A DNA stretch of 64,000 nt from Asterias amurensis (taxonomy: Eukaryota > Echinodermata > Asteroidea > Forcipulatida > Asteriidae), in the NCBI RefSeq assembly GCF_032118995.1, contig NC_092669.1:9981501-10045500 (forward strand), in the 5' to 3' direction. A program made the position numbers and the translations under genes. Under the pieces are notes generated by a model. It saw only the letters and a list, made by a program, of their open reading frames with translations. It did not search any database and was not told the origin of the DNA. Below are positions 1 through 64,000 of the stretch, piece by piece; the first letter of the stretch is position 1, and every line of letters begins with the position of its first letter.

Positions 1-37
1 TGTGGAGATTGAGTCTATTCTGTTTGCATCTATGGGT

Positions 38-290
38 TGTTGTGGCCAAGCGGTTAAGAGCACCGAATTCAAAGTCTAGTTTGTGTGATCACCAGAGTGT
101 GGGTTTCGAGTCCCAGTTGTGACACTTTGGTCCTTAAGCAAGACACTTAACCATTGCTTCGTCCTTCGGAGTTGACATAAAGCCGTCGGTCCTGTGTGTT
201 GTGAAACACATGTAAAAGTACTCGGTGCACTTTCTATCGAAAACAGAAGGGGTTCACCCTGGTGTTCCTGGTTTGATTAGCTGCATATTG
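38..290 (+). repeat. tRNA-Leu-derived SINE copy
   Basis: The head reads like a type II tRNA (GGCCAAGCGGTTAAGAGC as A-box region, GGGTTTCGAGTCCCA as B-box region). It is followed by the body seen again at 44866 and 45126 (GCAAGACACTTAACCATTGC). It lies in the intron before the first visible ZNF143-like exon. Confidence 0.7.
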
Positions 291-372
291 TGCCATGTGG
301 TGATTTCTTAATCTTAGAAGTTTACCTGAATGTAGGATTTCTAACTCGAAATTTTTGTTTCTGTCCCAATAG

Positions 373-14241
<13,869 letters not shown>

Positions 14242-14342
14242 AGCTAGTCACTCAGTGGGGGTGAGCGCAAAAGTCAAACTTTCTTACAGTAACTGAATGG
14301 ATGATACATAATTGGTCTTCAAACCCAATTTCATAGAGCAGC

Positions 14343-14715
14343 TTAAAGGCAGTGGACACTATTGGTGATTGCTCAAAATAATTATTAGCATAAAACCTTA
14401 CTTGGTAACGAGTAATGGGGAGAGGTTTATAGTATAAAACTTTGTGAGAAACGGCTCCCTCTGAAGTGGAGTAGTTTTTGAGAAAGAAGTAATTTTCCAC
14501 GAATTTGATTTCGAGACCTCAAATTTGAGGTCTCGAAATCAAGCATCTGAAAGCACACAACTTCATGTGACAAGGGTGTTTTTTTCTTTCTTAGTTATCT
14601 CGCAACTCCGACCAATGGAGCTTAAATTTTCACAGGTTTGTTATTTTATGCATATGTTGAGATACAGCAAGTGAGGAGACTGGTTTTGACAAATACCAAT
14701 AGTGTCCGTTGGCTT
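14343..14715. mobile_element. MITE, GGCAGTGGACACTATTGG family, full length
   Basis: GGCAGTGGACACTATTGGTG at left, ACCAATAGTGTCCGTTGGCT at right, central palindrome around GAGACCTCAAATTTGAGGTC. It lies about 100 bp after the ZNF143-like stop, so probably in the 3' UTR. Confidence 0.88.
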
Positions 14716-14790
14716 AAGCAGAAATTAATGCTGAAGAAATGAAAACTAGTGAAAACTAGCAAGATACCAGTCATAAATGTTACATGTGAC

Positions 14791-16301
14791 TAACGTCCGT
14801 CGATGTCGGTTTTTTCCCATAACCGATATATCGAAAATTTAATATCGAGTATACTCGATATATCGAGTATTTCCCGCGCGCAAGATGGAAGCCTAAAAAC
14901 AGCACTTGGTATACCCATGGAGGTAGAAATATATATACCGTAGACTGACAGTTTAATAGGGTTACATTTCAACCTGTTTTTGTCTGATCCCCCGAACTTG
15001 TTTGTAGTTCAAACAATTTCAAATTGCGTAGTCCCGCCCCGATTATTTCTGGTTTTACAACAAAGTATGATCGCCGCTACCGCTGGCTTGGCCATTTGGT
15101 GAACGCTCACCACAATTCTCGATTCGTGATTGGCCATGATTGGCCGTCTCAAAATGACACAGAGCCTTTGTGAGTTGCGTGACTCGCCGACATTAAGGTG
15201 TCAGTTGCCGATGCATTGACGTAGAAGTGTCAATCAAGTTGTCCGACGGGCGCCCGGACTACCTTTACGGTTGAAAATGGTTGAGATAATCATCGAAAAA
15301 AAATCACTAGAAAGTCCCGCAAAACACAGACCTACCACTCCGACTCCGCGATCACAATATACAACGCACGCAGCATGCAGTCACATAGTCTCCAATAAAG
15401 GCTCGTAGTCTTTTTACTTTGCATTCTATAACAAAGGCAAGAAACATTGAATGCTAGAACGCCCTCTATTGTCGAAATAACGCAGTGCATCACGCGTTAC
15501 CGCCTTGACCAAAGACTGCACGTGTCTGTGCATGCTTGGGCAAACGGGTTTTCCCCCCGAATTGCAATAACCATACACGCTGGTGTGCACGCTTAAACCG
15601 TACAAAAGCATAGTCTTCGCTCGTACGCACGCAATAGCCGCCGACAGCGTGGTCTGTGCTGCGAAGCATAAAGTTCCTCGGAAATGTTAGCTTGTTTACA
15701 ACACAACGTGTGGGCTTTATTTGACCAAAATGACGCCATTACGATACCTTGGATTGTTAGAAAGATTATTTTACTGTATAACGTAAGATTGTTTTCTTCC
15801 TTGTTTTGTTTTGTCTTGTTGATTCGGGGAAGTTTTTGCGGGGTGAAGACGCATTGATTTTGATCACATGCGCAATGGGAAGTTGCATCTTAAACAGCCG
15901 ATGGGGCAGCAGCGGCGGTTTCTTTTGAGGTTTTACCGAGCGCTCGCCGCGGGGTCGTGAACTTCTGCGGCGGGCCGGCGGCTGATGGCGAAAACACAAA
16001 GAACAAGCAGACATACTTGGTTGTAAAACGTATTTTATTTAATAGGGCAACTCAAAATGATGAAACTACATAACGACGACGGCTTTTCTAATACTCAAAC
16101 ACAGATTTCTTTTAAATAATCGGACACTCTTTTGGTATTTTCGATATCATTTAGGAACATCGAAATTTTCAAAACATCGAAATTATTTTCGATATATCGA
16201 AAATTCCGATATTACGATATGATTATAAAAGTGACATCGGCGATTTCGATGTCAAAAAAATATCGAGTTTTTGAGTATTTTCGATATATCGACGGACGTT
16301 A
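14791..16301. mobile_element. hAT-like non-autonomous transposon, 1511 bp, with 8-bp target duplication
   Basis: Terminal inverted repeats TAACGTCCGTCGAT and ATCGACGGACGTTA are perfect, flanked by CATGTGAC at 14783-14790 and again at 16302-16309. Subterminal regions are full of TCGATATATCGA-type palindromes. The host sequence (AGATACCAGTCATAAATGTT before, TTGGTATTTTGGCTGGTAAC after) is an older MITE seen intact near 63560. No transposase is recognisable inside; the short open frames have no known similarity that I can see. An 8-bp duplication is typical of hAT elements. Confidence 0.88.
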
Positions 16302-16526
16302 CATGTGACTTGGTATTTTGGCTGGTAACCTCATTCTGGCAGGCATGGTTTTCCTTGTACTTAATTCTGATTCCCGATTTTGTTTGCCCTTGGAGAAATC
16401 TGAAAAATTGTGATCAGATAACCTGAAAATGATATTAAAGTCAACACCATGTACTTGTCGGTCATCCCTTGCAGTCAGTGAAATTGTCCCACTCTTTTTC
16501 CAAGGAACCAATATCATGCCTGTTCA

Positions 16527-16779
16527 GGGCCCAATTTCATGGCTCTGCTTACCGCCGAATTCTGCGCTTACGATCGCGATTCCCCGCTTACGTGCAAGCG
16601 CCGAATTTCTGCGCTAGCCTTGTAGAAGCGTAGATTTCCTAGTAACGTGAAGTACGCACGCGCAGAAGCCCAAATTCGTCGCTAACCCGTGAAATACGCT
16701 TGCCGTAAACACAGAATTCCCTGCTTCCGTAAGCGCCGATTCTGTGCTTACGGTAAGCAGAGCCATGAAATTGGGCCCT
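16527..16779. mobile_element. GGGCCCAATTTCAT-type MITE (GCTTACCG subfamily)
   Basis: GGGCCCAATTTCATGGCTCT pairs with AGAGCCATGAAATTGGGCCC. The interior has repeated GCTTACG motifs. A close relative lies at 53241-53490. Confidence 0.9.
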
Positions 16780-17053
16780 GGTAAGTGTAATTTTGAATTA
16801 CAATAAGTTTAAAAGTCCAATACATCATCAGTATTCAGAAGAAGTAAATGCATTCTAATCCTCTAGTTTGTATCAAGGCAATGTAAAACAAAAAGAGGTG
16901 CTAAACCTCCTCATATGACCGGCGAAAAAGCCCCCCTGGCCTAAATTTATTTATTTCAAAACGTTTACTTCAAAAATACCTTGTAAATCTTACTGTAAAA
17001 AGTCAAAAAGCGTATGAGCTGTACTTTTGATTTTTGGGGTTGAACAAAGAATT

Positions 17054-17125
17054 GACTAAAGTGGGATTCGAACCAACAACCTCCGAATTAACGTGCCGTC
17101 GCTCTACCAACTGAGCTGTCCAGCC
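17054..17125 (-). repeat. tRNA-like SINE head (AsnGTT-like)
   Basis: On the minus strand: AGCTCAGTTGGTAGAGC, then CACGTTAAT and GGTTCGAATCCCAC. 72 nt. It is followed on its 3' side by the family tail; a degraded copy of the 48994 element. Confidence 0.7.
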
Positions 17126-17248
17126 CTATATTGGCGGTGTCCCTATTTTGTCAATATCTCTGTTTGGGGGTGCCAGGTATCAATATAAACCACAAGGGAA
17201 ACTGACTGGGTAAATTTTGAAATGATTTTTGGGGTTGAACAAAGAATT

Positions 17249-17326
17249 GACTAGAGTAGGATTCGAACCAAGACCTCCGGATTAACGTGCCGACGCTCTA
17301 CCAACTGAGCTATCTACTAACTAGCC
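17249..17326 (-). repeat. tRNA-like SINE head (AsnGTT-like), second copy
   Basis: Same family as 17054, with a small insertion (TAGTTAG) near the 5' end of the head and a loss next to the B box. The 3' tail contains AAACCACAAGGGAAACTGAC in complementary orientation at 17189. Confidence 0.65.
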
Positions 17327-18407
17327 CTATATTGGCGGTGTTCTATTCTTTTTACAGCTTTACTTTTGTTTACATAATACCATTGTTATACGCTGTGACA
17401 GGATCCACAGTGTTTTGTACACGGGAGGGGGAAAATGGACACTAAAAAAATGCTAATAGCATCAAACTTATAGAAAATTGGGTTGAGATTACAAGACGTT
17501 TACAAGTTCCTTCAGCCATCAAAAGGGCCATTCAAAATATCCAGTCTTTTAAAATTGTGATATTGTTTTTATAATTTATAAAGCTTTGACAACTGTAGTC
17601 AGGAAAAGCCATTGAAATGTTGGGATAGCTGTAATATAAAAAATAACTGTTTCATTTGTGGCATCACTATGTCATACTATATTATACACATATTGACTGG
17701 CAATGAGGTAACTAGTGTACGTCTATTCCCCCGAGGGACTTTGAGTGACCAAAAGAGGGACCTTTTTTCCCGAGGCCGAGGGAAATAGGTCCCTCTTCTG
17801 CTCTTCGGGCACTATTCCCGCAAAACACATGGGCGCGATCACTAGACTATATTAGTTCACCCCATGTGACCGTGTTTCAGCCAACCAGAATACAGAACAA
17901 GCAAGAGGTGTGTTATAAAGGATAATATTGAACGGTTGTCTTTTTTTGTGCGAAAATTTGGCTGGGTTGGTCAAAACATCTTTGAAAACTGTTAAAACTT
18001 TTAATGTTGGATATTCCAAATTACCCTTTTACCAATCATGTTTTATGCCTTCATGTTGGACACAGTGAATCTGTTTTTGCCGAGCGCAAAATATTTTGTA
18101 CTTTACAATATGGCGTGCTTTTATAAAACTGAAATAATATTTCCGTACAACCTTCATTTTCAATAATTGTATTTAATGAAACAAATTAATTCAGATTTCC
18201 TATAACAATTTATCATTATTTATTGTTTTATTTTAGAATACTGTGATAATAATTGTATATTTGTTTCCATTTTTGATACTTTGAATGAAAATCAAAAAAG
18301 GAGGTAAGGATAACTGCAAACTTGTCAGGATTCTTATGATCAAGTAATAAACCACAAGGGAAACTAACTGGGTCAACTTTGAATAGTTTGTGATCAACAA
18401 AAGAAAA

Positions 18408-18480
18408 ACTTACAACAGCAGGATTTGAACCTGCGACATCTGGACTAACATGCCAGCGCTCGACCAACTGAGCCGCCTAC
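18408..18480 (-). repeat. tRNA-like SINE head, divergent copy
   Basis: Minus strand: GGCTCAGTTGGTCGAGCGC, CATGTTAGTCC and GCAGGTTCAAATCCTGC. The tail TAAACCACAAGGGAAACTAA at 18346 (plus strand) links it to the copies at 17249 and 48994. Confidence 0.65.
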
Positions 18481-19780
18481 ATGAGGGGGGGAGGGGAAAG
18501 CGAGTCAGATGCCATTCAACCTGTTACTATACTGCCGTGTAGCCAGGGATCACACCTAATTGTTGCCTGGTTGCCTCATGCTAAGCATGATTGGTATGAC
18601 TGGCCTCATGCTAAGCATGATTGGTTTTGGCTGTGCAGTACTGAAACTAGGATGTAGAGGTTCTTAAGATTAAATCTACAGATTCTTTCTTGGATGCTGC
18701 AAGTAGGCTATTTTTAAAGTGCCTTAAAATAAACTGTAAGTCGATAAATTTTGAGTATAGCGGCCATCTTGACTTACTCCCATTCAAATCGATGCTACCA
18801 AACCGAGGCTGGAAGTAAAAATAGTCTGGTTCCTTTTTGTACATTGAAAATATCAGTTTCTATTACTGTCATTTGATACAGGGAACATGACCCAAGATGG
18901 TGGCACCATGATGGAGGTATATTCTTTAACCTCCGAACTATAGATGTAGGTATGAAAGAAGCTTGTAGTCAAAGCTTTATCATTGAAAAAGAGTGTTGGG
19001 TCACACGTAGGACAGCTCTTTGAGAATGTATAAATACATGTAGTTCTTATAATTGATTAATTCTTAATAAATTATTAGAAATGACAAATGGTGATTGTTA
19101 TTAAGTGTCTGATTTCACTTCATTTATAAACCCTCATTGTGTTTTCAGCTTGTGTAAAGCAGTGGCACAAATCAAGGAAGCTTTGGTTTTTGTAACCACT
19201 CGATTGGGGTTTTTTTTCTGATTTTTTTAAATGTGGTTGTACTTGTATACAATAAAAATTAACACATTTTAGGGATATCGCTAAGACTCCCACGCCCTAA
19301 GAAGCGGATTGGCGCAGAAATCTTCTAACATCCAAATTTTCTGGGATAAAAATAATATATTGCAGCGTAAAGCTGCCACAAGAATAAAACAATATAATGT
19401 ATGGTGTACGTACAGAATAACGTATTGTGTACATACACAATAAGTTGTTTTTATGTACAAGATAACTTATCGTGTACGTACACTTGTATGTATTGTGTAT
19501 GACACTAATAGTTTGGATTTATAAATTATCGTGTACGTACACAATAAATTATTGTGTATGTACACATGATTCATCGTGTCGTACACGTTTAGTTATCATG
19601 TACATACACGACGAGAGATTTTTTTTGTGGTGGCAATACTTTGATCTTCAAGCGGTCTCTCAAAACGTTTTTGTTTCCCCACTGAGAGCCTCCTGTAATT
19701 TTCTTTTGTTTTGATTTCTACTTATGTTATTTTGTTTTTCTTGTGAGGCGCTGTGTTAATTGTAGAGCGCCATAGAAATG

Positions 19781-19781
<1 letters not shown>

Positions 19782-19824
<43 letters not shown>

Positions 19825-20221
19825 CATTATCATTATCATTATCATTATCATTATCATTATCATTATCATTATCATTATCATTATCATTATCATTATCATT
19901 ATCATTATCATTATCATTATCATTATCATTATCATTATCATTATCATTATCATTATCATTATCATTATCATTATCATTATCATTATCATTATCATTATCA
20001 TTATCATTATCATTATCATTATCATTATCATTATCATTATCATTATCATTATCATTATCATTATCATTATCATTATCATTATCATTATCATTATCATTAT
20101 CATTATCATTATCATTATCATTATCATTATCATTATCATTATCATTATCATTATCATTATCATTATCATTATCATTATCATTATCATTATCATTATCATT
20201 ATCATTATCATTATCATTATC

Positions 20222-20268
<47 letters not shown>

Positions 20269-20322
20269 TATCACTATCACTATCACTATCACTATCACTA
20301 TCACTATCATTATTATTATTAA
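19782..20322. repeat. CATTAT hexanucleotide microsatellite, about 540 bp
   Basis: ATT repeats, then about 75 uninterrupted CATTAT units from about 19800 to 20249, then ATT repeats, then TATCAC units to 20308 and ATT again. Long Asn-Asp, Ile-Met and Tyr-His frames across it are by-products. Confidence 0.98.
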
Positions 20323-20714
20323 TATGCTTCTGTACAATATCTTTTAATGAAGAATCTATTTCCAGTAACACCCATGATCCAAATGAAAAGACCAATCGGA
20401 TATTGGATCTATGATGCATGAAGACAGCAGCCAAAATTAGCCACTTTTGGCCTAAATAAGCACTGGCGAAGCTTCTGACCTCATAAGGAAAACACAAATT
20501 CATAATAGACAACTTTATTAAAAAAAAGACACATTGAAAGCAAAATAGACCAGGGATAAAGGCGCGATCAATGTATACAAGGTCATCTTATAAAGAAAGT
20601 GGGGTAAGGCTTTTAATACGGTATAAATAAGGTGCGGCAAAGGAAAAAAGACATGTTGTATTATCTATTTATATGATTTTTATATTATTTTTCTGGTCAC
20701 CAGTTATTAAGAGC

Positions 20715-21115
20715 AGTGGGCCTTACTGTGGCACTATTGGTAATAACTTGATGTTACCTTTGGTAAATTTTCAAAGACCAGTCTTCTCACTTGGTGTCTA
20801 TCCCAACATATGTAAAAAAAATAAGAAACCTGTGAAAATTTGGGCTCGGTTGGTCATCAATAGAATATTGTAAAAACACCCTTGGTGTGCTTTCAGATAC
20901 ATAATAAAAGGCTTCAGCTGAAGTCTTTTATCAATTTAGTGAGAAAGTACATCATTCTTAAAAACTATACGTTACTTCTGAGGGAGCCGTTTCTCACAAT
21001 GTTTTACACTGATATGATGTCTCCATTGCTTGTTATACCCTCCATGGTTATACCAAGCAAGTTTTTATGCTAACAATTATTTAGAGAAATTACCAATAGT
21101 GTCCAGTGCCTTTAA
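20715..21115. mobile_element. MITE, GGCAGTGGACACTATTGG family, variant centre
   Basis: Left end is degenerate (GTGGCACTATTGGTAA); right end ACCAATAGTGTCCAGTGCCT. The centre is AAAGGCTTCAGCTGAAGTCT instead of the GACCTC palindrome, as in the copy at 48284. Confidence 0.78.
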
Positions 21116-21420
21116 AGGGTCTGGGTACTTTTTGTATGACAAAAAACACAATGTCCACAGATTGACATCAAACTAACACAGTTTGAAGATAATGATGGTA
21201 GAAAGCTTCCCTGAAAATATTACTTGCTGAAGTGCTATAGTTTTTGAGAAATGAATCAAACGATGTCACCAAAATAAATTTCGTCCTAGTGACCATGAGA
21301 CGAATATTATTTTAGCATGTAAAAACGTATTTTCATGACATGGTTTTACTCATTTCTCAAAAACTACAGCATCAGCAACTAATAAGCTTTCTACTATCAT
21401 TATCTTCAAATGGTGTACTC
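21116..21420. mobile_element. Palindromic MITE (GATAATGATGGTAGAAAGCT type)
   Basis: AAGATAATGATGGTAGAAAGC at left pairs with GCTTTCTACTATCATTATCT at right, around a TTTTGAGAAATGA/TCATTTCTCAAAA core. A relative hosts the insertions at 43070-44080. Confidence 0.75.
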
Positions 21421-21496
21421 GTTACAAAGTGAGCTTTTATGCTAATAATTATTTTTGAGTAATTACTAATAGCGTCCAGTGCCAACCTCTGAAAAT

Positions 21497-21873
21497 TTAA
21501 AGCCATTATACACTTTCGGAACAGAAACAAAAAATAGTTCACAGATTTACAAATAATTTACAGGGTTTACAGAAGGTAATGGTGAAAGACTTATCTTGAA
21601 ATATTATTCAATGAAATGCTTTACTTTTTGAGAAACCATTAAAACGATATCAATTCTCGATAGCGAGAATTACGGATTTATTTTAAACACATGTCATGAC
21701 ACGGCGAAACGTGGGGAAACAAGGGTGGGTTTTCCCGTTATTTTCACCCGACTCCGATGACCGATTGAGCCTAAATTTTCACAGGTTTGTTATTTTATAT
21801 ATAAGTTGTGGTACACGAAGTGTGAGCGAGCTTGGACAATATTGTTTACCGAAAGTGTCCAATGGCTTTAATA
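21497..21873. mobile_element. MITE, AAAGCCATTGGACAC family
   Basis: AAAGCCATTATACACTTTCG at left and CGAAAGTGTCCAATGGCTTT at right. Interior CTCGATAGCGAGAATTACGG matches the copy at 4432-4816 in reverse. Confidence 0.85.
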
Positions 21874-22092
21874 TCAAAAGGTCGCGTTTATTAGATAACG
21901 CTTAAACGCCGGAGCGAATATGTCCATGCAGGAAGAATAATCCCTTTAGGAAAACACAATCTGAGAAGCGTTACCACGGATACGCTATTTTCACCATAAC
22001 CGTATACTTTGAGTGAAATGTTTCTAAAAATCCATTTTACTATCCAAAGCCGCTGTGTACTACGTGGTACTACGTAGATTTGTATTGCCATT

Positions 22093-22477
22093 AAATGCAG
22101 TGGACACTATTGGTAATTGTCAAAGACCAGTCTTCTCATTTGGTGTATCTCAACATATGCATAAAATAACAAACCTGTGAAAATTTGAGCTCGATTGGTC
22201 GTCGAAGTTGCGAGATAATAATGAAATAAAAAACACCCTTGTCACACGAAGTTGTGTGCTTTTAGATAGTTGATTTCGAGACCTCAAGTTTAGAACTTGA
22301 GGTCTCGAAATCAAAGTCGTGGAGAATTACTTCTTTCTCGTAAACTATGGCACTTCAGAGGGAGCCATTTTTCACAATGTTTTATACCATCAACCTCTCC
22401 CCAAGACTCGTCATCAAGAAAGGTTTTACGCTAATAATTATTTTAAGTAATTACCAATAGTGTCCATTGCCATTAAA
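22093..22477. mobile_element. MITE, GGCAGTGGACACTATTGG family
   Basis: Left TGCAGTGGACACTATTGGTA, right ACCAATAGTGTCCATTGCCA, central palindrome GACCTCAAGTTTAGAACTTG. Confidence 0.9.
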
Positions 22478-23127
22478 TATCAGAGCCATTACCAATTACG
22501 TACAGACTATTAATGTTGGTACCAAAATTAATATTCTTTATCCCCGATGCAAATTTAACATCTATTAACTTAACAGAACCCTATTATGCGCGAATTTGAA
22601 TGCGCTTTATTGAAGTTCAATTAATTCTTGCTGAAATTACTTTATGAAAAAAAAAAAAAAAAAATAAATCATTGTCACAAGCTAGGCATTTCAAAGACCA
22701 TTGTTTAATAACTCAATAGCTTTTTATTTTTTTATTTTACATTCTCTCCTGTCACAGTTGACCTGTTTACGCTAATAAATTCCTTTATTCAATAATTAAT
22801 TGTTGGTAACAAATATCAAGAATGCACCCACGGCTGAATAGGCACCCGACATTAGGTGCATCAGCGCATCAAGTAAAAAAATGTCAAAGGAAAACTAATC
22901 ATAAAAAGGCATACAAACAATTAATGTGTACTCGGCATAAATTAATGAAGATTAACAAAAATAAAACTATTAAAAATTAATCATTTTTAGATGCAACGAT
23001 ATGAAGATAATGGCACTATCAATACAATATTAATACCAAACGTGTCCACCGCTTTAATTCATTGGTTGTTAGAAAAATATCACGCTGTGGCAACGGCTGA
23101 AAAGCCGACATTAGATGCATCAGCGCA
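22478..23127. other. A/T-rich spacer
   Basis: I see no exon or recognisable element, apart from an A tract at 22648-22664 and a repeated phrase CCGACATTAGNTGCATCAGCGCAT at about 22846 and 23103. Confidence 0.5.
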
Positions 23128-23518
23128 TAAAGACACTGACACTATTGTTAAGTGTTAAAGACCAGTCTTCTCACTTGGTGTAACTCAACATATGCGTAAA
23201 ATAACAAACATGTGAAAATTTGAGCTCAATCGGTCATCGAAGTTGCGAGATAATATTAATAATGATAGAAAATACACCCTTGTCACACAAAGTTGTGTGC
23301 TGTCAGATGCTTGATTTCGAGACCTTAAGATTCTAACTCTGTGGTCTCGAAATCAAATTCAAGGAAAATTACCTCTTTCTAAAAACTACGTCACTTCAGA
23401 GGGAGCTGTTTCTCACAATGTTTTATGCTATCCCCATCGTACTCGTAATCAAGAAAGGTTCTATAATAATAATAATAATAATTTTGAGTAATTACCAATA
23501 GTGTCCACTGCCTTTTAA
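23128..23518. mobile_element. MITE, GGCAGTGGACACTATTGG family
   Basis: Left end degenerate (GACACTGACACTATTG), right end ACCAATAGTGTCCACTGCCT. It carries an AATAAT expansion near its right arm. Confidence 0.82.
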
Positions 23519-23552
23519 GGACGAAAACGGTGAATGTGCACTAGACACAAAT

Positions 23553-23936
23553 TAAAGGCAGTGGACACTATTGGTAATCACTCAAAATAACTATTAGCAT
23601 AAAACCTCACTTGGTGACCAGTAATGGGGAGAGGTTGATGGTATAAAACATTGTGAGAAATGGCTCCCTCTGAAGTGCCATAGTTTTCGAGAGAGAAGTA
23701 GTTTTCCACGAATTTGATTTCGAGACCTCAAGTTTAGAACTTGAGGTCTCGAAATCAACTATCTAAACGCACACAACTTCGTGTGTCAAGGGTATTTTTT
23801 CTTTCATTATTATCTCGGAAGTTCGATGACCGATTGAGCTCAAATTTTCACAGGTTTGTTATTTAATGCATATGTTGAGATACACCAAGTGAGACGACTG
23901 GTCTTTGACAACTACCAAGTGTCCACTACCTTTAAT
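23553..23936. mobile_element. MITE, GGCAGTGGACACTATTGG family, opposite orientation
   Basis: Left GGCAGTGGACACTATTGGTA, right CAAGTGTCCACTACCTTTAA. Only 35 bp separate it from the preceding copy. Confidence 0.9.
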
Positions 23937-24452
23937 GAAGACACAAACTAAAACGATGAGGGTTTTGTAAAGTTAATCATTTTCATAATTTCAGTTTGAT
24001 GATGTTTTTATTGGAAACTACATAGTGGAAGTTAATTTAAACTGCAAACCAAACACAATTACAAACTATTTTATATTTTGTTTTGATGTGCAATGATTCG
24101 TGAGAGTATATTACACTACAATATCGACTTTGGGAAGGTTAAATTAATTTTAAATTTTCTAGCTGTACTTTCCAATAAAACCACAATTAAACTGACATTA
24201 CGGAAATTATTATCTTTACCGAACCGTCGTTATGCTTATAATATTAATAATGATAATATGGAACTTTTTATAGCGCAGGTGTCGCGCAAGCGGCGCTCAT
24301 GGCATTGCGGTTCAAAACAATTATGCATCACATAATTAAAAACTAGACTTAAAGCAACCTTGAAATATATATACTTTTTTTCTTCAAAAATTAGAGTATA
24401 TGTTTCTGAACAATAAAATAATTTTTGAAGTAATTGTTTTTAACGATTTATA

Positions 24453-24456
<4 letters not shown>

Positions 24457-24483
<27 letters not shown>
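24457..24483. repeat. A homopolymer tract
   Basis: 27 A residues directly upstream of the THAP-containing segment. The tract could be a retroposition tail or simple slippage. Confidence 0.9.
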
Positions 24484-24486
<3 letters not shown>

Positions 24487-24640
24487 GTTCGGGGGTGTCT
24501 CCGCCTGCACCTTTTGTGACGTCAATTGATGCAGACTTTGCCTCGATCGAACATCGAACACACGTACGTGCAAGTACATTCAAGTCCTAGTCGTGAGTTT
24601 GTACGTTTCGAAAAAGTTTTTTTTTTGCATTTTTCCGGCA

Positions 24641-24866
24641 ATGTCGACCAGGTGTATTGCTGCTGGATGCAGCAAAACAACTTAAGATGGGGTCAGTTTG
24701 CAAGTCTTTTCGAGCACTGTGCAGCAAACACTTCGAGCCGTCGTGCTTCGAGAATCCGGAATACACTACACATTTTGACATGAACAGAAAAGTTCTTTTC
24801 TACAACATGACGCCATCCCAACTTTTTTTTTTCCCAGCTAGTGGGGAAGTCGAAGAAAGTACCTGA
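24641..24866 (+). pseudogene. Decayed THAP-domain relic
   Basis: From the ATG at 24641 the frame reads MSTRCIAAGCSKTT, a C-x4-C start typical of THAP (C2CH zinc) domains. It hits TAA and continues as DGVSLQVF, matching the usual THAP phrase after the second Cys. In another frame follows SFRALCSKHFEPSCFE, the C-x2-H plus HFxxxxF signature. The spacing between the two halves is only about 16 codons instead of the usual 35-50, so an internal loss with frameshift plus a stop has inactivated it. Flanks carry TTGTGACGTCAATTGA at 24517 and TCGATTGACGTCACGAA at 25165 in inverted orientation, perhaps remains of transposon ends. A P-element-type transposase or a host THAP gene are both possible sources. 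No function is claimed. Confidence 0.7.
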
Positions 24867-25586
24867 AAGACGTAATGAACCTAAAGGAACATTTGCCTAT
24901 CGTGAAAAAACGATTGTTTCAACATTGAGGGCATGTTTTTAGCTTGCGCCAAGCGTCACTATCTTGTGTTGGTACTGCATGCGATTCACTGTGCTGGGTA
25001 ATCCGAGTGGATCGTCCGCACATCAGCCATGCAGTTGTGCGTGCAGTCTGCTCCGTGACAGTACTTCTTTGTCTTGCCTTCTGTACTTCTTGTCTTACAG
25101 ATCAGTTATCCAGACGTAGTGTTCGTGGCCAGACTACACATTTTCTCTTCAAATATCGCGCCTCGATTGACGTCACGAACAGCGCCTTCTCGGGTCGGGC
25201 TTATTTTCTAATTTGTAAATAACATGGAAACTAATTTTTCAAAACCTAAGTTAATTGTTTATTCATATTCCGTTCATCAAAACACATATTTTAGTGTATG
25301 ACAAAAGCTTTATTTTGAAAAAATACCACTTCCAGGTGACTTTAAATGCCTCGTTATATCGTTGTAGATGAGTTAAACTGTTTGAATAAGCCAAGAATAA
25401 TAACAAACCTATTTCAGTGTCAAATTTTTGTAGATTCTGACCATTTTTTGCGCTGTATCGTCCATACCTTTCGTAACTATATTTTATTTTCAGTTCTTTA
25501 TTCGATGAACGATGGTCCCACATGCCCTTTTCAAATCCACGGCTTCGGCTTTGGATTTAGCTTTAAGCCGAATCGTCCAAACCCCT
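24867..25586. other. Spacer after the THAP relic
   Basis: GC is higher from 24940 to 25200 than around it, and an open frame of 92 codons crosses it, but I recognise no domain. 25525-25580 is the left part of a CCACGGCTTCGGCTTTGG element split by MITEs (right part at about 26150-26220). Confidence 0.4.
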
Positions 25587-25827
25587 GGGCCCAATTTCAT
25601 AGAGCTGCTAAGCACGAAAGTTTGCTCAGCATGGAATTTCTTCCTTGATTAAAACAGGATTACCAACCAATTTCCATTTGTTGCATATTGCTTGTTACTG
25701 GTATTCATCTTTTGTTTGCTTATCCTGAAATTCACGTGGAAATTTGGTTGGTAATCCCGTTTTTATCAAGGCAAACATTTCATGCTAAGCAAATTTGTGT
25801 GCTTAGCAGCTCTATGAAATTGGGCCC
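25587..25827. mobile_element. GGGCCCAATTTCAT-type MITE
   Basis: GGGCCCAATTTCATAGAGCT and AGCTCTATGAAATTGGGCCC are perfect 20-bp inverted ends; inner arms AACAGGATTACCAACCAA pair with TTGGTTGGTAATCCCGTT. Confidence 0.93.
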
Positions 25828-25835
25828 TGGGCCCT

Positions 25836-26118
25836 GGGCCCAATTTCATAATGCTGCTTAACAGTAAGCAAATTTGCGTGCTTACTGTAGCAGAAAAATT
25901 TGCTTAAAGCCTTAGCGTATTTCACATGTTAGCAGAACAATTGGGCGGCCATATTGCGTGTTTACCGTGGATTTGCATTGTGCATCATTTACTTTCATGC
26001 GGTAAGCACAAGAAGGTTAGCATGCCTTTTCGTGTGCTTACGGTTAGCAGCGCTATGAAATAGAAATTGCACAGTAAGCACACAATCGGCCGCTAAGCAG
26101 CGCTATGAAATTGGGCCC
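25836..26118. mobile_element. GGGCCCAATTTCAT-type MITE, second subtype
   Basis: GGGCCCAATTTCATAATGCT at left, AGCGCTATGAAATTGGGCCC at right. It abuts the previous copy through the short GGGCCCTGGGCCCTGGGCCC junction at 25822-25841. Confidence 0.88.
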
Positions 26119-26351
26119 TCAGCGCGTACGCAAACCACGCGCAAAATTGTCAAAATAAGCGCGGGGCCATAGCTAGCCTGAACCGAATCTGGAGCCGACG
26201 CCGTGGTTTCGAAAAGGGCAATAGCACAAAACGCTGAGCGCAACTTTGCTTACAAGAATAAGGTTTCTAGCTAAAATACCATGTCACATGTACAATCTGT
26301 GACTGCTATCCTGCTTATTTTTGCTGAGCATAAAATTTATAAGCAATATTT

Positions 26352-26940
26352 TTCTGCTTAATCATCTCTAACAGATTAGGCCCAGTTATACAAAAAAGTG
26401 GTGATTGTTTTATATACTTGATTAAACAAAAAACGGGTTAATTTTTCTCAAACATGTATTTACTGAGCCAAATCGAAATATACAAAATGTGAATTATTGT
26501 TTTCTCGACCAGTAAATCAGACCTTACTACTTCCCTTAAAGACACTGGACAGTTTTGGTAATTGTCAAAGACCAGTCTTCTCACTTGCTGTTTCTCAGCA
26601 TTTTATATGCATAACATTACAAATCTGTGAAAATTTGAGCTCAATCGGTCATCGAAGGTGCGAGATAATAAAGAAAGAAGAAAAACACCTTGTCACACGA
26701 AGGTGTGTGCGTTCAGATGCTTAATTTCGAGACCTCATAAGTTCTAAATCTGAGGTCTCAAAATCAAATTCGTGGAAAATTACTTCTTTCTCGAAAACTA
26801 CTCCTCTCCCATTACTCGTAAGTTAGGTTTTATGCTAATAAATATTAAGATTAGGTGTCCACTGCCTTTTATGAGAATTTGGTTCTGGTGAACTGTTGTT
26901 TAATGTGCCAGCTTTTAGACTAAAACCAATCATTTAACCT
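26352..26940. repeat. Block X, paralogous to 32150-32405
   Basis: CTGCTTAATCATCTCTAA, AGCCAAATCGAAATATACAA and CCAATCATTTAA occur in the same order here and after copy A at 32150-32405. This copy holds a MITE (26537-26872) that the other lacks. Confidence 0.85.
26537..26872. mobile_element. MITE, GGCAGTGGACACTATTGG family, with empty site elsewhere
   Basis: TTAAAGACACTGGACAGTTT to TGTCCACTGCCTTTTA. The paralogous block at 32345-32370 reads straight through (CTACCTTCCTTGAGAATTTG), confirming the ends of the element. Confidence 0.88.
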
Positions 26941-28239
26941 ATAGATGTCTCTTTACTTTGTCAAGAGTGTGCACAACAATAAGCATAAGCGTTTTTATTG
27001 CGCCTTATATTGCAAGGCTCTTGACAAAAATAAATCAACCAGAAACTGAAGATTATCAATAATGCAGACTAATCAATTAAAAATACATCAACAAAACGGG
27101 GCCCAATTTCATAGAGCTGCAGCTTAAGCCGAAATTTTGCTTAATGACTGTCTGCTAAGAAGAAATGAGCAGGATACCAGTCACAATGTCTACATGTGAC
27201 CCTGTTCTGTGATGGTTTTATTGTGCTTTTATGCACAAAAAGTATAGTTAAAAACTACTTGTGCAAATTCAGCTTTATATGTAATATTGAGCCAGGGATT
27301 TTGGTACATGTAACATTTAATACCATTGTATGAGCTGGGAGAGTTTATCTAGCCTTTGTGTCAATATCTTTGTTAAAGGGGCCAGTTCAAAGAGGTTATA
27401 CTCTTTAGGTTACTCTGTTCAATGTTCTTTGCTCAATCCAAATTATTTATAGTAGGCATACCAATGTGAAGTTGGAAAATGAAAATGGTCAGTTTTCCTG
27501 TCTGCGAGCCAAAACGGTTTTCCGTGATGTCCAAGTTGCCCCACTTTAGAAGTGAAGTTCACGTGAAGTCCAGTTTTCCTGTTCGTGTGCCAAAAACGGC
27601 TGGTCGTGAGACATGGGTGTCCCACTTTAGATCTGAAGTTGACAATTTAAAATGCTCAGTTTTCCTGTTTATGGTCCAAAAGGGTTGGTCGTAAATACAT
27701 ACTTACATACATACATATTATTAGACATTTGTATAGCGCCACTACGCGAAGAAGAACGCAGCGCATTAGATATGGTACAGAGAATATTTGATCTTCTTAA
27801 ATATTCGAAGAGAGTCAGATTTCCCAATTGAGGTGGACAGTGCATTCCAGGTGTGTGGAGCAAACTGAGAGCATCAGAATGGGACCCAAGTTGCCCCACT
27901 TTAGAAGTGAAGTTTACATTAAATGATTAGTTTTCCTGTATGTGAGCCAAAACGCTTCAGTCAATCATTCGATCAAAAGAATTTATAAAGTGCCAAAATC
28001 GAAAGTTTGCTCTAGGCGCTGCTGATGTATTTGTGGCACATCAGAAGAAACATTATAGATGGTACACCTCATGAAACATGTGAGCTTTCAGGAGTGTCTT
28101 GAATGTATGCAGTGATATGGAATCTATGATGTATTCGAAAGTTTGTTCCAGATTCTGAGGCCCTATACAAAAAAAGTGATCTATCGGCAAAAGAGACATA
28201 ATTGGTTCTGGAGTGAACGTTTTAGTCGTGGGGTCCCAC

Positions 28240-28764
28240 TTAGAAGTGAAGTTGACCGGCGGGCCGTTTGCACGCAAAGACCCTTGACCCACCGCACACT
28301 GCATCACCCCACTTGCCGGATCTATCCGGCCTTACATGCAGAATGACGCAATTCTCACCTTCTGTACCTGTAGGGTCACCTGTTTTCCAAGTAGGCGTGA
28401 AGTAATACGCTTTCTGGTCATCCCCGTAGCATGTACAACTGGTAGTGGCGTTTGAACTTGTGACGCAGTTAACCCACGATGCTTTCGCAGTTTCTGTTCC
28501 GGTCTTAAGAAAATCTGCCAAGAACGCGTTCTCTGCCTGGGAGCGAGGAGCCGCCATAACGGCACCTTTCTTTGCACAAACTTTCTGTGCATCTTCAAAA
28601 TTAGCTTCTCCGGTATTAACCATGTAGCACGCTCGTTCCCATTGCTTCCACCCACTTGAGCAACTGCCGATCACCATAGCCGGGCAGTCGCCCCAGACCA
28701 TAGGGCACCACTGCGATAGAGCAATCACAGTGACAAGGGCAGCAAGGCATATTGTTAGCTTCAT
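28240..28764 (-). CDS. Secreted C-type lectin, copy A (174 aa)
   Basis: An intronless frame starts MKLTICLAALVTVIALSQWC, a signal peptide likely cleaved near residue 25. It is followed by one long-form C-type lectin domain (about residues 27-166) with ten cysteines in the mature part. Landmarks: GWKQWERACYMV, FEDAQKVCAKKGAVMAAPRS, ENCVILHV and GKWGDAVCGGSRVFACKR. The usual EPN/QPD sugar-selectivity triplet is replaced by DPT and the WND motif by WGD, so classical calcium-dependent sugar binding is doubtful. One N-glycosylation sequon (NAT, residue 105). Secreted lectins of this kind often act in innate immunity or as body-fluid agglutinins; that role is inference. TTTTATAAAA at 29007-29016 is a candidate TATA box. 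Unlike copy B, there is no AATAAA in the first 40 bp after the stop. Confidence 0.93.
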   Translation of the reverse strand: MKLTICLAALVTVIALSQWCPMVWGDCPAMVIGSCSSGWKQWERACYMVNTGEANFEDAQKVCAKKGAVMAAPRSQAENAFLADFLKTGTETAKASWVNCVTSSNATTSCTCYGDDQKAYYFTPTWKTGDPTGTEGENCVILHVRPDRSGKWGDAVCGGSRVFACKRPAGQLHF

Positions 28765-29006
28765 GGTCTATAGCATAAAACTGAGTTTCAAACTGTACTG
28801 GCATAAGCTGTATGATGTTTAGAATCGGTCTGTTCTTCTCGAAAGTGGTGTTGAATGTGAAGAAATGTTCACTAATATTCAGCCAAGATTCGGTGTAACT
28901 CCTCGAGAGAAAAAAAAGGTTGTTGAATGTGCAGATTTTTTTTTCTAATATTTCCAGCCAAAATTGGGTCTTTACTCCTCGCAAAAGCCGCGAGTGTGAC
29001 GAAATG

Positions 29007-29016
29007 TTTTATAAAA
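29007..29016 (-). promoter_or_regulatory. Candidate TATA box of lectin copy A
   Basis: TTTTATAAAA, 243 bp upstream of the lectin start codon, kept at the same distance in copy B (38433). It is palindromic, so it gives no direction by itself. Confidence 0.4.
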
Positions 29017-29358
29017 CTCAGTGCGAGTTTTTACCGACAGTGACACATTAATTTCCGTTGTGCGTTGGGTGAAATTACGGCAAACAATAAGGTACAAATT
29101 GATGTGTTTTAAAGCCTAGTTCCATCAACTCAAAATCCTCATTTATAGCGAATGTCCAACGCGAGGTGGCGATTTCAACCACTTGTAGCTGGTTTTACAC
29201 TTTTGTCCTTGCAGTCACCAAGATAATTTCAAGCAATAGTCTAGCTGGGACAGTGACGTATAGAAGACTATCAGTTGTACAGTGACGTTGGCCTAAAACA
29301 ACAGGCGGTTATTGCATCGACGCAAACACGACGGGCGCGCACAGTCTGTTTTTACGGA

Positions 29359-29443
29359 TATAAAAAACTCTCTCGGGTTTTTTGTTTACCTTTCAACAAT
29401 GGCATCAAGTTCAATTGTCCGTGAGAGGCTCCCTGGCGTGCTG
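29359..29443 (+). promoter_or_regulatory. Possible divergent promoter with short first exon (copy A only)
   Basis: TATAAAAAAC at 29359, then ACAATGG with ATG at 29399, fifteen codons (MASSSIVRERLPGVL) and a GTGAGT donor at 29444. Copy B has ATCAAAAAC in place of the TATA box and ATGAGT in place of the donor, so both signals are absent there. If there is no splicing the frame runs on to 29530. I do not recognise the peptide, and no downstream exon was found. Confidence 0.35.
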
Positions 29444-29530
29444 GTGAGTTCTGAAGGAAATCCACGTCTTGGCGCAGAAATTAACAATATTGTGAAACGC
29501 AGTGTAAAAGTCAAGACTAATTTGTCATGA

Positions 29531-30869
29531 AGTAAACCATGGAGGAAACTGAGAAGCCAATTTGAAACAGGCGCTCAACTACATCGAGTGATAACTGTAG
29601 AGTGAGGCAGGCCATACACCCACTCTAGTATTTTAGATGGACTCGTGTCGTACTACGGTACGCTGAGCTGATGGATGACAATTGAAGAGAGCCAGACACT
29701 GCTCTCCTTTTGAAAAGCCGACGTGATGCAGAACACGTTACCTATATGGCCTACAATAAACTAGCCTAAACATCTGACGTCACACTTTGAGGCTCGTGAA
29801 TAACGCTTGATGTCATTTTCAATATAGATTAAAATGTTGAAGTATATTATGAGAAGCCAAACATTTAAAATCAAAAATTTGTTGTTTTTTAGGGTCAAAA
29901 ATTGTTTCTTAGGTCTTATCAAAATAAACAAAAAAATTAATGTTCGGAACGGCCCCTTACAAACATTAATATTGTTGTTACGGTATCATAATAATAATAA
30001 TAGCTCCAAAGACAATAATACTGTTCTCAGAATGGTATGGTCCACTGAGCATTATTGCAAAGTTACTTTAGTCCTGCGCTTGATGTCATTATTCAATACT
30101 ACAGGTTCATAAATTAATCATGTATTGATACAGCCAACTATGAGTCGCTTTTCAATTGACCTAGTTTACCTGATCAGCAATAATATATCTTGGGGTACGC
30201 CATTTTGTGAGCCAGTATCCCTGTGTGGTGTCATTATAGTACGTTTATGGCTTATTATTGCCCTTTTCGAAACCACGGCTTCGGCTTTGGGTTCGGCTTC
30301 AGGATCCGTCCTCTCGTCAGAAGAAGCCCTGAGCGCATACGCAAAGCACGCGCAATATTGTCGAAACACTGCCGCGGGGCGAAGCTAGCCGGCCTGAGCC
30401 GAGTCGATTCCAAAGCCGAATCTGTAGTTTCGAAAAGGACCTATGATTGAAGACACTCAGACGGTTAGACTGGTCCCTGCAAGTCCTTTATTCGCAAAGA
30501 TAAGGAAATGTGTTAGTAGTGTTACGAAGTCGCAAATCGAAATTAACAACCTTAACAGAAATTAAAGGGAAAGACCGCACTTGAATAAATGTGAATGGGA
30601 GTCAAGGTTTAGAACAACAAAATATAAGACATTAAATTTTAATGAAATAAATACTCAGCGCTTCAAAATATATGAGCATAAAGGGAAGTTGAATTAATTA
30701 CATACAATGAGAAATTTAATACAATGAAAATAATTGAATTCAATGAAGAGATTTAAATACATGAAAATAGCGGGGCGGTGGTAACGGAACGGGTGAAATT
30801 ATAAATAGGGGAGAAGTTTTACCTCCGTCGAAACTCTAACTAAGTTAGGGTTCGTCGCTGCCATGGTCC
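29531..30869. other. Copy A spacer with a palindromic element
   Basis: 30261-30439 is an inverted-repeat element (CCTTTTCGAAACCACGGCTT to TCTGTAGTTTCGAAAAGG) found also at 39699-39878 and, split by a MITE, at 46408-46830. The remainder shows no exon. Confidence 0.7.
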
Positions 30870-31654
30870 CACCGCTGTTCAGAGCTCTACATCGAGTGCC
30901 AAATAGTTTTGCGCATGCGCGAGATTTTCATTAGTTATTCACAGCAGTGACCCCATCGCTGTTTTGTGCATGTTTCTATGACTTTAACGATGAGTTTTGT
31001 TGGCGTTTGTGAGTAAAATTGAATTTCCCTGATATTAAAACAATGTTTGTTGTAGAGGAAAATTATTATTCTATCAAATTATTCCGTTTATATAGCAGCA
31101 AACCCTCTGGATTAATTAAAATCAGTGGGATTCCACCAACGTTTTTCTGACGCGGCCCACATGTTTCACATACAAACTAAACAAACGCATACAATGCACA
31201 ATGTTTATTACAGTTTGCACACGTCACAAAAAGCGACAATTGCCCAATGCTTGTGTACATTACTCTTGATAAAAATGCTTCACCAGAACGTCGTCATGTG
31301 TTACAAAAGTAAACAGGGAATTGTTTTCAAAGGGTTTGCTATCTCAATTTTGAGTGGAAAACCATAGTTGTTATATATTTCTTACGTGTGAGGTCTATTT
31401 CTCAACTAGAAAATTCACATTACGTAGATTTTGAAGTATCAATTCGACTCAAAATCCGACCATCGCAACTAACTTCATTGCATATTCATGTTTAGTTTTC
31501 CATCTTGGCTTTTAATTGGTCAAAAATCGCGATGACCCCAGATCGTTTTCAACGGTTGAAAGGCTATGTTTTGTTTACGATTTTGACTCAAGAGAGCGCT
31601 CGTCAACAACTTCGCACATGCGCAAAACTAACTGTCAGCGAGTAAGCAGCGGTG
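30870..31654. mobile_element. 785-bp inverted-repeat transposon present only in copy A
   Basis: Ends CACCGCTG and CAGCGGTG are inverted; the similarity extends to AGTTTTGCGCATGCGCGA and its partner near 31615. GTCC flanks both sides (30866-30869 and 31655-31658), while copy B has a single GTCC at 40304-40307. The target duplication length is ambiguous between 2 and 5 bp. No transposase is visible. Confidence 0.92.
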
Positions 31655-31658
31655 GTCC

Positions 31659-31960
31659 AGTCGTGGGCCGGGCGGATCCGCGAGGTGTTCTACTGGGGTT
31701 TGTACATCTCAGCTGTGTACCGACAAGGACTCGGTACGGTCAACAGGAGAAAGGTAGAAGTTACCGGGCTACGGCCTCACGGCTGCTAGCCCGGGCATCG
31801 AAGCTCAAGGACCCAGCTCAGTCAGCCAAATGTGGAGACCTGTTCCTTGACTTGGGGTGGATTAGGGATTTGAAAACAGCTCTTGTATTATTAATGGATT
31901 TTGTTTTTTTAAATCAGCGGAATTAATCAACTCATTTTTTTTATTATGATAAAGCTGGTT
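31659..31960 (+). other. GC-rich conserved segment upstream of GOT1 exon 1 copy
   Basis: A segment of about 270 bp (starting AGTCGTGGGC, with GGCTACGGCCTCACGGCTGC) is nearly identical in copy B (40308-40580). The frame across it does not look like a known protein. It may be a 5' UTR exon or promoter of GOT1; this is inference. Confidence 0.4.
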
Positions 31961-32118
31961 CTTCCACCCACGCCTCTCTTTAATTAAATAATTGTTGTTT
32001 AGTTTTTGGACTAAAAAAATATAATAAATTAAAAAGACTGAAAAGTAAAGAAGTGAACGAGGTTATAGTTTTAGACACGTCAATTTTGCAGACGACAGTG
32101 GTTGAAAGAGTTCGCAAA

Positions 32119-32143
32119 ATGTTTGAAGTTACTGATTTTCAGA
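32119..32143 (+). CDS. GOT1B: GOT1 coding exon 1, duplicate in copy A (orphan or alternative first exon)
   Basis: ATG plus seven codons and one base, followed by GTGAGT, identical to the exon at 41744-41768. Exons 2-5 are not found downstream within copy A, where block X begins at 32150. It is on the same strand and upstream of GOT1 exons 2-5, so splicing from 32143 to 42884 would give the same protein. Confidence 0.75.
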
Positions 32144-32149
32144 GTGAGT

Positions 32150-32405
32150 ATTATCTGCTTAATCATCTCTAAGAAATTAGGCCCAGTTATACAAATAAAT
32201 AAAAAATGCTTTAATTGATAAACGGGTTAATTTGTATTTATTTTATTTTGGGGGGGGGGGGTCAAACACTTGTCTATCCTGAGCCAAATCGAAATATACA
32301 AAATGTGATTTATATGCAATTATTATTTTCTTGACCAGTAAATCAGACCGTTACTACCTTCCTTGAGAATTTGGTGCCAGTTTTTAGACTGACACCAATC
32401 ATTTA
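32150..32405. repeat. Block X', paralogous to 26352-26940
   Basis: See block X. It directly follows the right border of copy A and includes a run of 11 G at 32249. Confidence 0.85.
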
Positions 32406-32464
32406 AGAGTCAGTTCAGGTAAATAGTTGACATAGTTGCTCACGGTCAAAAAATGATTTTTTTT

Positions 32465-34020
32465 TATACTTTGTGGGTGGAAGGGCCTTGGGGTGCAAGT
32501 AAAAAAAATTGCATTTTCAATTCTATATATAGCCCGTTGCCATGGTTACGGCTCGTTTTAATTTTTTGCCATTTTAGGTCGATTTTGGGGTGCTGGAAAA
32601 CTGGTTTTTAGCTCATATTTACAACTCCACCCCACCAAAATGCAATATTAATTAAAAAAACCTTTTATATAACTACAAAGTATCATCCTTGGCCTTCCTT
32701 GAGAAAAAAAATTATTGCTTTAAATATCACCCTTGTGCTATTTTTGCATCATGCATTACAGTATGTTTTTAGAACTTGCAAAATCAACATTTTTACCCTA
32801 TTTTTGGACCCCAAAATGTTAACTTGCCAGGGGTCTCAGAAAATTTTCCTTTCGTCTGTGATTAGGGACAACATTGGTCTTTCCATATCTGGTGTCAAAA
32901 ACTTGGGCAATTGTATCCTGTTGGGCCAGTACTGCCTCAAAACTAGACTTTTTTCCCAAAAACATGAAAAATGCCTTTTTAAGGGTCTTTTCACATAATA
33001 TCGACATACGTGTCCATGGTAAAAGAAAAGGAATATTTTTCCTATACTTTGTGGATGGTAGGGACTTGGGGTGCAAATAAACAACATTAACATTTCAAAT
33101 CATAATATAACACGTTGCCATGGTAACAGTTCATTTGTGTTTAGGCCACTTTGGGCCGATATTGGGGGAATGAAAAACTGTTTTTTTAAGTTAATATTTA
33201 CAACTCCTCCCCACCAAAAAACAAAATTATTTCATAAAACCTTTTACATCACTACAATGTATCATCCTTGGCTTTACTTGAGACTAAACAATATTGCTAT
33301 AAATTTCCCCCTTGTGCTATTTTAAGAACGTGCATTACAGTATGTTTTTAGAACTTGCAAAATCAACATTTTTACCATATTTTTTGCCCTCAAAATTCCA
33401 TTTTTTCAGGGGTCTCAGAATATTTTCCTTTCGGTTTTGATCAGGGCCATAATTTGTCTTTTTATTTCTGGTAAGAAAAACTCGGGCAATTGTATCCTGA
33501 TGTAACAGAACTGTCTCAAAAATAGACCCTTTTCCCCGAAAACTAGAGAAATGCATTTTGAAATATTTGCTTCATTTTGAATTTATAACATGAAGAAGTT
33601 AGCTATAATTCCATCAATCTGGCAGCTTTTTATAAGCACTTTGTAAGTTTAGTGCATTACCAAACATTGATCAGGACTTGTTGATGACCTAAATCTTATA
33701 ATTTGCCCCTACCCGGCCCTGGCCCAATCATATTTCTTGACATTGCATAAAATAAAATAACAGTTTTGTGAACAGCACCTCTTTTTTGAAAGTCACATTT
33801 TTTAATTCCCCTTGCACATCAAGAAAGTTTGTACTGTCTTTAATGTTTTATTGGTTCTCGGAATATTTCCCTTTTTGTTTTGATGGGCTATCATTATGGT
33901 TTGCATGTCTACTGGGGAGAAACACTTTGGTTTATTGTATCCTGTTGTGACACTTCTGCCTCAAAAATGGTAATTTTTCCAAAAACAATAAAAATGCATT
34001 TTGAAGTTATCCCTTAGTTT
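32465..34020. repeat. Degenerate tandem repeat, unit about 580 bp
   Basis: ATACTTTGTGGGTGG, CGTTGCCATGGT, GAACTTGCAAAATCAACATT, GGGGTCTCAGAA and GGGCAATTGTATCCTG recur in order at about 32470, 33040 and, in part, 33830. The copies have diverged widely. Confidence 0.85.
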
Positions 34021-36266
34021 GAATTGATAAAAAAACAAAAACGAGCATGCTTGTTAAAAGAATATGGCACTGTTTCCATGATCTTTAAACCACTGAGTTT
34101 TTGTTTTGTCATAACTACTTTACCTAGTTGTACACATTGCAAGAAGAGAAGTAGTGCGATGAGCAAGCTTTACTGTTCTTGTCTTTACATGGCCTTAGAA
34201 CAGTCTTCTTGGTCCCCTGCCCGCTACCAAACTAAACATTTTCATCCCAATCAGAACAAAGAGGCTCTAAAAGTGAGCAAGTACTGTATCCAAAGTATCT
34301 AACCATTTAGCCGCTGTACCGCCCAGCCGCATTATAGCGATACACTGTATGCGGTACGAGGAAACCTCGCTAGCTTGTGTTTGTAGAAAAAAAGGAACAT
34401 CAAAAGAAAACTCGATAGTCATTAGTAGGTCTACGCATTTGTTAATATATCTAGTTGTTAAAGATCGTTATTAATTCTCCCTTCACAGTTGACTTGTCGA
34501 AGCTAATGATGATGAAATAATTTAGCTCTTACAAAAAATAAAACGCTCATTAGTAAACAGGAGACTGTTCATCATTTATTATATTGTCAAAAATTAACAC
34601 CTTCGCATTTAATCAGTATGAGCATTGAGCCAGAAAAAAAGCCTTGAAAAGCTATCGTGTTCATTTTATCCGTGCACAAAAATATTCGCCATAAAAATTA
34701 CCGTAGCCGTTTAACGAGAGGCATTTAATGTTCCCATGAGAACTTTTATACAAATATTACCGAAAGGGTAAAAAATTGTGCATACACATTAAGCCATGGC
34801 TATCTTTTAAAATTTGAACTATGATTCCAGTAATTTACTGCAAGACTCTTGAGAAATTGGATTTCAGCAAACTCGGGGGGTGCAGGGACTAAAGGGCTAA
34901 ATGGCCATTCACCTGCTTTGGCCTTCTGTAAGCAGTTCCCCCATCTATGGTGGGGTTCCTTTCAATTGTACTGTTGCAAACAATAAAAGAGTTGGTTTAT
35001 TTAACGTGATAAACAATTCAATGTTTTTTGTTGATCGTTCTCAGAGACATATATTATAATTATGAATTAGTAAGATAGTGAATGGAAAAAATATCAAACT
35101 AGCCTGAATAGACTTTTGTCACTGCAAATGCATCTTACTTATTTATGTTCAGCAGGTGCAAGTTTTTACAACTTCTTTCAATGTTGTTTCATTAAAGGAA
35201 CACGTTGCCTTGGATCGGTCGAGTTGGTATTTGAAAAGCGTTTGTAAACGTTTATAAAAAATTCATATGATTAGAAAGATATTTTAAAAGTAGAATATAA
35301 TGATCCACACAAGTATCACTCAAAAACATCTTTCTAACCATGCATTTTAAAACAAACCGTTACAAACGCATTTCAAAGACCAACTTAACCGATCCCAGGC
35401 AACGTGTTTCTTTTAAATAATCTCTTACGCTCATCTTGCAAATCGTTAGTATCATTGTTTTTAATAAGATCTTGGCAAACTTTTCCAACACTTTTAAGCG
35501 GGCTTTTTAATTTCCCACGTTTGTGTTGGACATGATTGGATGCTCCAAACCATCTGCCGCAAGCACAGAAACTACATTGTTTATGATCTCTATCTCTAAG
35601 AAAAGTTTTACATTTGGTAGCAGGCAGGGACCAAGGAGAGTAGGCCCTGTATTAAAGACAACTTGTAAAGAATGCTCATCGCACTCTACTTGCAATGGGA
35701 ATCATACCTGTACAATAGGTAAAGTAGCCAAATCAAGAACTCTCAGTGGCAAAGCATTGGTTATGGTTTGGTTGGATACCATTATGTTTAAATAAAAACT
35801 TTGTATTCATTACTCAAAGGGCATGGAAACAGTACCAGATTTTTAACAAGCATGCATTGTTTTTGGAAAAATTACTATACTTAAGGCATGATCAGTCACA
35901 ACAGGATACAATAAACACAGTGTTTCTACCCAGAAGACATGAAAACACCAATAACAACCGAAAGGGAACACTTTCACAAAAAGAGGCGCTATTCACAAAA
36001 CATTGTTTTATGCAATGTCAAGAAATATGATTGGGGCTGGGCCGGGCAAATTGTAAAATTAAGGTCATCAACAGTTCCTGATCAATGTTGGGTAATCCAC
36101 TAAGTGCTAAGGAAAAGCTGCAAGATTGATAGAATTATTACTTTTTAATGTTAGAAATTCAATATGAAGAAAAAACAATTCAAAATGCATTTTTCTGTTT
36201 GAGGAAAAAAGTCTATTTTTGAGACAGTACTGTTAACATCAGGATACACTTGCCAAGTTTTTCTTA
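33467..36266. repeat. Large inverted repeat with 1.3-kb spacer
   Basis: Left arm 33467-34290 (GGTAAGAAAAACTC, CTGTCTCAAAAATAGAC, GTGCGATGAGCAAGC) pairs with right arm 35620-36266 (GTCTATTTTTGAGACAG, GAATGCTCATCGCAC, CAAGTTTTTCTTACC). The right arm ends exactly where copy B begins. Confidence 0.85.
35194..35417. mobile_element. MITE (AAAGGAACACGTTGCCT family)
   Basis: AAAGGAACACGTTGCCTTGG at left pairs with CCAGGCAACGTGTTTCTTTT at right; inner arms ATTTGAAAAGCGTTTGTAA and TTACAAACGCATTTCAAA pair too. It lies in the spacer of the large inverted repeat. Confidence 0.9.
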
Positions 36267-36597
36267 CCCTGTTCTGTGATGGTTTTATTGTGCTTTTATG
36301 CACAAAAAGTATAGTTAAAAACTACTTGTGCAAATGCAGCTTTATATGTAATATTGAGCCAGGGATTTTGGTACATGTAACATTTAATACCATTGTATGA
36401 GCTGGGAGAGTTTATCTAGCCTTTGTGTCAATATCTTTGTTAAAGGGGCCAGTTCAAAGAGGTTACACTCTTTAGGTTACTCTCTTCAATGTTCTTTGCT
36501 CAATCCAAATTATTTATAGTAGGCATACCAATGTGAAGTTGGAAAATGAAAATGGTCAGTTTTCCTGTCTGCGAGCCAAAACGGTTTTCCGTGATGT

Positions 36598-37301
36598 CCA
36601 AGTTGCCCCACTTTAGAAGTGAAATTCACGTGAAATCCAGTTTTCCTGTTCGTGTGCCAAAAACGGCTGGTCGTGAGACATGGGTGCCCCACTTTAGATC
36701 TGAAGTTGACAATTTAAAATGCTCAGTTTTCCTGTTTATGGTCCAAAAGGGTTGGTCGTAAATACATACTTACATACATACATATTATTAGACATTTGTA
36801 TAGCGCCACTACGCGAAGAACGCAGCGCATTAGATATGGTACAGAGAATATTTGATCTTCTTAAATATTCGAAGAGAGTCAGATTTCCCAATTGAGGTGG
36901 ACAGTGCATTCCAGGTGTGTGGAGCAAACTGAGAGCATCAGAATGGGACCCAAGTTGCCCCACTTTAGAAGTGAAGTTCACGTGAAGTCCAGTTTTCCTG
37001 TTCGTGTGCCAAAAACGGCTGGTCGTGAGACATGGGTGTCCCACTTTAGATCTGAAGTTGACAATTTAAAATGCTCAGTTTTCCTGTTTATGGTCCAAAA
37101 GGGTTGGTCGTAAATACATACTTACATACATACATATTATTAGACATTTGTATAGCGCCACTACGCGAAGAACGCAGCGCATTAGATATGGTACAGAGAA
37201 TATTTGATCTTCTTAAATATTCGAAGAGAGTCAGATTTCCCAATTGAGGTGGACAGTGCATTCCAGGTGTGTGGAGCAAACTGAGAGCATCAGAATGGGA
37301 C
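36598..37301. repeat. 352-bp tandem duplication inside copy B
   Basis: GTATAGCGCCACTACGCGAA occurs at about 36799 and 37151, and CCAAGTTGCCCCACTTTAGA flanks both units. Copy A has one unit (from about 27531). Confidence 0.93.
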
Positions 37302-37618
37302 CCAAGTTGCCCCACTTTAGAAGTGAAGTTTACATTAAATGATTAGTTTTCCTGTATGTGAGCCAAAACGCTTCAGTCAATCATTCGATCAAAAGAATTT
37401 ATAAAGTGCCAAAATCGAAAGTTTGCTCTAGGCGCTGCTGATGTATTTGTGGCACATCAGAAGAAACATTATAGATGGTACACCTCATGAAACATGTGAG
37501 CTTTCAGGAGTGTCTTGAATGTATGCAGTGATATGGAATCTATGATGTATTCGAAAGTTTGTTCCAGATTCTGAGGCCCTATACACAAAAAAGTGATCTA
37601 TCGGCAAAAGAGACATAA

Positions 37619-37624
37619 TTTATT
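37619..37624 (-). terminator. Polyadenylation signal of lectin copy B
   Basis: AATAAA on the minus strand, 36 bp after the lectin stop. Copy A lacks 4 bp here (CCAATT in place of CCAATAAATT), so the hexamer is absent. Confidence 0.55.
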
Positions 37625-37660
37625 GGTTCTGGAGTGAGCGTTTTAGTCGTGGGGTCCCAC

Positions 37661-38191
37661 TTAGAAGTGAAGTTGACCGGCGGGCCGTTTGCATGCAAAG
37701 ACCCTTGACCCATCGCACGCTGTATCACTCCACTTGCCGTATGTACTGTCTTGCCTTACATGCAGAATGACGCAATTCTCACCTTCTGTACCTGTAGGGT
37801 CATCTGTTTTCCAAGTAGGCGTGAAGTAATACGCTTTCTGGTCATCCCCGTAGCATTTGCAGCTGGTAGTGGCGTTTGAACTTGTGACGCAGTTAACCCA
37901 CGATGCTGTGATCGTAGTTTCTGTACCGGTCTTCAGAAGGTCTGCCAAGAACTCGTTCTCTGCATGGGAGCGAGGAGCCGCCATAACGGCACCTTTCTTT
38001 GCACAAACTTTATGTGCATCTTCAAAATTAGCTTTTCCGGTATTAACCATGTAGCACGCTCGTTCCCATTGCTTCCATCCACTTGAGCAACTGCCGATCA
38101 CCATAGCCGGGCAGTCGCCCCAGACCATAGGGCACCACTGCGATAGAGCAATCACAGTGACAAGGGCAGCAAGGCATATTGTTAGCTTCAT
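37661..38191 (-). CDS. Secreted C-type lectin, copy B (176 aa)
   Basis: Paralogue of the lectin at 28240-28764, intronless with the same signal peptide. Residues 1-52 are identical to copy A. From residue 53 on I count about 16 substitutions and two one-residue insertions, many of them charge changes (E53K, A80E, G129D, and GKWGDAVCGG to GKWSDTACDG). All cysteines are kept. The sugar-selectivity triplet position again reads DPT and the WND motif is WSD, so calcium/sugar binding is uncertain here too. The NAT sequon is retained. A minus-strand AATAAA lies 36 bp beyond the stop. The start is chosen by the signal peptide and by agreement of both copies. Confidence 0.93.
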   Translation of the reverse strand: MKLTICLAALVTVIALSQWCPMVWGDCPAMVIGSCSSGWKQWERACYMVNTGKANFEDAHKVCAKKGAVMAAPRSHAENEFLADLLKTGTETTITASWVNCVTSSNATTSCKCYGDDQKAYYFTPTWKTDDPTGTEGENCVILHVRQDSTYGKWSDTACDGSRVFACKRPAGQLHF

Positions 38192-38432
38192 GGTCTATAG
38201 CATAAAACTGAGTTTCAAACTGTACTGGCATAAGCTGTATGATGTTTAGAATCGGTCTGTTCTTCTCGAAAGTGGTGTTGAATGTGAAGAAATGTTCACT
38301 AATATTCAGCCAAGATTCGGTGTAACTCCTCGAGAGAAAAAAATGTTGTTGAATGTGCAGATTTTTTTTTCTAATATTTCCAGCCAAAATTGGGTCTTTA
38401 CTCCTCGCAAAAGCCGCGAGTGTGACGAAATG

Positions 38433-38442
38433 TTTTATAAAA
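38433..38442 (-). promoter_or_regulatory. Candidate TATA box of lectin copy B
   Basis: TTTTATAAAA, 242 bp upstream of the start codon, matching the position in copy A. Confidence 0.4.
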
Positions 38443-38824
38443 CTCAGTGCGAGTTTTTACCGACAGTGACACATTAATTTCCGTTGTGCGTTGGGTGAAA
38501 TTACGGCAAACAATAAGGTACAAATTGATGTGTTTTAAAGCCTAGTTCCATCAACTCAAAATCCTCATTTATAGCGAATGTCGAACGCGAGGTGGCGATC
38601 TCAACCACTTGTAGCTGGTTTTACACTTTTGTCCTTGCAGTTACCAAGATAATTTAAAGCAATAGTCTAGCTGGGACAGTGAAGTATAGAAGACTATCAG
38701 TTGTACAGTGACGTTGGCCTAAAACAACAGGCGGTTATTGCATCGACGCAAACACGACGGGCGCGCACAGTCTGTTTTTACGGATATCAAAAACTCTCTC
38801 GGGTTTTTTGTTTACCTTTCAACA

Positions 38825-38956
38825 ATGGCATCAAGTTCAATTGTCCTTGAGAGGCTCCCTGGCGTGCTGATGAGTTCTGAAGGAAATCCACTTCTTGGCG
38901 CAGAAATTAACAATATTGTGAAACGCAGTGTAAAAGTCAAGACTAATTTGTCATGA
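38825..38956 (+). pseudogene. Copy B counterpart of the short divergent exon
   Basis: The frame from ATG at 38825 stays open to 38956, but the upstream TATA sequence (ATCAAAAAC) and the GTGAGT donor (here ATGAGT) differ from copy A. Which state is ancestral is unknown. Confidence 0.3.
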
Positions 38957-40641
38957 AGTGAACCATGGAGGAAACTGAGAAGCCAATTTGAAACAGGCGC
39001 TCAACTACATCGAGTGATAACTGTAGAGTGAGGCAGGCCATACACCCACTCTAGTATTTTAGATGGACTCGTGTCGTACTACGGTACGCTGAGCTGATGG
39101 ATGACAATTGAAGAGAGCCAGACACTGCTCTCCTTTTGAAAAGCCGACGTGATGCAGAACACGTTACCTATATGGCCTACAATAAACTAGCCTAAACATC
39201 TGACGTCACACTTTGAGGCTCGTGAATAACGCTTGATGTCATTTTCAATATAGTGTAAAATATTGAAGTATATTATGAGAAGCCAAACATTTAAAATAAA
39301 AAATTTGTTGTTTTTTAGGGTCAAAAATTGTTTCTTAGGTCTTATCAAAATAAACAAAAAAATTAATGTTCGGAACGGCCCCTTACAAACATTAATATTG
39401 TTGTTACGGTATCATAATAATAATAATAGCTCCAAAGACAATAATACTGTTCTCAGAATGGTATGGTCCACTGAGCATTATTGCGAAGTCACTTTAGCCC
39501 TATTAGCGCTTGATGTCATTATTCAATACTACAGGTTCATAAATTAATCATGTATTGATACAGCCAACTAAATGTCCATGAGTCGCTTTTCAATTGACCC
39601 AGTTTACCTGATCAGCAATAATATATCTTGGGGTACGCCATTTTGTGAGCCAGTATCCCTGTGTGGTGTCATTATAGTACGTTTATGGCTTATTATTGCC
39701 CTTTTCGAAACCACGGCTTCGGCTTTGGGTTCGGCTTCAGGATCCGTCCTCTCGTCAGAAGAAGCCCTGAGCGCGTACGCAAAGCAAGCGCAATATTGTC
39801 GAAACACTGCCGCGGGGCGAAGCTAGCCGGCCTGAGCCGAGTCGATTCCAAAGCCGAATCTGTAGTTTCGAAAAGGACCTATGATTGAAGACACTCAGAC
39901 GGTTAGACTGGTCCCTGCAAGTCCTTTATTCGCAAAGATAAGGAAATGTGTTGGTAGTGTTACGAAGTCGCAAATCGAAATTAACAACCTTAACAGAAAT
40001 GAAAGGGAAAGACCGCACTTGAATAAATGTGAATGGGAGTCAAGGTTTAGAACAACAAAATATAAGACATTAAATTTTAATGAAATAAATACTCAGCGCT
40101 TCAAAATATATGAGCATAAAGGGAAGTTGAATTAATTACATACAATGAGAAATTTAATACAATGAAAATAATTGAATTCAATGAAGAGATTTAAATACAT
40201 GAAAATAGCGGGGCGGTGGTAATGGAACGGGTGAAATTATAAATAGGGGAGAAGTTTTACCTCCGTCGAAACTCTAACTAAGTTAGGGTTCGTCGCTGCC
40301 ATGGTCCAGTCGTGGGCGGATCCGCGAGGTGTTCTACTGGGGTTTTTACATCTCAGCTGTGTACTGACAAGGACTCGGTACGGTCAACAGGAGAAAGGTA
40401 GAAGTTACCGGGCTACGGCCTCACGGCTGCTAGCCCGGGCATCGAAGCTCAAGGACCCAGCTCAGTCAGCCAAATGTGGAGACATGTTCCTTGACTTGGG
40501 GTGGATTAGGGATTTCAAAACAGCTCTTGTATTATTAATGGATTTTGTTTTTTTAAATCAGCGGAATTAATCAACTCATTTTTTTTTATTATGATAAAGC
40601 TGGTTCTTCCACCCACGCCTCTCTTTAATTAAATAATTGTT

Positions 40642-41614
40642 AATAAATTAAATAATGGTTATTTAATTATATTATTTTTGTTAAATAAATTTTGATAAAA
40701 ATGCTGAAGCCTTGTGGTTTTTCTTTCTTAATTTACTCTATCTGGCATGTAGATACACACCATCACGGCATACCGCAAACCAATGACATCTCACCATGCC
40801 ATCCACACCTCAAAATCATATCCACATTATGTAGGCCTACTCAGATCATCAGATGTAGGCCTGTATGTTGTGGATTATACCTCCCCAGTGCATTCTTCAA
40901 AAGAAACATGATTTGACACTATGGTGCTAAAAACGAAGTTTGGGAGGCTATTTCACGTATCTGATCAGTGCCCTTTCTCGTCAGGTCTGGAATTTCATCT
41001 TGTTGTGGACTCAAGTATGTGGGGGGGGGGGGGGCGGGGGGCAAAGCCTTTATTTATTTTTTTACATAAATTTTTGCAAAAAGGGCACACTGTTTCTGTA
41101 GCCACCGTGTAAATACACGCCAGGTTTATGTTCTACCTGGTCCAGATTTTATAAAGCCTATGTAAGCACAAAAACTTGCTAAGCACAGAGAAAAGTAGTA
41201 TAAAAGAAAATTATGCCACTATTAAACCGCTTCCCGGCGAATATTTATTGTTGTGATGTGTGACTGGTGGTGCCTACTTTTTGCTTAGCAAAGAAAGTAT
41301 TTTGCCAAGAAGTATTTTCTGCTATAAAACAGCTTTATGAAATTGGGCCATGTATGCACTGATTTGGATCAGCAGCCGTCACACATGACGGGATAAAGTT
41401 GGTTTTCATGCTCCTCAATTTGGCCCACCTTCGCCTATAAATCCGAGCACCATCAAAGCAAGACTAGTCACGACAAACGCTTGAGGGCGCATGATACATT
41501 AAGACGTTAGCCAAAAATTGTATTTCTTTGGTTCGCTTAGTACACCTATTTATATTTACTTAATAAAAAAAAATATTTCATGAAGATATTATCTAATCGA
41601 ATAAGTTTTTTATT
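40642..41614. mobile_element. 973-bp insertion present only in copy B, 130 bp before GOT1 exon 1
   Basis: AATAATTGTT stands on both sides (40632-40641 and 41615-41624), whereas copy A reads AAATAATTGTTGTTTAG once. The insert holds a G run at 41021-41032 and the relic of a GGGCCCAATTTCAT-type MITE near 41157-41348. No coding sequence recognised. Confidence 0.85.
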
Positions 41615-41743
41615 AATAATTGTTTAGTTTTTGGACTAAAAAAATATAATAAATTAAAAAGACTGAAAAGTAAAGAAGTGAACGAGGTTATAGTTTTAGA
41701 CACGTCAATTTTGCAGACGACAGTGGTTGAAAGAGTTCGCAAA

Positions 41744-41768
41744 ATGTTTGAAGTTACTGATTTTCAGA
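41744..41768 (+). CDS. GOT1B: GOT1 exon 1
   Basis: Eight codons plus one base, donor GTGAGT at 41769. The split AAG codon restores Lys-9, which is conserved in the family. Confidence 0.9.
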
Positions 41769-44700
41769 GTGAGTATTTTATATTTTTTTAAGTAACAGTC
41801 TAAGACTAAAGGTGTATCGACAAATTTGTGCGTTTTTGTAGTGAATAAGTGTGTTCAATATCGGTCAAAAAATAACAATGCAACTGGCCAAAATCAGAAC
41901 ACGATCGACTTGTCATTGTAAATTTGCATTGAACATGTTGAAATGATTGATTGAGCCATTTTGTACATTTTGTCTTAAGCTGAGTGAGTGGTCCAAACAA
42001 TCATAGTTCATCATGTCCATGGTTCAACAAACATGATAAATAGTGCCAAATACGCAGAACTCCCTCCGCTTGTTGGCCCTACGGTAAATTATTGTTTTAA
42101 ATAAAAAACATGTTTTTTAGCCCCACTTGAATTGAATTGAACACTTGTGACTTTTGATTGTGTGGCCAAGGCTAGCTGGGAAAAGTTTCTATATTGCGCC
42201 ACCACTTTTTCATACGATATGAAATAAAACAGGGAAAAGTTTTCGTATGGCGCCACCACTTTTTCATTCGATATGAAATAATATAGTATCTAATTTACCT
42301 CAATGAGATATCCCTTTTTGTAAAAATAAGTGAAAAAGTGGTGGCGCCATACGGAAAGTTATTCTAAAACAGTATCTAGTTTACCTCAATAAGATATCCC
42401 TTTTTGTAAAAATTTGTGAAAAAGTGGTGGCGCCATACGGAAAGTTATCTGCTAGCTGAATCCTTAGTCATACGTCCACACCATTTCCTCATTCAGAAAT
42501 AACCAAAAATAAAAAAAATTCTGGTGCCTCCCCATGCGAGCCACTTGGCAGTATAAACCGGCTGAGCTGAATGTGTTAACCTAACTCTTTGCTTGCTTTT
42601 TTGTGTGTATTGAAAAGTGAAACAAATAAAATTTGAAAAAGAAATTTTTAACGATAAATTTGCTACCTTTCTCCGACTCTAATTTCCTCGATTCGTACAT
42701 GGCGCATCCATACTCGGGCCTGTGGGTGACAAGAAGTGGGGCCTATTTCCCTCGGCCTTCGGCTTCGGGAAAAAGGTCCCTATTCTGGTCACTCAAAGTC
42801 CCTCGGGGGAATAGATGATTACTAGTTACCTCATTGCCAGTCAATATGTGTATACTATTTGATATATTTTTCTCTAATTGCAGAGATTGGCATAGGACTG
42901 ACCGGCTTTGGAGCTTTCTTTTTATTCCTTGGAATCATATTTCTATTCGACAAAGGACTTCTTGCTATTGGAAATGTGAGTGACTACCTGTATCTTTTAC
43001 TATACAGTTAGGCCAGATGCTTCGCTTTTGAAAGGGAAACGACACGAAGTTGCTTTCTCTTTGGTTAAAGGGTCTTGGGGGTCCTACTACTTGCCGTCAA
43101 CTCGCCGTCAACTCCACGAATATATTTTTAAAATCCACAAAAGAGCATAGAATTGTAAAGTATCAGCTCAAAGAGAATTCGCGTAAGTTTTAGGTCATAT
43201 TTCGGAATAAAAATTTAGGTATTTTTGCGTGAAAAAATTATCTCGAAGCAGCAAAACCATCGGCAGTCATCTAGCTTTTTCACATTGATTAGTATTGGTC
43301 CAAGATGTCAATGATTGGTACTTTTTTTTTGTAACACAAAGTCGTTTTTGTGAATGAATTTTACCGAAAACCATGAGAAATATGTAGTTTAGCCCAGACT
43401 TAACACTTCTGTGCCCCATTTATTAAATTTAATGAGTTGACGGCACGAAAATGAGTTGACGGCGAGTTGACGGCAAGTCGGCGAGTTGAAGGCAAGTAGT
43501 AGGACTGGGTCTTGGTACATTTTGTAGGACACAAAACGTGTCACAATATCCACAGATTTACATTACACTTTCAGGGTTTGAAGATAATAAGCCTTTTTGA
43601 GATATGGCGAACACAATGCTAGTAAAGTTGTGGTAAATTTGTGCTTATTGACCATAGAAATAGATTGTATGTTATTCAGTGAAGTGCGCATTTTAGCCTT
43701 TTAGGCGACACAGCGTTTTCACGTAAACCTAATGACCACAAATGTGGTGAGCGTGGCATCAGTCGCGGCGTGTGATGCGCGCGTATCACGTCCGCCATAC
43801 CTCAAAAAGGCTTATGGTGGTAGAAAGCTTCTCTTAAAATATTATTAACTGAGTCGCTGTAGTTTTTGAGAAATGAGTGTAAATGAACAACGTCACGAAA
43901 ATACGTTTTACATTATTTGTATGACTTGTTTTCATCATTTCAAAAAACTACAGCACCTCAGTGAGTAATATTTTAAGAGAAGTTTTCTACTATCATTATC
44001 TTCAAACTGTGTAAGTTTAATGTAAATCTGTGGAATGTGTGTTTTGTATTACAAAAACTACCGCAATCCTATAAAGGGAAGGTACACGTTTGATAATTGT
44101 CAAAGACCAGTCTTCTCAATTGGTTGTATCCCATCATAAGCATAAAATAACAAGCCTGTGAAAATTTGAGCTCAATTGGTCGTCAAAGTTGCGAGATATG
44201 AATGAAATAAAAAACACCCTTGTCACACAAAGTTTTGTGCTTTCAGATGCTTGGTTTCGGGACCTCAAGTTCTAAATCTGAGGTCTCAAAATCAAATTCA
44301 TGGAAAAATACTTCTTTCTTGAAAACTACTCCACTTCAGAGGGAGCCGTTTCTCACAATGTTTTATACTACCAACCTCTCCCCATTACTCGGTTTTTATA
44401 CTACCAACCTCTCCCCATTACTCGGTTACCAAGTAAGGTTTTATGCTATTAATTATTTTGAGTAATAGTGTCCACTGCCTCTAAGTTTTTAACATCTCCT
44501 ATGACTAGTCTTACTCTTTGTAAGATTGACCCCAGTTTTAAGACCCAGTTTTAAGTTTTTATCCTCCGAAAGAAATCCTCCGCAATAATTGAATAATTCT
44601 TGATTCGTTTTCAGATTCTATTTCTTGCTGGTCTAGCCTGCGTCATTGGCCTTGAAAGAACCTTCCGCTTCTTCTTCCAGCAACATAAATGGAAAGCAAC

Positions 44701-47700
44701 GGGATTCTTCATTGGAGGGATGGTTATCGTTCTGATAGGATGGCCCCTTGTTGGCATGATCCTTGAAACATATGGATTTTTCTTATTATTTGGGTAAGAC
44801 AGAGTTGAGATTATCTTTGATTTCATGGTCGTCTACAACAATCTTTGCTTTAATTGCCAAATGGCGTGTCGTGGCCGAGCAGGTGATAGCACCGGACTCA
44901 AGCTCTGGTGTTTCTGTTCAGCAGAGTGTGGGTTTAAGAGTCGTGACACTTGTGTCCTTTAGTAAGAGGCTTAACCATTATTGCTGTGTCCTTCGGATGA
45001 GAAGTAAAGCCTTTGATCCCGTGTGTTGTGCAACGCAAGTAAAAGAACCAAGAGAAGGGGTTCGCCCCGTTGTTCCTGATTTGATTGGCAGCATATTGCG
45101 CCGCAGTAGAAACCATAACATGGTGGCAGTGTCATGGCCGAGCGGTTAAGAGCACCGGATTCAAGCACTGGTGTTTGATCAACAGGGTGTGGGTTCGGAT
45201 CCCGGTCGTGACACTTGCTACATAAAATTGGGGAGGTAGTGCTTTCTGCTCTACCGGCCAGGCTTCGAATTGATGCCAAGCCTACATTCGTATGGACTGT
45301 GAAAGGGGTAACCCTGTTGCAGCCCTAGGAGTAGGTGGCATGTTCGAAAAGGAGAAGATCTCATTATTCAAACAGAGTCCCTCATACCTTGCAGGAAAAT
45401 ACTGTGTGTTAAAGCGCCTTGAGCGTCACTGAGTATAAACGGATATGCGCGCTATAGACCCCTTGCAATACGCACAGCGTACTCACATGTGCCTATTCTG
45501 GGTGTCATTTTGGGTGTCAAAACCGTACACAAACGTGCACAAAAGAGAGTTCAGTTGACACCCAAAATTACGCGCATTGTTCGGAGACGCGTTCTGTATT
45601 ATGTAAGAAACCAACAGCCCCCCTTGCATAACGCGAAATGCTACAGGTACGCTGAGGTCACCCGCACATTTTTACAGACATAGAACAGCTATTGTCCAAT
45701 GATCTGCTTCCTGTATGAGAGTGTGACGTCATATGCAATGGGTCTTTATAAGATGCCACTATTATGACACTTTTAATAACCAATCTACATACATAGATGT
45801 ATGACTATCTTTAAAGGCAGTGGACACTATTGGTAATTACTCAAAATCATTATTATCATAAAACCTTACTTGGTAACAAGTAATGGGGAGAGGTTGATAG
45901 TATAAAACGTTGTGACAAAACGGCTCCCTCTGAAGTGACGTAGTTTTTGAGAATGAAGTTTTCCATGAATTCGATTTCGAGACCTCGGATTTAGAATCTG
46001 AGGTCTCAAAATCAAGCATCTGAAAGCACACAACTTCGTGTGACAAATGTGTTTCTTTCATTATTATCTCGCAACTTCGACAACCAATTGAGCTAAAATT
46101 TTAACAGGTTTGTTATTTTGTGCATATGTTGAGATACACCAAGTGGGAAGACTGGTCTTTGACAATTACCAATAGTGTCCAGTGTCTTTACCCCTAATCT
46201 TCACACTATCTTTAACCCTAATCTTCACAATTTTCTTGATTGTTTTTCTTGACAGTGGTTTCTTCCCAGTAGTCATAAACTTCCTTCGTAGAGTACCTGT
46301 ACTTAGCACCATTTTAAATCTACCTGGCATCAGTGGGGTAAGTGCACCAGATCAGTGAAGCCTACATTGGTCATCATGCATTTGAAGTAAATACTAACTC
46401 ATTGAGTACTATAGCCCTTTTTGAAACCACGGCTTTGGCTATGGATTTGGCTTCAGGCTCCGTCCTCTCATCTGAAGTTCTGGGCCCAATTTCATAGAGC
46501 TGCTAAGCACGAAAATTTGCTTAGCATGAAATTTCTTTCTTGATAACAACAGGATTACCAACCAAATTTCCATGCGATTTTCAGGATAAGCAAAAAACAG
46601 CTGATTACTAGTAACAAGCAATATGCAACAAATAGAAATTTATTTTGTTGGTAATCCTGTTTTTATTGAGAAAGAAATTTCCTGCTGAGCAAATTTTTGT
46701 GCTTAGCAGCTCTATGAAAATGGGCCCTGATGAGCGCGTACTCAAAGCATGCGCAATTGTCAAAAGAACCGCAGGGCCAAGCTAGCCCTGAGCTGAATCT
46801 GAAGCTGAAGCCGTAGATATGAAAAGGGCTTGGTTTGATATCAACGCTAGAGTATTGGTGTTAAACAACATTAGGGACTATTCATTTTGGTTTTTACCCA
46901 TACACCGATGTGTGTTTCACTGTATACTCAGTACTTTCCCGAGTCATGTAAACAAATATCACAGGCATATAATACTCAGGTGGAATTCGAACCCACAACC
47001 CTTGCAATTCTAGAGCAGTGTCTTACCAACTAGACTACCAAGAACGCCCGGTAACTAGAGGCAGTTCATCAAATTTAACATCTCTTATAACATAAGGGAG
47101 GTTTAACTGCACGCTCCGCATGAACGTGACCATCAGAAAATTGTTTCGTTAAAATCTCACATTTTTAGCATCTGTGGGGTTACCATTTTTCACGTCAGGT
47201 ACGTACATGCGCAGATGTCATACGTGAGCATGAGCCCTAAGTGGTGACATCACCCAGATATAACACAATTTTTTGACGTTAGCGTTCACGGTTTTGCTTG
47301 CGTCATATGCAGCTAAACCTCGCTTTCAAACACTTTTGTGAACGTTTTACGAGTTCATGGGAATGATTTTCCTTTTGTAAAGGAACAATTTTTAGAAGAT
47401 TGGTTTCTGTTTGTTTGACTATTTTACAAACTTGAGCAACTGGTTTTGTTTAGATTGTTGTGATAGACGCCATCTTTACGGGCAACTTGGGTTTTGGCTT
47501 TGAGCTGCAGCAAGCGTTCTAAGTTGTCTATGCCCCCAATCATGGGAGAAATTTGGTAGAAATGAAATGTGCCGCATAACAGTAAGTTTTGCGTAAAAAC
47601 AATGATTGAGTTGCCTTCGAAGATGGCCGACTTCACACTACTGTGTCACGTCAAATGGAAACTTTCTATTCTTGGAATAAAAAAATAGTTTGTTCAAAGG

Positions 47701-48207
47701 TAGTTGCTAAAAACTGTTTTCCAAATAACACATTTTTTATTTAGCAGAGAATTTTTTTTCTAAGACTAGACTTGTGAACAAGTCTTTAATGATCTGTCAC
47801 GATAGTCAAGTCTTGGTGGATCAAATACTGCTCTGGCTAGATTACTTCTCTCGCTCGAAGCTGACGACTACTACTGCGTAGTTGTGAGAGCGGTAGCTAG
47901 GGGGGCCGGAGGTCTCGTGAGAATATCGCCAGTGTCACAGGAATCGCGGAGAGAACCGGAATGCTATCACCGCGACAGACATTTAACGACTTGTCCACAA
48001 GTCTAGTCTAAGACTAGTAGATTGGCAATGTGTTTGTGTATCTGAGATACACTCTAGTTCCTCAGGGTTCTATGTTTGGACCCCATTCATCAGTCAACCC
48101 TTCTACATGTTTTTCTTTTATCATTATCACAGTTTTGTTTCTTTTCATTTGTTTTGTTTTCCCTGCAGTTTCTTAGTCGATTTGAAGAGAGGAATCCAAT
48201 GGTATAA
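41744..48207 (+). CDS. GOT1B: GOT1B-like vesicle transport protein, 5 exons, 138 aa, complete
   Basis: Exons 41744-41768, 42884-42975, 44615-44793, 46256-46337 and 48169-48207 join in phase (417 nt with stop) to 138 residues, the same length as human GOT1B. The start MFEVTDFQKIGIGLTGFG matches the family N-terminus. Four hydrophobic segments follow: FGAFFLFLGIIFLF, ILFLAGLACVIGL, FFIGGMVIVLIGWPLVGMI and GFFLLFGGFFPVVI. The conserved ERTFRFFFQQHKWKATGFF lies between segments two and three, and the end is FLSRFEERNPMV. Got1 proteins are small tetraspanning membrane proteins of the early Golgi/ER that support vesicle traffic (family knowledge). Its exon 1 and promoter region are duplicated at 32119, and a 973-bp insertion lies close upstream here. 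Candidate AATAAA signals downstream: 50434, 52653 and 52796; none is proven. Confidence 0.96.
42178..42450. mobile_element. MITE (GGCGCCACCACTTTTTCA family)
   Basis: GTATGGCGCCACCACTTTTT occurs near the left end and its complement twice at the right (about 42330 and 42418). The interior is directly repeated (GATATCCCTTTTTGTAAAAA). Confidence 0.9.
42745..42860. repeat. Interspersed repeat, partner of 17700-17840
   Basis: CACTCAAAGTCCCTCGGGGG and CTCATTGCCAGTCAATATGT are the reverse complement of the earlier copy. It ends about 25 bp before the 3' splice site of GOT1 exon 2. Confidence 0.8.
42884..42975 (+). CDS. GOT1B: GOT1 exon 2: first membrane segment
   Basis: Acceptor CTCTAATTGCAG and donor GTGAGT. 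It encodes IGIGLTGFGAFFLFLGIIF and FDKGLLAIGN. Ends in phase 0. Confidence 0.96.
43079..43506. mobile_element. 428-bp inverted-repeat insertion with 9-bp target repeat
   Basis: TCCTACTACTTGCCGTCAAC at left pairs with GAAGGCAAGTAGTAGGA at right. GGGTCTTGG stands on both sides (43070-43078 and 43507-43515). The host is a GATAATGATGGTAGAAAGCT-type MITE. Confidence 0.88.
43588..43815. mobile_element. TA-flanked MITE nested in the same host MITE
   Basis: TAAGCCTTTTTGAGATATGG at left and CCATACCTCAAAAAGGCTTA at right; reverse-oriented sister of the copy at 8491-8717. Confidence 0.9.
44083..44486. mobile_element. MITE, GGCAGTGGACACTATTGG family
   Basis: Left end altered (GGAAGGTACACGTTTGATAA), right end AATAGTGTCCACTGCCTCTA. 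A 30-bp direct duplication (ACTACCAACCTCTCCCCATT twice, about 44367 and 44400) marks internal slippage. Confidence 0.85.
44615..44793 (+). CDS. GOT1B: GOT1 exon 3: membrane segments 2-4
   Basis: Acceptor TTCGTTTTCAG and donor GTAAGA. It encodes the conserved GLERTFRFFFQQHKWKATGF and VLIGWPLVGMILETYGFFLL. 179 nt. Confidence 0.97.
44866..45110 (+). repeat. tRNA-Leu(CAA)-derived SINE
   Basis: GTGGCCGAGCAGGTGATAGC, GACTCAAGCTCTGG (CAA in the anticodon position) and GTGTGGGTTTAAGAG. The body (AAGAGGCTTAACCATTATTG) is shared with 38-290. Confidence 0.8.
45126..45460 (+). repeat. tRNA-Leu(CAA)-derived SINE, best-preserved head
   Basis: GTGTCATGGCCGAGCGGTTA at the 5' side and GTCGTGACAC at the 3' side can pair as an acceptor stem. 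GGATTCAAGCACTGG has CAA at the anticodon, and GGGTTCGGATCCC is the T arm. The body differs from the 44866 copy (TTAAAGCGCCTTGAG, shared with 11820). Confidence 0.82.
45453..45750. mobile_element. ATAGACC...GGTCTTTAT inverted-repeat element
   Basis: TATAGACCCCTTGCAATACG at left, ATATGCAATGGGTCTTTATA at right. Its ends resemble those of the ATAGACCTTATGC-type MITEs at 12881 and 56018. Confidence 0.7.
45813..46192. mobile_element. MITE, GGCAGTGGACACTATTGG family
   Basis: GGCAGTGGACACTATTGGTA at left, ACCAATAGTGTCCAGTGTCT at right. It ends about 65 bp before GOT1 exon 4. Confidence 0.92.
46256..46337 (+). CDS. GOT1B: GOT1 exon 4
   Basis: Acceptor TTTTTCTTGACAG and donor GTAAGT. It encodes GFFPVVINFLRRVPVLST and LNLPGISG. 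Ends in phase 0. Confidence 0.96.
46408..46830. mobile_element. CCACGGCTTTGG element split by a GGGCCCAATTTCAT-type MITE
   Basis: Outer element CCTTTTTGAAACCACGGCTT to GAAGCCGTAGATATGAAAAG, the same family as 30261-30439. It is interrupted at 46482-46727 by a full MITE with ends GGGCCCAATTTCATAGAGCT and AGCTCTATGAAAATGGGCCC. Confidence 0.9.
46883..47053 (-). repeat. tRNA-like SINE (TACCCATACACCG-tailed family)
   Basis: Minus strand: GTAGTCTAGTTGGTAAGAC and GGGTTCGAATTCCACC, then a tail complementary to TTTTTACCCATACACCGATG. Best-preserved full copy; related to the source of the 1576-3198 array. Confidence 0.82.
47054..47766. other. GOT1B: GOT1 intron 4, unique part
   Basis: No exon or clear repeat recognised, though the sequence is mixed in base composition and contains short open frames on both strands. 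Confidence 0.5.
47767..48014. mobile_element. Inverted-repeat element (GACTAGACTTGTG family)
   Basis: GACTAGACTTGTGAACAAGT at left, ACTTGTCCACAAGTCTAGTC at right. A fragment is at 4008-4090. Confidence 0.88.
48169..48207 (+). CDS. GOT1B: GOT1 last coding exon
   Basis: Acceptor TTTTCCCTGCAG, then FLSRFEERNPMV and TAA at 48205-48207. It matches the family's short polar C-terminus ending in MV. Confidence 0.93.
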   Translation, partial: FLSRFEERNPMV

Positions 48208-48283
48208 TCCCTTCTTTTGTATACATTTCATAGGGTCAGCATCTTTATAATAATAATCCCCATTTACAAATGGGCAATTTCTT

Positions 48284-48605
48284 CAAGGGCACTGTACACT
48301 ATTGGTAATTACTCAAAATGATTGTTAGCATAAAAACCTACTTGGTAACGGAGAGTTGTTGATTGTATACAAAACATGTGAGAAACGTCTCTCTGAAGTG
48401 CGTACTTTTTGAGAAAGAAGTAATTTCTCACTCAAAAGACTTCAGCTGAAGCCTTTTATTAAACAAGGGTGTTTTTTTCTTTCACTATTCGATGACCAAT
48501 TGAGCCCAAATTTTCACAGGTTTGGTATTTTTGATGCGTGTGTGGGATACACCAAGTGAGAATACTGGTCTTTGACAATTACCAAACGTGTCCAGTGCCT
48601 TTAAA
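48284..48605. mobile_element. MITE, GGCAGTGGACACTATTGG family, variant centre
   Basis: GGGCACTGTACACTATTGGT at left, CCAAACGTGTCCAGTGCCTT at right; centre GACTTCAGCTGAAGCC as in the 20715 copy. Probably in the GOT1 3' UTR. Confidence 0.83.
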
Positions 48606-48728
48606 CATGTTCTATTTTGGGGTACAGTATCTTACAAATCTGCAGACAAATGTTGTGGAAGTCGACCACAAGATTTTGCAGTTAGTCTTCTTAGACATGA
48701 CGTACACAGTTTGAGGGCACTATTTATG

Positions 48729-48915
48729 GGGTGTGGTGGCCGAGCGGATAAGAGCACCGAGTTCAAGCTCTGGTGATTCTGTTCAGCGGAGTGTGGGTTT
48801 GAATCCCGGTCGTGACACTTGGATCCCTGAGCAAGACACTTCACTACAATTGCTTCTCTCCACCCAGGGGTAAATGGGTACCTGTGAGGGCAGAGATGGT
48901 TCTTGTGATTGATTT
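48729..48915 (+). repeat. tRNA-Leu-derived SINE
   Basis: GTGGCCGAGCGGATAAGAGC, GAGTTCAAGCTCTGG, GGGTTTGAATCCCGGTCGTG and the body GAGCAAGACACTTCACTACA. Confidence 0.8.
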
Positions 48916-48993
48916 AGCCATGTATCAATATAAACCACAAGGGAAACTGACTGGGTAAATTTTGAAACGATTTTTGGGGTTGAACAAAGAATT

Positions 48994-49065
48994 GACTAGA
49001 GTGGGATTCGAACCAACGACCTCCGGATTAACGTGCCGGCGCTCTACCAACTGAGCTATCTAGCC
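48994..49065 (-). repeat. tRNA-like SINE head with intact cloverleaf potential
   Basis: 72 nt on the minus strand. GGCTAGA pairs with TCTAGTC as a full 7-bp acceptor stem (one G-T). D-arm AGCTCAGTTGGTAGAGC, anticodon region CCGGCACGTTAATCCGG with GTT at the anticodon but C instead of T at position 33, and T-arm TTGGTTCGAATCCCACT. Position 33 and the SINE tail argue against a working tRNA-Asn. Confidence 0.7.
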
Positions 49066-49095
49066 CTATATTGGCGGTGTCCCTATTTAGCCATG

Positions 49096-50660
49096 TAGCG
49101 CATTTGTTGCACAAGGCTGTTGCACCAGGGAGCTGAGATGGTTTAAGGAATGATTTAAGGCCCAGTGACCAGGGGTAATAATGTTGGAGCGCCATGAGTG
49201 TCACTGCGTGACGAACCTGAGCGCTATATTAGAAGCCATTATTATTATTATATTATTCGGTGAACCTAAAAGTATCCACTATCATATTCCAGGCCTAATA
49301 ATTCATTCTTTTTTATTGATGTCCATTCACAAGTTGAAATACTTTTGGGTGGTTTCAGTCAGTTGCTTAACAAAAATGTACAACCATTGGGAAAACTGGT
49401 AACATGGTATAAGACAAGTAGTTTTATTTATTGTGTTTTCTGCAAGTTACATTTATTTAATATCAGTCAGTCAAAATTGCTTGCCTCGAAAAATCCCGAA
49501 GTCGCTATTACTCCCCAAGTCGTAACACTTTTAGTGAACTCATTTTGGGGATCTATGACTCTAATAGAAATAATCAACTGATCACTTTCTTTCAATCAAC
49601 AAAGGGGGCTTTGAGACAATTGGTGGCAGCAGACATACTAGCTAAAGTTACTAGAAACTTTATACAAACTAGGTACGCGCATGTTGGGCTTGGAATGAGG
49701 TGCATGCTGGTCTAGCTAGCAATCAAGTTTGATCGCATGCTAGATCAGCATGCACCTCGTTCAACAGTTAGGGCTTGCACAATGGGTATTTGCGAAACAG
49801 TCTCTTCTGAGAACTACCTGCTGCCATCTTGTGTCCACAAAATGTCTCCCCTCACTGCGCGTGTATGTTTCTTGACTGTTTGTCAGCAACAAAATTTGTT
49901 TTCACACAAGCCCATGCACCATTTTTTCTGACAATTGTTTTCAGGGCGACGGTTGGGGGGGGGGGGATTGTAAACTTATGATGGTTTAAAACCTTGTCCA
50001 AAATGTTATTTATTCAACACTCTTTCTCATTTGTTTCTGTTTATTGTATTTAGATAAGTATAACTAGTCCTTATAACTTGAAGACTAAGGTGCCTTTAAA
50101 CTGATAAGAGACACTCAATTAATTTTTAAGTGCACAATTTTCCCCCTCATTCTTCATTTTGATTATTGACAAAATCATGTTGTTGTAAATATGTACAAAG
50201 AATATCAGTTTACTTGCAGACTTTGGGTTTCTCGTCTATAGACCATGTGACTTGTAACATCACATGTTTACAAAAGAGCCACAGAGCCTGGACTTCCTGC
50301 AGGCACAATAAGTACACAGCCCCACGGTATAAAACTTTAAATCTTGAATTTTATGGAGATTGTTCAAACTGATTTGATATGAAGGGACACATCTCAAAAC
50401 GTCGACAAATAAGACTAAGGGGATTTGGTTTACAATAAAATTACATTACTGTCATTGTTATGACTGCTTGTTGAATATATGTTGAAATTACGACTCAAAG
50501 TGTAAAATTTCCCATATGGCATATGACGATCAAGCTTGATGACCATTGTAGTATCTTGCCTGCCTCAAAGGCTCAGGAATGCACAAGAACACTCTTTTTG
50601 TAAACGATAGTTACATAGTGTATAACCAATCATGACATTTTGTAATGCTAGATAAAACCT
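49096..50660. other. Possible GOT1 3' flank
   Basis: Largely free of the MITE families seen elsewhere. AATAAA at 50434 is a possible end of the GOT1 transcript. An 8-bp-plus G run at 49957. No exon recognised. Confidence 0.4.
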
Positions 50661-50661
50661 G

Positions 50662-50879
50662 GGGCAAATTTCATAGAGCTGCTTAAGCAAAGAAATTGCT
50701 TAAGCACAAAAGCAGCTTGCTTATTTTATACATGTTACTGGCAAAAATTTCATGTTACGTATGTCGTATTAGCTGTTGTTTTGAGTGGAGTCTTGGCCGG
50801 TAATCTGATTTTACTAAGCAAGGATGTTTTTGCTTAAGCAAAATTTAGTGCTTGTAAGTAGCTCTATGAAATTGGGCCC
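50662..50879. mobile_element. GGGCCCAATTTCAT-type MITE
   Basis: GGGGCAAATTTCATAGAGCT at left, AGCTCTATGAAATTGGGCCC at right, with GCTTAAGCA arms. Confidence 0.85.
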
Positions 50880-51304
50880 TGTTTATAGTACAGTGTAGGA
50901 TAGGGGCAGTGATTAGCAGTAGCACCTTCGAGATATACAAAAGTAAACTTATTACCCAAGCGACTGAAAGGGGAGACCATGCACCGAGTGGCGCAGCACG
51001 AGGGACTTTTAAAACTTGATTGCGGTTTCTTATGGTTTTTTTTATACAAATCTTGACTTTTGCTGTCAAGTCGGTTGCAAAAGTCCAAACCAATCAGAAG
51101 CGCCAGGGGTCAGCAGGTCAGCATTCGTTCACAAATTATGCACACTGCCTGTGAAACAACAATCATCCACCTTTTATTCATTTATAAAACGTTTTTGGGA
51201 AGTCTGCGTTTAGATTGGTTAATCGTTCAGCACTTTGCATACAAGGTTATGAATAATGCACACTTCATACTCATGAATAATTCTTGAGAAAAAAAACGCG
51301 AACA

Positions 51305-51494
51305 GGACCCAATTTCATAGAGCTGCTTAAGCAAAAAATATTGCTTAAAAATTTTCTGCTGAGCAGAAATGATTAGGACACCAGTCACAAATTGTACATG
51401 TGACATTATAGTTTTGTTGGTTACCTTATTCTGGTAAGCAAATTTGGTGCGCTTAGCTACTTTTCTGCATAAGCAGCTCTATGAAAGTGGGCCC
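51305..51494. mobile_element. GGGCCCAATTTCAT-type MITE
   Basis: GGACCCAATTTCATAGAGCT to AGCTCTATGAAAGTGGGCCC; interior GACACCAGTCACAAATTGTA matches the 63560 relative. Confidence 0.88.
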
Positions 51495-51626
51495 AGGTTG
51501 TAAAAGGACCTCGTGGCTTCGCGACTCCACTCGCTCCAGTGGTCTCTCCTTCCATGCCAGTCGTTTGGGATTGCGGCTCAGCTCTACAGAGCTATCCAAT
51601 TCACTATCATTATTAATTCCCGCCTT

Positions 51627-51806
51627 GGCCCAATTTCATTGAGATGCTTTTAAGCATGCACTAAGTAGCTAAGCACAACAAAATGTTGCTTACCAGAATA
51701 AAGTTACAAGCCAGACTACCACAACATAATGTACAATTTGTGCCTGGTATCCTGCTCAATTCTGCTTAGCAGAAAATGTTTGATAAGCAAATATGATATT
51801 GGGCCC
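51627..51806. mobile_element. GGGCCCAATTTCAT-type MITE, eroded right end
   Basis: GGCCCAATTTCATTGAGATG at left; right end reduced to ATATGATATTGGGCCC. Interior is the reverse of the 51305 copy. Confidence 0.75.
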
Positions 51807-52856
51807 TTTTTACCATCTTGTGGTTTCATTGATATAAATTATTTACCATTTTCCTGATTCTTACAACGTAGATTAGTATAGCTTGGTATGCATCACTGTA
51901 ATATACACTCCTATGTTCGTATTTTATTTGAAAATGTGACATTTTCATTGATTGTTTGCCTGGTTGAGAGACCCAATTAAAAGTTGTTTGTTTGTAAACA
52001 AATGTACAGAAAAACAGTGTGAGTGAAGTTTATTGATTCCAGTAAAAAACTTGTCCCATGCGTCCGTAGAGAGAACGAACTTGTATTTATTCATTGGGGT
52101 TTTGGGTTTTTTCCCCCAAAAATAACCTGTGGAGGTTTTGATATCAGTGCGTGCTGGGGCCAAGGATACGGAGTGGATTGGACCGATTTATAGGGCTATT
52201 GTGCTCCCACCACAAAGTTGCATTTTTATTGAATTTTTATTACTCAAATTATGTAAAAACACAACAAGTATATCACGTCTTGATTTTTATTTAATTTTAG
52301 ATGAAACAAAAATAATAATAATAAATATATATAATAATAAGAAAGAAGGTTTTCCCCTTGTTTTCATAACCCTACATTTTAAAATGGTGTCAAGGGGTGC
52401 GTTTTGGTCGTATTCAATAATTGTTTCGGTTGACTTGACCATAACATACCATTATCAGCGAATCGGAAACATTTATTGGCTACAGCCGCCAAAACGCACG
52501 TGGTCGGTATTGGGCTAGGGGTTAGAATGTATCGATCATGTTCCCCTTATTGACCTGTTCTGGCAGGCAAGACACTGCACTAGTTACAAGGAAAATTGTC
52601 TCGCTATCACCATCATGGTAAAAATGTATACCGCCCTCTTGTGGTCATTTTGAATAAATGTGTATTTTTAGAGAGAAGGGAGTAGTCATTGAATCTCTTT
52701 GAGCAACTTAATCATTCTTTGATGGTTAATTCAAATGTTCGATGGATGCACTGTACGGTTTTCCAGAAACTGTGTCTTGAAAACAATAAGTAATGAATAA
52801 AACAGACTTTTTATAATTTTACTCCGAATGGTCTGTATAGCAACTCCCCAATAAAA
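51807..52856. other. Spacer without recognised gene
   Basis: AATAAA at 52653 and 52796 are possible transcript ends. A stretch of TAATAATAA at 52312-52340. The open frame of about 129 codons here does not resemble a known protein. Confidence 0.4.
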
Positions 52857-53204
52857 TTAAAGACACTGCATGAACACTATTGGTAATTATCAAAGACCCG
52901 CCAGTCTTCTCACCTGTGTAGAGAAGTGGAAATTGCGAGATGATAATGAATGAAAAAACACTCGTCCAGTGTGCTTCCAGATGCTTGATTTCGAAACCTC
53001 AAAATCTCATTCTGAGGTCTCAAAATCAAATTCAAATATTTTAGTGGAAAATTACTTCTTTCTCAAAAACCACGTCACTTCAGAGGGAGCTGTTTCTCAC
53101 AATGTTTTATACCATCAACCTCTCCCCATTACTCGTTACCAAGAAAGGTTTTATGCTAATAATTGTTTTGACTAATTACCAATAATAGTGTCCACTGCCT
53201 GTAA
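52857..53204. mobile_element. MITE, GGCAGTGGACACTATTGG family
   Basis: Left GACACTGCATGAACACTATT, right AATAGTGTCCACTGCCTGTA; internal loss of part of the left arm. Confidence 0.83.
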
Positions 53205-53240
53205 CCCCTTGCCAAACCCTAACCCCTCATAGAAGTATCA

Positions 53241-53490
53241 GGGCCCAATTTCATGGCTCTGCTTACCGTAAGCACAGAATCGGCGCTTACGGAAGCAGGG
53301 AATTCTGTGCTTACGGCAAGCCTATTTCAGGGGTTAATGGCGAATTTGGGCTTCTGCGCGTGTGTACTCCACGTTACTAGGCATTCTACGCTTACAAGGC
53401 CAGTGCAGCAATTCAGCGCTTGCACGTAAGCGGGGATTCGTGATCGTAAGCGCAGAATTCGGCGGAAAGCAGAGCCATAAAATTGGGTCC
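53241..53490. mobile_element. GGGCCCAATTTCAT-type MITE (GCTTACCG subfamily)
   Basis: GGGCCCAATTTCATGGCTCT at left and AGAGCCATAAAATTGGGTCC at right; reverse-oriented relative of 16527-16779. Confidence 0.9.
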
Positions 53491-56017
53491 TGGTTGTATC
53501 ACTGAACAGAAGGGCCCTTGCTGATGAGAATGTAAGACAAATAACACAATAAGAAAACACCAGGAGTTCTCAAGTAGTATGCCCAACATGAAAATGTTTA
53601 TAAGCAATAATAATCAATCACATGAGCTGATAAATGTTACATTTCGAGTTAATGTTCCAAGTCACACATTCTTTACATTATTATGTAATAAAATGTCATA
53701 AAGCTACTAGCCCTGTTAGTGTATACACATAATACTTCATAAGTCGTCATAAAATTGTAGTTTCAGTTATTATTTACAACGTCGGTATATCTGTAGTAGA
53801 AGTCAAAAGAGAGGGTATATGATTAATATATGAATGATGCATGAGCAGTTATACGCTACGTCATAGATATCTCATGAATATTCAACAATATTCAAATAGA
53901 TTAACATACAAACTATCTTACAATGTGATGCAAGTTAATAAATTAAACGCAACAACGGAACAAGGAAAGTGAAGAAGACCGCTACGACCAAGTGATACCT
54001 AAAAACTTTCATAAAAGAAATAAACATGTTCTGGCAAGCCCAAAAGATAAATGATTACATAATCAATACAATAGATTAGATGAAAAACCTTGTAACAAAA
54101 TCAAATCCTGACCAAGTACAAAATAATCAATTTAAATTGAATACATACATATCTCTATCATTATTAATACTTCAGATTATAAACAAACTTAACAGTACTG
54201 AAAAACCAAACCTCGCTAAAATAATATTTCAAAAAATAATCTTAATTGAAAACAAAAGGAAACAGTAATTGCGTAACTTGTGTGTACTGATCACAGACTA
54301 GGTTTTTAACCTGTATCTGTTTTTACACATTAAAATTGTGCTAGAAATTCTCTGCCCCCAAAACCACTGAACTACTTTATGTTAAAATTCATTGATTGAG
54401 TGGGCTTTCGACAGATTTAGAGACAAGTTAAATTGATTTCTTGCAATATTTTTCTTTTATATAATTTCACTTTGAACTGTTGAACGACATCGGCAATGTA
54501 TAGGCCTGACACATACAGATAATTTTCTTTAAGGCGATTATAATTATAACAATACAGAATGATGGTTTTGTTAATCTCACAATTTCAGAAATATTTCCTC
54601 ATTGAATACAATCACAACAACCTCCTTTATAATTTTTATTCAAACATTCCCATAATAATTGTTTTAATTTTTCAAAATTGAAAACTATCACCTCTGCCCT
54701 TTTTCAAACACAGTTCTAGATGACCAGACTATTAAAATCTGAAGGCTAGTCCTAAGTTAGAAGTAATTAATTATTCCCAACTCAAGATTAAGACTATAGA
54801 CCTTTAGCATGCTTTCTCCATCTTGGTCGCGTTCCTTGTATCCAATAACAATAATGAATGCGAATTACCATTTTGCAAATAGGAACCAGACTATTTTGTT
54901 CTTCCAGCCTCGGTTTGGTTACATTGATGTCAATGGGGAAAAATTCAAGATGGCTGCACCATGCTGAAGGTCTACAGTATTCACTCGTTTTGAAATCCAG
55001 GGCCTTTTTCATGACAGAACTTCACTCACCCCTATGAAAGCTATTCCACTACTTTGCCAAATTGTATAGTTTTGAAACAGCCGCTGTGCGTACAAGCGAA
55101 ATACACACAGACAAATCTTAATTTTTGTAATAATAATTTCACTTTTATATAATAAGATGAAGGCATTATTAAGAGTAGTATAATATTTGTGTCTTTCTCT
55201 ACTATATTAAACCAGACAATTTGTTTGTTTACTGAAACTAGTACTTAGACTTGCTCCAAGTCCCGCGTGTTTTACAACAATATGGCTCAAACACTGCACA
55301 ATGCTGTACACTTTCATAAATCACAAACTGGCTCATTCAATGCACCTTTAAAGCGGCATTATCTTTGACAGAACTGAAACAGCATTATATTTTTTGACAG
55401 ATAATGTCAGTTTAAAAACTCCCTACCTGCTTATTCACACCAACACCATTTTTAATAGACTTCCCAAATGCTTTGCATACCTTCAGTTAGAATTACCTCG
55501 GTATACAACACGGGTGACAATGGCATTTTCAGCAGAGACCATTTAGAAACGCACATTAGCTTGGGGCAAGTCTATTCATTCTAGACACCTACGTCATTGA
55601 AATTGATTTGTAAGCAGTTAAGCTGTCAAAATTACATCACCTTGATTGTCTCTAACATTCTATAAAAGAACAACATGCTTTTCTAAGCTATAAATATAAT
55701 TTCCAATCTCCTGTCTTCTTTTGGTAGAGATGGTAATAATTGATGACCAAAGCAACTTGATAGTTTTGTATTGAATACAATTTGTTTAGTACTGATTATA
55801 TAGAGTTAACATTACAAGATGTCTTATGGATTACAAGTACTAGAATTTGATGGTAAACATTTAGCCTTCATAGAGTTCCTTAAATTTTCTTTCATTTAAA
55901 TTTGTATATTATGACAACATTTTAAGAAAATATTTGTCTCATTTGGGGGGGGGGGGGGAGTCATGGACCACATATTTTTTCCAGATAATAAGAATAATCA
56001 CAGATTTTGGTTATTAA
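53491..56017. other. A/T-rich tract, almost free of elements
   Basis: The only repeat I see is 54870-55012, shared in reverse with 18700-18850 (CCAGCCTCGGTTTGGTTACA). A G run at 55946. No exon with good borders found. Confidence 0.5.
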
Positions 56018-56188
56018 TAGACCTTATGCATTGACGTCATCCAGCGGCCATCTTAGTGGAAAAACGGTGAAGAAACAATCGAAACGCACAGATTTGTACG
56101 CGCAGCGCACAGGATTGGCCAATGAACAACCTCCTTGTGACCTCTAGGTGAGGCGCCCTACTGAAATGACGTCATGTGCATAAGGTCT
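56018..56188. mobile_element. ATAGACCTTATGC-type MITE
   Basis: TAGACCTTATGCATTGACGT at left pairs with ACGTCATGTGCATAAGGTCT at right. Reverse-oriented sister of 12881-13018. Confidence 0.88.
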
Positions 56189-56496
56189 GTCTACACAACT
56201 TTTGATCAGATGTTTGTTACACAGGCATGCAACCGAATTGTGTCCTTAAATAGAGAAAAAAATGCCATGACTCCAGAAATGGAGGATGGTGTCATGGGCG
56301 GAGGGAAGGAGGCATGTTGGTCCTGAAAAAACCCCTGGGTGCGGAGGTTAAACTAAAAGCCATGGAAGTGAGCAGCAGTTGTATGTACGCAGGAGAGAGA
56401 GAAACATGGCCGTCCTATTACTTGAAATTACAAACACCGTTTTGTTTCATACAATTTGATTCAATTCTCAATAATATTTTAGTACTCAGTTTTATT

Positions 56497-56613
56497 AATT
56501 TCGGTTTTACCCATACACCGATGTGTAAGCACTGTATACTAAGTACTTTCCCGAGCTCTGTGAAACACAGGCATATTTCTGGGTTGGAATTCGAACCCAC
56601 GACCTTTGCAATC
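56497..56613 (-). repeat. tRNA-like SINE (TACCCATACACCG-tailed family), truncated
   Basis: TTTTACCCATACACCGATGT and GGAATTCGAACCCACGACC; the A-box end is missing. Confidence 0.75.
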
Positions 56614-57715
56614 TATTCAGTTTTACTTCAGTAAAACTTTTAGCTTTCGTCCACGTTTTATGTTGATTTACAGACAATAGCTATTAAGAAAGATACTTTA
56701 AGGTCACCTGTGAAAGTTTCAGTTTAATGAAGTGGAGGAAACAGGAAAAACTGTCACCAAATTTTGATCAAGAATGTCAACTCCATACACATATAGCGAT
56801 GTGACAGCGGGTACCAACCAAATTTTCTGGTCATATTAAGGGTTTTCAAACGGACACCATGCAAATTTCAAAAATATCGAAATGATTCAAAGTTGTTTAC
56901 TTTGTTGACTTCTATGACTTCTAATAAAAATAACTTTGCAGGATGTTTATGACCATTATAATGGTATTAAGCAAAGTTTTTTTAAGATGGTAATGCATTA
57001 CCATTTTTATAATAACTACGCTTTCGGATAGAAATTACACAATTTCTTTTCAGCGTCTTCATTAAAGTATGACTCTATCTTTAAATAGAACAGGGAGTAG
57101 ATTTTGATTACAATTGTTCCTTCACATCTTGATCACTGAACTTTAAAAAAGCATTACTTTGGGAAGTTTTCTGATGTGCTCAGTGTCGGAAACAATGACT
57201 ACGTATGTTTTGTTGTTGTTTGTCCTTTGCTGTTGTTGTTGTCCTCTATTTACAAGGTCATCTAAACTACTTCACTCAATCTACAAGTCAAAACTCGTCA
57301 TCTTGCGTTTGTTCCCAAATAAAAATAATTTGGTCTCAGCTTTAACTAAATAGTGCTATATAAAACTGGCTCCCAATACAAAACATTGCCTGCTCTGTTG
57401 TGGGCTGAAAAAGAAAAACATGCAAAATTTGAGAGACTTTTTTGCATTTCAACTAAAGCCTTCACGGAGCTGCCTGTAAATTGCTTGTGTTTTGGCCTGT
57501 AGGGTTAATGTAGATATATTGCATCCACCTTCAACGTTATTAATTTTGCAAGCTGAACATTACTTATTTGAGTCACCCCACTTTTGTGCAAAATAATATC
57601 TACCAAGAAAACAAAATAGCAAAACAAGTTTAAATTAATCTCTGTATGACTGTCATTTACATAATAATAAGTCTGAGGCAGCATTTGGTTAAGAATTGTC
57701 AGCACTATAGAAGTG
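56614..57715. other. Spacer without recognised gene
   Basis: No repeats or exons recognised. A short GTTGTTGTTTGTCC stretch near 57210. Confidence 0.45.
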
Positions 57716-58062
57716 ATTATTCATCTGCTGATTGAATATTCATAAACCAATTTAAATATTCATTAACAAATTTGAATTAGCATTAACCCTTTGTCTATCC
57801 TATCTTGATATTCAATGCCAAACTGAGTGTGTCCTCACTGGAATGAATATTATTCATTAGCAAATGTCATACTGCATATTCATTAACTCATTGAATATTC
57901 ATTAACTCATTGAATATTAAGTAAATCATTGAATATTCATTAACTCATTGACTATTTGTTGACTCATTGAATATTCATTAACTCATTAAATATTCATTAA
58001 CTCATTGGATATTCATTAAGTCATTGGATACTCATGAATTCATTGAATATTCATTAACCTGG
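57716..58062. repeat. Minisatellite GAATATTCATTAACTCATT
   Basis: Units of 18-20 bp (variants of TTGAATATTCATTAACTCA), about 15 in all, degenerate at the left end and cleaner from 57870. Confidence 0.93.
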
Positions 58063-59855
58063 ATATTTAGTAACCTAAACAGCACCCAGCCGGAACTGTT
58101 TTAATAAATGGCAACATTAAATAAACTGTCCTTGCGTGTGCATGTATATTGCTGAAACGTTTTTGGATATTTATCAGCTAAAATAACTACTAATTTCACT
58201 CAATAATAATAACATATCAATTAATCAATTAATATATCGAATTAATTGCATAGAACCGACTTGTCTTTATATATACAAAATAAGTCAATACAACAGTTGT
58301 TGTTGTTATGGCACAAATACAAAGAAGAGTAAACAACTTTATGAAAACGTTTGTTTTTTTCTTCAAAAACCCTGCAACTGACTATACAACGTATACAAGC
58401 TTCTAACCATTATACATGACACAGAGATATCAAACTCTTAAAGAATATGGATAAAAAAAAAACGAAACAAGAAATTTATAGTCATTAGAGAAATTAAACC
58501 AACGGTTCTTTTCAGAACCACCCCAACTCATTAGAGATAGTCTTACATGGTGTTACTGCAAACCTTTCCATATTGTATTTCCCCATGCAAAGTTTCAAAT
58601 CCCACTCATTAGAGAAATTGTTACACGGAAACTGTTTACTGGAACTTTTTTTAAATACATTTCATGGAGATTCCATCTTTGCAATTATCTATAACTGTAC
58701 TAGACCGGGTTGTGTATAAGACAGTTGCGACAATGGACTCTACTTTATCGTATACATATTTATGGTAGTTTGGTCAAAAGCTTAACATTTGTTTGGCATT
58801 CTAAGCTGACATTTTTAACAGCCTTTATTATTATCAGTTACATACAGGAACTTTGGATTATAGCCAAGCATGCAATTACTAGATTAAGAATGTTAGGATG
58901 CCGGGCAAGCGTTTATAAATCTTCCATCCAAAATGCTATTCAAATATTGTTAATTCTTTAAAAGAAGAGGACAATCTTTCAAGAATAAGCCACTAAAATT
59001 TCATTAATTTTCATTTGGAGAATAAAAAAGAAATTAGTTAAAATATATGATTTTTTTTTGTTTAAGGATGGTTTGAAATTGTTATGAATTACAAGTTTTT
59101 AATAGATGGAAATTGGGGGGATAAAGGATATTAATTTTGCTTTTACCCATATACACCGATGTCCTGAATAAAATAATGAACTTTGGGTGGCCATCTTTGA
59201 TTTCCAAGCTGTGCTAATTATACATCGGATGTGTCACGAGTCTTTCACACCCTTTCTGCGGATGTCATGCAAAGTGTAAAAGATGACGGTTTAGACAAAA
59301 CTTGTCCCTATGTCATGACGTCCATAGCAATGACGTGTACTCAACACAGCCCATCGCTCATTACTTTTCATTCATTCATAAAATAAACGGCTGCGGGCTC
59401 AGGTAGTGACGTCAGTGAATCAGACAATGGGAGTTGGGTCATCCAAGACCCGACGACATAATGCACTAATAAAAAACGCCTGTAGGTTATGCTCCGGTCA
59501 GAGGGATAAACAAATCACACAGCTAGTTGGATTCATACACTTAGATGTGTATCCCCATAAGTGTCACACTGTGTGCAATTTTATACTCCATATTTTACCG
59601 AATTTACATGACCCAGAAGCTAGTTTTCTGATTACAGATCACAAAAACATGGTTTTTAAAAAGGCCATTTTGCAGGACACTTTGTCAATAACTTTACTGT
59701 TTTTAAGGATGAGTTTAAATATCAGACAAGTCAAACCCCAAACCAAAATTTGATTGATTAAAACATGAAAGGCTGCCCCTTCAGAATACATGGAAAGAAA
59801 AAGGTTCTGATTTTCGTATTTGAAGGGTTACTGATATTGTACAATGAGTTCTTGG
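58063..59855. other. Spacer with one unexplained open frame
   Basis: 59406-59753 is open for 115 codons (begins MTSVNQTMGVGSSKTRRHNA) just after a TGACGTCA-type palindrome at 59407. I recognise no domain, and it has no evident splice partners. 59137-59163 is a fragment of the TACCCATATACACCG SINE tail. Confidence 0.4.
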
Positions 59856-59986
59856 GTGGATTTCACAAAGAGTTAACTAAGCCTAGTCTTATCTCAAGTT
59901 AGGACGAGTTACTCGCCTAACATAGGACTAGTCTTAAGTTTTCAATATCTCTCAGGACTAGTCCTAACTCTTTATGAAATCGACCC
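59856..59986. mobile_element. Short MITE (GGTGGATTTCACAAAGAGTT)
   Basis: Left GTGGATTTCACAAAGAGTTA pairs with right TAACTCTTTATGAAATCGAC; inner GCCTAGTCTTA and GGACTAGTCTTAAG arms. Confidence 0.87.
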
Positions 59987-60431
59987 CTGTCCTGATTTTG
60001 TTTTTCCAGAAAATATTATAATCTTTTGCAAATATAGTAACCTGAACTTTCGACCCTAGCAGAGTCTTTCTTCTCTGAAATGTAACCAAGAACTTTACAA
60101 GTATAAGCGTCACAACATATTGTATACAAATAACAACAAAGATTGTTGATTTAGTACTGTTCACAGGCAAGCAATAAATAGCATTCCTCTTCTTACTTAA
60201 ATTTAAAAACTGGTAAAAAAAAATTGTCATACATTCTCAACTTTTCGCTCGAGTACTTACGACTTATTGTTTTTACTCACTTAAGAACACGAAAGCCGTG
60301 TTTTCTTTCAGAGCCACTACTCTGCAGTAGTGGAAATGATTCGAGGGGAAACGAGTTCAGTGCTTGCAAAGTTTAAAGGGAAGGTATACGTTTTGTAAAA
60401 TTAATTGCATTCAAAACTTACTTGGTTAGAA

Positions 60432-61043
60432 CATGGAGGAAGGAAGAGAAGAAGCTCGAACGAAGGGACTTCAAAAGTCGAACCCGTGGTACCGCTGTCG
60501 TAATCACCCACATACCTTATACAGACAATGGGCGACCTGGCGTATGTGAGTTTGCGCGTGCGCACTAGGTTCTTCACTCAACTATGGTGTCGTATGTCGT
60601 ATGGATATAATACAGAAAAAACAACTTTTTTGAGACCTGATACAAATTGTGTACACTTGTGCCAACCAAATCGAAAAACACAATTGAATACCAACCACCC
60701 TCGTGTGCTAATACCCAAGTTTTGAACCACCGCTAGTGACCGGAAAGTCACATAAAATGTAAAAATATGCCATGATGTTTCAGTGAAACACCACAAACTG
60801 TAAATGCAAACGAGTATATTCACAATTCTTGTCTCCAATGATTCAACTTTACACGAAGGCAACGGTGCAGAGCGGCGGTACCACGGGTTCTGTACAAAGA
60901 GATCTAATCCTGCTCGTTAATCGGCCATCCAGCTGAGGTCTCCTATCTTTTTCCACTGGTCAGACAGGGGCATTATCAGGGTATATCTTTTGTTACTCTG
61001 CGGTTTTGCGGGTCGTTCGAGCTCCTTCTCTTCCTTCCTCCAT
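60432..61043. mobile_element. 612-bp nested element with 8-bp target duplication
   Basis: CATGGAGGAAGGAAGAGAAG at left, CTTCTCTTCCTTCCTCCAT at right. GGTTAGAA flanks both sides (60424-60431 and 61044-61051). Second inverted arms: GGTACCGCTG and GCGGCGGTACC. An 8-bp duplication suits hAT. No transposase. Confidence 0.9.
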
Positions 61044-61308
61044 GGTTAGAAGTACAGCAGCCTTCGACAGTACGCGTAAAAAGAGTTTTGAGAATCATTT
61101 CACTTCAGAGTAATGTGGTTATAGGAAAAATACTTGAGTTTTTTGTCCTCTAAAATTTGAATCTGAGAAACACTAACGTCAGATTCATTTCTCTATAACT
61201 GATTATTCTTCTGGTTTGGAAATAACGACTTCTGGTTTTTTGGGCGATATCTCAAAAACAAGACCACCTCTTGAAATGAATATCCACAGGTTACTTGTGT
61301 TGTGTATC

Positions 61309-61580
61309 AGGCCTAGACTTTCATCTTTGAAAAGGCAAGGCCATTTTCATTTTGCAAAGGGCACTTCCATTGGAAAACCTTAAAGTCCATGGGAAACTTT
61401 TGAAGGGGGCACAAAGGGGGCAACGAAGGTAATTGCCTCCATGCTCTTTGGTCATTGCCTAGGTGCCCTTAAAATGCTCCAGTAGAAATTTAAAACGGTC
61501 TCATATGGTGCCCTTTACCAAGGAGAAAATGCCTTGGTGCCCTTGCCCTTTCAAAAACGAAGCATACAGGTCTGTACATC
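61309..61580. repeat. Interspersed repeat shared with 812-960
   Basis: CAAGGCCATTTTCATTTTGC and GGGCACTTCCATTGG match the copy before ZNF143 exon b. It lies in the outer element above. Confidence 0.7.
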
Positions 61581-62080
61581 TGCATTGATGTAGGATTAAA
61601 CCAACGGAACGGTCCAAAAAACCAAAGGTATACTTTCCCTTTAACAGTATACATCGAGGGAGCTGTCTGGCTGTTTTGAGTTCAGAAGTTCTCTGAAGCT
61701 AGACGAGTCGCAATTAGGGGGATGTTTATTCAACAAAGACTTGGAGGCATCTCATTATCCCTAGGAAGGAGGAAGTCGAAGGATGGGGCACAGAGACGGG
61801 TGGAGCTCAATTTCTTATCCTGTCTCCGACGACGAAGCTCCTCAAAATCTCTTTGGCCTGGATGTTACCATGGAGACATCCATCTCGGTAAAAGAATAAT
61901 ATCACGATGTCGGCGCTCCTGTTTGAAAATAAAAGGAATAACGTCAGCAGAATGTTCTAAACTTTCGGATCATTAAGTGGAAGGATAAGATTAGATTAGA
62001 TTAGATTAGGCGTGATTAGACAGGATTTATTCACAAATTATCTATTGATAAACATATCGTGATGCCTCTAGCTACCTGGT

Positions 62081-62240
62081 AGTCACGGTGGTCTAGTCAT
62101 TATGAAATTCAGCTCTAGACTTGCAAGGGTTGTTGGTTCGAATCCTAACCGAGTAATATGCATGTTTTTTTCACAGAAATCAGAAAGTACTACACAGTAT
62201 ACAGTGCTAACACACATCGGTGTATAAAGAATAAAATGAA
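62081..62240 (+). repeat. tRNA-like SINE inside the GATTA repeat
   Basis: GGTGGTCTAGTCATTATG, GTTGGTTCGAATCCTAACC and a tail AACACACATCGGTGTATAAA; plus-strand member of the 46883 family. Confidence 0.78.
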
Positions 62241-62621
62241 TCTTGTTTAACCCAGATGCAAATTTAACATGTATTAATATCATGATTTCGTTGCTCATGT
62301 TTCAAAGTTGAAAAATAATAGAGGGACAACGTCAGCAAACTGGATTAAACTATTGGATCCTAGGTGGAAGGGATAAGATTAGATTAGGATTAAAGAGGAT
62401 TAAATCACAAATTATTTCATAATCACTTTCAGATCAGCCCAAGGTAAAAATGCAACAGTTAAATTTCAATTGTTTCGGAGAAAAAAAACACCATAATGAC
62501 GTTGTCGCTCCTGTTCCAAAGATAAGAGAATAAATAGAGGAACAATGTCAGAAGATTGACCTAAACTATTGGATCGCTAAGTGGTAGGGATGGAATTAGA
62601 TTAGAAGTGATAGAACGGATT

Positions 62622-62996
62622 GAAGGCAGTGGACAAAATAATTATTAGCATAAAACCTTTCTTGGTGATGAGTAATGGGGAGAGATTGATGGTATAAAAC
62701 ATTGTGAGAAACAGCTCCCTCTGAAGAGCCATAGTTTTCAAGAAAGAAGTAATTTTCCGCAAATTTGATTTCGAGACCTCAGATTTAGAACTTGAGGTCT
62801 CGTAATCAACCATCTAAGCGCACACAACTTCATGTGACAAGGGTGTTTTTTCTTCTTTCATTATTATCTCGCAACTTTGATGACCGATTGAGCTCAAATT
62901 TTCACAGGTTTGTTATGCTATGCATAATATGTTGAGAAACACCAAGTGAGAAGGCTGGTCTTTGACAATTACCAATAGTGTCTACTGTCTTTAAAT
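62622..62996. mobile_element. MITE, GGCAGTGGACACTATTGG family
   Basis: Left end shortened (GGCAGTGGACAAAATAATTA), right ACCAATAGTGTCTACTGTCT; central palindrome present. Confidence 0.88.
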
Positions 62997-63314
62997 CACA
63001 AACTATCTAATAATATCACTATCACATCAGCCAAAGTAGCCGCGTACATTTAAATTGTTCCGGCAAAAAACATCCCTTTTCAAAGTTGAGAAATCAAGTG
63101 AGTAACAAACCATCAACAAGTTGACCTAATCTATTGGATCACTAATGGGAAGATTAGATTAGATTAGATTAGAGATGATTAACTCACAAATTATTTCATA
63201 TCACTGTCACATCACGCCAAGATAAAAATGCAACAGTAGCAAAGGTTGCAGACATGCCAGGTACATTTCTTTTGGGAAAAGATATAATCATGACGTTGTC
63301 GCTCCCGTTACAAA

Positions 63315-64000
63315 TATTAAGTTTGGGTGTGCACAATTATGAACTAAAGGTTGACCATTTTGACTCGAACCCAGGCTGGTCGACCATTGGTTGACTACTG
63401 CGGTCGACCTTTTGGAACCAGCCCCAGTTTCTTCCATGGTCCCAATAGCCTGTTCCATTCAAACATGTGTAACGCGCAGAGGGGAACCAGTGACATTATA
63501 TAGCAAAAATCGCAGAAGGCTATAAAAGCATGACAATAATGCTTCACATTTTTTCTGCTTAGCAGAAATGAGCAGGATACCAGTCACGAATTGTACCTGT
63601 GACATGGTAGTTTGGCTGGTAACCATATTCTGGCAACATAATTAGTTGGTGCTTAGCTGCTTTTTGTGCTGTTTAATCCTAATCAACGCGCAGAGGGGAA
63701 GCGGTGACATTATATAGCAAAAACTCAGAAGGCAATGGAAGTAATTAATATCGTGGTACCGATGGTTGACTAGGCTTCCAGACGAGTCATTCTAGTGAGT
63801 GCGTTACTGCGCAAGTATGAGCAAGTTCGAGTGTGCACAATGGTTAACTAAAGGTTGACCATTTTGACTCGAACCCAGGCTGGTCGACCATAGGTTGGCA
63901 ACTGTAAGTAGTGGTCGACCATTTGGAACCAGCCTCGAGCCCATGGTTTCTTCACCGGTCCCAACAGCATGTTCCATTCTAACATGTGTTAAGCGCAGAG
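63315..64000. repeat. Direct repeat of about 515 bp period at right edge
   Basis: AAGGTTGACCATTTTGACTC occurs at about 63347 and 63852, CCCAGGCTGGTCGACCAT at 63370 and 63874, and GCGCAGAGGGGAA at 63475 and 63690. A GGGCCCAATTTCAT-type MITE body (GATACCAGTCACGAATTGTA) lies between. The second copy runs off the window. Confidence 0.8.

What the first reader, a model, noticed from the sequence alone, without database searches (positions are those of the whole stretch)
32119..42975. Two identical GOT1 first exons 9.6 kb apart: alternative promoter or orphan?
The 25-nt coding exon 1 with its donor and about 120 bp upstream occurs at 32119 and at 41744, both on the strand of exons 2-5. Splicing from either to 42884 would give the same 138-aa protein. 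The copy A promoter would thus place a lectin gene (copy B, opposite strand) inside a GOT1 intron. A duplication that doubles promoters without changing the protein is a neat route to new expression control.
Basis: partly seen in the sequence, partly recalled or inferred. Interest (0 to 1): 0.72.

Follow-up and report, generated by a model that had tools for sequence, protein, structure and literature searches.

The report
Duplicated GOT1 start beside starfish lectins
In a starfish genome a tandem duplication of a lectin gene also copied the promoter and tiny first exon of the neighbouring Golgi gene GOT1; the extra start looks intact and could still be spliced in, but it is most simply a passenger of the lectin duplication, and whether it is used is not known.

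Summary
The repeat is real: 31995-32152 equals 41620-41777 letter for letter (158 bp), and the search found the block only twice in the genome. It is the right-hand tip of a lectin-bearing tandem duplication (unit A about 26346-32152, unit B about 32153-41777). The junction, 9 bp past the exon 1 donor, fuses GOT1 intron 1 to the interior of a dispersed MITE-like element; both parents share TATTTT. GOT1 exons 2-4 were found once, so copy B is the resident exon 1 and copy A a severed one with intact proximal upstream DNA, ATG and donor. A haplotype artefact is unlikely: no gap, and the flanking arm is only 85-91% identical. Identity of the exon block is not evidence of selection: flanks differ by about 1%, so zero differences in 158 bp has chance 0.22. 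The lectin domain holds 25 of 55 mismatches, with raised dS, suggesting an older duplication homogenised around it. Copy A has apparently lost about 0.98 kb of upstream DNA. Best reading: passenger, splice-competent, possibly weakly used. A selected alternative promoter is possible but unsupported. PEP1 of Arabis alpina is a proven precedent.

The parts
26346..32152 (+). Tandem duplication unit A (left edge, approximate, inside a MITE-like element; right edge 9 bp into a copy of GOT1 intron 1)
   Evidence: Self-alignment and breakpoint comparison
32153..41777 (+). Tandem duplication unit B, contiguous with GOT1 intron 1; carries a 3.9-kb inverted-repeat-rich stretch 32407-36265 and an internal 349-bp extra stretch
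32119..32143 (+). GOT1 coding exon 1, copy A (severed copy), donor GTGAGTATT
   Evidence: identical to 41744-41768
41744..41768 (+). GOT1 coding exon 1, copy B (resident copy)
31995..32152 (+). 158-bp identical run in copy A (124 bp upstream, exon 1, 9 bp intron)
41620..41777 (+). 158-bp identical run in copy B
32147..32156 (+). Duplication junction: GOT1 intron 1 GTGAGTATT joined to MITE interior ATCTGCTTAATC; parents share TATTTT
   Evidence: the MITE end in L004, L005 and L006 runs through the breakpoint, but only 38 bp of it remain here
26285..26387 (-). MITE-like element end containing the left breakpoint
   Evidence: 103-bp stretch matches L004, L005, L006 at 76-85% over 98-104 bp
42884..42975 (+). 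GOT1 exon 2 (acceptor TTTCTCTAATTGCAG)
44615..44793 (+). GOT1 exon 3
46256..46337 (+). GOT1 exon 4
48169..48207 (+). GOT1 exon 5 with stop (FLSRFEERNPMV)
   Evidence: inferred from phase, acceptor and length
28240..28767 (-). C-type lectin ORF, copy A
37661..38194 (-). C-type lectin ORF, copy B (would be nested in the A-to-exon-2 intron)
28217..28651 (.). Divergent island over the lectin recognition region: 25 mismatches in 435 bp against 30 in 3235 elsewhere in the main block
30870..31654 (.). Copy-A-only insertion with ends CACCGCTG/CAGCGGTG and 4-bp target duplication GTCC (30866-30869, 31655-31658); empty site GTCC in B at 40304-40307
40642..41614 (.). Sequence present only in copy B, holding an old MITE relic at about 41134-41362; flanked by AATAATTGTT at 40632 and 41615, single at 31987 in A, hence probably deleted from A
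32075..32082 (-). TGACGTGT, an XBP1/ATF6-like site (name recalled), 36 bp before the ATG in copy A; the same at 41700-41707 in copy B
   Evidence: 4 in window, 1.46 expected, 6 of 100 shuffles reach 4

Best explanation
A microhomology-mediated tandem duplication in Asterias amurensis, running from inside a MITE-like element to 9 bp inside GOT1 intron 1, copied one whole C-type lectin gene and, as a passenger, the proximal promoter, 5' UTR and 25-nt first exon of GOT1. Copy B stays joined to the single set of GOT1 exons 2-5 and is the resident start. Copy A is a severed start whose proximal upstream DNA, ATG and donor are intact; if it fires, its next usable acceptor is expected to be exon 2, 10.7 kb away, giving the same protein. 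Inferred: later exchange between the units kept most of the duplicated DNA, exon 1 included, nearly identical, while the lectin binding region kept older differences; copy A lost about 0.98 kb of upstream DNA. Most GOT1 mRNA probably comes from copy B, with at most a minor same-protein contribution from copy A.
For: Shown: identical run of 158 bp, block found at two places; unit-wide homology, 98.5% over 3670 columns; paralogous left arms 26350-26937 and 32151-32406 starting at the junction; the junction truncates a MITE whose dispersed copies L004-L006 run through the breakpoint, and both parental sequences share TATTTT; no N in window; GOT1 exons found once in the genome (3 of 3 matches here); the lectin pair is the only close pair, next best by score 34% identity. 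Passenger reading: identity of the exon block is unremarkable (882 of 3513 windows of 158 columns in the main block have no mismatch; chance 0.22); apparent loss of about 0.98 kb upstream in A. Homogenisation: lectin dS 10 of 115.7 sites and left arm 149-155 of 176 plus 30 of 33 ungapped columns identical, against 0.93% difference elsewhere; no close third lectin found. Splice competence: donor intact; no strong polypyrimidine-AG (at least 12 of 14 pyrimidines) between junction and exon 2, although the true acceptor itself has only 11 of 14.
Against: The left arm is short and much gapped (68.6% when gaps count), its first 38 bp are MITE, and whether the rest is itself a dispersed repeat could not be checked genome-wide (the search of 32186-32410 did not complete); locally it matched only itself and its partner in the window and 29 fetched loci. 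Sequences between the left arms and the main block (26938-27198 in A, 32407-36265 in B) gave no alignment, so later rearrangement must be assumed. Gene conversion is inferred from two copies in one genome. The acceptor scan used a crude rule that exon 2's own acceptor would fail. No transcript data: use of copy A is neither shown nor excluded.
Confidence: 0.7

Rival explanations
1. Copy A is a working second promoter that contributes GOT1 mRNA with its own expression pattern; the lectin is then truly nested in a GOT1 intron.
For: ATG, donor, 124 bp upstream and an XBP1-like site are intact; in mouse liver the average expression of a gene group that includes Golt1b was lower without XBP1 (PMC6959563, one passage); PEP1 of Arabis alpina has the same layout with both starts used (PMC3527215, passages); in Drosophila yakuba 24 of 76 chimeras from tandem duplication showed raised expression (PMC5460883, outline and one section read).
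Against: No transcript evidence; identity is no greater than in neighbouring DNA; copy A apparently lost the 0.98 kb upstream that B keeps and carries a transposon-like insertion about 340 bp upstream of the identical run.
Confidence: 0.2
2. Assembly artefact: the two units are the two haplotypes placed end to end.
For: Flank divergence outside the lectin region, 0.93%, is close to the 0.96% k-mer heterozygosity reported for another individual of the species (PMC11090083, passages). The genome held here has 491,506,623 bases in 23 contigs against 491,537,102 in 22 in the paper, so I cannot be sure that all gap padding was kept.
Against: No N in the window; the paper's totals imply 34,000 bp of padding for 68 joins, about 500 bp each (my arithmetic from PMC10625585 Table 3), so this looks like one HiFi contig; purge_dups was applied; the left arm differs at 9-15% of ungapped columns, not about 1%; the junction truncates a MITE with microhomology.
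Confidence: 0.05
3. Recent unequal crossing-over between two haplotypes carrying long-separated lectin alleles: the duplication is young (about 1%) and the lectin island is captured allelic divergence, not resistance to conversion.
For: Flank divergence near heterozygosity; island confined to the lectin region; no close third paralogue found.
Against: The left arm at the junction is 85-91% identical in ungapped columns, not about 99%, unless it is an independent older repeat.
Confidence: 0.2
4. The lectin island is an import by conversion from a third lectin gene.
For: A compact 435-bp island with both synonymous and replacement changes.
Against: Apart from the pair, no listed lectin exceeds 38% identity (150 of 454 candidates scored); a lost, unscored or unassembled donor remains possible.
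Confidence: 0.07

Closest known systems
PEP1 of Arabis alpina (PMC3527215; passages seen)
   Same: Partial tandem duplication doubling parts of the promoter and exon 1 (copies 6.3 kb apart), both spliced to one exon 2, predicted identical proteins in accession Paj.
   Different: PEP1 use is proven by 5' RACE and cDNA, and its upstream sequences are highly diverged; no other gene inside the intron is mentioned in the passages I saw. Here use is unproven, the proximal upstream DNA is identical and the duplicated block carries a lectin gene.
Chimeric and partial-gene tandem duplications of Drosophila yakuba (PMC5460883; outline and one section seen)
   Same: Duplication breakpoints inside genes shuffle promoters and exons.
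   Different: Those are expression-tested population variants; here one gene's start is re-joined upstream of the same gene, so the protein would not change.
Duplications at TIR transposon ends in animals (PMC8277862; abstract and section list seen)
   Same: A breakpoint lies in a TIR/MITE-type element end.
   Different: Those are sequences captured inside elements (Pack-TIRs); here the element is cut at the edge of an ordinary tandem duplication.

Membership tests
Tandemly duplicated first-exon/promoter locus (PEP1-like) | Direct duplication including promoter-proximal DNA and exon 1 | tested here: met
Tandemly duplicated first-exon/promoter locus (PEP1-like) | Both exon 1 copies keep ATG, frame and donor; only one downstream exon set | tested here: met
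Tandemly duplicated first-exon/promoter locus (PEP1-like) | Both starts transcribed and spliced to the same exon 2 | not testable with these tools
   no RNA data held; spliced reads would also be identical
Haplotypic false duplication | Join at a contig gap | tested here: not met
   no N in 64 kb; caveat: the held genome's total differs from the paper's by about 30 kb
Haplotypic false duplication | Copies differ throughout at about allelic level | tested here: not met
   0.93% in most of the main block, 5.7% in the lectin island, 9-15% of ungapped columns in the left arm
Haplotypic false duplication | Half read depth over each copy | not testable with these tools
   no reads
Got1/Sft2-like (Pfam PF04178) | Profile match above gathering score | tested here: met
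   exons 1-3: 52 bits, cut-off 24.6
C-type lectin domain (Pfam PF00059) | Profile match above gathering score | tested here: met
   copy B: 44.2 bits, cut-off 22.6; copy A was not scanned
Gene-conversion pair | Patchwork of high and low divergence between paralogues, not explained by selection on protein | tested here: met
   synonymous changes are raised in the island too; clustering reached in 0 of 2000 permutations
Gene-conversion pair | Tract exchange seen across individuals or species | not testable with these tools
   one assembly; no relatives held

The most novel reading that the evidence does not exclude
GOT1 runs from two identical, mutually homogenised promoters 9.6 kb apart, with an immune-type lectin nested antisense in the intron between them; gene conversion keeps both starts in step while the lectin binding region escapes it, so one small duplication couples lectin diversification to a second secretory-pathway promoter.
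Probability: 0.12. Interest if true: 0.5.

Novelty: new member of a known kind. Interest (0 to 1): 0.25.

Why it matters
It is a cleanly readable case of how a tandem duplication carrying one gene can hand its neighbour a spare promoter without changing its protein. It warns that sequence identity of a spare promoter in a homogenised duplication is not evidence of function, and that ordinary RNA-seq cannot see which start is used. The lectin island could be a useful small case of conversion stopping at a binding domain.

Tried and rejected
Rejected: selection as the reason for the identity of the exon block (25-26% of windows of that size in the main block are identical). Rejected: positive selection on the lectin pair as a claim: dN 0.039 is below dS 0.086, one-sided Fisher p 0.99; an early impression from the amino-acid differences did not survive the count. 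Rejected: independent transposon insertion at 32152 as the reason for the homology break; intron 1 sequence does not resume after 32153, unit B begins instead. Judged unlikely: B-only 40642-41613 as a young insertion; no inverted repeats at its ends and only an old relic in its middle matches elsewhere (40 of 1103 candidates scored).

Corrected on checking: my first alignments of the left arm (82% and 76%) took in non-homologous edges; the homologous pieces alone give 85-91% in ungapped columns. The identical run is 158 bp, not 153, because the first query began at 32000. Neither correction changes the odds.

Led nowhere: paper search for GOT1B with echinoderm found 3 unrelated proteomics papers (listing); GOT1B with XBP1 found none; a search on duplicated exon 1 wording found none; lectin, conversion and sea star gave no direct case in the 12 of 20 papers listed.
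Full report
WHERE IT IS. The window is contig 22, 9981501-10045500, of a 491.5-Mb genome. Contig 9 is 23,750,475 bp long, exactly the scaffold N50 of the Asterias amurensis assembly GCA_032118995.1, and contig 22 (13.43 Mb) fits its smallest chromosome (PMC10625585, first two of four parts read, plus passages). That assembly is HiFi plus Hi-C, purged of haplotypic duplication, QV 48.51. The held genome has 491,506,623 bases in 23 contigs, the paper 491,537,102 in 22, a small difference I cannot explain. The window has no N.

OBSERVATION. A 201-bp query from 32000 found 6 matches genome-wide: the block twice, and 4 short matches to the MITE-like sequence from 32149 on. GOT1 exons 2-4 were found only here (3 of 3 matches). 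The gene model gives 138 aa from either exon 1, and exons 1-3 match Pfam Got1.

WHAT IT IS PART OF. Self-comparison shows that the repeat is the tip of a lectin-bearing duplication: 27199-30869 with 36266-40307, 31653-31996 with 40302-40641, and 31989-32152 with 41614-41777. Further left, 26350-26537 pairs with 32151-32364 (149-155 of 176 ungapped columns identical, by MAFFT and BLAST, with many gaps) and 26905-26937 with 32374-32406 (30 of 33). So unit A ends and unit B begins at 32152/32153. The left arm begins in a MITE-like element. Its 103-bp end matches L004, L005 and L006 over 98-104 bp, running through the breakpoint, while at the junction only 38 bp remain. Left parent AATATTTTTCTGC and right parent GAGTATTTTATAT share TATTTT; the junction reads GAGTATTATCTGC. 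This is the signature of a simple tandem duplication, with one side inside the MITE and the other 9 bp inside GOT1 intron 1. Copy B is contiguous with intron 1, so copy A is the severed start.

AGE AND HOMOGENISATION. Of 55 mismatches in the 3670 aligned columns of the main block, 25 lie in 435 bp over the lectin recognition region (5.7%) and 30 in the other 3235 (0.93%); Fisher p 4e-10, and 0 of 2000 permutations cluster as strongly (the island's edges were chosen from the data, which the permutation of the best 435-bp window allows for). The lectin ORFs differ at 10 synonymous and 16 replacement changes (dS 0.086, dN 0.039). Synonymous sites are raised too, so this is old divergence, not protein selection alone, and dN does not exceed dS. 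Apart from the pair, no listed lectin exceeds 38% identity and the next best by score is 34% (150 of 454 candidates scored). With a left arm that differs at 9-15% of ungapped columns, close to the lectin dS, the simplest reading is an older duplication in which most of the block, exon 1 included, was later homogenised; this is inferred. The rival, recent unequal crossing-over between haplotypes carrying divergent lectin alleles, fits the 0.93% (k-mer heterozygosity 0.96% in another individual, PMC11090083, passages) but not the left arm.

IS COPY A CONSERVED FOR FUNCTION? At the flank rate, zero differences in 158 bp has probability 0.22, and 882 of 3513 windows of that size in the main block are identical. 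So identity says nothing. The copies differ upstream: A carries a 0.79-kb insertion (30870-31654) with CACCGCTG/CAGCGGTG ends and a GTCC target duplication, B having the empty site. B has about 0.98 kb (40642-41614) that A lacks. That stretch is flanked by AATAATTGTT, found once in A. In the genome search 51 matches came back, all but its own place within query bases 493-721, an old MITE relic; only 40 of 1103 candidates were scored, so uniqueness of the rest is likely, not proven. It is therefore probably ancestral upstream DNA lost from A, which bears on promoter strength.

COULD IT STILL WORK? ATG, donor, and a TGACGTGT site 36 bp before the ATG are intact; the site resembles an XBP1/ATF6 site (recalled), and in mouse liver a gene group including Golt1b had lower average expression without XBP1 (PMC6959563, one passage). 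A crude scan saw no strong acceptor before exon 2, but exon 2's own acceptor would not pass that rule. PEP1 in Arabis alpina proves that such a layout can be used (PMC3527215, passages). I put about 0.4 on any copy-A GOT1 transcript, and 0.12-0.2 on a distinct regulatory role; these are judgements.

CHECK OF THE PROPOSED TEST. Reads joining 32143 to 42884 cannot be told from reads joining 41768 to 42884, because exon 1 and 124 nt upstream are identical; the nearest difference is 125 nt before the ATG. Nascent RNA, unspliced reads past 32152, unique chromatin marks or editing are needed.

VERDICT. Real feature, most simply a passenger of a lectin duplication; a known kind of layout, here unproven in use. 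In the listings of the paper searches made here I saw no report of this locus; the assembly's own annotation was not available to me.

Noticed in passing
window 28217-28651 and partner about 37640-38080: Lectin recognition region of the two tandem genes is a pocket of 5.7% divergence in a block otherwise 0.93% divergent; the ORFs also differ by two codon-length indels.
   Followed up: partly
window 32407-36265: Unit-B-only 3.9-kb stretch with long imperfect inverted arms (for example 33649-33719 with 36033-36103) and a nested smaller inverted-repeat element at 35194-35413.
   Followed up: partly
window 36598-37368: Internal tandem duplication in unit B (shift 352, 96.7% identical) that unit A lacks.
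   Followed up: no
window 1586-3203, 8717-10645, 19784-20325: Tandem repeat arrays with shifts of about 96, 154 and 54 bp in the self-comparison; the last is read as long dipeptide ORFs.
   Followed up: no
window 7002-7382, 14343-14715, 22089-22476, 23552-23935, 45807-46190, 62634-62994: A roughly 380-bp dispersed repeat family, about 83-90% identical between these copies, in both orientations.
   Followed up: no
window 42178-42449 (GOT1 intron 1): Short direct and inverted repeats inside intron 1, including direct pairs of 50 and 84 bp at 90-93%.
   Followed up: no
window about 45130-45220: Sequence reads like a tRNA-derived repeat (GTCATGGCCGAGCGGTTAAGAGCACCGG...); the assembly paper reports 14,926 tRNA calls. 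By eye only.
   Followed up: no
window 32075-32082 and 41700-41707, minus strand: TGACGTGT in both GOT1 upstream blocks; 4 in the window against 1.46 expected (6 of 100 shuffles reach 4), so only suggestive.
   Followed up: partly
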